From Tremella fuciformis (Eukaryota; Basidiomycota; Tremellomycetes; Tremellales; Tremellaceae), in contig CP136490.1 in assembly GCA_032768795.1 (NCBI GenBank), forward strand, positions 682,001 to 746,000: DNA of 64,000 bases. Direction: 5' to 3'. The position numbers and the translations under genes were made by a program. Of the stretch, positions 1 to 64,000 are shown piece by piece; within the stretch, counting starts at the first letter, position 1, and each line of letters starts with the position of its first letter. The notes beneath the pieces were generated by a model. That model did not search any database. It had not been told where the DNA came from and worked only from the letters and a program-made list of their open reading frames with translations.

Positions 1-1115
1 CCAACCAGGATCCCTCTCTCCCATCCACACAGCAGATTCAGTCACAGCATCCTCCATCAGCTCTTCACGACATATCACTTCCGTCTCGGCGTCCCATGGA
101 ATACTCTCAACCTCCACATCGGCCGGCACATATCCTTCCCTACGAAGATTTTCTGGCGAGTCAGCCGAATCTGCCTTCACCCCCACCGACCGCCGGCACT
201 CAACCCCTGTCCCACCAAGAAGCGCAAATGGTGCCGAGGCCGAGTGGAGGTCGCCTCTCATCGGCGCGGGAGGATCACAGATCAGATCGGCCGGTCATGC
301 CTCGCGATTCCCCGTCGCAACAAGTGACGCAGATATCGCCAATGTCGATGCCATCAACGCTGTCAAGTCTGAACCCGCATCACCTCGAGGTGTCCCATCC
401 CATCGGCGGTGAAGGTCAAATACCGATGGCGTCAGACTTCGATGCCTGGCTAAATTCGCATCCATTCGATCATCATTCGCATTTATCCTCTGCCCCATTG
501 CATCCCAGCATCACAACTGCTCGACTCATGCTTTTGTCCCTATTTCCTGCCCCGCTGCCATATCCTTTGCCTCCTTTGCCGGAGCTCACACCTGCACAAC
601 AACAAGTCATACTCGTTGCCTTGTGTCACCTTACGCCCCCACATATCGCGGAGACCTTTCGCGCGAGACAGCTTCGCTCCCTGCCCGACTCTCTGGCCAA
701 AACTCTGCTCGAATACCAATCCAGCGACAGCGCCGATCTCCGCCTTGTACTCTTTCCCGTCACGATCATTCGAGTCTCAATCGTGGGTTTCCTCAAACAG
801 GGCCTGCCCTTCGACTTCACCCGCTTTGTGCAAGACACCCTCAACACGTCGCGTCTATTTGGCGTCCCACTCGATCCGGATGCGTGGGAGATGTCAGAGG
901 CGTTTTGGGAGGAATGGGAAGGCTGGATCAAAGGAGGAAGACAGTACTGCGGATCGCTCAACGCATGGAGGAGAAGGGATGGACATTTGGGCAGCACGGT
1001 GGTGGAGATGATTCTGGGGATGGAGGGAGACATGTCGAGACGCTCGGATGCGGTGGGCAAACCGCCCGGATGGTCGTTCACGATCCCAGAAGGCAAACTG
1101 GTGGGAGAGGACTGA
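1..1115 (+). CDS. Unrecognised protein, 3' part of a gene cut by the window edge
   Basis: The frame that ends with TGA at 1113-1115 is open back to base 3, so the gene begins left of the window; the first Met, at 96, is probably internal. The N-terminal half is rich in Pro, Ser and His and looks disordered. The C-terminal half (from about residue 140 after that Met) is ordered, with a Leu/Pro-rich segment and a Trp-rich stretch (WEEWEGW). I recognise no family. The tail spans about 200 residues without an intron. Function unknown; the coding call rests on the long open frame and the change from disordered to globular composition. Next gene on the same strand begins about 240 bp downstream. 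Confidence 0.7.
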   Translation, partial: NQDPSLPSTQQIQSQHPPSALHDISLPSRRPMEYSQPPHRPAHILPYEDFLASQPNLPSPPPTAGTQPLSHQEAQMVPRPSGGRLSSAREDHRSDRPVMPRDSPSQQVTQISPMSMPSTLSSLNPHHLEVSHPIGGEGQIPMASDFDAWLNSHPFDHHSHLSSAPLHPSITTARLMLLSLFPAPLPYPLPPLPELTPAQQQVILVALCHLTPPHIAETFRARQLRSLPDSLAKTLLEYQSSDSADLRLVLFPVTIIRVSIVGFLKQGLPFDFTRFVQDTLNTSRLFGVPLDPDAWEMSEAFWEEWEGWIKGGRQYCGSLNAWRRRDGHLGSTVVEMILGMEGDMSRRSDAVGKPPGWSFTIPEGKLVGED

Positions 1116-1354
1116 GCTGAAGAAGTCGGATCATCGCGGAATGTACACAGTGTCAAACTCAAGTAACTTACATAGCTGCGCATATCTAACTCGTGTCATT
1201 CGATGATAGTGGCCCATGCGATCTCGGCGTGCTATCTCGGAGGCAATTATCCGTGCGGCTCGGAGGCAATTTCAACACCGAGCCAGCCATCGGCAACGTA
1301 ACCGACCTTTCTCTCCCTTCTTTCTCTGTGCCCCTCCTCACTCGAGCGCCAGCT

Positions 1355-3812
1355 ATGAAGACTGCCATGTCCCGCCATCCTCCCCATCCTCGTCGTACCA
1401 GCTCACCTGCGCCCCTCGACACAACGCCAGCACCAGCGTACCACCACCACACCTCTTCATCTTCCTCGCCGGGTAGTGGACCGGCACCGGGCGACTCGCG
1501 CCGGCCGTCCAAGGCTTCTCTCGGATTCATCCTATCGCCCCCTGCACCCCTCAGCACGCCCTCGTCTTCCTCCTCCACCTCGTCCCCCATGGCCATGGCC
1601 ATGTCCACTGCCCCCGCCTCCGCATCCGCACACGTGCAACCACCCAGCCCCGGCGCGGGCCGACCGCCAATAGAGGGCCTGCCGCGGGACCTGCTCGGGC
1701 GCATCGCGTACCACGTCGTGGTGGACGCCGCGTCCGGCGAGGCCGCCCACCCCTCGGCGCTGCTGCCCCTCCTGCGCGCCAGCCGGCGCATCCACGACGC
1801 GCTGCAGTTCGAGCACAACCCCAAGCTCTACAACCGCCTCTTCCGCGCGACGTTCGACAATGCCGCCCTGGACAGGCGGTACGACTGGATGGTCGAGCAC
1901 CTCGCCGACGTCGCGGGCCGCGGCCGCAACGCCTTTGACCTGTTCACGAACCCGCGCAGCTGGGCCATCGAGTATAAGAGCCGCTGGGGCATGACGAAGC
2001 GCATGCGCGCCGTCGTCGCTGCCGGCAAGCTGCATGTGGACGGCGTGTGCGATCGCGGGAATGTCGATGATGATCTCTGGAACATCTGGTTTATCCTCAC
2101 TGAGAACGGTGAGCATCTCCTGGTCTCGGTGTGAGGGGAGGGGCGGCTGACGGTAGATGGCAAGAATATCAAGTTCCTTGCCGAGCAGTGTGCGTGGAAA
2201 GAGTGGATCGCCGTGTATTACCGCGAGGACATGCTCAAGGATTCGCTCGTGCCGGGGTACCCTAAGGAGACGGGGGCCAAGGCGCTCGGGATATGGTGTG
2301 CTCTGCTCTCTGGTCTAGGTGAGCCCTTCCCTGATCCGCCAATCGATGCAGGGCTGACTCGCAGACGTGTCTGGCGACGAGACCCCTGCCGAGATCGACG
2401 AGAAGATCTTCATCATGCGCCCCTACGTTTTTGCGTGTGCCAAGGTCAGCTTTCCTGTTGTTGGATTATGGATAAGCTGACACCGCAGTACGATGTCACC
2501 TACGCCCCGTGGACGTATCGCCGACTGCCTCTGCCCCCAGAAGCCCGCGACGAGGACATCGATATCATGCTGCGGTCCAAGGCCAACCCCTACAACCGCT
2601 TTGGCTACACCTGGCGCCGCGCCCCGCCTCACTTCATCCTCGGTGCCTACCTTGTCTTCTTCCGTCTACTCGAACGACAGACTGTCCGCGTCAACGCGCG
2701 CAGCAACACGACCTTCTCGGTCTCCGATGCCGATGCTACTCGACCAGGTCTTTTCAGCCAAACCCAAATCCTCGACTCGCTCTACCACGACAAAGAGTGG
2801 CAGCGCAACACCATCTGCCAAGATCCGCGTACCTCGCCCGGTCTCCCGCCGCTGACCTTTCGCGGGGAGATCGAGGGGTTCTGGCGCGGTCAGTTCCTGT
2901 TCTACGACTTTGGGATGTACCGCGAGATCCTCGCTGGGGATCTGCGTGCCGTGTACACGGGCAAATTCGCGACCCAAGCCATGGAGATGGAGCTGAAGGA
3001 GACGGTCATCAGGATCAGGAAAGAGGATGTCGGCGGGAAGGGGTCATTGCTCAATGCTGGCTTTGACGAGTCGGCCGAGGACCTCGAAGAGGAGCAGCGG
3101 TACATCCAGGAAGGATACGGGCATGAGCTCGTCCGCGACATGGAGCAGAAGGACGAGCCGGGCTGGACCAAGGAGATCCTCATCACTGGTAAATGCCGCA
3201 CCACGTGGGGCTGGGCGCGGATCAAAGGGCGTGTGAGGGCGTGGGATGGGCTCGTAATCCTCTGCGGATCGTATTCTGTCAGTATCCCCCCTTGTCCTGG
3301 CCTTGGCGACCTGTCTGACCTCCCAGGCGACCATCACGCCCCTCTCTCGGTGGCTCTGGCGCGGGTACATCCATACTGGCGGCTACTTTATCGGTCGATG
3401 GCGCGATTCGTTCACGCCCGAGCTCATGAGAGGGTACGAGGGCGCGTGGGGCATGGTCCGCGCCGGATCACCGACGTACCCCGCGCACTACCCCAAGACT
3501 CTCATGGAGTCGCTGGGTCTCAATCCGTCCGCCGATGCGGCGTACCCTTCCTTCGAAGTGACGTCGGTCAACCCGCCCTCGCCCCCGCCCCAGCATGCCC
3601 TCCGGGACGCTGACAGTCGACCAAACACGGCTGCGTCTGTATCTGCACCGGTCGCGCAGTCAGAGCAAACGCCGAAGACAGACGGTGCGGCGGTAGAGCG
3701 GGAACTGAGGCAAGAGAGTCGAAAGCGATCACGGGCGGAGGAGGATGGCGCTGAGCATGTAGACGAGGAGTCTGCGGAGAAGAAGTCACGGACGTTGTCG
3801 GATGCTGCATGA
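1355..3812 (+). CDS. F-box-like domain protein, five exons
   Basis: Exons 1355-2108, 2157-2318, 2365-2444, 2489-3277 and 3327-3812, joined across four short introns (44-49 nt) with GT...AG ends. All phases agree. The N-terminal 100 residues are low complexity (Ser/Pro/Ala). At about residue 108 a short F-box-like motif begins (LPRDLLGRIAYHVV, then LLPLLRASRRIHDAL), the usual signature of adaptor proteins that tether substrates to SCF ubiquitin ligases. A long conserved-looking region follows, with many Trp and Tyr (RFGYTWRRAPPHF, FWRGQFLFYDFG). The tail is acidic and basic (RKRSRAEEDGAE) and may be a nuclear signal. Start chosen at 1355: it is the first ATG of the open frame, though that frame runs further upstream. 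Partners unknown. Confidence 0.75.
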
Positions 3813-4362
3813 TCTACAAGTATAGTCAGAGTCAATGCCATTGTCATACACGCATATGTGACTTCCTGGTTGTGCCGAGTTGTGAATCATCTGACGTCAA
3901 CAGCGATCACCTTGTGGAAAAAAAGGCTTGGCATTCGATGCAGTCTACCAATCGTCTACAAGCCATATACCCTCCTTCATGAACATACCCATCGGCCATC
4001 CTACATTCCATTTGAGGTCTTGACTCTGTCTGTGGCCTGTGGACCCACTGTGTCGGTACGTCTTGTGCCGTCCCTGCGATCCCCGGGACCGGCACCGGTC
4101 CTTCGGTCATCGCTGCCCACCCGGGGCCCGTGTGTCCCTTTGTCCTACTTGGACCCACTCTGCTAGAGTGTTTCTGATGCCAAGCGCGGACCGATGGTAG
4201 TTGGCTTCGAGCTAGTGCTGACATTCACAGCCCTCCTTGACGTTCGCTATCTGCTGCACCGCCTCCTCACACACCTTCCACTGCATCCCTTCAGCATAGA
4301 CGATCATCTTCGCGAGCATAACCCACTTCCTCCAAAGGAGAGCAGCAGATTCATAACCTAGC
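3813..4362. other. Intergenic stretch without a supported gene
   Basis: 550 bases between the F-box-like gene and the PhoD-like gene. Short ORFs on both strands lack codon structure and known motifs. It presumably holds the 3' end of one gene and the promoter of the next; no clear TATA box seen. Confidence 0.6.
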
Positions 4363-7300
4363 ATGTGAGCTGGCCACTTCGTGTAGTGAGGTAGTGCTGA
4401 GCGCAGGGACTACGCTTCCGAGTCTGCGCGCCACCGCGCCGAACACCTCTCGCGCGCAGCAGCGGCAGCCGCGCGCGCCTCGTACTATGCCCACCCGGTG
4501 CTGCACCTCCACACCTACCTCCCCTCTCGCTCAAAAGACGCCCCCCTCCCGTCCGAGCGCGCGGGCGAGGTGATGGGCGCGCTGAACGAGGCGTATGTCC
4601 CCGCCGCATCGGACGCCCAGCTGGGCATCGCCGACGCGCCCTCGACGGCGCCGCAGGCGCAGCCGGCGGAGAAGGTCGGGACCGCCGGCACGAGGGAGGA
4701 GGAGGGCGGCAAGGAGAATGCGGGCAAGCCGAGCGGCATGGACCGCGGGGCGCTCGAGCAGAATGGCGAGGCGGCGGGCACGGTCACTAGTCCCGGACCT
4801 TCTGCGAGTGATGTCGAGCGTGCGACGCAGAGCGGTGCGCCGCACCGTGGGGTCAGCCAGCGGATGGATCCGCACCTCCAGCTCATGTCTGTCTGCCATT
4901 TCCACACTCGATGCCAGCTGATGCTTGTTCAGGTGCGGCCCGCTGCTCGCTTACTACACCGTCAAGAATGGTGTGTGGCAAGGAGCAGCCCTCGTGGTGC
5001 GTTTCAGCTCCCTCTGTTTGCTCGGCTGAGCTGACGCATACAGGTCGCCCACGACCGCGGAAGCAACTACTCGTCTGCACCCACCCTGCAGCTCACATTC
5101 CACCCGTACTCCCCGCCATCAGATACCGACCCGACCCTGCACTCGCCACCAGAGGTCATGCCGCCGCAGACCGTCCCCGCTCAGCGTATCTACGTCTACC
5201 GTGGCCCGGGCGAACAGGGCTCAAACTCGTTCTTCAGATTCATGCTTGGCATACCCCTTCACGACGTCCAGATGACTGTGCGATATCGGCTCAACGGCGG
5301 AGCAGAGATGGACTTTGTCGTCCCCGCTATCGGCCAGAACCTGCGATGGGCAGCACATTCGTGCAATGGTCAGCTTCAGTTGTGCCATCTGCTTCAGCTG
5401 ACGGTCCAGGCTTCTCGTCTGGTGTCAACCCGGATGAATTCAAGGGCAACTACCAATCCGGCTATGATCCCGTCTGGGAAGACTTGTTGTTGCGACACCA
5501 CCAGAAGCCCTTCCACTGTATGGTCGGCGGTGGCGATCAGATTTACTGCGACCCGATCACCAGAGAACCGGAACTGCAGAGTGAGGCGCTCACCAGTGTT
5601 GGGCAAAGACTGTGCGCTGACGATACAGGCTGGATCAATGCGCCTGACCGCGCAGCCAAGCTGGGACATCCTCTGACAGATGAGATGGTGAGTGGTTCGT
5701 CAGATAGCATGACTTTGCTGACCGGTCAGAAAGCTGCTATTGATCGTTTCTAGTGGGTCCTGATCTCGTTCTTGCACGGACCTCACCTGACGATCAGCTT
5801 CAACCATTACTGCAAGATTTTCCGAAGTAATGCTTTCAGCAGGGCCAACTCTTCTATACCCATGGTGAACATGCTGGACGATCACGACTTAATAGGTGAG
5901 TCTCAAACGAGGCAAAGGCTTGTCTGACCCCACAGATGGGTTTGGCACGTATGATGATGAAACGCAGGCCGCTCCGGTCATGTCTCATATAGGCTCTAGA
6001 GGCTACTTTGTAAGCCTATTTCGGTTGAGGTAGGATCGTCCTCTAATCTGACAGTGGTTCTTGCTGTTTCAACTGTTCGCGAATGGTCAGCTACGGAACT
6101 ACCGAGGTGGATGAAGCTGATGAGAAGACGAAATTGATGGCACAAATCCTACTCCCGGCACACATCCAATTCGCAGCATGATTCTGGGCGATGCGCGCGG
6201 TCCGTGGATCCCCCATCCATCACATTCTCTGCTGGTCTATCTCGGTCCGAAAGTGTCTCTTTTGGCAGTAGATGCACGAGCCGAGCGCAAGCTGCACGAG
6301 ATAGTCCGCCCCGCCACTTACGCCAAGCTCTTCACCGAAGTAAGAAAGCTCAAGGGAATCGAGCAGCTGGTCATCCTACTCGGCGTGCCCATCGCCTATC
6401 CGCGCATGTCCTTCCTCGAACACTTCCTCGACCTGAAGTACAACCCGATCAACGTGCTCGCCCGACACAACGCATTTGGCCTCGGCGGAATGGTCAACAA
6501 ATTCAACCAGGCCTCAGAGCTGCTTGACGACCTCAACGACCACTGGTGCGCCAATGTGCACAAGAAAGAACGCAACTGGCTGGTGCTGGAATGTCAGAAA
6601 CTCGCGCTGGATCTGCACGCACGGATCACGTTCCTGAGTGGCGACGTGCACCTCGCGGCTGTCGGCTGTCTCTTCAGCAAGAAGAAGAAGCTGGGCATGG
6701 CCATGCCGCCGGAAGAGGACTGGCGGTACATGTTGAACGTGGTGACGAGCGCCATTGTCAATACGCCTCCGCCGGCTGGTGCCGCACGCATGGTCGCCAT
6801 TCTCGGCGGCAACAAGCACCGCACACTGCGTCAGTGCCTCCCCACCGCACTCCCCTCCACACTGACTGCCCCAGATCGTACGGAGACGGATGAGATGATG
6901 ATACCGCTCTTTGACAAGGACACCGACGGCACCCCGCTCAAGCGCAAAGTGAGCAGCTGACCAGATGTCCATGTCCAGCTGACGCGCAGCTCGCGCTCAA
7001 CAGGCGCAACTACACTGCTGTCGAGTATCTCGAGTCGGGCGAGCTGGTCTTTGACATCCGTGTGGAAAAGTCGCAAGGGGCCGGCGAGACCATCGGGTGC
7101 GTCAACTGCAGCACCAAGCAAGCGACCGTCATGCTGACTAGTCTATAGGTACTCGATCCGCGCGCCGGCGCCGAGGTGGAAAGACCAGCCGAGCCAAGTG
7201 CGAGACGTCGGCAAGGGCGTGCAGAAGGTCTCCCTCGCCCCCGCGCCGAACGGCAATGGCAATGGCAACGGGCACGCGTACCACCAGAACGGGTCGGCCG

Positions 7301-7464
7301 CCGGTGCGGGCGGTCTCAACGGCCATGTCATACATGGCGATACGCATGTCCAGGAGAAACTCAAGCATGTGCAGAACGCGCCGGTGGCGTATGGCGGCGC
7401 GGCGCCGGATCCGTATCCCCAGATCGACGGGCGCGCCGGAAACCAGAGCACGGCGGTGCACTAG
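4363..7464 (+). CDS. PhoD-like phosphatase domain protein, about 14 exons
   Basis: Introns at 4365-4406, 4887-4932, 4997-5043, 5369-5409, 5581-5628, 5688-5729, 5753-5797, 5896-5935, 6010-6054, 6086-6127, 6830-6874, 6949-6989 and 7097-7148. The spliced product shows the metallophosphatase signatures of the PhoD-like family: GGGDQIYCD, DDHDLIDGFGTYDD, and GDVHLAA, with HPIRSMILGDARGPWIP and the Asp-containing LLAVDARAERKLHE between them. An N-terminal beta-type module (CGPLLAYYTVKNGVWQGAAL) precedes the catalytic part, as in large cytosolic fungal members whose substrate is unknown. The tail is Gly/Asn/His-rich and disordered. The start is uncertain: removing the first intron creates an ATG split as AT|G; an in-frame ATG at 4573 is the alternative. 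The central exons are secure; the extreme N-terminus is not. Confidence 0.82.
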
Positions 7465-7661
7465 CTGTGCCGGACACTGTATTCGCATCTCCTGTCTCAT
7501 ACCGTTAATATCGCTGTACATAGATCACGCACATCCATAGGTGTCAATCAGCATGTAGCTAATGATTGTTCGAACAACGCAGCGCTGACAATTACATATA
7601 CTACGTAAATAGTAAAAGGTCTGATACGAGTACTATACACAGCTCAAGCTCAAGCTACAGC

Positions 7662-10600
7662 TCACAACCCCGCCTCGCGCTCCTTGTCCCGCACCTCGGC
7701 AGCCGAGACCAGCGCCGCTATCCCGATCAACGGACCCCACTCGCGCTTATCGTCGCGATCACGATCACGCTCACGGCGATCGTCCTCATCGGGGCCTCGA
7801 GGCGGATAAGCCTTTTGCGCCGATAGAGGCGGGAGGGTAAAGCTGGCCTTGCGCGCACCAGCGGAAATCGACGCGGACGCAGGGCCATCTCCGCCATTAC
7901 TCTTCTCCGAGCCGACTTCGCTCGGACGGCGTATGCGCGCCGACGGGTGGTCAGCAGGGAGGTCCTCGCGCGGCGTCCGGATCTGCTCGCGGTCGACAGT
8001 GGCTGCGCTCGTGCTGCCGCGAGCGCTGTCAGAGATGCTGAGTCGTGGCGAGGGCGAGGCGAGGAAGAACGTCGCGGACTGGCCGCGGGGCCGGAGGGGC
8101 GGCGCGAGCGAGGGCGGTGGGAGGCGGAATGCGTCGCGCTCGGTATTGTTTGGCAGGCTGAGCCGGGGCGTCGGGAGCGTCATCGAGCTGGTGGTGCTGA
8201 TGGCGCTCTCGGGCACCCTGGGCGATGTGTCCGACTTGATGGACGCCGAGTAGAGGCTCAGGCCGAGTGCGGGCAGAGGGGTGGTCTGTGGGTCGGGACC
8301 GCGATCGTAGCCTCTTGGAGGCGTATGGCCTGTGGCGTGGCTCACGCTGCTGGCGAGAGACTGGCGTCGCATCCGGTCATCGATGCTCATCCGTGCGTCG
8401 CGCGAGTCGCGATGCTCAAGCACGGGATATGGTCGTGCCGAGTGCGGCGGCGGGTACATGCCCTGTGCCGAGTGAGGAGGGTACAAGTGCGAGTGCTGTG
8501 GTGGCAGTCCAGCCGAACCAAGAGGGATCGGCATGAATGGCCGAGGGGTCTCTTCGTATATGCCTCGGGAGATGATGGTGTTTCGCTCGAAGCCCCAGGT
8601 GTTGTACACCTCGTCCCACCACCCTTGGACCTGCTCTTCGTGTTTGAGCGGCTGCATGATGCCGTTGCCCGACTTGATGTGGTCGTGCCAGTTGGTCGCT
8701 ACAAGTAAGGGGAACAGCACTGGGCATCAGCTCCATGTCATCTGCGCATGACGGATTATGAAGCTCACTCGCTGAGCTTTCTCGGCCTTTCTCGCCAAAC
8801 GAGTTGAGGATGATGACAATGTTGTCGACCGCCTGGTTCTGCCTTTGCGCCGTGTATGCGGCACCGGGTTGCTGAGCCACCGCAGCTTGGAGGTAGAACA
8901 TCCCGCATTCAGCCATGGCGTGCATGAAGCCGAAGATGTGGCCGCTCATCGAGATCTCCGACACGGGCGAGCTCAACTTGGCGGTTGCTGCACGAAGATT
9001 CGTTTCGTCAAAGCGCAGATGCCGCGGCAGGGACAACGCCCAAGACTGGGGACATGGTCAGCGCCTGTCGCCTTGGAGCAAAGCTGACCAGACCCACCTT
9101 CAGGGCGTGCTCGTGCTGGGGCAGAGGGGCTGTGCGCATATCAGGGGACCGGTTGTCATCGTTGACCAGGCCCATGATGCTTGACAATATTGACAACTGC
9201 CGCGTGTCAGCGCGCTCCACACGGTCAAAGGAGACACCCACCATTCTGATCATATGACCAAACTCGCCGACCTGTCCCTCCTCACCTATCCAATTCCCAG
9301 TTCCCACAGAAAGGCCGTCTCTTCGTCCTGGCTCTCGACCGCCGGCGGCAGAGCCGCCAAAGCGTAGCCAGTGCACTTCTGAACCTGGCAGCGGGATATT
9401 CCCGAGCTCATGATCTGCTATCCGGCGGGGCCGGCCAGTGAGCGAGGCGTATAGGTCCTGGAAGACGAGCATCCAGAACGTCCTATTTCTAGTCTCTAGC
9501 AGCGTGAGATACTCGACAGAAGGCAAATTGAGATGTTGTGCTGGCGGGTGCAGGCCGACGGAAGTCGGGTGGAGGATGTTGACGGCCATGTCGAGGAAGT
9601 AGAGACCAAGTGAGGTCTGGCGCATACACGAGTAATAGACGCTGAGAAGGTAGAGAGACTGCACGAATTCGGTCTCCTCGTAGGTGCCTCGGTCAAGGCG
9701 TTTCTCTTCTTCCGACCACGAAGCTCGCGAATCGAGAATCTGCTTGGCACCACGGTGGGCTCGGTCGGCGAAGGCCTCGCCTCTGAGGTGGCGCGGTGTC
9801 TTGGCGGGTATGGCAGTGAGAAGCGCGGGATGATCGGACATGCGGGCGGCCATGGCGTACATGGCATCGAGAAGAAGCGGGAGGGTTTGGCCGAGGTAGA
9901 GTCGGTGCTGAAAAGTCGGTATATGGAACATGGCTCCATGAGGTTGAATCCGCCTCAGGAAGACTGGACATCAGTGAGGCCTACGACGTCTGGACTGCAA
10001 AAACTCACGCTCGACGAGCTCGGCGGAAAGAGCGGGATCTCGCTCGACGACATCTATTGGCGATAGGACACGACGGTCCATGACGCTCGCACGACGCCCG
10101 TCCATGCGGTCGTCCTCGAGGGCATCACGACCCCACTCGCTGTCGGTGCTGTCCCGCTTGGAGGCTGAACCCATGCCTTTGCTGTCGTCACGGCTCATGC
10201 GCCTGTCGCCTGCCTCGCGCACACGAGGCGGGGGTATCGGCTCCCCTTGGGCGTTGAGGTAGAGACATGGTCTGGAGGAGAACTCGCAGTTCGAGCAGGG
10301 CGCAAAGCCATCGCATCGACGCTTGTTTTTCTGCTCGGTCAGCTAGGGCACGGTCTGTGCATCACATCGCCATCAAGGCTCACATGACACGCCGAGCAGG
10401 CCTTGGCCAGCCGCTTCCGCTTCCTGCCCTTGGTCGTGAGCTCTTCTCGCTCCAGCTCTCGACTGTCGTCTTCTGGCGATTCGCGCTCCTCGCCAGTACG
10501 AAGCATGAGTGATTCCGAGTAGCCGCTCGGGCCTGCTGAGGAGAAGGAATGCCTCATCGTCGGGCGCGGCGGGGGCGGCGGGAGGTTGAACGATTCCGCG

Positions 10601-10812
10601 CGGTGTACGACGGGTTTCTCTGCGTGCAAGACATGCGTTGTTTTGGGCGAGGTCAGTGAGGGAGCTGCTTGCCGTGGGATGTTGGGTGGGTGGTGCATCG
10701 AGATGGAAGACCGCGCTGATGAGGGGAGAGGGGGGAAGAGGGGCGGTAGAGGATCCGCCATGGGTGGCAGCCTGGGCAGGCTGATGGGATCGTGTGTCAT
10801 TGTCCTGGCCAT
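7662..10812 (-). CDS. Zn2Cys6 fungal transcription factor
   Basis: Minus strand, introns at 8699-8768, 9046-9097, 9964-10008 and 10331-10383. An N-terminal Pro/Ser-rich region leads into a basic run (KGRKRKRLAKA) and a binuclear zinc cluster, CX2CX6CX5CX2CX6C (ACSAC...KNKRRC DGFAPCSNCEFSSRPC); the first intron falls inside the cluster, after the second Cys. The middle region (LFLRRIQPHGAMFHIPTF, then a helical region with YEETEFVQSLYLLSVYYSC) matches the regulatory 'fungal_trans' domain, including the usual TFWMLVFQDLYASLTGRP segment. The C-terminal 300 residues are disordered, with an Asp/Arg repeat near the end. Acts in the nucleus as a DNA-binding regulator; target genes unknown. Converges with the phosphatase gene (stops 200 bp apart) and shares a long upstream region with the GH128 gene. 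Confidence 0.88.
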
Positions 10813-10833
10813 ATGTGGCTTGCTGCGGCGGCG

Positions 10834-10876
10834 AAGATGATGGTGATGATGATGGTGGTGATGGTGATGATGAAGA
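10834..10876. repeat. GAT/GGT trinucleotide microsatellite
   Basis: Imperfect run of GATGAT and GGTGAT units just upstream of the start codon of the zinc-cluster regulator on the opposite strand. Confidence 0.85.
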
Positions 10877-11917
10877 TGCGACTGGTCGTCGCCACCTGAC
10901 CAAAGGGCGGTCGAGCGGTTGTCGTTGGTCGTTCTTTATACGGGAAGGCGAGTCGAGAGGGGCAATCTGCTGAACGCCGTAATCCAATGTTCCCTCCCTC
11001 GTCGGGTGTCGCACACGGACACCAAACACAAGACACGGCGGGCAGAGAGAGCACCTCGCGGCAGTAGAAACAAAGGGTGGGTGGGGCGAGAGAGTCTTCT
11101 AATGACCCGAGCCTTCGTCCTCTTTCGCTGGCGGGCTGCCGCGCAGGGGCGTGCGTCCCAAGCTTCCTTCTTGTCTCGATAGTGGGGGTGGATGCCGGCG
11201 GCTAGACGGTAACTGCCCCGCGCTTGCACTTGCGCACAGCGACAGTGTCAATTGAGAGCAGGTACGGTGATTCGGTCGGCACGACCTCCGAGGTCCAGAA
11301 AGGGGAGCTGCTAAAGGAGGAACGCCCCTGTCGTTGCGTCGTGATGGCAGGCAGTCGACGATCCTAGCGTCGGTCGGTGGTCTCGCGCGAACTGAGGCGT
11401 GCGTCGACGAGCGGGCAAGCGGGCACGACGGGCAGCGCGGCGCTATGGTTTGAGTCGCAAGGAGGTGGGGGTGTCCCGATGATCGCCTTTGAAGCGTTGC
11501 CGAAGAAGCAACGTCCGTGTCGGTGGGGATGATGGGCCGATGATGTCGGGCGTGATCTATGCGAGTGCAAGATCCGGCCAGCTTCTGACCGACGTGGGGC
11601 TGGAGAGGCCAAGTGCCGACGGACGGGGCTCGCAGGTGGTTAAATTGCGTGTGACGACTGGTTGCAAAGGAGCAGTGTGGGGGGCTTGAGTGGGTGGTGT
11701 TGACGGAAGGCCCTGCTTTGAAGTGATCAGCGCACGGCTCTGTTGCCGACAATGCCGAGAAGCAAGGCAGAGCAGGAGCGAGCGGAGCGCCAAAAGGAAG
11801 CCTTCCAAGAGACGGAGATGCAGGAAGGAGGAAGGAGGAGGGATTGATGCTCACTCGTAGCGGGCTGATTGTTGATGGGCGTCCGTCTGTTGATGGCGCC
11901 GAGCAATGTAGTGGTGA

Positions 11918-11938
11918 TGATCACTGATCACTGATCAC
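11918..11938. promoter_or_regulatory. Three tandem TGATCAC heptamers
   Basis: The heptamer TGATCAC occurs three times back to back, each containing the palindrome TGATCA. Inside a promoter-sized intergenic region this could be a clustered binding site; it could equally be a small tandem repeat. Confidence 0.4.
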
Positions 11939-13554
11939 TAGAAGCTCCAACGTTGTCTCTCGTCTCTCCTTCTCTCTCGTGTTCCTCTGCCGAGATGATC
12001 GTAGCCAATGCCAAATGACAAAACGGCAACGGCGAACACGGACCGACGGTCGCCTGCCCTGCCTTCCCTTCCCTGCGCCTTGCCTTGGTGCCGACTGTCT
12101 ACGTCTTTCGGTATCGTCGTCGTACTTTTGCTGCCCCAACGCCAAAGCCAGCGTGCTGCCGCACATTACCGCCTCGACGGTAGTTTAGCCGCAGGGGACA
12201 GCGTAAGCACGAAGTGGGAGAAGAGACGGGCATGGAGCCAGAAGGGGCAGGGGGGCCAGGGGGGCCCTCCGTCGGGGTCTTCCGTGCAGTCAGTACCCCC
12301 TTTTCACCCGGCACATTTCGGCACTCGTTGCCTCTGCTTCCAAGCCAGTGCCAATGCATGAGGCCAGAGGGCAGAGGGAGTTGGGGCCGGCGGGTCTCCT
12401 GGGACTGAGCTGGGGAATGCGGGGAGGGTAAAAAAGCCACCGATGGGCATTTTAGGTTGCAGGAAACATTGGTGCGACCCTAGCCAGTATCATGCAAGCA
12501 CAACCATAACCGCCCGCTAGAACGAGGCTCCAGACCGTAGCCGCCGGGAACCCCACCGCCGCTCTACATTCTACTTCATGACGAGAAGGCGGACAGGGAA
12601 GCGGGGGTCGGGGCACGTCAAGGGCGCGGCGCTCATTGTCATGTTGAGGTCGCTGGGGAGGTGGAGAGGAGGAGAGTCGGGATTGCATCCCGACCATAGC
12701 CCCCACTCCAGCCCGAAACGGAGTCTACAATACCAATTCCTTCCGGAACAGCACGGCGCTCGCATGTATCGACCCGAACCCTTTCTTGCTTCTTGCTTGG
12801 GAGCGGCACTTGGCCGGCCGAGCCGAGGAGGCAGCAAAGTGCCGAGTCAGCCGCCCAGCCGGCAAGGGTCTCAGAGACTCGACATCGGGCCGGCGGTCCA
12901 TGGGAGAGGGCTCCGCATCGTACATCCAAGCGAGCAGGACAAGTCTTTTACCGCTTTTGCCGGTGGCATATAGGCTGTGGCCGCTGTGGGCGGTCCAACC
13001 CACGCAGAGACGAGCATGTGGGCACTGCACAACTGTTCGCTCGTCTATACATCTACCTGTCACTGACCAAAGTTGGGTCGGACCCCAGATCCGATTATAT
13101 AATCTCCCCTCGAGCAAGAAGCGTTTCATCCCTCCCATCCAACAGCCACCGGCACCCGCGCGTTATGTGCCTTTGACTACCCCCCAATATGCACTCACCT
13201 GCCCCGTGGATCATCTTCCTTTCAATTCGCGGCTCGGTCACATCGACCAGTTGGACAAGAATGAAACGGGGACCGAGGACACGGGGCAGCAGTCCCAGTC
13301 CCGATCCCAATCTCGCGACTCACCTCCCCTTTCAGCGCGCATCCAGGGGTCGTGGGCAAGATTGCACCTCTCGGGGAGCAGCATAAAGACGCACAATGCC
13401 AAGTGGGATGCACACTGACCTGCGCATCTTTCCCCTCGTCCTCACTTCCACGCTTCGCAGCTGACACGCTCTTTTGATCTAGTTGCTCCTCTCGCTTCGG
13501 GCCTATTACTGCTGCGCCTGTGACGCCGCTCCTTCTCCCGGAGCGCAGTGAAGT

Positions 13555-14996
13555 ATGAAGCTCGACGCGCTCCTCTTACTCATCGCGCCGCTCCTGGTGG
13601 CTGTACGAGCCACGCCGGTGCAGCGCCAATGCAAGGCGAAGGTACAGACCAAGACCGGCGGGTCCGGTCATGGTCATGGGGCCAACTCGACCTTGCCTGC
13701 GGGGGCGAACTTTGGTCGGCCCAGCGGGTCCGAGTGGGATGGCAAGAGCATGATGAGCGGGCACCATACCTGGTCAGGAGGGGGTGTCAAGGCGAAAGTC
13801 ACCGCCGCGTCGGCGACGACGACCACGTCGAGCCACGCAACAGCGGTTGTGACCTCGTCGGTCAAGGCGGTCGTCGACGTCAAGGCGACCAGCTCGTCCT
13901 CTCACGAGGCAGCAGTCGACCAGGTCACCTCCAAGTCCGTCGTGACCACGACCACCTCAAAGGCCGTCGCGACCACCTCCAAGACCACGACACAACCTCC
14001 GACGACTACCTCTGCCGCACCTAAAGAGACCACGGCCAGCACTGGCGGCGACGACAGCTCGGCACAGGTGGGTCTCGCATGGGCCTCCACGTCCGGGGCG
14101 CTGTCGCAGTTCAAGAGTATCGCTGGGTCCAAGTTGAGCTGGTACTACAACTGGGCGCTCACCGCATCGAGCAACGACGACGGCGTACCGTTCGTCCCGC
14201 AAGTCTGGGGCTCAGGAAGCGTGAGCGGCGTGGCGGCAGCCTCGAGCGGGTGGGGCAGTGGAATCACCCACGTCCTGAGCTTCAACGAGCGTGCGTCTCA
14301 TGAGGTGAGACGAGTAGAGGGGCTGAGGGACAGCCGACATCGCTACTGCCAATGGCGGGTCGGCTATTGATGCAGCTACCGCCGCGACGCTGCACCAGCA
14401 GTGGGTCGGAGATCTGAAGGGGACATACAAGATCGGCACACCTGCCGTCGCGCGCGGCGGCAAGACATGGCTGAGCGTGAGTTCTCCTCGAAGAAAGGTG
14501 TGGTACAGCAGGCAGAGAGCTGACGTCGCAGAGCTGGATCAGCGCGTGTGCCGGCAAGTGTCAATACGACTTTATCCCCTTCCACTTCTACGGCACCGAC
14601 GCCAACGACCTCATCTCCTACGTCCAGGTGTGCACTCCAACCTCACTCCTTCCCGCCATCGGCTAGAGCTAATGGCAGGACTTTCACTCGACATTCGGCA
14701 AACCCCTCTGGCTCACCGAAGCCGCATGCCACGACTACTCCACCGTAAGTCCCGCATCTCGCTCAAGGGTTGAGATTGGAGGAGCTGATGGACAGGGCCA
14801 GATATGTACAGAGGCGCAGGCGCAGGCGTTCATGGATACGGCCGTCGCCTACTTCCGGGGCGACGGGGCCAGCATGATCGAGCGCTGGTCCTGGTTTGGC
14901 GCCATGCCGGACTTGGCCACGTCGGGCGATGGGAACGCGCTGGAGAATGCGGACACAACGCCGAGCACGCTCGGCAAGTACTACATCACCCTATGA
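13555..14996 (+). CDS. Secreted GH128-type (Asl1-like) beta-1,3-glucanase
   Basis: Introns at 14,291-14,333, 14,477-14,531, 14,628-14,678 and 14,745-14,795. Residues 1-20 form a signal peptide (MKLDALLLLIAPLLVAVRA). A Ser/Thr/Lys/Val-rich linker of about 150 residues, likely O-glycosylated, leads to the catalytic core: LAWASTSG, LSWYYNWA, FVPQVWG, then FNEPD across the first intron (acid/base Glu) and PLWLTEAACHDY (nucleophile Glu), followed by WFGAMP. This order is that of family GH128, enzymes that cut beta-1,3-glucan; in fungi they are often cell-wall proteins. No GPI signal follows the core, so the protein is probably secreted or wall-bound. Start fixed by the signal peptide. Confidence 0.88.
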
Positions 14997-15271
14997 CAGG
15001 GTGCCTGTACTATAGGGACATTGCGCAGATGCATAGCTGGTCTCGCTTGTCGGCTCGTGGTCCGGCTTCCATGATCACAGCGACTCGGCTTGTGACGAGA
15101 AAGGAGGACTCCCTTCTTCACAGGACAAAGCATCCTGCGAGGTGTCTGGGATATGTATCCCAGACGGCCTTGTCCAGAGCATCTCTCTTGGATCGCCAGG
15201 CCTCCTGTGAGCCAGCTATCTTCGCTGGTAGGTCCTGCTCTCTTCAGCTTGAGGCGAAGCCTACCCCAGCC

Positions 15272-15436
15272 ATGTCCGTCGCGTCTCGCTTCGAGCGCCT
15301 CTCGGAGAACGCCAAACTCGGCATCACCCTCACACTTTTCTCCATCGTGCTCGTCCTTCTCTTTGTGGTGTTCGGAAAGCTGGACGTGGACGTGGGCCCA
15401 CACATCGGGGCCAAGATCAGTCGCGAGAACGCATAG
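15272..15436 (+). CDS. Small single-pass membrane protein, 54 residues
   Basis: Short ORF with an amphipathic start (MSVASRFERLSENAKLG), one clear hydrophobic helix of about 20 residues (ITLTLFSIVLVLLFVVFG) and a polar tail. The size and layout resemble small tail-type membrane proteins, but I recognise no family. The frame continues open upstream, so a longer product or a 5' exon is possible. 275 bp separate it from the GH128 stop. Confidence 0.45.
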   Translation: MSVASRFERLSENAKLGITLTLFSIVLVLLFVVFGKLDVDVGPHIGAKISRENA

Positions 15437-16452
15437 CCGCCCGCGAGCTGGGGGTGATGGAGGACAAAAGGCCGACAACTTCAGGCACATGGGTAGATCT
15501 CGCATAGCGTCGAGGTGACTACCCACTTCCCACCTCGATGCCAAGCTGCCCCTGCTCCCATCATCCCAATCATCATCCGGCGTGGACAAGTTGTATAGTA
15601 TAGTACCGACTGGCCGATAAGTACGGAGCGTAGTGGTCCCCGCAGTCAAGCCGTGGCCCGTAGTGTTCCGCATAATGAATGACCTTCTCCATGTTCTGCT
15701 CTGCTTCTGCGGGACGCCATGCACGCCATCCCCCATCCGCATCCGCCATCCGGGCGCCTCACGCCTCACTGCGCACGTCATCAGCTACCACCACTGTGAG
15801 ATACAGTGAAGGAGCTCGGAAGCAGAAAGTCGTGAGGATGTGTCGTGTTGTGTAGCCATCCCAGCCGCGCCTCCAGCCATCTTGCACACATGACATCCAC
15901 ACTTCTCTGTCCACATGATCCATCTTTCCGCCTCCTCCGCCTCCGCCTCCCCTCCCTCAATCGATTACTCGTCAGACCTCGGACTCGGCGCGTAGCCGTA
16001 GTGCAGGTCCATGGCCATTGCCAGTGACGAGATTTCTCGATCCGATAACGAGAGGCGAGGGATATTTTTTCCTGGTTTTGAAAAAGAGGTACGAGGGAGG
16101 GGTTGAGGCTGAGGTGAGACGCGTCGTAACGCTTCTCCTGTGCTGCTGCTGCTGCAGCTGCATCGCTGGATGGATGAGACAGGGCCCTGTTTGCCAGTCG
16201 ACAATCGTTACGTATAGTGATCTGCCTTCTCCCTCCTCTCGCAACCGAGGCCGTTCTGGGTGATTTGTTCGCTCGACACCAGACCAGACGGGTCGACCTG
16301 ACCGTCCCACAGCCCACCACAATCCGGCACGGCATCGAATATCGCTCAAACGTCATCCCGCGGCAGCGGCAGCGCTAGCGCCATTGCCAGCGCCAGCTGA
16401 GAGGCAGCAGACGTAATCAGGAGCGCGAGCTGGCAGCGGGGTGGGCGAAACG
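15437..16452. other. Intergenic stretch without a supported gene
   Basis: About 1 kb. Minus-strand frames here are Arg/Ser-rich and domainless. Contains Gly/Ala-coding triplet runs (GCGGCA, CTGCTG) but no clear gene. Confidence 0.55.
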
Positions 16453-18530
16453 ATGAGCGCGTTTGAAGGGACCAGTCCCAAGAGCCCTGCGTTTGCAGTC
16501 TTCCCCAGCAATTCAGGTCTGGGCATCACCTCGAGCCGCCTCCAGGTGTCTGTGAGCATCACCCCTCCCCTCCCTTCGCTACTGCTGAACTGCCAGACAC
16601 TCGACGTGCCCGTACAAGATGAAGCGCTGACCCGGCCCTCGCTCGACCCGTCCGAAGCAGAAGCAGAAGCAGAAGCAGGCCCCTCGTCGTCCATCGACGC
16701 CTCGTCCGCCGAGCTCAACCGGTCCTCCACCCCCACGGTCCCCCTCACGTCCTCGACGCCGACCCAGGCGTCCGCGCTGCCGGAAGCGTCGGGCTCGGCG
16801 GGCTTCTTCAGCAGCTTTGGGCGGCGCGGCTCGATGCAGGTCTTCCGGTATGCCCAGGAAGCCTCCACCACCTCGAGCTCGCAGCGCCTCCCGACGCTGC
16901 ATGACGACGAGGCGGGCAGCAAGAAGGGCCTGGCGGGCGACGCCATCGAGATGACCATGCTGCACGGCTCGGTCAAGGGCAAGGGCGGGTCCAAGGAGGA
17001 TCAGGCCATCAACAAGTGGAGAGTACGTTGATGTCGGGCCACCTCTGCGCGGCTGCACTCGCTCACCATGCAGCTCTGGGTCGTCGAGCAGCCCGCTGCG
17101 TCGGGCTCCAATACCCCTATAGGCTCGCCTGGCGGCCTGTCGTTCAACAACCACGCCCTCTCCCCGGTCCTGTCGCCACGCATGTCGAGCGGAGCGTCCG
17201 GGAACGGGTTAGGGAATCACAGCAGCCCAGCGACATCGGGGTTTGCGCAGACTCTGTCGGACGGCCTCCTCTCTGCGAGATTGGAGCAGGCCGAGTTCAG
17301 CATCTACAACACCGAGTCCACCCGCGCCTTGCGAGAAGTGGAGCTCGCCATCGACACCGACGTCCACGCCGCCTACCGCGCCGAAGAGAGGCGGCTGTCG
17401 ACGCAGCCGCGCCTGTCGGCCGGGATAGAGAACCCATTCACCGACCTCGCACCGCGCATGGGGTCCAAACGCGTCCGGCCCATCGTCCTAGAACTCGTGC
17501 AGGCCTTGGGGCACTACGTGGACGCAGTGTGGTGCACCGCGAGACCCAACGAGCGCTGTCCGTGGATCGCCGCCCCCGCGGCATCCTCTTCGCACACATC
17601 TTCACCCTCCCCCGCTACGCCTTCGCCGAATCCAGTCATGCCCGTCATGGCCGCCATGGCCAGTGGGAAATGGACCAGCCGGGCATTGACCGCTGTGCAA
17701 GAAGGCAAGAAGACCGGGCACGTACGAGATGCGCCCTCCCGCGCCGACGTCGTCTTCTGGCAGGAAGAGGTCAAGCACGCGCTCGTAGATGTGGACGATA
17801 CGATCGGACACTCGATGCGCACATCGTGGCCGTTTATGCGTGCCCTCATCAAGGGCAACTACGGCGACGTGGTGCCGTACAACGTCGTAGATGAGCGTGG
17901 CAAGCCAGGCGGCATCCCCCGGCTTCTCAACGATCTCGAGGAGGCGCTCTGGTCCGTCCATCCCATCATTCTTGTTGATAGATGCTGACCAGCAGGGGAG
18001 ACTCGCCGCCCAGACCGATGGACTTTGCGTACGAGCTGCCCATCGACTTTGACCCGTACGCCCCGCCAGAGTATACGGACGCCCGGCAGCCATTTGCGGG
18101 AGCCGACATCCCCCTCTCCTCCGCGGACGCCATGTCCACCTTGCGCGACTTCTTCGGCGAGCCCGTCTCGCAAGTCTACGCGCACGCTTCGGCCCCCTCG
18201 CCCGGCTCGCAAGTGTCGCCCCAACTTCCTCTCATCGTCACGGACGACCCAGCGGAGGGCGCAAACGCTGCCGACCCGCTGACGGCGACAACGTCGGGAG
18301 TGGCCGCGGTCAGACCGCCGATAGGGCGAACCGACACGGACATCACGCATACGACCAACTCGTCAGGCAGGGAGTCGAGGGGCGTCATGACGCCTGGCCT
18401 GGCCGAGGTGCTCAATATGGACGGGTACAGGCTGGCAGGACGAAACATGAGCCTGGAGGAGGTCGGCAGGCGGAGACATCAGGAGTGGCTCGAGAGCAGG
18501 AAGGCGACGGGTACGCCGGTGGCGGCGTGA
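16453..18530 (+). CDS. Unrecognised fungal protein, three exons
   Basis: Exons 16,453-17,022, 17,074-17,951 and 17,996-18,530, with introns of 51 and 44 nt; joined phases agree. About 660 residues. The N-terminal third is Ser/Thr/Pro-rich with an (Glu-Ala) run. Ordered segments follow: LQVSVSI, AINKWRLWVVEQP, ARLEQAEFSIYNTESTRALREVELAI, and RADVVFWQEEVKHALVDVDDTIGHSMRTSWPF, the last strongly helical. The C-terminus carries MSLEEVGRRRHQEWLESRK, a helical basic segment. No enzyme motif, signal peptide or membrane helix is seen. I do not recognise the family; it is probably lineage-specific. Start at 16,453 is the first ATG of the frame. Confidence 0.65.
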
Positions 18531-18692
18531 GAGCATGATCTGGGGATTTACAGGCTTATAACTTACATCACGAGGGGACACTGAGACCTGGAATTTGGGT
18601 TGGAGCATGGTAGTACATCATTGGGCGCTGCATATGTTGTATGGATCTAGACACCCCGCACCCTGCACTGCACGCCCTCAGTGTGCTTTCTA

Positions 18693-21155
18693 TCAGTAGC
18701 CCGCCGCCACGCCGTTCTTCCTCGAATCGCTCGACGCCCAGATCGTGCCGTTCTCAAGAACGATCGCCTGCACTGTTGCTCGTCAGCTGATTGACTCCCT
18801 GACAAGCTCAGCATGAGGGGACGACGCGCCTTCTGCCGCACCGACGTTGATGTCAAAGAGGCCGATCTCGTGGCCGCGCTCAACGAGCTCGGCAATGAGA
18901 TCCTTGTCCTCCCCCTCGGGTCCGACCTCGAGCGTCGTGATGCCCGGCACGATCTGGTTGTGCCACCGCGGGCGCTCGATGGCGGTGGAGAGGTCGTCCC
19001 CGCACGCGAGGTTCATGAGCACCTGCACGATCGAGCCGAAGATCCGCGAGCCGCCCGAGCCGCCGAACACGCCCCACAGGGCGGCGTGCTCGTCGAGGAT
19101 GATCGTCGCTGCGGTGGAAGATAGAGGCCTGCGCGGTCAGCATAGCCCATGCCGGGATGAGAGGGGTAGGACGCACCGCTTGCCTGGCGCGGGGTAATTC
19201 CATGGGCTGGGAAGGAGGCCAAAGGCGTCGGCGGCGCCGGGGATGGCAAAGTCGTCCTGCTCGTCGTTCATGATGATCCCTGTCTTGGGGTCCATGACGT
19301 GACTGCCCCAGATGAGGTTGACCTGCGATGAGAAGGTTCTTCCTGCGGCCGGCGAGAAGACGTACTGTGGATGTGACTGATGCCGCGCCACCCCATGGGT
19401 CTACCACGCTTAGGTGGGTCGTGCCGTGATCCACGGGCGTCTCGTGCTGCAGGCCGTAGTGCTTATACGAGTGCGTCACATTCTGACATGAGCTCGCAGC
19501 AGAGGGATGGTAAGCAACTCGCTGTCAGCTTTGCGCGCGCCTCGTCTCCCCAGGCTTTCGTCCTGAACTCTGCTAGCCTAGAGAGGTTGGAGGCAAAGGG
19601 CGGGTCGGTGACTTCGGACCGTGCGCCAAAGGCAAACTTGTGCGCCTCGATCAACCTGTGCACATTTTCCGGCTTGCGACAGCCGCTGCTGGGGATATCG
19701 TATGGCTCGAGGATGTTGAGCATACCAAGCATGACGCTTCCCCTGCGAGTCAGTCTCTGAAGTCCTGCCCACAGTTGAGCGTACGAAGACGGGGCTTCGG
19801 TGGTGTAGATCGTCTTGCCATTCCACGTCTGGTGAACAGCAGGCGTCGCCCTGGCTTGATAGCGTTCAAGCTGCGGTGTGAGGAGGCACACATGTCACTG
19901 AAGACACCTACGTCTTTGAGACTCAGTACTCCGCCTTGCGACTGTACCGTCTCCACTATGCTCTCTGCGATTTCTCCGTTGTACAGCACGTCCGCGCCGC
20001 CCTTGGCGATCTTGCGCAATGTCCGACCGTAGTTTTCGCGCTTGATGAAGTCGCCCTCGACCGCAAGGTACCCTCGGGGCGCGTAGATCGCCGACCACGT
20101 CGAGTCGTCCAGCATAAACTGGCCAAAGAGCTATGCTTCAGCTCACTCCAGCCTGCAAGCTTATGGCAATCACTCGAATACGTCGCGCAAGCTCTCGGCT
20201 GACTTGCCAACCATCAAGAGCCATATCCGCAACGGGAGTGACCAGCTCCTCCCATGGCAGGTGGCCGTACAGCTTGTGCGCTGTAGATGAGCTCACCGTC
20301 ATCGCATGGGCAGAGCTGACTGACCTGCTTCCAGCCCGCGCAGCTCGCCCGGCACACCGACCGCAAGACCGCCCACTTGAGCGGCCACCCGGCCCGCCTT
20401 GGCAGTCCCATACATCTCCCTCTCGACCTTCTCTGGGCTCGTCTCCCTAAAATCGATCGCCACGACACCGTGCTGCTTCGCTTCTTCCAGCCCTTCCCAC
20501 ATCGCATCGTCCTTCTCCATCCCTTGCGGTACGCGAATGACCATGAAGCCGCCCCCACCGATGCCCGCCGAGAAACCGTTCAGGAGCCCGATACACAGTG
20601 TGGTCGTTACCGCCGCATCGACCGCCGTGCCTTTCTTCTCCCTCATGATCGATAAACCGAGGTTGGAGCACGTCACATCTTCCGACGCTACAGCTGCCGT
20701 GGTCGCATTGGTCAGATAGGCCGGATTGCGCGGCAAGCCCGTCGGCTATCGAGTCAGCATGTCGCTCGACGACTAGCTGATAGTGTAAGACTCACAGGCG
20801 GCAGAGTCCAGACAGGCGGGACCATCGGTCCCTCGGCATCTTCGGCCCGTCTATCGCGCCAGCTCGTGAAGGCTGAACCGAGCCCGATACCGAGTGTGAG
20901 AAGCAGGAGGTAGAGCAGCGCCTGCTCGATCTTCCTGCGCCGCCGAAAGCGCTTGATCGTGTACGCCTCGACATCTTCGTCTGGCCCCGGAGTTGCGAAA
21001 TGGACGTGGTTCCCGTTCTGGCCGTTCACGTGCCCGTTGGGAGGCTTGGAGCTGGATGCGCTATGCCAGAACTGCCAGAAGGGTGCTCGGCTTGAGCCCG
21101 AGTCGGGGACCGAGCTGCCCAGGAGGGGCGTCTCTTCGTCCGTTCGAGAGGCCAT
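18693..21155 (-). CDS. Gamma-glutamyltransferase, type II membrane form
   Basis: Minus strand, introns at 18,768-18,803, 19,129-19,176, 19,323-19,365, 19,483-19,522, 19,871-19,911, 20,131-20,173, 20,281-20,324 and 20,746-20,795. A cytosolic N-terminus (DEETPLLG) precedes one transmembrane helix (ALLYLLLLTLGIGLGSAF), placing the enzyme domain outside the cytosol (vacuole or surface). The large-subunit part shows GTAVDAAVTTTLCIGLLN and GFSAGIGGGGFMVIR; the autocleavage site is DHG|TTHLSVVD, where the first Thr is the nucleophile of the small subunit; GGSGGSRI follows as expected. The family hydrolyses glutathione and transfers gamma-glutamyl groups. The intron at 19,483-19,522 only keeps frame with a GC...AG boundary. 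ATG at 21,155 is the first in the frame. Confidence 0.9.
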
Positions 21156-22146
21156 GACGGCGGTGTCTGACAGAGATCTCGACAATATCCGCTCTGATGA
21201 GTCGAGACGCTCAGCAATAAGAGCTTCGAGGTATGCTAGGATGAGACGTCAAGGTAGAAGCTTTGTCAGAACATGGACGTTTAGGTAGATCTAGGTTCCG
21301 GTAACTTAACTAGGTAGATCGTGCAGGAAAGTGCGCGATAGGGCGTAGCTCGTTATTTCAATTCTTTTTTAGCTCTGAATTTCTAATCAGGTATTCAAGT
21401 TATTGGTTCTCAGGCAATTTGGAAAACCTAATGCAATTCCTTGTTCTTTGGTTCCGTTAGACATGGGGGGGTGGGACACCCCCCCAAGACCCCCCCTTGC
21501 GCCTAGCGGCGCAGCCATCGCAGCCCTTACGGGTCAAGCATCCGGCAAAGCCGGATGTACTGTAGAACATTGATTAGTTGCAAGCTAAAGCACTTCATCA
21601 AGAGATGCGCAAGTGCTTGTTGGGCATGCTAGGCTGATCAGATGATCATAGGCATGCCAAGCTGGTCACAGGGGCTATGTCACAGCTGCCACCTGGCAAG
21701 CCTATTGCAGTCTTGTCAGACTTGCGCTATTGTAACCATTTTGGTGCAATGATAGGGCAGGGTATGGCAGTAGCTATGTAGGCGATTGGTTCTGCTACAG
21801 AGATCATTCCATGCATCAGCCTCATGCATAGATCTTTATTCTCTGATGAAAGGCAATTTGGCAAGGACACAATGCATATTAGGATTGTGCTGATGAAATC
21901 AGAATGGCCGGAATTTTCTTATTTAATTCCCCCATTTACCGTTTTCGTTCCAGGGACACCCGCAGAAATTCGCCCCGTAAGAGCTACGCTGATCACGGGT
22001 CGATCCTCGGTCATCAACCCGACGGAAATAGAGACACGTTAGACACCTTACATGAGATTCATATGCTGTCGACGGTGCTCAGATGCTACAACGGCGCGTT
22101 TTGTCTGCTTGACCATGTACAATGACACCCTCCTGGGTGTGACACC
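21156..22146. other. AT-richer intergenic stretch, possible transposon relic
   Basis: Clearly lower in GC than its surroundings. Contains a striking inverted G/C-run element at about 21,463-21,500: a run of seven G, GTGGGACA-type core, and two runs of seven C. No open frame of note. May be a decayed DNA transposon or a non-autonomous element; no ends or TSD could be fixed. Confidence 0.4.
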
Positions 22147-24474
22147 TCATCCCAGTATTCGCGTGACCACTCCCAGCACTTTGGTTTTCGCCTCTCGCAA
22201 GAGAATGAGCTGCCCCTCCTTGATGAACTCGGAGTGGCTGATGAACTCGAAGACGACCTTGCACCGATCTCCCGTTCGTATCAGACCCGATGGGTGGTCT
22301 AATGATAATATCCGGACTGTTTGCTTGCCTGTCAGCTCCAGAGAAGAGGAAGTGAATCCTGACTGACCCGGATCGCGCCACAGTGCATCATGGCCTGATA
22401 TTTGGGTTGGATCGTGCTCGCGTGGTGCAAGACCATCACCATGCCTTCAAACTTCATCACAGCTGCCCATCAGCTTCCGTATCAAGACAGGCGATTAAGC
22501 TGACCTTTAGGCGGCGTCTCCGTACGGCTGATGAGGACCATGCCCTTCCGAACTTGTCCACGCTTGATCCGCTTCAAAGCGAATCTACTAGTCAGAAGCA
22601 GCCCTCAGCGTCAAGGAAACGACTGACGATACGCTTTGGCCCGCTTCGCCGCTGTCCACAGAGGACCGCTTTCGCTGTATTGTCTTCACTGCCGTTGGCA
22701 AGAACTGCCCCACAGAGTCTGGCCCCAGCAAGACCGGATCGTTGGCCCGTACTTGCCCCGCTGTGATGACTCCGCTCTGCCGCGTCAAACGACGTGCGGT
22801 CAAGAAAGAGGATGTTTCTCACCACAACTGTTCCCACAAATGGTACGGAGAAGACATCACTGATCGCAAACTCGAATGGGGCGTCCACAACATACTTGCC
22901 ATCTTCCTGAGATGAGGGTAGCACGTTGAGAAACGTTCGTAATTGCGGCAAGTTGTGGCCTGTAACATTCGACAGCATGAATATTGGACATAACCTGGAA
23001 TGAGCGGGGCCGGATTTCGGCGCATGATCAACGTACCGGAAGCTTGAGGGCCCCATCGGGTCTCCCAGGAAGCGAGCGCAGTCTACTGCTTGCTGAGGAG
23101 TGTTGACGAAGACAGGTATCCGTCGACAGCCGGGGCTCTTGAGCACCTTTACCAGCATGTCGACGGTCTGTTTGAGGATGTTTGGAGGTGTCATATCGAT
23201 CTTGGTCACGCATACTGCTATTGGAACGTTGAGAGCCAGGGAGACACCAAGATGCTCCTACAGATTCAGCAATGCTGCGGCATGCACGAGGAAGGCCGGA
23301 CCTTTGACATCCCGATCAAACCCGCGTTCCCTCCAACCATCAACATGACATAGTCTGGGGCACAGCCACTGAGACCGTACAGAGTAGTCTTGAAATATCT
23401 GAGAGTCAGCGAGTGCTTGAATGTGTGCCTGCAGAGCACACCTCTCGTGACCCGCCAGATCGATGAAGCTGACGACCTTCGCAGCTCTGCTGCAGATCTC
23501 CTCCCAGCCCAGCTTCTCCCTCTTAGAAGCCGCCAGTATCGGAGCGTGAGGATCGCTCGGATCCAATCCAGCATGCTGACTTGGTATTACTGGCTCGCCC
23601 GTCGGTGAAAAGCCTAATATTTCCCCTCCGACGCTCGATGTCCGACCGGTCTCGATCTCGTGCGGGTGTCGGAAGAGCGCAACCCGAGCCTTTCCGCGCC
23701 CATCATCCAGCGATCCGCGCGTCAAGACACCAAGCGTAGTAGATTTGCCAGCATCAACATTGCCAACCACGGCCACCCGAACTTCCATGATCTCCTCGAC
23801 GCCCTTTGGCTGTGATCGCACAAGCCACACCCCATACGGCCCTTGAGGTGCGTCGTCGATCAAGTACATTTGGTTCAGATGGGCAGAGATGCTGTCGCAT
23901 GCTGCTCGCAACCTTTCCAGTATCGTCTGCAGCCGCTGAGCAGTGAGAGCTTCGCCTACTGTCGGTATGGGAGATATTGGAGGTTCTGGCGGGTTGTACG
24001 TGTGCGTTGGGGAAGGGTGTGCACCCAAAACAATGAGGACCTCCCCATGGCCTTTCGAGAGCGCCTTCTGTAATCTTGTCACGAGAAGCTGATCGTCCGA
24101 GTCGGATAATAGCAGACCCTGAGTATGAGCTCTGCCGAATCCTCTTCCCTTTGTCGTGAACGTGCGAGGACGACGCAAGCTGCCTGGCGAGCTCACCCTG
24201 CCCTCGGACACGCGGGGGACCATCGTGGGAAGTCTGAAGTGGGATAGGTAGTGCTCACTACTATGGGTGCGTCAGGTGTCGAGCTGCCCTGTCCGTTTGA
24301 TCCACTGGCCGTCACCACCGCGGCTCCGTTATCTTTCTTGCTCGGTGGTGGCCTGCCGTGATGTCTTGCGAGCTCGGCAGCTGCATGAGCCTCCTTGGCC
24401 TCTTTGATCGCCAGCTTGTGCTTCTCATCACTGATACGGGCGATCTCCGCTTGGAACGATTTGAGGGTGGACAT
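22147..24474 (-). CDS. GTPBP1/GTPBP2-family translational GTPase
   Basis: Minus strand. Secure introns at 22,324-22,367, 22,463-22,504, 22,585-22,627, 22,777-22,822, 22,995-23,036, 23,258-23,301 and 23,399-23,441; one more lies near 24,240-24,310 with uncertain ends. G1 is [10 protein letters not shown]3 DLAGHE, G4 TKID, followed by [20 protein letters not shown] and [16 protein letters not shown], the hallmark of GTPBP1/2 (GP-1) proteins, which are EF-Tu-like GTPases linked to ribosome rescue and mRNA turnover. Two beta-barrel domains follow ([15 protein letters not shown]..., [43 protein letters not shown]). The N-terminal 60 residues are helical ([20 protein letters not shown]). The intron at 22,324 uses an AAG acceptor. 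ATG at 24,474 is the first of the frame. Confidence 0.9.
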
Positions 24475-24800
24475 CTTGATGCCCGAGGTGGAGGAGGGGA
24501 AAGGAGAGGGGAGGAAGAGGACGGTGCGTCCGGGACGCGGGAGCGTCAAACCTGGATGATTCCTGTCCCGAAGCTACTTCCAGGTGTCTGGGGGAGATGA
24601 CAGTCGATTCGATGTGTGGGTGGCGAGAATGTACGTAGATGTATACGGGCTATAGATGGTCGAGTCGGAAAGTCATCAGAGAGTAGACGAAGGAGGGAAT
24701 CTCGCTGGGCCCCGCATTTTACGGTAGGGCTTATAGGACATGCTGAAGCAGATCTCCTACAGACTCTAGTCTCACAGCTACACCAACACCTGCTCAGCGG
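24475..24800. other. Short gap upstream of the GTPase gene
   Basis: 326 bases; likely promoter of the minus-strand GTPase. Nothing else seen. Confidence 0.5.
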
Positions 24801-25466
24801 CTATGCGCCCCAGCCCGTCACTGCAGGAACCAACATCGGTCCAAGCGGACCGGCCCACTTCCGTGCGATCGGCACATCCGCCTTGCCGACGCTATAACAG
24901 AATCGCCGGTAGTCTGGCTTGGTGAATCGCCAGTGCTTTGGCTGGCCGTAAGTGTGCGCGAGCGGCATGACGCTCTCCCACCCGAAGAGGGGCTCGGGAC
25001 CGAGTCCAAAGTCATGGAGCGGAGCTGCGGGCGTGTGGGAGTACGGGAGGCCGTACGCTTGAGCTGGGGGGGAATATCCTTGGACCGCAGAGTGGAATAC
25101 CGGGTATGCGCCAGCTCTGAGGTGGCCGGCAGGGTGAACTTGGATGGGGTCTGGTACCCACGCAGGTCCAGGGAGTAGGGGGCGAGAGGTTTGCGGGTAG
25201 TAGGAATGATGTTGAGGGACGGGAGTCAAGCCCGTTTCATCATGCGCTGCTGAATGACCTTGTCTTGATCTGAAGGCTTGGGCTTGACCTTCTAGCCTGG
25301 CGGGGTGGTGAGTACATCGGCATTGCGTATCTGACTTGGAGTTGTGCAAGTCAGCTCGGGAGGGGCAAGGGATACTTCTTGGTGATTTGTGGCTGACGGA
25401 GTTGGTCTGACGAGCAGCGTTTGCGTCTGATCTGGAGTGAGCAATGCCGAGCTGGGGGTCCGGCAT
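24801..25466 (-). CDS. Doubtful Tyr/Pro-rich ORF
   Basis: Open frame of up to 221 codons on the minus strand. The C-terminal half is rich in Tyr, Pro and His with a protein-like composition (YSHTPAAPLHDFGLGPEPLFGW, HWRFTKPDYRRFCY). The N-terminal half is poorer; a possible intron with a GAGCTGAC branch site lies near 25,325-25,370, so the true gene may start elsewhere. No domain recognised. Confidence 0.35.
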   Translation of the reverse strand: MPDPQLGIAHSRSDANAARQTNSVSHKSPRSIPCPSRADLHNSKSDTQCRCTHHPARLEGQAQAFRSRQGHSAAHDETGLTPVPQHHSYYPQTSRPLLPGPAWVPDPIQVHPAGHLRAGAYPVFHSAVQGYSPPAQAYGLPYSHTPAAPLHDFGLGPEPLFGWESVMPLAHTYGQPKHWRFTKPDYRRFCYSVGKADVPIARKWAGPLGPMLVPAVTGWGA

Positions 25467-26017
25467 GGTGCACGACCCGCAACATTGATGACAGCAAGAC
25501 GAATGCCCGCCGATTCAGTCAGCGGTGTCTTGAGAAAACGGCTCGACAAGGGTTCGACTTTCCTTTGGCGCCGCATCCTTTCACCCACTCCCTGGCGAAT
25601 TATCCAGCGTGGAGCGCCCGGTGGGAAGTAGGAGAACGGGTCGCTCGGTGTGGCCTGTCGCGATCACAGGATATCACCGGGCGTCGAAGCGTATTTGACT
25701 TGATTGAGCTGCCAAATGTGTGGGCCATCGACTATCATGCTCACGCGGGATATTGGACACCCTCTGAAATGGAGGTCTTCGCTCTTCGCTGTTTCTGATC
25801 GACTAGAAACCATTGTGGACCTTTCCTCTGGTACAAACGATACAATCAAGATCACCTGGCGGACATCAGCCACGAGTACTGACCTCCCACAAGCTCTCGT
25901 TCAGCTGCGGGCATTCTGGCCCACTCCGGTCAACTCTGTCAGATGAGCCAGACTGCATCAAATGGGTCTGGAAAGTATAATGTTAACAAAGAAGACCATA
26001 TGGATAAGTTATATAGA
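25467..26017. other. Intergenic stretch without a supported gene
   Basis: 550 bases; the open frames on both strands are short and carry no motif. Confidence 0.5.
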
Positions 26018-26386
26018 TCAGGCAACCTGATCTGGTGAGTGAGCTTCGCGGATCGTTGACGCTGCCGAGGCTGTGGTGCCCTGATCGGTGCGACAGGCTC
26101 CGTTCACGGTACCGTCATCTTCCACAGTAACATCGAAGGTCTGATAGCCTTGCTGCATACTGACAATCGTGGCTTTCACCGCCTCTACGTAGTGAATGCT
26201 CGTGCATCGAAGTTCAGCATCGAAGACAATCTTGACGTCTTGCTCAATCTTGGCGCCCAATTGTTGATTACTGGCCCAGACGTCTACGAGAAGGTCTCGG
26301 ATACCTTTGGACTGCAGGAAGGTCCTGACAGCAGACACGAGGAAGGACTGGCTATTTGGGGGGACGTCTCCGTTGGTGGTTGCCAT
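26018..26386 (-). CDS. Small unrecognised protein, 122 residues
   Basis: Intronless ORF on the minus strand starting with ATG at 26,386. It looks like a small globular protein: SFLVSAVRTFLQSKGIRDLLVDVW, then KIVFDAELRCTSIHYVEAVKATIVSM and FDVTVEDDGTV, an alternation of helix and strand. No family recognised and no signal peptide. Codon use is less GC-biased than in the larger host genes. Confidence 0.5.
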   Translation of the reverse strand: MATTNGDVPPNSQSFLVSAVRTFLQSKGIRDLLVDVWASNQQLGAKIEQDVKIVFDAELRCTSIHYVEAVKATIVSMQQGYQTFDVTVEDDGTVNGACRTDQGTTASAASTIREAHSPDQVA

Positions 26387-28027
26387 GGTACGATACTTGA
26401 AAATGTATGTCGAGGCTGATGTACTGTAAAGACTAATATACCTAGGCAGCGATGAGGTTGAGCAAAAGTTACGGAAGAAAGAACAGCTAAACTACACGTT
26501 CTTGTAGGATGAGGGTATGAGACTCGCAGTGTGAAAGTGGGGCGCAACGGAGGTCCGTGTATCATCATACTTTGTCCGCTTGACCTAAGCTTTGGCTGGC
26601 CGCTCAAAATTCTCTACGCAGAACAACGGAGAGTAGCCTTCGTAAGAAACCCAACGAGGGCGTGGTCGGAGGATAGTCGAGTAAAGAGCGCTGCCCGTCT
26701 CACCCTCATGTTGGAGGACGCCCTAGGCATGTACTGTCGGTCGAGCCTTTCAATCATGATGACGCGGGGCGATCGAGGCAAGAGAAGGACCTCCTTGACT
26801 CTGGGACGCAATGCTCGCGCCCGTGCAGCCCCCTGACGATTCAGTAAGCGTGAGGAAAGCAAAGATGGAGATTCGACACTTAAGAAGCGAACAGAAAACA
26901 TCATCACGCCCGGACGCGCCTCTGAGGCGGCCACGGCGGGACATGACCTGTGGTCCCAATCCAAGCTGATGAGGCTATGCGCCATCACCACTCCGCGTTC
27001 TCTGCACGCTTCACCGTCCGCGGCCGAAAGGTTAGCCCTCCGGGCTGGCCGCAAGCCATCCCGCAAGGCCGATACACCGCAAATCCTTCTTGCAAATCCT
27101 TCATGATTGGAACTGCGATACAGTCGCTTTGTTTGACTTGGCCATGGCCAGGAGCTTAAGGGATGCAGGACGCTGTCCATCTGACCGAAATTCACGGTCG
27201 CACGGGCCGAGTCATCTTGTACGCCCAGCCTAATTCATGTATCGCGATACAAATTTCGCGCCTTCATGCCTGCACAAACACCGCAAAGTCCAGCGCGAAC
27301 CAGACACAAATTTAGCGCGCCTCAGGGTTCCCGGCGATTCCAGCGAGGCGAGCACGGACCATCTAATTATGAAACGCACCATCGTATTCAGGCACCAGAC
27401 AATCTCTCAGTGTGTCGCCAGACCATATCCGGGATACGAGAGCTCGCCGGCCGTGGTTTGTCCTTGTCACAGCTCCTTCCATTTTTCGCCCGGCGATCAA
27501 GCGACCAGTCAAGAGTCCAGAAGCTCGCATAGGCCGAAGGCGATGAGACCCGCACAAACCCTTGTCGTCCTGTCGACACTCCAGGACGAGATATGACAGG
27601 ATCCAAAGACTGCTTTCACTCCCTATGCGGGCGGCTGTGCCATGCTGCCGCCTCTTCTCGCGACACTGTATCGCACGGCTGGACGACAGCCTCCGTGCAC
27701 CTCGGTCATGCATCCTTTGAGCACTGCACTTGGCCTAGCAGCGTTAACCTCCTTGGTTTCCCTGGCCCCCTGTTGGATCTCGGAATACCGGCGTCGATGC
27801 TGTACCAGCGGTTCTCAACTCGGCATCGCCCACCTGTCTCGCCGCAAAACCCGGTCTGAAGCAGCCCACACGAGAGCTGCGAAAGCCTTGATAAGATCAG
27901 AAGCTGCCTTACCCACTGACGCCCTTCTACTCACCTCGTGCCATCCCCAGCTACCTTTGCCCTCTCCCTGAATCCGCAATTCCAGCTCCCATCTAGGAGG
28001 CAACTTACCCGCGACCTGTTCGGCAAC
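26387..28027. other. Intergenic stretch without a supported gene
   Basis: 1.6 kb upstream of the GH5 gene. Overlapping short frames on both strands lack motifs. Probably the upstream control region of the glucanase. Confidence 0.5.
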
Positions 28028-29885
28028 ATGCTGACTCTATTCCTCTTGTCCCTCTTTGTTCTACGACTGCCCGCTGCACAAGCCTTGTCCAGTTGGTACA
28101 CAGCACCTGGAAGTGGGGCGCCCACGGGGTCAACGCCCGGTGATAAAATTCGAGGAGTCAACTTGGGCGGCTGGCTCATCTTGGTCAGCAACTTAGAATG
28201 TACGCGAACTTCTCTGACAAGTAGGAAAATTGGATGTGCCCTACCCTGTTCAACGAGTCGCCGCTGGACCAGTACAACGTCTTGGACGAGGTGAGTGGAG
28301 CTGTCATCGTCGCAGAGCCGGCTGACGAGAAGTGGCACTACTGCGCCATCCTCGGCAAGGACGAGTGCGCCACCCGTCTGAACAAGCACTGGGATTCGTA
28401 CTTGACAGAGGACGACTTTGCGCGTTTCGTGACCTAGCGAGTCATCCTCGGCAGCAGAGCCAAAGCCATGACTGACGCTACAGCTCATTGAACACCGTGC
28501 GCATCCCGATCGGGTATTGGGCATGGACCGCTCTGGAAGACTACGAGCCCTACGTCCAGGGACAAGCCGCCTACCTCGACCGGGCCCTCAATTGGGCACA
28601 CCAGTACGGCCTGGACGTCATGATTGATATGCACGGGATTCCGGGGGGCCAGAACGGCGAGGACAACCAGGGGATCAAGGGCCCGATCCAATTCACATAC
28701 AACCAGACTAATATGGACCGTGCGCTCGCCGCCATGAAGAACATGACGTCGTACGTCACTGACCCGCGGTTCAACGGCGTCGTCAAGGCCATCGAGCTGC
28801 TGAACGAGCCGTATATCAAGCAGTACAGCCCCAACGGCATGACGTACGACCAGCTGGCCGACTATTATCTCCAGGCATACCAGGCTGTCAGAAGTTCGGA
28901 GCACATTGCTAGCGGCGCGCACGAGGTCATGGTGGTGATACATGATGCTTTCCAGCCGATCACCAGCTGGGCGTCCTTCTTCAGCAACGAAAGCCTTGCA
29001 CTGAACTGGACAAACTACGCGGTCGACTCTCGTAAGTTCCGCATCTTCACTTGTGGCTAGCCCGCTGATGCTGATCGCAAGACTTGTACGATGTCTTTGG
29101 TCCCGGTGATATGGACAAGACCTGGCAGCAGCACCTTGACACCATGTGCGCGCTGTCAGCCGGCATCAAAGAAGCGCAAACATACTACCCTGTCGTGAGT
29201 TGCCGGGTGCCAACTCAGCATCGGGTCAGAAGCGCGACTGACGCAATAGATCGCGGGAGAGTTCAGTCTCGGGATCACCACCTACTGCAATGATTACCGG
29301 ATTTGCATAAACAAAACCCTCCAGGGTATGATGGCCAATCTGACCGACGCCGAGACGTCCCTATTTTACCGTCAGTTCTGGGAGGTCCAGCAGGAGGTCT
29401 TCGAGCTTGGAGCCGGGTGGATCTTCTGGGCATACCAGAACGAGTTGTGAGTATCCGCTTCACTTTGAGATTCCCACGTCTGACGGACAGTGCCGCACCG
29501 TGGAGTTGGTCGCAATCGGCAGCGCAGAATTGGATCCCGTTAGATCCCACTGAGAAACTGTCAGCTACCCGTCATCAAGCGTGGGCGCAGCTGACATGTC
29601 AGCTACCCTTTCGACTCCAACGCCACCGCTGGCTGCCTGAACATTGCCAACCCTCTGACCCAGAACATGCCCATATTCCCCAACACCACGAATGCCGTCT
29701 CCAACATCAATATAACAGCTGCGTTGAACAAGTACGGCTCGGGATCGGCCTCATCGACGCCATCTTCCTCATCGGTCCCGTCGTCCGCCGAGCTCGAGTC
29801 TACCGGCTTCGCTTCGGCAACCCTGCCGGCTTTCGTGACCGGTATGGTCAGCGGGATGGCTCTGATGGGCTTGATCTTGATGTGA
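28028..29885 (+). CDS. GH5 exo-beta-1,3-glucanase, probably GPI-anchored
   Basis: Introns at 28,184-28,224, 28,291-28,332, about 28,429-28,483, 29,032-29,081, 29,195-29,249, 29,447-29,490 and 29,560-29,602. Signal peptide MLTLFLLSLFVLRLPAAQA; then RGVNLGGWL, VRIPIGYWAW, DMHGIPGGQNG, ELLNEP (acid/base Glu) and IAGEFSLG (nucleophile Glu), in the order of fungal family-5 exo-1,3-glucanases of the cell wall. The tail is Ser-rich and ends in a hydrophobic segment (LPAFVTGMVSGMALMGLILM), a typical GPI signal. One flaw: at the third intron the only sensible acceptor leaves the frame one base out with any GT donor, so there is a non-canonical junction, a sequence error or a frameshift. All other junctions are in phase. 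The transposon nest starts 293 bp past the stop. Confidence 0.82.
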
Positions 29886-30177
29886 GCGAGCATGGGACAT
29901 TCGGGAGGACATTTGCACGAGTTTGACCATGGCTTGATATCACGTTCCTTGACGGTAAGCGTAGCATCACCAGACTATTCATACTTGTAATGACAAGATC
30001 GTTCACAACCTTGTAAGAGTCAGCGAACTGATGCCGGAGGTGAATGAGCCGTTCACGTGAGGACAGGCGGAGCGGTTTCGCGGGATGCTCGAGATGGTCT
30101 CGAGGTGCAGCGCGTCTCGTGTGCGTGACTATCGATGCCATCTGCGCAGCTCGACTACTGCGGTGAATTTTCTCTGG
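29886..30177. other. Host DNA between the glucanase and the transposon nest
   Basis: 292 bases ending in the left TCTGG target-site copy (30,173-30,177). No gene seen. Confidence 0.6.
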
Positions 30178-30490
30178 TGTCAGGACTATGGCACTGAGAC
30201 TGTGGCGGAATGAGACAAGGCCAAGTGCCACACGGCCTGACGCAGCCAACCGCCCACTTGCCTCATCCGGGTGAGATAGCCGAACTGCTAAATGCGGCAC
30301 TCGGACTGTCTAGTATAGTTGAACGGTTTTCGAATACATATAGTAGACATTCGAGTAGAGGGGATCTCTAGTCGAATGTATCTCTTGTACTCCCAGTCTA
30401 CTTCTAGCAGCTCTACTCGATTGCATACTCCCTGCGAGGCAACCTCGACTTCCCAGCTCGACGCGGACTATCCTACGTCCGGTCTTGACA
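30178..30490 (+). repeat. 5' LTR of element A
   Basis: 313 bp, TG...CA ends. An ATATAG sequence near 30,337 lies about 30 nt before the predicted transcript start (30,369), which is defined by complementarity to the primer site at 30,493-30,507. Confidence 0.95.
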
Positions 30491-30492
30491 TT

Positions 30493-30507
30493 AGATACAT
30501 TCGACTA
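30493..30507 (+). other. Self-priming primer-binding site of element A
   Basis: AGATACATTCGACTA, two bases past the 5' LTR, is the exact reverse complement of TAGTCGAATGTATCT at 30,369-30,383 in the LTR. This matches Tf1/sushi-type self-priming, in which the 5' end of the transcript folds back onto the PBS, rather than tRNA priming. Confidence 0.75.
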
Positions 30508-30538
30508 TACTCGCACTGAGTATTGCAAGTCGAGGAAC

Positions 30539-31813
30539 ATGAGTGCTTCCACTCGCCAACTACGGTCGCATGTCGACCCGGACTCGGAGGACCTCGACAC
30601 TCCTACGGAGGTCGAGGAACTCCGACGTCAGATACTCGAGCTTCGCCAAGCCAAGGAGCAGAGCGACTCGGCCCTAGCGGCCGCCCGTCTCGCCTTGGCC
30701 GAGCGGGCCACCCCGGCAACCACTCATCACACGGGAGCCGCGCAAGGTACTCCCCTGGAAGAGATCACGGACACGGACCTCGACCACGACCACTCGCCGC
30801 TCGAGTCCGCTCAAAGGATTTCGAACGCGACGAGATCCTTCAAGGTGAACCCCCCAGATGAATATCACGGTGACCGCGATAAGCTACCGCAATACATTAC
30901 CCAGGTACGAATGTACCTTAGCATGCAGGGCGGTGGCCTGGATTCGCGGAGGCAAGTCATTTGGGCGGCATCCTACCTACGGGGAAATGCCCTTCGTTGG
31001 TGGGAACCGTACTTCAACAGGCCGAAAATCGAACAACCCCTTTTTTGCTCCGACTTGGACCAATTCATTTCCGAGTTACAGGACATGTTCGGTGACCCGG
31101 ATAGACACCGCATTGCGGTGCAACGACTCAAGAAACTGTCGCAAACCCGCACGGTCTCGGAATACTATGCACGATTCCTGGCGATCTCAGCCGATGTGGA
31201 GTATGAGGACCGTAGCCTACGAGACATGTTCGAGTCGGGTCTGCGACCCGAAATCCGCCTGGCCATAGCGAATCGCGAGCACGAGCCCAGATCCCTAAAA
31301 GAGCTGGCGGACGTGGCAATTCGTCTCAACGTACAGCAGGACAGTGTCCGCAACAACCTGCTGCAGCGCGAGCCGGAGCGAGCTACCTCAAAAAGGTTCG
31401 GCGAGACGCCGGTGACAACTCACTCCCGCGACCGCGCCGACAGATCTTCGAGGGACTACGTTCGACCCCCGAATCCGCCCTCTCGACCTCCGACCAACCA
31501 GAGATATCGGAAGGACGACGGACACTCGAGGGGTAGGATCTCGCCCAGCGAAAGACAGCGACGAATGGACAAAAACCTGTGTCTATACTGTGAGAGTCCG
31601 GACCACATTGTAGCCAACTGCCCCACGGCCCCGAAAACGCGAGCTCCTCGAAACAGCCCCGCATCTGGGGCGAACGCAGTCCGCCTCAATGGTATTAGAC
31701 ACGAAGCACCGAATGCGAACGCCAACCTCGACCATACGAAATTCGACAAAGACGATTCGGAAAACAAGTTGGCGTACCCCAGCCCCGCGGCGGCGAGGTA
31801 CGCCTCAGCGTGA
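30539..31813 (+). CDS. gag: Element A gag (capsid/nucleocapsid)
   Basis: 424 residues. The N-terminus has a helical coiled segment (VEELRRQILELRQAKEQ); the capsid-like core shows FKVNPPDEYHGDRDKLPQYI, GNALRWWEPYF and LKKLSQTRTVSEYYARFLAI, usual for gypsy gag. One zinc knuckle of type CX2CX4HX4C (CLYCESPDHIVANC) lies near residue 350. Stop TGA at 31,811-31,813. The pol frame is -1 to gag and is open from 31,699, an overlap of about 115 nt; no canonical slippery heptamer is visible in it. Confidence 0.92.
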   Translation: MSASTRQLRSHVDPDSEDLDTPTEVEELRRQILELRQAKEQSDSALAAARLALAERATPATTHHTGAAQGTPLEEITDTDLDHDHSPLESAQRISNATRSFKVNPPDEYHGDRDKLPQYITQVRMYLSMQGGGLDSRRQVIWAASYLRGNALRWWEPYFNRPKIEQPLFCSDLDQFISELQDMFGDPDRHRIAVQRLKKLSQTRTVSEYYARFLAISADVEYEDRSLRDMFESGLRPEIRLAIANREHEPRSLKELADVAIRLNVQQDSVRNNLLQREPERATSKRFGETPVTTHSRDRADRSSRDYVRPPNPPSRPPTNQRYRKDDGHSRGRISPSERQRRMDKNLCLYCESPDHIVANCPTAPKTRAPRNSPASGANAVRLNGIRHEAPNANANLDHTKFDKDDSENKLAYPSPAAARYASA

Positions 31814-34503
31814 CCGCCACCTTCGCCGCACTCCCAATCTCGACGTCAACTATTCCTGATACCCCAGACCTTTTCCATATACCTGTCGCGGTCGTAAATA
31901 AACAATCACTAGTATCCCGAGCGCTGCTCGACACCGGGGCCTCCCGGAACTTTATAGAGAAAACCTACGCCATCGAGTCGAAACTCGAATTGCGCCCTTC
32001 TAGAATCAAGCAGACCCTACGATTAGCGGATGGCTCCCGCAGCGCTATCGAACAAGAGGTTACCCTCACCCTCTTGCTAGGAGAAGGGTTCCAGCCTTAT
32101 ACAGCTACATTCCTGGTCGCCAGACTAGATGTGGGCCCCATCATCCTTGGGGCGCCATTCTTCAAAGAAGTCAACCCAACGCTCGACTGGGATAACCTGG
32201 CCATTCGACCTCCTCCCTCGAGGTCCCACCAGGACAAGTCGGGAAAACCAAAAGCAATCTCCCTCATCTCGGCCGAGGCATTCGAACAGATTACGGACGA
32301 ACCCAAAGGGGCGATCTACCTACGAGCCATCTCCGTGGACCCACCTCGGATAGAGGAAGTGGTACCTACCGAATACCACGAATTCCTAGATGTCTTCTCA
32401 GAGGCGGAGGCCACCAAGCTACCTCCTCATAGGCCTTTCGACCACCGCATCCCGCTACTCGACGGCGCGGAGCCGACATTCGGCCCGATCTACTCGCTGT
32501 CCGTGAACGAACAGGAGGCCCTTCGAGACTACTTGGATACGAACCTCAAGAAAGGCTTCATTGTACCTTCGGAGTCACCAGCGGCCTCGCCAATCCTATT
32601 CGTGAAGAAGAAAGACGGATCCTTACGCCTTTGCGTGGACTACCGCAAGTTGAATAACATAACCGTCAAGAACCGTTATCCCCTACCGTTGATCGGAGAT
32701 CTACTAGACCAACTCCGTGCGGCCACTATCTACTCGAAAATAGACCTACGTGGCGCGTACAACCTCCTTCGGATCGCCGCCGGGGAAGAATGGAAAACCG
32801 CATTCAGAACTCGGTTCGGGCTGTTCGAATATCGAGTGATGCCATTCGGCCTCACGAATGCCCCAGCCTCATTCCAACACTTGATGAACCACATATTCCG
32901 CGATGTGCTGGACATTTTCGTCATAGTCTATCTGGACGACATACTTATCTTCTCGAAGTCACGGAGCGAGCACGAGAGACACGTCAAAGAAGTCCTACAA
33001 CGACTGCGGAAATTCGAACTGTTCGCAAAACACGACAAGTGCCAGTTTCATACCGACTCCGTAGAGTTCCTGGGCTACATCATCGACCCGAGGGGCATAT
33101 CGATGGACCCGAACAAGGTGCGGGCGGTGTCGGCATGGCCAGCACCTCGGAACGTCAAAGAAGTCCAATCCTTCCTGGGTTTTGCAAACTTCTATCGAAG
33201 GTTCATAGCAGGGTCCGCCAAGGTAGCTAAGCCACTGCACGAACTCACTCGGAAATCGACCCCGTTCTCCTGGTTGGAACCGCACCAGGCGGCGTTCGAC
33301 CTGCTCAAGACAAAAATGACGACCGGACCCGTCCTGAAACACTATGAACCAGACCAGGAATGCGTGGTAGAGACCGACGCGTCCGATTTCGCGATCGGGG
33401 CAGTCATATCCCAGAGAGACGGGGAGAATGGGCTACGCCCAATCGCATATTCGAGTCGAGTCATGTCGCCAGCCGAGCTGAACTACCCGATACACGACAA
33501 GGAATTCTTGGCAATCGTGTACGCTTTCAAGGAATGGCGACACTACCTGGAAGGTGCCCGACACCGGACACAAGTGCTCACCGACCATCGCAGCCTGGAA
33601 ACCTTCTTGTCAACCAAGCAACTGACCCGGCGACAGGCACGATGGGCAGAGATGATGGCAGACTTCAACTTCGAGATCTCCTATCGTTCGGGGAAGCAAA
33701 GTACTAAACCGGACGCCCTCAGTCGAAGACCGGATTACCTCCCCACCGACTCGACAGCCACGAGTCTGTCTCAGGAACTCAACGGACACAATTTCCGACC
33801 GCTCCTGTCCTCGGAACAATTGCTACTCTCCCTACAAGTACAGCTGCTGGGCAAGACGCCGTCCGACTTGTACGAGGGTGACGACGAGTTAGGATCATTG
33901 ATCGCGGACGGGAAAGTAACCCAAGACACGCAAGGATACTATAGACACTCGAAGGCATACTACTGTCCCTCGAAGTCTCGAACAGAGGTCATCGAGGCAC
34001 ATCATGATATAGTCTCTGCCGGCCACCCTGGACCCCGAAAGACTTACCAGGCAATTAGGCAACACTGGTGGTGGCCGAACATCAAGACGGATGTAGAGAA
34101 ATCTGCGGCGGAATGCGAGCAGTGCCAGAGAAACAAGCCCTCGAGACAGAAACCGTACGGCCTCCTTCGACCGCTCGAACCGCCACTACGACCATGGGCA
34201 GACCTGTCTGTGGACTTCATAGTCGACCTGCCCATCTCGAATACCTACGACTCCATCATGGTTGTCGTGGATCGCTTCTCGAAGATGGCAGTATTCGCGC
34301 CCTGTCACAAGTCGATCACCGCTAAAGGAATGTCCGAAATCTTCACGGATAGAGTATATACTCGTTTTGGCATACCCGACAGCATAGTGTCGGATCGTGG
34401 GAGTCTGTTCGTGTCCAAATTCTGGAAAGCCTTCTGCCAAGGCCTAGGAACCAACCTGCGCTACTCGACAGCATACCACCCACAAACAGACGGACAAACC
34501 GAG
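31810..34503 (+). pseudogene. pol: Element A pol, first part (protease to mid-integrase)
   Basis: Protease DTGASRNFI; reverse transcriptase with LRLCVDYRKLN, MPFGLTNAPASFQ and catalytic YLDDILIF; RNase H with ETDASDFAIGAV and TDHRSLETF; integrase zinc finger (HHDIVSAGHPG...CEQCQ) and the DDE core up to HPQTDGQTE. The frame is then broken at 34,503 by element B; the 34 codons that follow to the stop at 34,608 are B's LTR. Taking this piece, 59,637-59,915 and 60,612-61,181 gives 3,543 nt, a whole number of codons, so pol was intact before the insertions. Confidence 0.92.
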
Positions 34504-34907
34504 TGTCACGTCGGCCACGCCTCCATGATCACCAAAGCACGCCTACGAGCCTCGTTCCAGCCCAGCACGCCTGTCAAACACGTGAGCCTATCGTCGATCC
34601 TCGAGTAGCCTCGACGACGCTCAAGTAGCCTCGACGACTTTAGAGCTCGAGCCTCGTCGATGGTGTTTCAAGGAGAAAGCCCAAGGCGGTGCAGAGGAGG
34701 GCACGGGTGATATATATACAAGTCCTCACCCGTAGACCGTCCTTAGCACCGTGGTATTGAGTCCCATGGATAGAAAGTAACGGCGCAGCCGTGTTGTCGA
34801 CGCACGAGAGGCTGTAGGACACACCTTCTCGTGGAGGACAGAGACAGATCGACAGACAGCACGTGTGAGAGGGCCTATCAGTCGACGACCGGCCAGGCCC
34901 CGTGACA
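34504..34907 (+). repeat. 5' LTR of element B
   Basis: A strong TATA box (TATATATA, 34,711-34,718) lies about 34 nt before the transcript start predicted from the self-primer match at 34,745. The LTR also has several CTCGAGTAGCCTCGACGA-type motifs near its start. Confidence 0.95.
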
Positions 34908-34909
34908 GT

Positions 34910-34922
34910 ATACCACGGTGCT
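34910..34922 (+). other. Self-priming primer-binding site of element B
   Basis: ATACCACGGTGCT is the exact reverse complement of AGCACCGTGGTAT at 34,745-34,757 in the LTR, right where transcription should start given the TATA box. Confidence 0.8.
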
Positions 34923-34945
34923 GCTACCTCTCACACGACTAGTTC

Positions 34946-35920
34946 ATGGCACCATCGACTCGACGAATCACGTCGACAGATCCTGAGCATCAGCACATTG
35001 CTCTACCCACAAACCTACGACTACCGGTGGATACTCGACTGAGAGCCGCCGCGACCAACATGGCCCAACCCTTGGGTGATCAGCCGTCTGTGCAGCAGCT
35101 GCTCGCGCAGATCGTGCAGCTTCAGGCGGCCCTCGTCGAGCAGCAGGCGCAGCAACGGCAAGGCTCGCCTGGCGTTGGGAACCCCTCCGAGCCGAAGGCG
35201 AACCCGCCTGACACGTTTAACGGCAAGGATCCAGCCGCCTTGGAGCGGTTCATCATGCAGTGCGAGACGGTCTTCAAGCTGCAGCCGTCGAAGTTCTCTG
35301 GCGACACGCACAAGGTCATGTATGTGATCTCGTTCCTCAGGGGGTTCGTGCTCGACGCAATTCAGCCCTTGGCGACAGGGCGAGACAGCGACTTGAACGA
35401 GAACGGAGAGCATGTCGAGGCGGGCGACTACCTCGACGAGAAAATTCGGACTTATGCTGGGCTTCGTCGCTACCTGCGCGAGAACTTTGGGGATCCCGAC
35501 GCGAAGGGGACTGCTCGACGCAAGTACTTCTCGCTGCGGCAGACAGGGTCGGCAGCCGAGTACTTCGCCAAGATTTGGGAGTATACGTCAGTCCTCTCAT
35601 GGGAGCTCGACGAGCAAGCAACGGCTCGTGCCAAGGAAGGGCTCTCCGACGTGCTTCAGGACGAGGTAGCCAGGCATCCCAAGGAGTTCGAGACCTTTGC
35701 CGAGCTGCAGGCGTTTGTGGTGCGCCTCGACAACAGTCTGCGAGCAAGGGAGGCGGAGAAGAACAAAGCGGAGGGCAGGCGAGAAAAGAAGAAGACTGGA
35801 CTGGGCGGCAACAACGGCGGATCTACGGTGGTTACGTCAGAGGTCGGAGCGCCGGCGACGAACCCCAGACCCTCACCTGGCCCGACAACCTCGTCGAGTC
35901 TCAACCCCGCTGCAGCCCCT
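34946..35920 (+). pseudogene. gag: Element B gag, N-terminal part
   Basis: Retrotransposon gag with a Gln-rich helix (QPSVQQLLAQIVQLQAALVEQQ), the capsid start (PPDTFNGKDPAALERFI), and RKYFSLRQTGSAAEYFAKIWEY. Broken after the codons Ala-Ala-Pro by element C. The remaining codons continue at 52,468 in the same frame; both parts total 1,143 nt (380 residues plus stop). Confidence 0.9.
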
Positions 35921-35939
35921 TGTAAAGGTTCAGGTCAGC

Positions 35940-36516
35940 TGTGTTGAGAAACAGTTTACCTTCTTCCTAACATATAATAAAGCCAGCCTCTGTCTGTAAG
36001 ACTGATAGCTGTGTTGGGTTCCTTCGCGATAGTCAATGTCACACAGAGCAACACTAGTAAGTAAGTCAGTTAGGAAAAGTAGGAGGGCAGAGCCCAGACT
36101 CTGAGAGAGAGAGAGAGGAGTGAAGAAGAGTGGGGAGTCGGGAGTGAGAGAAGTAGGAGAAGAGGAGGTGATGATGGGTTCTCTCTCTCAGGCCTGGTTT
36201 ATATACATGAAAGTCAGGCTGAGGAATCTACGGAGTACGTACGGTGTACGTACGATATCGTGGCGCGGCTGAGAAGTACGGAAGGAGAATCTACTACAAG
36301 AGGAAACTATTCTACGGGAGACACGGGGAGGAAACGGGTGTGGCTTAAGGGTCTGCTACGGATTGTCCAGACATCAGCCGTATTAGTGTGAGTGGAGCAC
36401 GATTGTCGAATGGTGCAGGATCAGGCATGAGAGCTGAGGATCCTAGGTCGGATGGTGTGTCAGGTAAGGTCGTATTGTATTGTAGGTGGGTCCGAGGTGA
36501 GCCAGGCTGTGATTTG
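35940..36516 (-). repeat. Left LTR of element C, first segment
   Basis: Matches 51,720-52,296 base for base in length (577 nt). Contains TTTATATA at 36,198-36,205, a TATATAAA box on the minus strand, a GA-repeat (36,106-36,120), and the palindrome-rich block GTACGTACGGTGTACGTACG at about 36,235. Interrupted by element D after the ATTTG target. Confidence 0.93.
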
Positions 36517-36834
36517 CGACGGAAATAGGTAGTACGCTCACATGAGCTTGACTCAGCCTCGAGTAGCCTCGTCGAGGCACACACATCCTCGACGAGGTTG
36601 TGCCTCGACGAGTTTCATCCTCGACGAGGCAGGGGAAGCTGCCACAACGATAACTCCGCATATAACGCCGACTCCCTCGACGACCTTGTAGAATGCCGCC
36701 GCCTGTTGCCCTCCTCATCACTCATAGCAAGTGCTGAGCGGGCAACAGGTAAGTCCGAATGCATCACTCATAGCAAGTGCTGAGCGGGCAACAGGTGACC
36801 GGAATCCCATTGCCTCAGAGCTAAGATTCCGTCG
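36517..36834 (+). repeat. 5' LTR of element D
   Basis: 318 bp against 272 bp for the 3' copy; the difference is a 46-bp insertion that repeats a 35-bp block (CATCACTCATAGC...GGGCAACAGGT) after an 11-bp spacer, at about 36,716-36,796. Carries a cluster of CTCGACGAG/CTCGTCGAG palindromes in its first 120 bp. Confidence 0.92.
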
Positions 36835-36847
36835 TGGTAACGTCTCC
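36835..36847 (+). other. Primer-binding site of element D
   Basis: TGGTAACGTCTCC directly after the 5' LTR; begins with TGG as expected for pairing with the CCA end or an internal half of a tRNA. The tRNA was not identified. Confidence 0.55.
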
Positions 36848-36931
36848 TTCGACAAGTCGCGGTAGATAGAACGCGTCAACAAACTCGTCGACCTTGCCTA
36901 TGCACCGCCAGCCTCGAAGTGGTCCTCCGTC

Positions 36932-39900
36932 ATGCCATCTGTGCAGACGGTGAAAGAGGAGCGCAAGCTCAACGGGCGCGACAACTACGCCCAGTGGGTG
37001 CGCGAGATTCGAGTCGTCCTCGGATCCGCCGGTCTCGTACCCCACATCACCAAGGACGCGTCAGCGATTCGGGCACTCGTCGAGGCTCGATATCCAGTGT
37101 CAAGTCCGGCGACAGCAGCCGAGACATCAAAGAGAGCAGTTGCTCTATACGAGCATGAGAAGGAGCAGTCCACCCCCCTCTCCACTCTCTACGGCAGTCT
37201 GACAGAGACTGTCCAAAACAAGCTTCCCTCGAACCTGATCGACTTCGAGAATCCTCAACCGAAGGGGCTCTACGATCATCTGGTCACCACATATGGGGCC
37301 GACAACGGATCTCGCCTAGCCGAATTATGGTCATCGATATTTGGCGAGACCATCCCAGAGAATGAGGACCCCGAACCTCATCTCACAGCTATCCGGTCGC
37401 AACTGGCCGAAATCACCTCCTCCGCCATCACTTCCAAGCTCACCCTTGAGCAATTCGCCAACCAGATTGGCGCATACGCCGCCATCCGTCGCCTACCGTC
37501 CTCATACGGCCTCCTCGCATCGACCTTCTACTCAGGGACCTCGTCGAACAAGATCCACCTCGACGAGGTTATCGATAGGGTCGCCGATGAACATCGCAGA
37601 CGTCAACAAAAGGGCGAGAGCGTAAACGAGATGGGGATGCTCAGCAAATCTCTGCAGAAACCGGCAAGCAAGAGATGCATCCACCATCCGGATCAGGGGA
37701 GGCACTCCACAGATGAGTGCTGGAAAGTGATTGGAGTGCCGAAGCACATCCAGGAGCAAAGGTCGGCCAGGGAAGCAGCCAAGGGAAGGAAGCAGGGAGG
37801 ACAAGCGAAGAAGGCAAGAGAGCAGATGGAGTCAGGGGATGACTCATCGAGTGAGAACAAGAGAGGCTCGTCGAGGGAGACAAAGGAGGAAGGCTATTAT
37901 GCGACGGAGATTGCACTACACGCCAACGACAACCTCCCATCCACCTCCATCATCATCGACAGCGGTGCCACCAGTCCATTCATCAAGGACAAGCACCTTC
38001 TCTCACATCTCACCAAACTCGACAAGGCCGTCAAGATCCAAATTGGAGACGGATCGATTGTCGAAGCTACACACTCCGGCCGCCTCACCTTCAACAACGT
38101 ATGGTACAACAACGCCCTCTACGTTCCATCATTCTCGCACAACCTCCTCTCAACACAGCGCCTCGGTCCGTACACAGGGACACACTGGCGCTTCTCGAAG
38201 GACTCGGCTACATTGGTCGAGAAAGGGAAGGTCATCCTCCGGGGAAAGAAACTTGGCAACCTATGGGTTGTAGACAACACACCGGTACGCACCACCTCGC
38301 GCATTCACCGAGCACTTCAGGCAATAGAAAACACTGAAGCCGAAGACACTCGCCTCCTCACCTGGCACAAACGTCTAGGTCACTCGAACATGAGGAAGGT
38401 GTGGGAGCTCGGGAAAGAGGGGAAGCTAGGCGCAAAGTGGACAGGGTCATTTCGGAGAGTCGAATGCATGGATTGCCTGAAAGGGAAGGCAACGCGCTCG
38501 GCATCTCTACCTAACCCTCGTCGAGCCAGCAAGCCCCTCGTCGAGGTATCAGTCGATCTATGGGGACCAGCGACCGTCCAGTCGAGAGAAGGCTTCCAAT
38601 ACTTCCTCACCTGCTATGACGACCACAGCAAATACGTGCAGGCCATACCACTCAAGAAGAAGTCGGATGCAGCCGAAGCACTGCAAGACTATATCAAGTT
38701 GGCAGAGAATCAGCTTGATCGAACAGTCAAGACCATCCGCTCAGACCAAGGAGGCGAATTCACGAGCAAGGAATTCAGCCACTGGTGCAAAAGCAAGGGA
38801 ATTGAGCACACCCTTACGTCGACCGACGCACACAACCAAAACAGTCGAGTCGAGCGCGTCCATCTCACCATCCTCAATGACATCCAGACATGTCTTGCCG
38901 ACTCGAACTTGCCAACCCAGTTCTGGGTAGATGCACTGCGATATGTAGTCTTCACTCGGAACAGGCTACCAGGCTCCCACGCGAAAATCCCGATAACGCT
39001 CTTCCGACCAAACCACGACATCGACCTGCAGTACCAGGGGATGCAGCCATTTGGCCATCACTGTATCTATCGAGTTGTGAACCCCGCATCGAAGCTCGAC
39101 GAGCGGGGACAATGCGGTCGACTGCTGGGGTACACAGAAGGGAGCTGGGGCTACAAGGTGCTGACCCAATTCAACAGGGTCATCGCAAGCCGAGACGTCA
39201 CATTCATCACGGGCAGGAAGACAACGCCCAGTTCAGATGAACCACGACAGATCCTGGAGTCGCCTCAACCTGGACCTCGACAACCATCGACGAGCCTCGA
39301 CGAGGATGACGATACATCCATCGAGCTGAACGAGATAGTCGAGGCAGGGGAGGCACCAGAAGAAGAGGAACAAGGGGAAGAGATGGACGACATACCTCCC
39401 CAAGCCGTACCCAGGCAAGGAAGAGGCTGGGTCAATGAGTACATCCGAGAGGATGCACCGAGCCCGGAACCGAATCCCGACGACGGACCAGAGGATCCCG
39501 ATCGTCGACTAAACGAGCTCACAGCGGCCGATGCAGATGAGCCAAGACGGTCGGGGAGACTAGCGGGCCAAGAACCTAGTCATCACCCTCTGCACGACAT
39601 CGACATGGACTATAACCGAGTAGCCATAGAGCACGCGTTATCAGCCCAGTCACTCAACAACCCCCAGTCGTACACCGAAGCTCGTCGAGCCGCAGACTGG
39701 GAGGATTGGAAATCGGCCATGGACGAGGAGATGGGAAAGATGGAGAAGTACGGAGTGTGGGAGATGGTTCCCAAGGAGAATCACCGCACTCTTACAGGCA
39801 AATGGGTATTCACCCGCAAGATCGACGGGGACACGGGCAAAGCGAGTCAGCACAAGGCCAGATTCGTTGTGAGAGGATTTCAACAAGTCTCAGGACGAGA

Positions 39901-41224
39901 CTTCGACGAACTCTTTGCTTCGGTCACCCACAAGTCATCATTCCGCCTGTTCCTCTCCATCGTCAACTACCTCGACTGGGAATGCGACCAAATAGATATC
40001 ATTGGAGCATTCCTCAAGGCCAACATCGACAAGGACATCTTCATCGAGCCACCAGAAGGCAGCGACATCGCCGCCGGACACGTTCTGCACCTCCGGAAAT
40101 CACTATACGGTCTCCGACAATCACCGCACTTGTTCAACAAGCGCCTCGACGAGTTCCTACGGGAGCTAGGCTTCAAACCGACCCTAGCGGATCCATGCAT
40201 CTACTCGCTGCGACAAGGACACAAGCGGTGCATGATCTCAGTCCACGTTGACGACATGCTCATAGCCGGCAACGATCGATCAACAATTGACGAGATCAAA
40301 CGGAAGATCAACAAGGAACTCGAGTGCAAGGACCAAGGACCGGTCTCCTACTTCCTCGGTATCAACATCTACCGAGATAGGTCAAACAAGAAGATGTACC
40401 TGTCACAAGAGCACTACATCGAGGCAGTTCTTCAACGCTTCGGTGAACCCGGCAAAGCCTGCAAGACAATCTTGCCTGACGCAAAGCTCGTCGAGGCTAC
40501 GCCAAAGGAGGTCGACGAGGCTCGAGATAAACCATTTCCAGCACTCGCCGGGTCAATCCTCTATATTGCCACGATCACCCGACCCGACATCGCCTACGCA
40601 GCATCACTGCTCTGTCGCTTCATCAGCAAATGGTCACTCGCACATTGGAGGGCCGCAAAGCACCTATTAAGGTACCTGCGAGGAACATCAGATCTCGCAC
40701 TCACCTTTGACGCACATGCAGGAAGAAGAGCACTGCTAGGCTGGGCAGACGCAGACTGGGGTGGATGTCTCGACACACGTCGATCTACAACCGGCTACGT
40801 CTTCAATACATACGGGGGCATTGTGTCATGGAAAAGCAGGCGACAACCGACAGTCGCACTCTCGACGACACAGGCCGAACTCCTAGCATCAACAGAAGCG
40901 GGCAAAGAGGCAATATGGCTCAGGCAATTATTGAACGACCTCGACCTCGGTATAGATGGGGCAGTGCCCATCTACAACGACAACAATGGAGCCATTCAAC
41001 TGGCCAAACATCAACACGGGTTCAAGCTGAACAAAGCATTCGACATGCGAGCCCAGTGGATACGAGAGCATCAAGCTGGTGGACTGCTTGAGCTCAAATA
41101 CACACCAACGGACAGCAACCGAGCCGACATCCTGACCAAGAACCTTTCGGCCGAGAAGACGAGACAGCTTCGGCAGCTACTGGGCTTGGGAAGACAAGGA
41201 GAAGCAGAGCAGCAGAGTCAATAG
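36932..41224 (+). CDS. gag-pol: Element D Ty1/copia gag-pol polyprotein
   Basis: Single intact ORF of 1,430 residues. Order: gag-like N-terminus (KLNGRDNYAQWVREIRVVL); knuckle-like C-X2-H-X5-H-X4-C (CIHHPDQGRHSTDEC); protease IIDSGATSPFI; integrase HHCC (HKRLGHSNMRK...CMDCLKGK) with DLWGPA, IRSDQGGEF and the catalytic Glu in NSRVERVH; RT with GKWVFTRK, and catalytic VHVDDMLIAG; RNase H with ADWGGCLDTRRSTTGY and VALSTTQAE. Integrase before RT is the copia order. No frameshift or stop, unlike its host elements. Start is the first ATG, 98 nt past the LTR. Confidence 0.95.
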   Translation: MPSVQTVKEERKLNGRDNYAQWVREIRVVLGSAGLVPHITKDASAIRALVEARYPVSSPATAAETSKRAVALYEHEKEQSTPLSTLYGSLTETVQNKLPSNLIDFENPQPKGLYDHLVTTYGADNGSRLAELWSSIFGETIPENEDPEPHLTAIRSQLAEITSSAITSKLTLEQFANQIGAYAAIRRLPSSYGLLASTFYSGTSSNKIHLDEVIDRVADEHRRRQQKGESVNEMGMLSKSLQKPASKRCIHHPDQGRHSTDECWKVIGVPKHIQEQRSAREAAKGRKQGGQAKKAREQMESGDDSSSENKRGSSRETKEEGYYATEIALHANDNLPSTSIIIDSGATSPFIKDKHLLSHLTKLDKAVKIQIGDGSIVEATHSGRLTFNNVWYNNALYVPSFSHNLLSTQRLGPYTGTHWRFSKDSATLVEKGKVILRGKKLGNLWVVDNTPVRTTSRIHRALQAIENTEAEDTRLLTWHKRLGHSNMRKVWELGKEGKLGAKWTGSFRRVECMDCLKGKATRSASLPNPRRASKPLVEVSVDLWGPATVQSREGFQYFLTCYDDHSKYVQAIPLKKKSDAAEALQDYIKLAENQLDRTVKTIRSDQGGEFTSKEFSHWCKSKGIEHTLTSTDAHNQNSRVERVHLTILNDIQTCLADSNLPTQFWVDALRYVVFTRNRLPGSHAKIPITLFRPNHDIDLQYQGMQPFGHHCIYRVVNPASKLDERGQCGRLLGYTEGSWGYKVLTQFNRVIASRDVTFITGRKTTPSSDEPRQILESPQPGPRQPSTSLDEDDDTSIELNEIVEAGEAPEEEEQGEEMDDIPPQAVPRQGRGWVNEYIREDAPSPEPNPDDGPEDPDRRLNELTAADADEPRRSGRLAGQEPSHHPLHDIDMDYNRVAIEHALSAQSLNNPQSYTEARRAADWEDWKSAMDEEMGKMEKYGVWEMVPKENHRTLTGKWVFTRKIDGDTGKASQHKARFVVRGFQQVSGRDFDELFASVTHKSSFRLFLSIVNYLDWECDQIDIIGAFLKANIDKDIFIEPPEGSDIAAGHVLHLRKSLYGLRQSPHLFNKRLDEFLRELGFKPTLADPCIYSLRQGHKRCMISVHVDDMLIAGNDRSTIDEIKRKINKELECKDQGPVSYFLGINIYRDRSNKKMYLSQEHYIEAVLQRFGEPGKACKTILPDAKLVEATPKEVDEARDKPFPALAGSILYIATITRPDIAYAASLLCRFISKWSLAHWRAAKHLLRYLRGTSDLALTFDAHAGRRALLGWADADWGGCLDTRRSTTGYVFNTYGGIVSWKSRRQPTVALSTTQAELLASTEAGKEAIWLRQLLNDLDLGIDGAVPIYNDNNGAIQLAKHQHGFKLNKAFDMRAQWIREHQAGGLLELKYTPTDSNRADILTKNLSAEKTRQLRQLLGLGRQGEAEQQSQ

Positions 41225-41243
41225 ACATGCTCGCGAGGGGAGG

Positions 41244-41365
41244 CGACGGAAATAGGTAGTACGCTCACATGAGCTTGACTCAGCCTCGAGTAGCCTCGTC
41301 GAGGCACACACATCCTCGACGAGGTTGTGCCTCGACGAGTTTCATCCTCGACGAGGCAGGGGAAG
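41244..41365 (+). repeat. 3' LTR of element D, first segment
   Basis: Matches the start of the 5' LTR; cut after GGAAG by element E and resumed at 47,429. Confidence 0.93.
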
Positions 41366-41847
41366 TGTCATGACCCGGCAAATTCACCACCAAGGTTGCG
41401 TCATTGACTCAGTTATCTGTCGCATTTGTCTTCTTCATGGCTCTTGCTATGAAGGGAGATGACAGACACTTGACTATGCCCCGTCGGACACCCGGCATAG
41501 CTTAAGGATGCATAGAAGTGCATCGCGCATGACAACCGTCAGCCATGCACTGGACAGGGGATTTACTAGGAGATGGACGTATTCTGGACAGGTGACAGAC
41601 ATAGTATGGTCAGATACCAGACGACCCCTTTTGTCTACATAAACCCCCTTCTTCTCGCAATTCGTTTGATTCTTCAGCAATGGATCTTGTGTCTTCTCTT
41701 CACACAAAGTCACTCAGTTGGTCTTAACCCAACACTTCAGTCACCTCAGTACCCAAGGCAGTCATCAAGCTCTACGAGCCAGAGACTAAACCCCTTCAGT
41801 ACCCAAGGCAGACCTCTTGCTACCGCAGACTACCCGCAGGCGTGACA
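41366..41847 (+). repeat. 5' LTR of element E
   Basis: 482 bp. A CATAAA sequence near 41,638 lies about 36 nt before the predicted transcript start at 41,676. Confidence 0.95.
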
Positions 41848-41849
41848 GT

Positions 41850-41859
41850 ATCCATTGCT
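41850..41859 (+). other. Self-priming primer-binding site of element E
   Basis: ATCCATTGCT is the reverse complement of AGCAATGGAT at 41,676-41,685 in the LTR; 10 nt, close to the 11 nt known for Tf1. Confidence 0.65.
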
Positions 41860-41986
41860 CAACCCCTTTAGTCCTTGCTCGTCCCTCGTCCTCTCGTCAA
41901 CAACATTTTCGCATTTTTGCCACCCAAGGCTTTCCCAGATACCCAAAAACTCTTGCTGACGCCCAGGTTAATCCATCCCTGTCACC

Positions 41987-43000
41987 ATGGAATCTACCAA
42001 CACCCAGCTCAATGCTGAGCAAGCGTTGCAAGTGCAGCATGACATGATCTTGCAGCTGCAGGCTCAGATCAACACCCTTCAAGCTACCAACCCCAGGCCT
42101 GAGCATGCTAAGGAGCCAAAGATCTCTCATCCACCGCCTTTCAATGGTCGTAAGGATCAGACTTTGGAGTTCCTGGCCAAGTGCAACATGGTCTTTGCTG
42201 TTCAACCTCGTACCTACGGCACCGACATCACTCGAATTGCCTTTGCAACCAATCTCCTCAAGGAAGAAGCCTACCGATGGGTCTTACCTTACCTTGGCAT
42301 GGATGCAGAGGATCAGCCCTCTTGGCTCCATGACTGGGAGGACTTTCAAATCGAATTTAAGAAGTACTTTGGCGATGCCAACCTGGCTGAGACATCTCGT
42401 TTCAAGCTACGCAACCTCCGACAAATAGGATCAGCCAGCCTCTACGCCACAGAATTCCAGCGCCACGCAGCCTATGTGCACTGGAACAATGAGACAAAGA
42501 AGCAGAACTTCTTTGATGGCCTCAAGGACGATGTCAAGGATCGACTCCTTGCTCCTGGCAAATTCAAGGACTACGAGGCTCTGGTCACAGCCGCCATTGA
42601 GTATGATGACCTCCTCTATCAAAGGCGACGCACAAACAACAACCCTCGACCTCAAATCAACACTCAGCGCCCTATCAACAACATCAGCTACCCACGCTCA
42701 GGCACTGCTTCTACAAAGGCCAACACCTTTGTCCCGCGTACAACGACTACGACATTCTCTCCTACTCCCATGGAAATCGATGCTGCTCAGACACGCCAGG
42801 CCTATGGGCCAATCTCTCAGGCTGAGCGTGAGCGACGCATGAAGGAGAACCTCTGCAACTATTGTGGCAAGCCAGGTCACAAGGCCTTTGAGTGCCGTGC
42901 TGCTCAGCGACGCCGTGAGCAGAAAGCTCAAATCAACGCTGCAACCAAGGTTGCCCCTGTTGCCTCCGACAAGGCAAAAAACACACAGCCCCAGGCCTAA
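41987..43000 (+). CDS. gag: Element E gag
   Basis: 337 residues. N-terminal coiled segment (QHDMILQLQAQINTLQ), capsid-like core (HPPPFNGRKDQTLEFLAK, AYRWVLPYL, FKLRNLRQIGSASLYATEFQRHA) and one zinc knuckle CX2CX4HX4C (CNYCGKPGHKAFEC) near residue 295. Stop TAA at 42,998-43,000, with pol in the -1 frame. Confidence 0.94.
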   Translation: MESTNTQLNAEQALQVQHDMILQLQAQINTLQATNPRPEHAKEPKISHPPPFNGRKDQTLEFLAKCNMVFAVQPRTYGTDITRIAFATNLLKEEAYRWVLPYLGMDAEDQPSWLHDWEDFQIEFKKYFGDANLAETSRFKLRNLRQIGSASLYATEFQRHAAYVHWNNETKKQNFFDGLKDDVKDRLLAPGKFKDYEALVTAAIEYDDLLYQRRRTNNNPRPQINTQRPINNISYPRSGTASTKANTFVPRTTTTTFSPTPMEIDAAQTRQAYGPISQAERERRMKENLCNYCGKPGHKAFECRAAQRRREQKAQINAATKVAPVASDKAKNTQPQA

Positions 43001-43022
43001 GGGTGCCCCCACCTCTGGGGCT
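42976..43022 (+). promoter_or_regulatory. -1 ribosomal frameshift signal of element E
   Basis: Slippery heptamer A AAA AAC at 42,976-42,982, correctly phased with gag codons GCA AAA AAC. After a 4-nt spacer an 8-bp perfect stem follows: AGCCCCAG (42,987-42,994) with CTGGGGCT (43,015-43,022), with further GGT/ACC pairing in the loop. From the heptamer the -1 frame has no stop and runs into pol. Confidence 0.8.
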
Positions 43023-46000
43023 CTCAAAGGGGCACAACACGGTACATCACACACAACATTGGATAACGGCAACATCGCTACAGTCAACAATACTCCCCGC
43101 TTCACCCAAGGATCACCTATGCCTTCCCATCACCCTGAAGTATGGGAACACCAACTACGACACACTTGCTATGATTGATTCTGGTGCAACAGCCAGCTTC
43201 ATCAACGCAAACTTCCTCGACACTACAGACATACCAAGGATACTCAAGGATGAGCCTTTAGAGGTCTCAGTCATTGATGGACGACCAATTTCTTCTGGCG
43301 CCATCACACACCACACCGAACCCATCACCTTGTGCCTTCCAGGTCATGAAGAGACGCTCTCTCTTGACATCACATCACTTGGCACATACCCCATCATCCT
43401 TGGCCTACCATGGCTCTCTCGGCACAACCCAAGCATTGATTGGTCTAAACAGACTATCAAGTTCTCCTCCGCTCACTGCCTGGAGCAGTGTGACTGGCCT
43501 GATCAGCCTTTGGAAGGAGATTCTGCTCCTCAGTCACCAAGGAACCCTCGAGACTCAAGGAAATCAAGGATCCCAAGGACCCCAAGGAAAACGAGCTCAG
43601 GTAACCTGCCCAGCACCAAAGCTGCAGGTACGCCATCACCCAAGGACACAAACAACAACACCCACGGAACAATAACCTCGATCCCAAGGATATCACTCAT
43701 CAGTGCCTCTGCCTTCCGGACAGCTATGAAAACGGCAGAAATCTACGGCATCACCACTACAGCTCAAGTCTCAGGTCTCATCGACCCTCAACCTGCTCAG
43801 GAAGACGATGACGACACTATGGAACTCGACCTTCAGCAACTCAAGGAAATCATCCCCGCAGACTTCCACGACCATTTGGAAGTATTCAGAAAGTCCAACT
43901 CCGATAAGCTCCCAGAGCACAGTGCCTATGATCATGCCATAACACTTGAAGGCGATGCGCAGCCCAAGTTTGGTCCGATCTACAGCCTCTCTGAAGTAGA
44001 GCTCAAGGCTTTGGACGAGTACCTCAAGGAAAACCTCAAGAAAGGATTCATACGACCAAGTTCAAGCCCAGCTGGCTCTCCCATCCTCTTTGTCAAAAAG
44101 CCAGATGGATCCCTCCGACTATGCGTTGACTACCGACAGCTCAACAGCATCACCAGGAAAAATCGCTACCCACTTCCATTGATACAGGAATCTTTGGATA
44201 GGCTCAAAGGAGCTTCATGGTTCAGCAAAATCGACCTACGTGCCGCCTACAACCTTGTCCGCATTGCCAAAGGCGATGAATGGAAAACGGCATTCCGCAC
44301 ACGCTATGGACACTACGAGTACCTTGTAATGCCTTTTGGGCTTACAAATGCGCCCGCATCATTCCAAAATCTCATCAACGACGTCCTCAGAGACTTCTTG
44401 GATGTCTTCGTCATTGTATACCTGGACGACATCCTCATCTTCAGCAAATCAAAGGACAAACATATCGATCACGTCAAGCAAGTCTTGCAACGACTACAAG
44501 AGCATCATCTGTGGGCTAAGGCAGAAAAGTGCACCTTCTTCAAGCATGAGGTTGATTTCCTAGGCTACCTTGTCTCTGACAAAGGAGTCAGAATGGACCC
44601 TCACAAAGTTGAAGCTGTCACAAACTGGCCACCGCCAAAATCAGTTCATGATGTTCAAGTCTTTCTTGGCTTTGCCAACTTCTACCGACGTTTCATCAAG
44701 GCATATTCCAAGGTCACAGCACCCCTCACACAGCTCCTACGCAAAGGAGTTAACTTTGAATGGGGCAATACAGCACAAAACGCCTTCAACGCATTGAAAG
44801 CTGCTTTCACCAGCGCTCCCATCCTCCAGCACTTTCAACCAGGGAAACCCATCGTCATGGAGACAGACGCATCGGACTTTGCTATTGCAGGCGTCCTGTC
44901 ACACACATCAGACAACTCCAAGGAGCTTCACCCCGTTGCATATTACTCCCGGAAGCTTCAACCAGCGGAGCTCAACTACGAAATCTACGACAAGGAAATG
45001 CTTGCCATAGTGGAAGCATTCAAACACTGGCGACCATACCTCGAAGGCGCAAAGGAAATCACAGTCTACACCGACCATAAGAACCTGGAATACTTCACAA
45101 CATCAAAGGTGCTCAACAGACGACAAGCACGTTGGGCAGAACTTTTGGCAAACTTTGACTTCAAGATACACTACCGACCTGGAGAAAAGATGGGCAAACC
45201 CGACGCCCTGACCAGGAGGTCAGACCTTCAAGGGGGGAGTAGAGCTGCAGAAGCACCTCCACATACACTCCTCAAACCAGGGCAGTTCATCATTGGCGCC
45301 CTGGCACCTACCGATACTTCCGATACCCCAGTAAAATCCGACCTGATGACCAAGATAGAGCAACTTCAGCCTGAGGACCCTGTCCTTAAAGAGCTTTTGC
45401 CTTATCTGCATCATCCAGATCGACCTGTTCCCAGCACACTTCAAGGAAAACTCAAGGAATTCAGCCTCGACAGCAACATCATCCGATACAACAAGAAGGT
45501 CTACATCCCGGATAACTACGACCTCAAGATTGCCCTGCTTCATAAGAGTCATAACGCACCTACCGCAGGACACTATGGTCAACTGAAGACCTACCAACTC
45601 CTTTCACGACACTATTACTTCCCAGGGATACGACAATTTACCAACACCTATGTGGACGGATGTCACACTTGCGCACGGAACAAAATACCTCGACACAAAC
45701 CCTATGGCCCACTACAGCCACTCCCAATACCAACAAAACCTTGGCAATCAATATCTATGGATGCCATTGTTAAACTACCAACTTCCAATGGCTACGATTG
45801 CATTATGGTCTTTGTTGATCGCTTCACAAAACAAGCCCACTTCATACCTTTCAAGGAAGAAGGCTTTGATGCGCCCAACCTGGCCACAATGTTCAGACAA
45901 CACATTTGGCGACTCCATGGACTTCCTAAGGACATTGTCTCCGACCGTGGCCCAATCTTCAACTCTCAATTCTGGCGAGCCTTTGTCAAAGGACTAGGCA

Positions 46001-46929
46001 TCACACCAAACTTCTCTACGGCCTTCCATCCGCAATCAGATGGACAGACAGAGAGAGTCAATCAAGTCTTGGAACACTACCTTCGATCCTTCTGTGACTA
46101 TGATCAAGCAAATTGGTCATCACTCTTGGACTTAGCAGAGTACAGCTACAACAACTCTGTTCACACATCAACAAAGTTCACACCCTTTGAAGCCAACTAT
46201 GGCTATCATCCCAACGATACACTCTCGCCATTGCCATCTTCAGAAACCCAGACAGTCCCAGCAGTGGACTCACACCTTGGCACTCTGCGCTCCCTACACC
46301 AAACGCTTGCCGACAACATCAAATCAGCACAGGAGCACTACACCAAATTCTACAACCGAAAAATCAAGGAAATCACCAATAAGGACAAGCCTCTGTTCAA
46401 AGTTGGCGATCAGGTCTTCCTCAATCGCAGGAACATACAGACCTTGCGACCATCACTCAAACTTGATCAAAGGATGCTAGGGCCCTTCAAAATCATTGAA
46501 GCAACTTCATCTCCTCTGGCATTCAAGCTTGATCTTCCACCATCAATGGCCATACATCCGGTCTTTCATGTCAACCTCTTGGAACCAATGCGCAAGGGTC
46601 ACCCTCAGCAACCACAGGACCCTCCACCACGCATTGAAGTCGATGGCCAAGAAGAATACATTGTGGACCGCATCCTGGACTCACGCATCAGCTCAGACAA
46701 TGGTTACGACTACCTTGTCAGCTGGAAGGACTACTCCAGTGCCCACAACTCATGGGAACCCTGGGAGAATGTTCATCACACCACGGCCTACAATAAATTC
46801 CGTCGACAACATCTCAAGGATTCTCATTATCATTTCCCTCCGACCAGAGCACAACGCCAAACTCTACCTCAACCAGACACCAAAGAATCTGAACGGAGAT
46901 CACCAAGGCTCAGAGGACTTCGCCCTTAG
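43003..46929 (+). CDS. pol: Element E pol with chromodomain
   Basis: Open frame of about 1,308 codons, entered by -1 frameshift from gag rather than by its own start. Protease MIDSGATASFI; RT LRLCVDYRQLN, MPFGLTNAPASFQ, YLDDILIF; RNase H ETDASDFAIAGV and TDHKNLEYF; integrase zinc finger (HNAPTAGHYG...CHTCAR), DDE core with FVDRFTKQAHFI, HPQSDGQTERVNQ; and a C-terminal chromodomain (YIVDRILDSR...YDYLVSWKDYSSAHNSWEPWENV). The chromodomain marks it as a chromovirus, a group that steers integration to marked chromatin. No internal stop seen. Confidence 0.95.
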   Translation: MPPPLGLSKGHNTVHHTQHWITATSLQSTILPASPKDHLCLPITLKYGNTNYDTLAMIDSGATASFINANFLDTTDIPRILKDEPLEVSVIDGRPISSGAITHHTEPITLCLPGHEETLSLDITSLGTYPIILGLPWLSRHNPSIDWSKQTIKFSSAHCLEQCDWPDQPLEGDSAPQSPRNPRDSRKSRIPRTPRKTSSGNLPSTKAAGTPSPKDTNNNTHGTITSIPRISLISASAFRTAMKTAEIYGITTTAQVSGLIDPQPAQEDDDDTMELDLQQLKEIIPADFHDHLEVFRKSNSDKLPEHSAYDHAITLEGDAQPKFGPIYSLSEVELKALDEYLKENLKKGFIRPSSSPAGSPILFVKKPDGSLRLCVDYRQLNSITRKNRYPLPLIQESLDRLKGASWFSKIDLRAAYNLVRIAKGDEWKTAFRTRYGHYEYLVMPFGLTNAPASFQNLINDVLRDFLDVFVIVYLDDILIFSKSKDKHIDHVKQVLQRLQEHHLWAKAEKCTFFKHEVDFLGYLVSDKGVRMDPHKVEAVTNWPPPKSVHDVQVFLGFANFYRRFIKAYSKVTAPLTQLLRKGVNFEWGNTAQNAFNALKAAFTSAPILQHFQPGKPIVMETDASDFAIAGVLSHTSDNSKELHPVAYYSRKLQPAELNYEIYDKEMLAIVEAFKHWRPYLEGAKEITVYTDHKNLEYFTTSKVLNRRQARWAELLANFDFKIHYRPGEKMGKPDALTRRSDLQGGSRAAEAPPHTLLKPGQFIIGALAPTDTSDTPVKSDLMTKIEQLQPEDPVLKELLPYLHHPDRPVPSTLQGKLKEFSLDSNIIRYNKKVYIPDNYDLKIALLHKSHNAPTAGHYGQLKTYQLLSRHYYFPGIRQFTNTYVDGCHTCARNKIPRHKPYGPLQPLPIPTKPWQSISMDAIVKLPTSNGYDCIMVFVDRFTKQAHFIPFKEEGFDAPNLATMFRQHIWRLHGLPKDIVSDRGPIFNSQFWRAFVKGLGITPNFSTAFHPQSDGQTERVNQVLEHYLRSFCDYDQANWSSLLDLAEYSYNNSVHTSTKFTPFEANYGYHPNDTLSPLPSSETQTVPAVDSHLGTLRSLHQTLADNIKSAQEHYTKFYNRKIKEITNKDKPLFKVGDQVFLNRRNIQTLRPSLKLDQRMLGPFKIIEATSSPLAFKLDLPPSMAIHPVFHVNLLEPMRKGHPQQPQDPPPRIEVDGQEEYIVDRILDSRISSDNGYDYLVSWKDYSSAHNSWEPWENVHHTTAYNKFRRQHLKDSHYHFPPTRAQRQTLPQPDTKESERRSPRLRGLRP

Positions 46930-46941
46930 AGGGGGAGCTCC

Positions 46942-47423
46942 TGTCATGACCCGGCAAATTCACCACCAAGGTTGCGTCATTGACTCAGTTATCTGTCGCA
47001 TTTGTCTTCTTCATGGCTCTTGCTATGAAGGGAGATGACAGACACTTGACTATGCCCCGTCGGACACCCGGCATAGCTTAAGGATGCATAGAAGTGCATC
47101 GCGCATGACAACCGTCAGCCATGCACTGGACAGGGGATTTACTAGGAGATGGACGTATTCTGGACAGGTGACAGACATAGTATGGTCAGATACCAGACGA
47201 CCCCTTTTGTCTACATAAACCCCCTTCTTCTCGCAATTCGTTTGATTCTTCAGCAATGGATCTTGTGTCTTCTCTTCACACAAAGTCACTCAGTTGGTCT
47301 TAACCCAACACTTCAGTCACCTCAGTACCCAAGGCAGTCATCAAGCTCTACGAGCCAGAGACTAAACCCCTTCAGTACCCAAGGCAGACCTCTTGCTACC
47401 GCAGACTACCCGCAGGCGTGACA
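46942..47423 (+). repeat. 3' LTR of element E
   Basis: Same length as the 5' copy; the encoded shadow frames are identical, so the two are identical or nearly so. Confidence 0.95.
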
Positions 47424-47428
47424 GGAAG

Positions 47429-47578
47429 CTGCCACAACGATAACTCCGCATATAACGCCGACTCCCTCGACGACCTTGTAGAATGCCGCCGCCTGTTGCC
47501 CTCCTCATCACTCATAGCAAGTGCTGAGCGGGCAACAGGTGACCGGAATCCCATTGCCTCAGAGCTAAGATTCCGTCG
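47429..47578 (+). repeat. 3' LTR of element D, second segment
   Basis: Continues the LTR cut at 41,365 and ends TTCCGTCG before the right ATTTG copy. Has one copy of the 35-bp block that is doubled in the 5' LTR. Confidence 0.93.
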
Positions 47579-47583
47579 ATTTG

Positions 47584-47749
47584 GGCATCAGGCCTGAGGA
47601 TGGTGGGTCGGATACGGCGTCGGGTGTAGTCGTGGTTATGTCGGTTGATGTCGGATTGAATGTCGGCTGAGGGGCAAAGGCAGAGGCCGTGGGACTTTCT
47701 CCTAGTCATGTAGGGGACAGGCAGAGCGTCAGAGGGGCGGTCCACTACA
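47584..47749 (-). repeat. Left LTR of element C, second segment
   Basis: Continues the segment that stops at 36,516; matches 52,297-52,462 in length and sequence. Confidence 0.93.
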
Positions 47750-48082
47750 TCACCCCGGGCGGCAGAGAAGCTTGGTCCCCAAGCTTATGTGTATTTGAAG
47801 GGGTATGGATTGTGTGGTGTCAAGCACTGGCAAGGGTTGATACAGTTGGCTTCAAGCAAGTATTGACTGGCAGTTGGGGATAATTGGCACTGTGCTTTTG
47901 GCAGGAGTTGATGTGTGAAGAGTGATTGAGTCCAAGAGAGGGCCATTGAGTAGGCAAGAAAAGTCGATAGAGTGTTGATGGGTCGGTGAATTGTTGAGAG
48001 AGCTGTAGAGTTGGTGAAGGTGTGAGAGCCAGTCGGTGAATGTGCGTGAGCCTGCCAAGCTCATTTGCCAATGTGAGATGCC

Positions 48083-48787
48083 TCATGCTGAGCCTTGCTG
48101 ATTGTCCTGTGTAGCATGTACACCAATTTCCTTGTTGTTCCCCCAAATGTTGTCGCGTTGTGTGTGCCCATGTTGTAGCCTCAGGACATTTGTTTTGTGT
48201 GATATGCGGTCTCCTTGTTGGTCTTGTTGAATAGGTATCCAGATATTTGCGGGTTTGACAAGCCAGTCATATGAAGGTTGACTCCAGGTGATAGGCTTGA
48301 ACATGTTGTTGGTGTTGGTACAGTGTCGGTTGCAAGTGTATTGGTTGAATATGTGGCTGAAGGTGATATGATGTCGATGTATTACAGTACTGTTTGCCCA
48401 TTGTAGCAACTGGGTAGTTTGCCCAAAGATTGCTAGAAAATTTCGATGATCCTTGGGTGTGTGGTCAAAACCAAAGACAAATCGAAGGTACTGAAATACT
48501 TGTCCTGCAAGCTGGTCATTGATTTGGGGAAGTGGATTTTGATCAGCTTTGTTAACATTATTGATTTTTCTGAAATCAATGCAAAGTTGTTCCTTCCCTT
48601 TCTGGAGTCCACGGTGAATCAGATTGCTCAATAACTCCTTGTTTGACTGGCAGATTGTTGGGTACCTTGTTGGAGATGTTGTTTGGGAGATTGAAGGGTT
48701 GATAGTCGGTTGGATAGTTGCAGATAGTCGTCGGTCAGATAGTCGGTTGGATATTCGGTCGGATAATTGGTCGGATAGTTGGTTCAA
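48083..48787 (-). pseudogene. Element C degenerate pol remnant
   Basis: A minus-strand frame holds a recognisable scrap of reverse transcriptase (LCIDFRKINNVNKADQNPLP, matching the LCVDYRxLN...NRYPLP region of gypsy RT) followed by out-of-order or eroded sequence. No catalytic Y(L/I/V)DD, protease or integrase is present in the 1.2 kb left between gag and LTR. Element C therefore cannot move by itself. Confidence 0.7.
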
Positions 48788-48875
48788 TACTTGGTCGGAT
48801 AGTTGGTTGAAAAGTTGGTCGGATAGTCGGTTGGATCGGATATTTGGTCGGATAGTTGGTTGGATAATCGGTCGG
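48665..48875. repeat. Tandem TCGG(A)TAGTTGG-type repeats in element C
   Basis: About a dozen imperfect 12-nt units of the form GGTCGGATAGTT, encoding a Pro-Thr-Tyr repeat on the minus strand. Confidence 0.75.
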
Positions 48876-48961
48876 TGGTAGAGAAGCCATGGCTGGCGCT
48901 GACAGTCCTAGTTCGAGTTAGGTTGCCACTGTTTGCCATCATTGTTGCCTGTAGAGTTGAC

Positions 48962-49753
48962 TCAGTTGATAGGGGGCATGAATGTGGGATTGTCCAAATG
49001 TTGTCGAGGTAGAGTCACAGCTGGTTGCTGTGAAAAGGAGTGTGCCGGTATGGGGGAATGTCGATTGATTGGGTAGAGTCGATTTGTCGGAGTTCCAGAG
49101 CTTGGTTGATGTGGGCAATCCCTTCTCCAGTGATATTCACCACAGGTACAAGGAGCCTTTGGGATGCTAGGCTGGTCCATCAAGCCTCTAGTCTGGCTAA
49201 GGTGGTTGCTATCACTTACTCTTTGCGTAGGCACAATTTCATTTCTGTCTGTAATGTCAGGACCTTGGTGTGAGTCAAAGTTGCCTCTAAGGCCAGGCTC
49301 CACATCCATCAAGTGTCTTCTGAAGTCTTCCAGAGTGATAAAGGGTGTGATGCCTGCTTTAATCAAGGGGTGCATGCTCACAGGTATCCCTGTCAGCAAG
49401 TCCTCAATTAAGTCTGCTTCAGAAGTGCCTGGAGGGTAGACATAGCGCTGCAGATTAGTTTTGTCTTGGAAATAATCTGTGAAGGTCTCATTTGAACGCA
49501 GAGTGCGGTACAAACATTGCCTGCGCAGAGTAAGCTTGTGATTAGGCATGTAGAAGGCATTGCGCAAAGCATCTTTCCAAGTATCCCAAGTGCTGAGCTG
49601 TGCACGGCGTGCTGAGCCAAGCTGGGTAAACCAAGTGGAAGCCTTGCTTACCAGGATCAAAGGCAACTGCTGGAGAAGCGCCCTGTCAGAAGTGCCAGAG
49701 TACTCAAAGATAGCAGAGACCTTTTCTATCCATTGGTCAACATCTTCATCATC
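48962..49753 (-). pseudogene. gag: Element C gag, C-terminal part
   Basis: Capsid-like region (DQWIEKVSAIFEYSG, WKDALRNAF, DYFQDKTNLQRY, LIEDLLTGIP) and a knuckle-like CXCX3HX4C (CTCGEYHWRRDC), then a Pro/His-rich tail. Separated from its N-terminus by a solo E-type LTR; joining 50,855-50,236 to 49,748-48,962 gives 1,407 nt, in frame (468 residues). Confidence 0.82.
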
Positions 49754-50235
49754 TGTCACGCCTGCGGGTAGTCTGCGGTAGCGAGAGGTCTGCCTTGGGT
49801 ACTGAAGGGGTTTAGTCTCTGGCTCGTAGAGCTTGATGACTGCCTTGGGTACTTAGGTGACTGAAGTGTTGGGTTAAGACCAACTGAGTGACTTTGTGTG
49901 AAGAGAAGACACAAGATCCATTGCTGAAGAATCAAACGAATTGCGAGAAGAAGGGGGTTTATGTAGACAAAAGGGGTCGTCTGGTATCTGACCATACTAT
50001 GTCTGTCACCTGTCCAGAATACGTCCATCTCCTAGTAAATCCCCTGTCCAGTGCATGGCTGACGGTCGTCATGCGTGATGCACTTCTATGCATCCTTAAG
50101 CTATGCCGGGTGTCCGACGGGGCATAGTCAAGTGTCGGTCATCTCCCTTCATAGCAAGAGCCATGAAGGAGACAAATGCGACAGATAATTGAGTCAATGA
50201 CGCGACCTTGGTGGTAAATTTGCCGGGTCATGACA
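49754..50235 (-). mobile_element. Solo LTR of the element E family, in element C gag
   Basis: 482 bp, the reverse complement of the element E LTR with a few base changes, flanked by TCATC (49,749-49,753 and 50,236-50,240). No internal region: the remainder of a full element lost by LTR-LTR recombination. Shows that E's family inserted in this nest at least twice. Confidence 0.93.
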
Positions 50236-50855
50236 TCATCCTTGCCTCCAAATTTGGGCAAGTCGGAAGCCTTTAGCTTAGGATGATTACTGACACCAGC
50301 TTCATCAGTATAAGTGGTACTGCGGTATCTAGTGGCTGACTGTAAGTCTTCCAGTGCCTGCTGATGTGCTTCCTCACCTTGCTTTGCTGCTGTGAGGATG
50401 TCCTGCAGCTGGGTAGCATGCTCTTGCTCTGTAGCAAGAGTGTCATGCCTAGCCTGTTGAAGTTGCTGGTTGGCATCATGGAGCTGCTGTTGGAGCAAGG
50501 TGATCTGAGCTTGCAGGTCAGTGATACTTTGATGTTGTCCATCATGACTGGTATTGCTGTTGTCATTGTCGTGAACTGGGGCTGGCGTGATGTAGGAGTC
50601 GGAGTTGGAGTCGGAGTTGTTGTTGGTGTTGGTGTTGGTGTTGGTGTTGGTGTTGGTGTTGGTGTTGTTGTTGTTGTTGATGATGATGATCCTATTGTTG
50701 TCGTTGATAGTCTCCATGACCAAGGGGGTGAGGACTGAGTCGTTCTCAGTGTTGTTTTGGCGGTTTGGAATCGGACTGGTTGGGTCCTCAGCAGTGGGAG
50801 CTGAAGGGCCTGAAGTTGGATAAGGGTGCCGGCAGGTGGCAGGTCTGACAGACAT
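50236..50855 (-). pseudogene. gag: Element C gag, N-terminal part
   Basis: Starts with ATG at 50,855 (MSVRPATCRHPYPTSG). Contains a low-complexity Asn/Thr run encoded by a GTTGGT microsatellite, a Gln-rich coiled-coil (ITLLQQQLHDANQQLQQARHD) and the start of the capsid-like part (LKASDLPKFGGKDD), where the solo LTR enters. Confidence 0.8.
50607..50685. repeat. GTTGGT hexanucleotide microsatellite
   Basis: Run of GTTGGT/GTTGTT units inside element C gag. Confidence 0.85.
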
Positions 50856-51484
50856 GTTGAAGATGTTTTGGCTTTTGGGATAAGAGTATCCTCAATGCCA
50901 AAGAGAAAGGTGGTGGTGTGCTGTAGTAAGATTGAAGAGATGAGGGCGCACTGCAGCCCTAGAAGTATTAGGTGTAAAGAGAGAAGTGCGCTGGGGCACA
51001 GATGGTCAAAGCGCAATGCAGCTAGTAACCAGAAGAGATAGAGGAGAGATGTGCACAGGGGCACGGTGCGCAGGGGCACAGAGGAGCCTATAGCTCACCT
51101 TCTGCAGTAGGTCTTCCCAGAGTTCCACCGGAGTCTGAGGGGATAGCTTACCTAGTTGCACGAACTGATATGGGTAAGTGGTTGGCCAACCAGAGAGAGA
51201 GAAGAGAGATGTCGAAGTAAGAAAGATAGTCGAAGTAGGCAAAGTCGATGATGGTCAGGTAGCTAGTCTGACCAGATTGTGTTGCGTTGGGTACCTAATG
51301 AATTAGTTGTACAGAGGGATCCCTGTCTATTGCTACAGTAAGGAAAAGGATATTACTCGAGTATTTTTGGTTGTGTGTTGTTTTGGCCTTATCCCTAAGG
51401 CTTTTGTCAAAATGTCCTTAATGTCCTGTGTCTATGTGGGTCGGATCTGATCCAAACTGGCCAGCAGTTGAAGCAAGATAGTTG

Positions 51485-51590
51485 GTCGGGTGTTGAAGGG
51501 TGTTGAAGGATGTCGAAGGTTGTTGAAGGTTGTTGAAGGTTGTCGAAGGTTGTCGAAGGTTGTCGAAGGTTGTCGAGGGTTGTTGAAAGA
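51485..51590. repeat. GTTG(A/T)CGAAGG-type tandem repeat
   Basis: About ten imperfect copies of a 10-nt unit (TTGTCGAAGG / TTGTTGAAGG) in the leader of element C. Confidence 0.75.
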
Positions 51591-51700
51591 GTGTGAAGGG
51601 TAAAAGAGTGTCGATTAAAGAGTGTGGTGGTATAAAGAGTGTGATCTGACTGTACTGTGTGGTGTTGGTGTATGACTAGTGGCTAAGGCAAAGAAAATCC

Positions 51701-51717
51701 CCAGAACGGACCCCAGA
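51701..51717 (-). other. tRNA-type primer-binding site of element C
   Basis: Read on the minus strand, TGGGGTCCGTTCTGGGG lies 3 bases past the end of the right LTR. It begins with TGG, as for pairing with a tRNA CCA end, and no matching self-primer stretch was found in the LTR. This sets the orientation of element C. Confidence 0.6.
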
Positions 51718-51719
51718 TG

Positions 51720-52462
51720 TGTGTTGAGAAACAGTTTACCTTCTTCCTAACATATAATAAAGCCAGCCTCTGTCTGTAAGACTGATAGCTGTGTTGGGTT
51801 CCTTCGCGATAGTCAATGTCACACAGAGCAACACTAGTAAGTAAGTCAGTTAGGAAAAGTAGGAGGGCAGAGCCCAGACTCTGAGAGAGAGAGAGAGGAG
51901 TGAAGAAGAGTGGGGAGTCGGGAGTGAGAGAAGTAGGAGAAGAGGAGGTGATGATGGGTTCTCTCTCTCAGGCCTGGTTTATATACATGAAAGTCAGGCT
52001 GAGGAATCTACGGAGTACGTACGGTGTACGTACGATATCGTGGCGCGGCTGAGAAGTACGGAAGGAGAATCTACTACAAGAGGAAACTATTCTACGGGAG
52101 ACACGGGGAGGAAACGGGTGTGGCTTAAGGGTCTGCTACGGATTGTCCAGACATCAGCCGTATTAGTGTGAGTGGAGCACGATTGTCGAATGGTGCAGGA
52201 TCAGGCATGAGAGCTGAGGATCCTAGGTCGGATGGTGTGTCAGGTAAGGTCGTATTGTATTGTAGGTGGGTCCGAGGTGAGCCAGGCTGTGATTTGGGCA
52301 TCAGGCCTGAGGATGGTGGGTCGGATACGGCGTCGGGTGTAGTCGTGGTTATGTCGGTTGATGTCGGATTGAATGTCGGCTGAGGGGCAAAGGCAGAGGC
52401 CGTGGGACTTTCTCCTAGTCATGTAGGGGACAGGCAGAGCGTCAGAGGGGCGGTCCACTACA
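51720..52462 (-). repeat. Right LTR (5' LTR) of element C
   Basis: 743 bp, unbroken. On the minus strand it begins TGTAGTGG and ends CAACACA. Confidence 0.94.
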
Positions 52463-52635
52463 CCCCTCGACGAGTCTACCCTCCTCGCCCTAGGCTCACT
52501 CCGGACGAACACGAGAGGCGAGGCAGCCAGGGCCTTTGCTTCAAGTGCGGAAACGCTGGGCATCTTGCGCGCGACTGCCCAGGCTCGTTCAATCCCGGCC
52601 AACGCGTGAAGCAGGAGCCGCAGGGGGAAGCCTGA
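52463..52635 (+). pseudogene. gag: Element B gag, C-terminal part
   Basis: Resumes the gag frame after the right CCCCT copy. Holds the zinc knuckle CX2CX4HX4C (CFKCGNAGHLARDC) and ends at TGA 52,633-52,635, overlapping the -1 pol frame. Confidence 0.9.
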
Positions 52636-55600
52636 GGGGTCCCGAGCTACAAGGAGAAACTCGAGGCCCCGCTCCATACACACTCTCCGCCCTCACACCT
52701 CCTGAACACCCGACTTCACCTCCCAAATCCCCTAATCCATCGCCCACTCAACCACTCTCGACGGGGTCCGCTTCCCTCGTCGAGGAAGATCAATATGAAG
52801 AAGAAGCAGAGGACCTGGGGTCTTTGAAGGAGTCTGTACAGAGTGCTAGTGATGCTGAGGAATGCATGAGCGGTGAGGCTTGCAGGCTCGGAAGGCATCA
52901 AGCTGTCGTAGCAGGGAAGGTGGACGGAACGGCCGCCTGCATACTGCTGGATACGGGCGCTGGCGGGACCTTCATTGATCAGGACTACGCGCAAGGCCAT
53001 GGCATGACCCAACAAATGTTGGAACGGCCCCGGAAGGTTCTCCTGTTCGACGGCGAACCGTCATCTGCGGGGGAAATCACCCACGAAGTGATGGCTCCCG
53101 TGGAGGCGCTTGGGGAAACAAGTGAGGAACGACTAGCGGTTACGCGGCTCGCAGGTGCAGACGTCGTGCTAGGGTACGACTGGATGCAAGGAAAGAAAAT
53201 AGTCATGGACATGGGGGCTATGGAAGTCACCCGTGGAGCAGAACAGGTAGCCTCGTCGACGGTCGTCGAGGCTGCTACAAGTGAATTGGCCATTTTGGCT
53301 ACCAGAGCGAGAAGAGAAAAAGGGGAACGCGTGCGGCTTTCGCGCAGGCGCTCTCCAAACCACATCCCTCTGCGGATCAACCGATGGGAGCAGAACAGAC
53401 TCGCCGCAGAACGACTAAGAGCGACTGTCACCGACGAGCTCGAGGAAGTGGTGGGGCGCTTGGATGGGCACCTTGGGTTCGACGAGTATACCCTGTCAGA
53501 GGAGGAGTCTCAGGCGGTGCGAAGGGTTGTCCCGGAGTACTACCATGAGTTCCTCGATGTGTTCCATCCTCGTCGACCCGCCGACACGCTTCCGCCGAGT
53601 AGGGAATACGACCTACGGATCAGACTGAAGGAAGGCGCGGAACTGAGGGTCGCACCGCTCTACCAGCTGTCGCCGGAGCAGATGAGGGCGCTCAGGGATC
53701 TCCTCGCCAAAGAGCAAGCGGCGGGCAAGATCAGGCCATCAAATGCAGCGTATGGGTCGCCGAGTTTCTTCGTTCCTAAGAAGATTCCTGGAGAATGGCG
53801 AATGGTGGTGGATTACCGAAAGCTCAACGAAGCAACCGTGTCGGACGCGTACCCCTTGCCGTTGATCTCCCAAGTCACAGCCGATCTGGCAGAGTCAGAG
53901 TGGTACACCAAGTTCGACCTACCGGGAGCATACCAGCTTCTTCGCATGGCGCCAGGACACGAAGCCTATACCGCCTTTAGGACGCCTCTGGGGATGTTCG
54001 AGTCCCTGGTAGTGCAAGATGGCTTGAAGAACGCGCCAGCAGTATTCCAGCACTTCCTCAACGAGGTGCTTAGAGAGTTCGTTGGGCGAGGAGTGGTGAT
54101 CTACATCGACGACATCTTGGTCCACGCCAAGAGCCTCGACGAGCTTCGTTCCCTCACAAAGGCGGTACTCGAGGCGTTGCGGAAGGCGGGACTGTACGTG
54201 AAAGCGTCGAAATCCGAGTTCGAGAAGAGGAAGGTCGACTTCCTGGGCTTTGTCATCTCCCGAGAAGGCGTGGAAGCGAATCCGGAGTATGTGAAAGGCG
54301 TCGTGGACTTCCCAGCACCGAGCAACCTGCTCGAAGTACGCCGGTTCTTGGGTCTGGCAAACTATTACCGCCGCTTCGTACCAAACTTTGCCAAGGTAGC
54401 GCTGCCCCTAGTGTTGCTGACAAAGAAGGGAGTTCCGTTTGGTTGGGGAGACGCGCAGGCAAGAGCCTTCGAAGAGATCAAAAGGCGAATGAGCGAGCCC
54501 CCTGTATTGGCCCATTTCGACCCTGCATTCGAGACCATCGTGCAGACCGATGCTTCGCTCTACGGGTGGGGATTTGTGATATCACAGATTAACCCCTCGA
54601 CGAGCCTCGAGCACCCGGTGGCCATAGAATCTGGGTCGTTTTCGGGGGCAGAGTTGAACTGGACGACTACAGAGAAGGAGTTCCTGGCGATAGTGATGGC
54701 GTTCAAGCGGAAGCGACATCTCCTTCTGCAAGTAAGCTGTACGGTCCTCACGGATCATCACAACCTCAGCTATTGGATGGAGCCGAGGAAACTGAGTGGG
54801 CGGGTTGCGCGATGGGTCGACGCCCTGGCAGGATTCTCCTTCCGAATCGTGTATCGTCCCGGGCTCAAAGCGGCTTACCCAGACGCTCTGTCGAGGAGGC
54901 CTGACTACAAGCCTGATGGATTGGACCTGGAGGAGCAACGAGTGCAGGCCTTACCTGGGTTTGACCAAGGAAGCAAGGTCGAGACGTCGCTGGGGTACAT
55001 GCTTCGGGCACTCATCGAGGAGCCTCGACGAGGCTCGTCGAGTCCAGATCCAGAGGCAAGAGAGGATCCGCAGACGGGTACTCGGAGCACCTGGGAGGAG
55101 GATGAGGAATTCGAGCACGCTGGAGAAGAGTTGGAGAGGATCAAGAAGGAGGAGAACGGAGTGGTGATTGATGCGGCGGGATTCCCCAAGCTGTTTGGGT
55201 TGGTTCAAAGGATGGGCCTCGACGAGCCCACACGAGCCAAGGTAGAGCCTGGCGGGGCCCTGCGACTCAATGGGCGGCTATACCTCACTGGCAAGGGCGA
55301 TGGGCGGCTCCGAGCCATAAGGGATCGACATGAGGGGATCCTAGCGGGACATCCGGGAATCACCAAGATGTTGGAGTTGCTCAGGAGGGACGTCTGTTGG
55401 CTGGGGCTGCGGCGCGATGTTGAGGCCTACGTACAGGGTTGTGCCATCTGCCAGAGGACAAAGACAAGCAGGCAGCGCCCTCATGGTCTCCTCCAGAGTC
55501 TCGAAGTCCCGGAAGGCCCGTGGCAAGCAATTTCCATGGACTTCATCGAGGAGCTCCCCGGCAGTCAGGGCTTCAACTCCATCCTCGTCGTGGTAGACCG

Positions 55601-56606
55601 CCTGACGAAGTGGGCTATCTTCGTGCCGACAACGACTCGCCTCACAACGGCGGGACTCGTCGACCTCATCATCGACAATGTCGTAGCGCAGCATGGGTTG
55701 CCAAGATCCATCGTATCTGATCGAGGGAGCAAGTTCACTAGTCGACTATGGGGAGCACTGTGTGGGGCCCTGGGGATCAAGATCAGCCTGTCGACAGCCT
55801 TCCATCCCCAAACCGACGGGCAGACAGAGCGAGTCAATCAGGTCCTCGAGCAGTACCTACGGGTATTCTGCGATCACAGACAAGACAATTGGTCGAGTCT
55901 GCTGCAGAGAGCAGCCTTCGCCTATAACAATACCCAGCACTCGGCGATCAAGATGAGCCCGTTCGAGGCGAACTTTGGGTACTCGCCGCGATGGACTGAT
56001 GACTTGAGAGAGAGCGCCGAGCGAGCGGAGATACCGTCGGTCAAGGAAAAGCTTGGGTCCCTCGACGAGGTGCACCGATCTTGTCAACAAGCCATACAGC
56101 AAGCCAATGAGCGGTACGCCAAGTATTACGATGCAAAGAGAAGGGATGCGCCAGTGTTGAAGGTGGATGATATGGTCATGCTGTCGATGGAGAACATCAA
56201 GACTCGTCGACCCTCGAAGAAGCTCGACATCAAATGGGGGGGACCATACAAAATCCTCGCTAAGACGGGTCCATCAACGTACAAGCTGGAGCTGCCGGCG
56301 ACGATGAGGGTGAGCCCAGTCTTCAACGTCCTCCGTCTTAAGCCATACCACCCGCCGAGGATCCCTGGACAGACCTACGACCCTCCGCCACCAGTGGAGG
56401 TCGACGACGAGGGCCCTAGCTATGAGGTGAAGAACGTCGTCGACTCGAGGAAAAGGGGCAGAAAGGTGGAGTACCTCGTCGAGTGGGTGGGGTACGAAGG
56501 AACAGATGAGGAGATGACCTGGGAACCAGTGGAGAACATTACTGGTGCTCTCGAAAGCGTCGAGAGCTTCCACAAAAGGAACCCAGGGAAACCAAGAGGA
56601 ATATAA
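52536..56606 (+). CDS. pol: Element B pol with chromodomain
   Basis: About 1,356 codons, in the -1 frame to gag with about 100 nt of overlap. Protease LLDTGAGGTFI; RT WRMVVDYRKLN, catalytic YIDDILVH; RNase H QTDASLYGWGFV and TDHHNLSYW; integrase zinc finger (HPGITKML...CAICQRTK), DDE core and HPQTDGQTERVNQ; chromodomain (YEVKNVVDSR...YLVEWVGYEGTDEEMTWEPVENI). Unusual: the RT segment that reads MPFGLTNAP in A and E is VVQDGLKNAP here. No stop seen, but gag is broken by element C. Confidence 0.94.
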   Translation: MLQVRKRWASCARLPRLVQSRPTREAGAAGGSLRGPELQGETRGPAPYTLSALTPPEHPTSPPKSPNPSPTQPLSTGSASLVEEDQYEEEAEDLGSLKESVQSASDAEECMSGEACRLGRHQAVVAGKVDGTAACILLDTGAGGTFIDQDYAQGHGMTQQMLERPRKVLLFDGEPSSAGEITHEVMAPVEALGETSEERLAVTRLAGADVVLGYDWMQGKKIVMDMGAMEVTRGAEQVASSTVVEAATSELAILATRARREKGERVRLSRRRSPNHIPLRINRWEQNRLAAERLRATVTDELEEVVGRLDGHLGFDEYTLSEEESQAVRRVVPEYYHEFLDVFHPRRPADTLPPSREYDLRIRLKEGAELRVAPLYQLSPEQMRALRDLLAKEQAAGKIRPSNAAYGSPSFFVPKKIPGEWRMVVDYRKLNEATVSDAYPLPLISQVTADLAESEWYTKFDLPGAYQLLRMAPGHEAYTAFRTPLGMFESLVVQDGLKNAPAVFQHFLNEVLREFVGRGVVIYIDDILVHAKSLDELRSLTKAVLEALRKAGLYVKASKSEFEKRKVDFLGFVISREGVEANPEYVKGVVDFPAPSNLLEVRRFLGLANYYRRFVPNFAKVALPLVLLTKKGVPFGWGDAQARAFEEIKRRMSEPPVLAHFDPAFETIVQTDASLYGWGFVISQINPSTSLEHPVAIESGSFSGAELNWTTTEKEFLAIVMAFKRKRHLLLQVSCTVLTDHHNLSYWMEPRKLSGRVARWVDALAGFSFRIVYRPGLKAAYPDALSRRPDYKPDGLDLEEQRVQALPGFDQGSKVETSLGYMLRALIEEPRRGSSSPDPEAREDPQTGTRSTWEEDEEFEHAGEELERIKKEENGVVIDAAGFPKLFGLVQRMGLDEPTRAKVEPGGALRLNGRLYLTGKGDGRLRAIRDRHEGILAGHPGITKMLELLRRDVCWLGLRRDVEAYVQGCAICQRTKTSRQRPHGLLQSLEVPEGPWQAISMDFIEELPGSQGFNSILVVVDRLTKWAIFVPTTTRLTTAGLVDLIIDNVVAQHGLPRSIVSDRGSKFTSRLWGALCGALGIKISLSTAFHPQTDGQTERVNQVLEQYLRVFCDHRQDNWSSLLQRAAFAYNNTQHSAIKMSPFEANFGYSPRWTDDLRESAERAEIPSVKEKLGSLDEVHRSCQQAIQQANERYAKYYDAKRRDAPVLKVDDMVMLSMENIKTRRPSKKLDIKWGGPYKILAKTGPSTYKLELPATMRVSPVFNVLRLKPYHPPRIPGQTYDPPPPVEVDDEGPSYEVKNVVDSRKRGRKVEYLVEWVGYEGTDEEMTWEPVENITGALESVESFHKRNPGKPRGI

Positions 56607-56746
56607 CGCATGGACTACTGGCGGTGACGATGATCTGGATCGAGATTCGTCACCCAAGCTGAGTCCTATCCCTGCATCCCCTGTACAACATGAACAACAC
56701 GGCATATGAACATGAGCTAAGAAAGAACTATGTACACTATCTACAT

Positions 56747-58547
56747 TCACGACCCCGAACCACTCGCCTCCGCCACGTCGTCGAACATGGGCCCGACCAT
56801 CGCCCTAAGGTCCAGCCCCAGGAGCCTCGCGTGCCGCCTCGCCTCCTCGACGTGGTACGCCCTGTCCGCCGGGATGGACTGGGCCAGCGTGACATGGTGC
56901 TGAAGGACACCGATGTCGAGCCTCGTCGAGGGAGTCCACGACAAGGGAGCTGGCGCGGATGGGCGGGCAGGAGTCGACACCGGAGGCGGCGTCGGAGGCG
57001 GCACGGGAGCCGGCACGGGTTGACGAACCGACCGGCGAAGTCGGTCGGTGAAGGCGGCCGGGCCGACAACAGGCGTGGGGGCGGGAGTCGGCGAAGGCGG
57101 GTCGACATCCGCGAAGCTCACAGCCCGGCGAGCTCTGGGTGTCGAGGACGAGCCGGCGGGTCGTCGAGGAGTCGGGCTGGAGTTGAACGAGCAACCTGAG
57201 GCTGTGCCACAGGTGTAGCACTTCAACTTCGGCCCGCCTCCATCTAGGACCCTACACGGCAAGTTGTCCGAACGACACCGCTGGCATCGCTGGCGGCCGT
57301 TGAGCGTGCGGAGAGGTCGCCCTTTTGCCTGAGCCTGCAAGATCAGCGTGAGAGGCTGGAGAGTAGAAGACAACAACGCACCAGGGCCCATGGGAGGGTC
57401 CTATTCGATCCCCGGCCGAACGTTGGGTAGAATGGCCCTGGGAATGAGCGGGGACCTCAACAGATGGCGGACGTACCGAAAAAGGCGCGGTCCAGCGCAT
57501 TCCTACACCGGACTCGGGGGCCAGCCTCGAGTAGCCTCGACGACGCCTCGCTTCCCTCCCCATCGGATCCTCCACTGCCCGCTTCGGATTCCCCAACGGA
57601 TCCTTCGCTGCCCGCTTTGGATCCGTCTCCCGTCGAGATGCTCCCCTCCACGACGTCTTCTCCTACACCTGCGTTGTCCACGGCGGCCGGGAGAGCATCG
57701 GCTACCTCAGACACCCCAAGATACCGGGTTGAGGCTGAACACAGGCGAGAGGAGTACATGCCGCCAACAGGCGACACGCGACGACGCTTTGGGGTTGGGG
57801 AGAGGGGAGGCGGTATCGTTGGCAGGGGAGTGTTGCCTGGGGAACCGGGCGACTCGACTCGACGCCGGCGGCGTGGGTTGATTGCCGGAGTCGGAGAGCG
57901 GGATGGCGGAGGCATAGAAGGCGGGGGAAGGAGAAGGATAGGCGAGCCGAGGGGGACGAGGGGATAGGGCGGTATGATGGGGGATCCGGTCCCACCACCA
58001 ATGTAGGGGCGAAGAGGCCGAGGCGAGGCCGGCTCGAACGGCAAGGAGTGGGCTTCTTGATAGCGACTCTCGCCAGCAAAAGCCGCGTCGGAAGCCTGGG
58101 AAGACGGGGGCGAGGCGTCTGAGTAGCCGCTGGACGTAGAGGAGGTAGCACAGCTACTCTCCCTAGCGGCTCTGACGGTCCCCTGGTGCCGACGGATCTC
58201 GGCGTGTATGTCTGCTAGCGAGCGCAGAATCGCTGTACGCCCTGGGCATCAATACAAGCAGTAGGGTGGCTCAACAATCACTCACCGCTTGGCGCAGCAC
58301 TGGCCGCATCCGACCAGTCGAGCTCATCGACGAGCTCGTCGATCTCCTCGACCGGTGTGGGCTCCGGAGTTCGAGGACAGACCGCCCATCGAGGGAACAG
58401 TCGAGGAGGGGGAGCGTCGACAGCCGACTTGGGGGAGGATGGCGGCGTCGTGGGGCTGGGGGAAGGGGTTTTGGTCATCGTGACCAGGCGTAGAGGTCGT
58501 CCTCGGAGGACGATTTTGAGGGAGGGATCGGTGGCGTTGGAGAACAT
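56747..58547 (-). CDS. Element B antisense spliced gene, zinc-cluster-like protein
   Basis: Minus strand, convergent with pol (140 bp between the stops). Exons 58,547-58,286, 58,241-57,477, 57,437-57,382 and 57,334-56,747, with GT...AG introns of 44, 39 and 47 nt; the exons total 1,671 nt, giving 556 residues. A minus-strand TATAAA lies about 61 nt before the ATG. The N-terminal two thirds are Ser/Pro-rich with acidic (VEEIDELVDELDW) and basic (PKRRRV, PRRRRRV; likely nuclear) segments. Near residue 375 comes CX2CX6CX11CX2CX5C (RCQRCRSDNLPC...KCYTCGTASGC), close to the Zn2Cys6 pattern. The C-terminus is helical (ADRAYHVEEARRHARLLG). Probably a nuclear DNA- or RNA-binding accessory protein; role unknown. 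Confidence 0.78.
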
Positions 58548-58607
58548 ATGATGCGTTGGAGTGGAGAGTTTGGAATGGACGGGACGAGTAGCCTCGTCGA
58601 GAGGGGG

Positions 58608-58613
58608 TTTATA
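58608..58613 (-). promoter_or_regulatory. TATA box of the element B antisense gene
   Basis: TATAAA on the minus strand, about 61 nt upstream of the ATG at 58,547 and 0.6 kb inside the 3' LTR. Confidence 0.5.
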
Positions 58614-59227
58614 CCTTTTGGAGGGGACATGGCGGGGACGAGGGACGAGAGGGCACTTGACGACGAGAGCAGGCAACGCGACTTTTCACAACAGTTTGGC
58701 AACTTGTTGCCTAGCAACGAGCAACATGATCGACAGAAGGGCGTAGCGCGGAGCGGCAATCACCGGTTATCTCGCGGCGACTGCCGCATTGGGCAATCTG
58801 ACCCCGGCCTCGTGGCCGAGGTCGAGGTCGACTTACATACGCGCAAATTCCAGCATGAGACGCCTATAGCTCAGCAACGGGCGGGCTATCCAGCACAGGG
58901 ATCACCCTCGACACCACGCGCGTCGGGACACATGCGGGCTGCACACTACCTGTGCCCGTTAGTCACTCCACGACGGCAACACAGCCTACGCCCCGACTAG
59001 CGCCTAGAAAGATAGCACCAGCTGCGCGAGACCTCGAGCGACCAAGAAGGACGGACCGTCGACGAGACCAGGCCCTGCTTACACACCCACAGACCCTCGG
59101 GATCAGCCCTGCAAGGAATGACCAAAAGATACGGCTTAGCGCGCGGCGGGAGCAAAGGCTCAGGCCATACAAGCTGCCCCGCCTCGCCCGCCATCTCGCA
59201 GGAGCTCGATTTCAGAGGGGGGCAGAG
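58614..59227. other. Element B region between antisense promoter and 3' LTR
   Basis: About 600 bases without a supported gene. Ends with a purine-rich stretch (AGAGGGGGGCAGAG) directly before the 3' LTR, the likely polypurine tract. Confidence 0.6.
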
Positions 59228-59631
59228 TGTCACGTCGGCCACGCCTCCATGATCACCAAAGCACGCCTACGAGCCTCGTTCCAGCCCAGCACGCCTGTCA
59301 AACACGTGAGCCTATCGTCGATCCTCGAGTAGCCTCGACGACGCTCAAGTAGCCTCGACGACTTTAGAGCTCGAGCCTCGTCGATGGTGTTTCAAGGAGA
59401 AAGCCCAAGGCGGTGCAGAGGAGGGCACGGGTGATATATATACAAGTCCTCACCCGTAGACCGTCCTTAGCACCGTGGTATTGAGTCCCATGGATAGAAA
59501 GTAACGGCGCAGCCGTGTTGTCGACGCACGAGAGGCTGTAGGACACACCTTCTCGTGGAGGACAGAGACAGATCGACAGACAGCACGTGTGAGAGGGCCT
59601 ATCAGTCGACGACCGGCCAGGCCCCGTGACA
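59228..59631 (+). repeat. 3' LTR of element B
   Basis: 404 bp; I read it as identical to 34,504-34,907. Confidence 0.95.
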
Positions 59632-59915
59632 CCGAGAGAACGAATCAGTGGCTGGAACAGTACCTGCGCAACTATGTGAACCTCAAACAAGACAATTGGG
59701 TGCCCTTACTGCCGCACGCGGAGTTCTGCTACAATAGCACGCACCACGCCTCGCTGGGTATGAGTCCCCTAGAGGCCTACACCGGGAGAGCATATCGTAC
59801 GACCTTAGTCGATCCGCCAGGAGACCTGTCCGACCTGCAAGTTCCAGCAGCCGCCGACCGGGTTCAGCAGCTAGAACAGCTGCATCATCGAATACGAGGG
59901 AACTTGCTCAAAGCC
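59632..59915 (+). pseudogene. pol: Element A pol, second part (integrase)
   Basis: Continues the integrase after the right CCGAG copy: RTNQWLEQYLRNYVNLKQD, LLPHAEFCYNSTHHAS, SPLEAYTG. Broken after Leu-Lys-Ala by the solo LTR F. Confidence 0.92.
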
Positions 59916-60606
59916 TGTTACGATCCGGTCACCGTTGCCACCCATACAGGCCCCCGACCGTCCGCCACCCGGATCGCAACACCCCAAGCTGGAATACCGG
60001 AAGGGTTCACTCTCCAAGCTGGAATCCCGGAAGGGTTCACTCTCCAAGATGGAACACTGGAAGGGTCTACCGCCAAGTGACGCCAGGTGGAATCAGGGAA
60101 TGCCAGGTGACGCCAGGTGAAGTCAGGTGACGCCAGGTGACCCCGAGTGGAACTAGGAACCCCGGCCGGCCCGTACTGGCGCCAAGGTGGCACCAGCCTG
60201 GAGTCAGGTGGAGTGAGTGGCAACTCCAGGTGAAGGAGTTGCGCACACGGATTTGCCACCCAGCCCGTAGACATATATAAAGAGCCTACTTCTTGATCCT
60301 TCTCCCCAAGGATCAATCTATCGCAAGTTACACCTAGTCTTAGAGCCTTGCACCGAGCCTCCCTTCGCTTCGTCTTTACCTTCGCTCGCCACGACGCCTA
60401 TCTCCGTGGGATCCTTCGAGCACTTCGACCATCGACATCCACACCGTGGCCTTCGTGGATTGTCGACCCTACTACGCCGTCCGACCAAGCCACAGGTTCA
60501 GTGGTTGTACCCCCTTCGCCTTCGGTGCAACCCGAGCTTGCCACATTACGACCACCGCCGTCTACTCGTCGCCGGACCTCAAGGCCGCCGGGTTCGAGTC
60601 GTAACA
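59916..60606 (+). mobile_element. Solo LTR F in element A integrase
   Basis: 691 bp, flanked by AAGCC (59,911-59,915 and 60,607-60,611). Ends TGTTACGA...TCGTAACA form an 8-bp perfect inverted repeat with TG...CA termini. TATATAAA at about 60,274 marks plus orientation. Holds tandem repeats. No internal coding region, so a solo LTR is the best reading; a MITE is the alternative. Confidence 0.85.
59985..60145. repeat. Tandem repeats in solo LTR F
   Basis: Three copies of a 27-nt unit (core GGAAGGGTTCACTCTCCAAG) followed by several copies of a GACGCCAGGTGA-type 10-12-mer. Confidence 0.8.
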
Positions 60607-61181
60607 AAGCCCAAGAAGGGTGGAAGAAGCAATATGATAAGCGTCGACGTGCACCGGACTTTCAAGTAGGGGACAAAGTCTGGCTAAATGGCAAGAACTT
60701 GCGCACGCTCCGTCCGACTAGGAAATTCGACCACCGCCACGTAGGGCCGTACTCCATACTAGAAAGGATAAACGAGAACGCATATAAACTGGACCTGCCT
60801 CCGGAATTGATCGCCAATCGAGTTCACCCAGTCTTCAACGTAGAGCTGTTGTCGCACGTTCGAGGGGCTCGAGTCGAAGCGCAACCCGCACTGGTCGCTC
60901 CGCCACCAGCCCTACACACTAGCGAAGAGGAGCTTTACGAAGTTGAAAGGGTACTGAAACGAGCTCGACGATCCCGGGGTAAGGCGAGGCAACTTGAGGA
61001 CCAAGTCCTTGTGAAATGGAAGGGGTACCAGCAACCGACTTGGCAACCAACAGACTCTCTAAAGGGAGACCCGCGGTTCGAGTCGTGGATGAAGGACATC
61101 GAGAACAGCCAAGTCGAATCCCTAGTATCCAATGCGAAACGGACAAGACGCGCCCCGCGCTGGAGAACTGAGTCGGCATGA
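60607..61181 (+). pseudogene. pol: Element A pol, third part (integrase end and chromodomain)
   Basis: Resumes in frame: GWKKQYDKRRRAPDFQVGDKV, RKFDHRHVGPYSILERI, HPVFNVELL, then a chromodomain (YEVERVLKRARRS...QVLVKWKGYQQPTWQPTDSL). Ends TGA at 61,179-61,181. Confidence 0.92.
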
Positions 61182-61213
61182 GGTCTCTGCATAAAATACA
61201 ACCTGGACTACAA

Positions 61214-62900
61214 TCACTTGCGGCGGCCGCGCTTCGTCTTGAGGGCGCCAAGCGCGGTGCGCTGTGTCGCCTTCGTCTCACCGGCAGCCTTCTCCTTGGT
61301 CTGCAGTCGGGTCGCGCGGTGCGGGACGTCGGATTCCGACTCGAGAGACTCAGCTCGGGTAGACAGAAGTTGAGTAACCGAATGGTGCCGGTCGGGAGAC
61401 GAGTGAATGGAGGGCGCGGGCGAGTCCTCCAATAGCCGCTTCAAACCACCCTCACCGACCACCGAGGGACCCGCAACCCCCTCCTCAGCGCCTTCGGCCA
61501 TCGCGTCGTCCAAAGAGCTCCAGTCGAGCGTGGACACCAACGGAGGATCACCCGAGTCTAGCAGAGTGACTTGAGACTCGCCGCGGAATGCAGTCCGGTT
61601 CAAATGCTGCAAGTCAGACCTCGACAAGACCAAGACGAAATCCGACTACACTTACCTGATACTCAGAGTAATTGATTCTATAGATCTCCAAGATAGCATT
61701 ACGAGCTAGACCGGGTTTCGCGTCTGCAAGTAGAGCTGCCGCTTGGCGGTGAATCCCCGCAATCACGCCCTTGCGACGAACGACCTCGTCGGCGGGGAGA
61801 ACGAGTTGAGCTCGGGGCCCCAGAGCGGTGTTGGGCGAAAGGGTGCAGTGCTTCGACTTAATCATACACCCGAGACACCTATACGTCAGCGAAAATCGAG
61901 TACGGTAAGTCGAAAACATACTTTTGCGCCACATACCGCCTACCATCGACCTCCACAACCGGGCAGACGCAGAGTAGACCCGAGTAGCCCGACATGGGAG
62001 GGCGATTATGGGACACACAGGCTGCACAACGCTCCGACCCCATCAGGACGCCCCACGAGCCATCCTCGAGCGCTTCGAGGATATTAGACCCGGTATCCGC
62101 GGTGTCACCGGTACGAGTCGAAATGTACGACTCGATCCACGAGTAGAAGGACTCGATCCTCGAGTCGTCGTGTCCGACGACCTCGGGTTCTTTGAGCGGG
62201 TACCGATACACTCGGTTCTGACGCTTGACCACCAACTCTTCGCCTTCAACCCTTGGGAACACCCCACTCGGAGTTCGGCCCGCCTTGTTCGGCGAGGGCG
62301 TAGGGATCGGCTGGCCCGGGCTCGAGTCGGGGGCCGAACCGAACAAGTCGCTCAGACCGACCGCAGTAGCCGAAGACACGACTTTGGCAGGCGGTGAGGC
62401 GGTCTTGGGGAAGCCCAAAGGGCGATGAGCATGACCCTTTTGACTAGCCGGAGTCTCGGGAATGGTGCTCGAACCGAAGGGTGGTTGACGAGCGATAGGG
62501 GAGGGATCCAAGATGTGTTTCTTGGGCGGGAGGCGACCGACGGGAGCAAGGGGAGCCTTGAAAGGCGATTGAGGCGGCGGGAATACCGACTCAGCACGAG
62601 CAGGAGTCGACTTTACGGGGGAGGAACCCTAACAGCTTAGCTCGAAGTTCGCCTATGGCAGACTCGCATTCGACGTACGGATTTGTCCCTTTCTCGACGT
62701 AATGCCGCCTTCCCCGCAGCAACCAACTTGTCAACTTCAAACTTGAAAATGGCATTTTCGGGCTGCGCTTCGAGGTTCTCTCGAGCGGCCTGGAGCTGAA
62801 TTCGGTAGTCGTCCGCCGAGGCCGTACCGAGGTACGCCTCGTCGTAGGCATCTTGTATGCCCTGCTCGACATTGAATCCGGCCAATTCGTCGTCGGCCAT
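61214..62900 (-). CDS. Element A antisense spliced gene, zinc-cluster-like protein
   Basis: Minus strand, tail-to-tail with pol (32 bp between stops). Exons 62,900-62,679, 62,628-61,922, 61,878-61,656 and 61,606-61,214; GT...AG introns of 50, 43 and 49 nt with CTAAG/CTGAC branch sites. The exons total 1,545 nt, giving 514 residues. The N-terminus is helical and acidic (MADDELAGFNVEQGIQDAYD), followed by a Pro/Ser linker. A Cys-rich module is assembled across the second intron: CX2C (RCAAC), a CVC pair, then CX2CX6C (CLGCMIKSKHC). A helical segment (GVIAGIHRQAAALLADAK) and a Lys/Arg-rich tail (KTKRGRRK, likely nuclear) follow. Same place, strand and exon count as the element B gene, but little clear identity. 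Function unknown. Confidence 0.78.
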
Positions 62901-63119
62901 GATGAGAACAGTACGGGAGACGACTCAGGAAAGACGAAGTCCGAACACAACGACCAGAACAACAACTTGCATGAAGAGGTAAACAACGGCGTCTCTCGGG
63001 CTTACGGGCGTGGCATCTACTTCAACGAACCGAACACACAGTGCTAAAGGACGCAATGTCGAATAAAGGATGTCAACAACCGAGGATGTCGGGTCGACAT
63101 CAAAGAAGAGGGGGGCGAC
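62901..63119. other. Element A region between antisense start and 3' LTR
   Basis: Presumed promoter of the antisense gene; no clear TATA box. Ends in the purine tract AAGAAGAGGGGGGCGAC directly before the 3' LTR. Confidence 0.6.
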
Positions 63120-63432
63120 TGTCAGGACTGTGGCACTGAGACTGTGGCGGAATGAGACAAGGCCAAGTGCCACACGGCCTGACGCAGCCAACCGCCCACT
63201 TGCCTCATCCGGGTGAGATAGCCGAACTGCTAAATGCGGCACTCGGACTGTCTAGTATAGTTGAACGGTTTTCGAATACATATAGTAGACATTCGAGTAG
63301 AGGGGATCTCTAGTCGAATGTATCTCTTGTACTCCCAGTCTACTTCTAGCAGCTCTACTCGATTGCATACTCCCTGCGAGGCAACCTCGACTTCCCAGCT
63401 CGACGCGGACTATCCTACGTCCGGTCTTGACA
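63120..63432 (+). repeat. 3' LTR of element A
   Basis: 313 bp, one base different from the 5' copy; followed by the right TCTGG target copy. Confidence 0.95.
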
Positions 63433-63437
63433 TCTGG

Positions 63438-63717
63438 GCTCGCAGAGTACCACCACCGGACAAGCTGTCGACCCATGATCATTTGACAGCGACACCGCAG
63501 TCCAGAGCCGCCTTGATCAGGCTTCGCGGTCCTCGTCCACCATCACCAGTACTAAGCATACAAGTCGTCGCACGTCGGTAGAGCAAGAGTCGAGAGGAAG
63601 ATTCCAACGAGCTTTAAGCATAGGCAATTACCCTAGCGGCAATGTGAAACAGCCCTTCAGTAGGGACAAATTGCCCAGGCACTCTTGGCGTTCCATCTTC
63701 CTTCGACCCTTGGCAAG
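63438..63717. other. Host-side DNA right of the nest
   Basis: 280 bases that were next to 30,177 before element A inserted. No gene seen. Confidence 0.55.
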
Positions 63718-64000
63718 TGTAGTGGACCGCCCCTCTGACGCTCTGCCTGTCCCCTACATGACTGGGAGAAAGCCCTACGGCCTCTGCCTTTGCCCCTCAG
63801 CCGACATTCAATCCGACATCAACCGACATAACCACGACTACACCCGACGCCGTATCCGATCCACCATCCTCAGGCCTGATGCCCAAAGCACAGCCTGGCT
63901 CACCTCGGACCCACCTACGATACAATACGACCTTACCCGACACACCATCCGACCTAGGATCCTCAGCTCTCATGCCTGATCCTGCACCATTTGACAATCG
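63718..64000 (+). mobile_element. C-family LTR cut by the window edge
   Basis: Begins TGTAGTGG and follows the element C LTR, in the opposite orientation to C, to the end of the window, with roughly eight base differences over 283 bp. Either a solo LTR or the 5' end of a further element. Confidence 0.88.

Follow-up and report, generated by a model that had tools for sequence, protein, structure and literature searches.

A spliced antisense gene with a six-cysteine module in a chromovirus of Tremella fuciformis

A minus-strand frame at positions 56747-58547 of a 64,000-nucleotide stretch of the Tremella fuciformis genome (contig CP136490.1, 682001-746000; here called the window) runs against the sense of the LTR retrotransposon that contains it, is divided by introns and includes a cluster of six cysteines. 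This raises the question of whether the frame encodes a protein that the element has kept for its own use, and of whether the cysteine cluster was taken from a host transcription factor.

Structure and setting of the antisense gene

The frame lies in element B, whose two LTRs (34504-34907 and 59228-59631, plus strand) are identical to each other, with CCGAG immediately 5′ of the first and immediately 3′ of the second. The paired LTRs, together with a pol (52494-56606, plus strand) in which Pfam recognizes RT, RNase H, integrase and chromodomain, identify B as a chromovirus. It is nested in a second chromovirus, A, and the end of the A pol (60297-61181) is found 3′ of B. Element B also holds a long insertion (35940-52296), which is bounded by identical 577-bp repeats (35940-36516 and 51720-52296) and consists of nested elements including a further chromovirus, C (pol at 42919-46929). 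The 3′ repeat of C begins 13 nt past its pol, leaving no room for an antisense gene in that element.

The antisense gene of B is located wholly between the pol stop (56606) and the 3′ LTR (from 59228). Its four minus-strand exons join into 1,671 nt, or 556 codons and a stop, and the only stop is the last codon. Exon 1 (58286-58547) opens with the ATG at 58547. Exon 2 (57477-58241) is proline-rich and encodes two basic runs, RRRRR (residues 211-215, about 57873-57859) and KRRR (residues 239-242, about 57789-57778). Exon 3 (57382-57437) is followed by exon 4 (56747-57334), which includes the stop, the predicted C-terminal helices and the six-cysteine module CX2CX6CX11CX2CX5C (57191-57286), reading CQRCRSDNLPCRVLDGGGPKLKCYTCGTASGC. 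The three introns, of 44 nt (58242-58285), 39 nt (57438-57476) and 47 nt (57335-57381), all have GT-AG boundaries, and the second contains an in-frame stop within the window copy. Two host ribonucleotide reductase loci contain five candidate frame-keeping introns of 41-48 nt, so the intron sizes in B are normal for this genome. An alternative intron 2 of 69 nt (donor at 57506) was set aside because the codons that it would remove are conserved across the aligned copies.

A sequence-only reading of this locus had described a spliced antisense gene of four in-phase exons, the second such gene of the window, with a TATA box, basic runs and a cysteine pattern spaced nearly as in fungal Zn2Cys6 regulators. 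This description holds: the gene is borne out by the joined frame, the GT-AG boundaries and the dN/dS values given below, the other antisense gene is that of element A, TATAAA is present at 58613-58608, both basic runs exist, the cysteine pattern matches exactly at 57286-57191, and its spacing is close to that of Zn2Cys6, the last spacer being one residue short.

Selection on the antisense frame

A search of the genome (28.1 Mb, 11 contigs) with window positions 57000-58000 returned 35 matches, of which 34 lay outside the window and were fetched as 32 regions; L035 and L036 cover different parts of a single stretch of contig C5. Nine of the 32 regions were interrupted or partial. All 23 uninterrupted copies retain GT-AG at all three introns, and the frame is open in 18 of them and broken in five (L022, L029, L034, L037, and L038); the window copy, counted separately, is also open. 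The sequence-only reading had named absence of the frame from other B copies as grounds for rejecting the gene, and the copies contain it.

The dN/dS ratios were calculated with the window copy as reference against five copies (L031, L032, L034, L037, and L038) that are 95% to 75% identical to the window over about 56601-58600; L040 was left out. In the predicted frame the values were 0.36 for L031 (bootstrap, 0.20-0.70), 0.20 for L032 (0.14-0.28), 0.18 for L034 (0.13-0.27), 0.21 for L037 (0.16-0.27), and 0.21 for L038 (0.16-0.27), against 1.03-2.15 for the two shifted frames in the same copies. Values for single exons were mostly 0.1-0.4; the value for exon 1 of L031 was 1.5, based on five changes, and exon 3 (18 codons) is too short to weigh. 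A ratio below 1 in the predicted frame only, with the other frames above 1, indicates that selection acts on codons and that the antisense protein matters. For the pol portion of the same copies, dN/dS was 0.03-0.10, and the predicted antisense protein thus evolves faster than pol yet is clearly constrained. Third-position bias is present in all four exons. Exons 2 and 4 have at least two stops in every sense frame in all six sequences (the window and the five copies), while the short exons 1 and 3 leave one or two sense frames open in the same sequences. Judged by its pattern of substitution, the frame is a real protein gene under codon-level purifying selection.

The copy comparison also revealed a conserved stretch (56601-56746) around the two convergent gene ends. 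Its divergence is 1-5% in the five copies, against a dS of 0.06-0.72 for their antisense frames, and 12% in L040. RNA folding of 56604-56750 gave no strong structure (z, −1.04). The stretch is possibly a two-way terminator.

Six-cysteine modules and a candidate promoter across chromovirus families

Downstream stretches of 3-4 kb were fetched for ten loci from 150 scored SH3_Tf2-1 matches and were searched for a six-cysteine pattern ending in C-[STD]-[FLIV], which was chosen after the first cases had been seen. The pattern follows pol in six of the ten loci (L041, L042, L044, L045, L047, and L050), representing five families; it is antisense in all six and sense in none, and it did not occur in any of the shuffles (20 of the loci and 10 of the window). 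L044 and L050 apparently belong to one family, and their 153-codon frames have a dN/dS of 0.175. L043 has half a module, and L046, L048, and L049 have none in the fetched 3-4 kb. Within the unspliced window, the pattern is found in B only. The antisense gene of element A (61214-62900, minus strand; 514 codons) has introns of 50, 43, and 49 nt (62678-62629, 61921-61879, and 61655-61607), and its six-cysteine module appears after splicing, being formed across intron 2.

BLASTP on the module links L044 with L042 (E value, 3e-05), L044 with B (0.001), and L045 with L041 (1e-04), while B and L042 match over a C-terminal stretch only (0.008) and L041 and A at 0.69. These similarities between families are weak. 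A genome search with the B antisense protein recovered no copy of the A gene, nor did a search with the A protein recover one of the B gene, and ten antisense ORFs (from the other families and A) had no Pfam match above the curated cut-off. Homology of the antisense genes across chromovirus families is likely, but it is not proved by these comparisons. The pol of B is 40% identical to that of C (1,031 columns) and 38% identical to that of A (160 columns), and a divergence of this order implies that an antisense gene common to them would be old. The modules in other families likewise argue for an older element gene. The antisense gene has the appearance of an accessory gene belonging to the elements rather than of a host fragment picked up by accident, and several chromovirus families have probably long carried genes of this kind rather than capturing them recently.

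Upstream of the B gene, the TATAAA lies 60 nt 5′ of the ATG (58608-58613, minus strand); TATAAA or TATAAG is kept in four of six divergent copies (L031, L032, L034, and L038) and is absent in L037 and L040. Farther upstream, the palindrome GTTGCCTAGCAAC (58706-58718) fits the X-box consensus of RFX factors, GTNRCC N0-3 RGYAAC, as stated in PMC10530576, and the consensus is found in L042 and twice in L044 as well. Over the 63 bp surrounding the palindrome, divergence is 3-10% in L031-L038 (five copies) and 23% in L040, in which the palindrome is altered and still fits the X-box. Divergence in the same five copies is 9-40% for intron 3, but some copies conserve introns 1 (2-18%) and 2 (0-33%) no less than the palindrome stretch. 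Both candidate promoter elements are internal (58.6-58.9 kb) and lie outside the 3′ LTR (from 59228).

The sequence GTTGCYNRGCAAC occurs at 100 places in the genome, compared with 5 for the reversed control. At least 36 of these places, among the 50 of the 100 that were listed, are situated 2.0-3.2 kb downstream of an SH3 match (13 in family B, 20 in family 1508, and 3 in family 1416, among the matches listed); 46 of the 150 SH3 matches were used, and the remaining 14 listed places may add more. Copies within one family are not independent, and the independent observation is therefore one of three families. Two X-box palindromes stand 52 bp apart in L044 (2175-2239), and such pairs recur elsewhere among the listed places in family 1508. 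Four loci with the six-cysteine module (L041, L045, L047, and L050) did not show the palindrome. The genome contains one RFX domain. It has no excess of the classical 14-bp X-box (4 places versus 5 for the control), and neither ribonucleotide reductase locus was found to have an X-box upstream.

Possible role and likeness to known antisense genes

On balance, we favor the explanation that the gene belongs to the element as an accessory gene and that its product is a nuclear zinc protein with a regulatory effect on the element that encodes it. A candidate internal promoter (palindrome and TATA box) would drive antisense transcription, probably under host RFX; the basic runs would allow nuclear entry, the six cysteines would bind zinc, the C-terminal helices would contact a partner, and the protein may then act much as HBZ does, controlling how its own element is expressed or integrated. 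Since the genomic RNA holds the introns in reverse orientation, they are not lost during retrotransposition. In the AlphaFold model obtained from two near-identical sequences, the mean pLDDT is 57.5, with a helical C terminus at about 81-89 and a poorly modeled six-cysteine module at about 37-47. A zinc-binding nuclear protein is the probable product; we infer transcription, zinc binding, and function from the features above, and the role of the protein by analogy with plant antisense ORFs and HBZ. A broader and less probable proposal is that an ancient spliced antisense gene, with a double CxxC..C module of variable form, is common to the chromoviruses of this fungal group, being switched by host RFX through an X-box in three families and acting as an HBZ-like self-regulator.

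Alternatively, the protein may serve integration or nuclear entry instead of transcription, with integrase, Gag or chromatin as its partner. The basic runs suit this possibility, and section 7 of PMC7264820 proposes nuclear localization and a role in retrotransposition for plant antisense proteins; we consider it a possible but rather unlikely account. It is improbable that the antisense transcript acts as RNA, by silencing or by base pairing to the genomic RNA, with the protein in a secondary place. The sequence-only reading had placed such an RNA opposite pol, which does not agree with the map: the gene is wholly downstream of the pol stop at 56606, and the mRNA read from it would be the complement of the genomic RNA in its 3′ part, not of the pol coding sequence. 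Complementarity of this kind would suit an RNA role, and PMC7175516 describes restriction of Ty1 by antisense RNAs, but third-position bias in the four exons and the 18 open frames among 23 copies show selection on the protein.

The same reading had suggested that the element captured a host Zn2Cys6 transcription-factor domain, and recent capture of this kind now seems very improbable. Six cysteines in the order CX2CX6C..CX2C..C are common to the B module and Zn2Cys6 regulators (PF00172), and the host is rich in Zn2Cys6 domains (123 PF00172 matches in the genome). However, none of these matches lies in the listed B copies (150 of 199 candidates scored), similar modules occur in other chromovirus families, and the last spacer of B (X5) is one residue short of the X6-8 in the spacing given in PMC5542705 (CX2CX6CX5-12CX2CX6-8C). 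The profile search that the reading had called for gave no Pfam family for exon 4 at an E value of ≤10, PF00172 included. NCBIfam likewise had no match for exon 4, Pfam had none in the ORFs holding exons 2 and 4, and a PDB search by sequence had none for the antisense protein at an E value of ≤10; a PDB fold search gave 40 matches at ≤10 and 0 at ≤0.001. The spliced protein had no match at ≤0.001 among 7,991 scored protein-database candidates, and the words of residues 333-556 recovered one 214-amino-acid protein, 99% identical, among 7,993 candidates; scoring was confined to the candidates sharing most words, so that distant relatives could escape it. A control query with B pol matched 218 of 7,986 candidate proteins (120 listed), those listed including proteins of Tremellales sp. 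Uapishka_1, Kwoniella shandongensis (these two being the best named relatives), and Rhizoctonia solani, and the database searched therefore covers fungal proteins. A chance open frame in G+C-rich DNA, which the long frames on both strands of the window might suggest, has a negligible probability, being contradicted by dN/dS, splice-site conservation, and the closed sense frames of exons 2 and 4.

Among the antisense accessory genes of LTR elements, that of B offers a case from a compact fungal genome with strong protein selection, three introns, a recurring putative zinc module in distant families, and a candidate promoter element. If the RFX link is true, it would tie the control of a retrotransposon to a host regulator. 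The case also suggests that some of the six-cysteine proteins annotated as hypothetical in fungi may be products of element genes.

By its placement between pol and the 3′ LTR and its retention in family copies (18 of 23 open), the B gene belongs with the antisense accessory ORFs. It resembles the plant genes Grande gene23, RIRE2, and Retand TRP28 in place, strand, and conservation among copies, and a nuclear or DNA-binding role has been proposed for plant LTR-retrotransposon antisense ORFs (PMC7264820 and PMC11963269). Retand is a non-chromovirus lineage with the antisense domain TRP28 (PF04195), for which Pfam gave no match in the B ORFs holding exons 2 and 4. Unlike the plant ORFs, the B gene has no Pfam match, three introns, and a six-cysteine module. 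Among fungi, brtn of Boty-like (BcGypsy1) in Botrytis cinerea is also an additional antisense gene of a Ty3/gypsy element according to PMC8365987; its host is an ascomycete, and it is likened to B by description, not by sequence. A figure legend in PMC2864245 names an additional ORF whose function is given as unknown and whose orientation is not stated. We noticed no report of an antisense six-cysteine gene in a basidiomycete chromovirus in the open-access literature searched, most subscription papers being outside its scope, nor any of the chromovirus form with introns, a six-cysteine module, and an X-box.

HBZ of HTLV-1 is a spliced antisense gene whose product is a nuclear regulator carrying a bZIP domain, and Pfam identified no bZIP in the B antisense ORFs. 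The B gene is likewise spliced and antisense, but its candidate promoter is internal, whereas that of HBZ lies inside the 3′ LTR. Antisense accessory ORFs as such are a known kind of gene, represented in plants, Botrytis, and HTLV-1.
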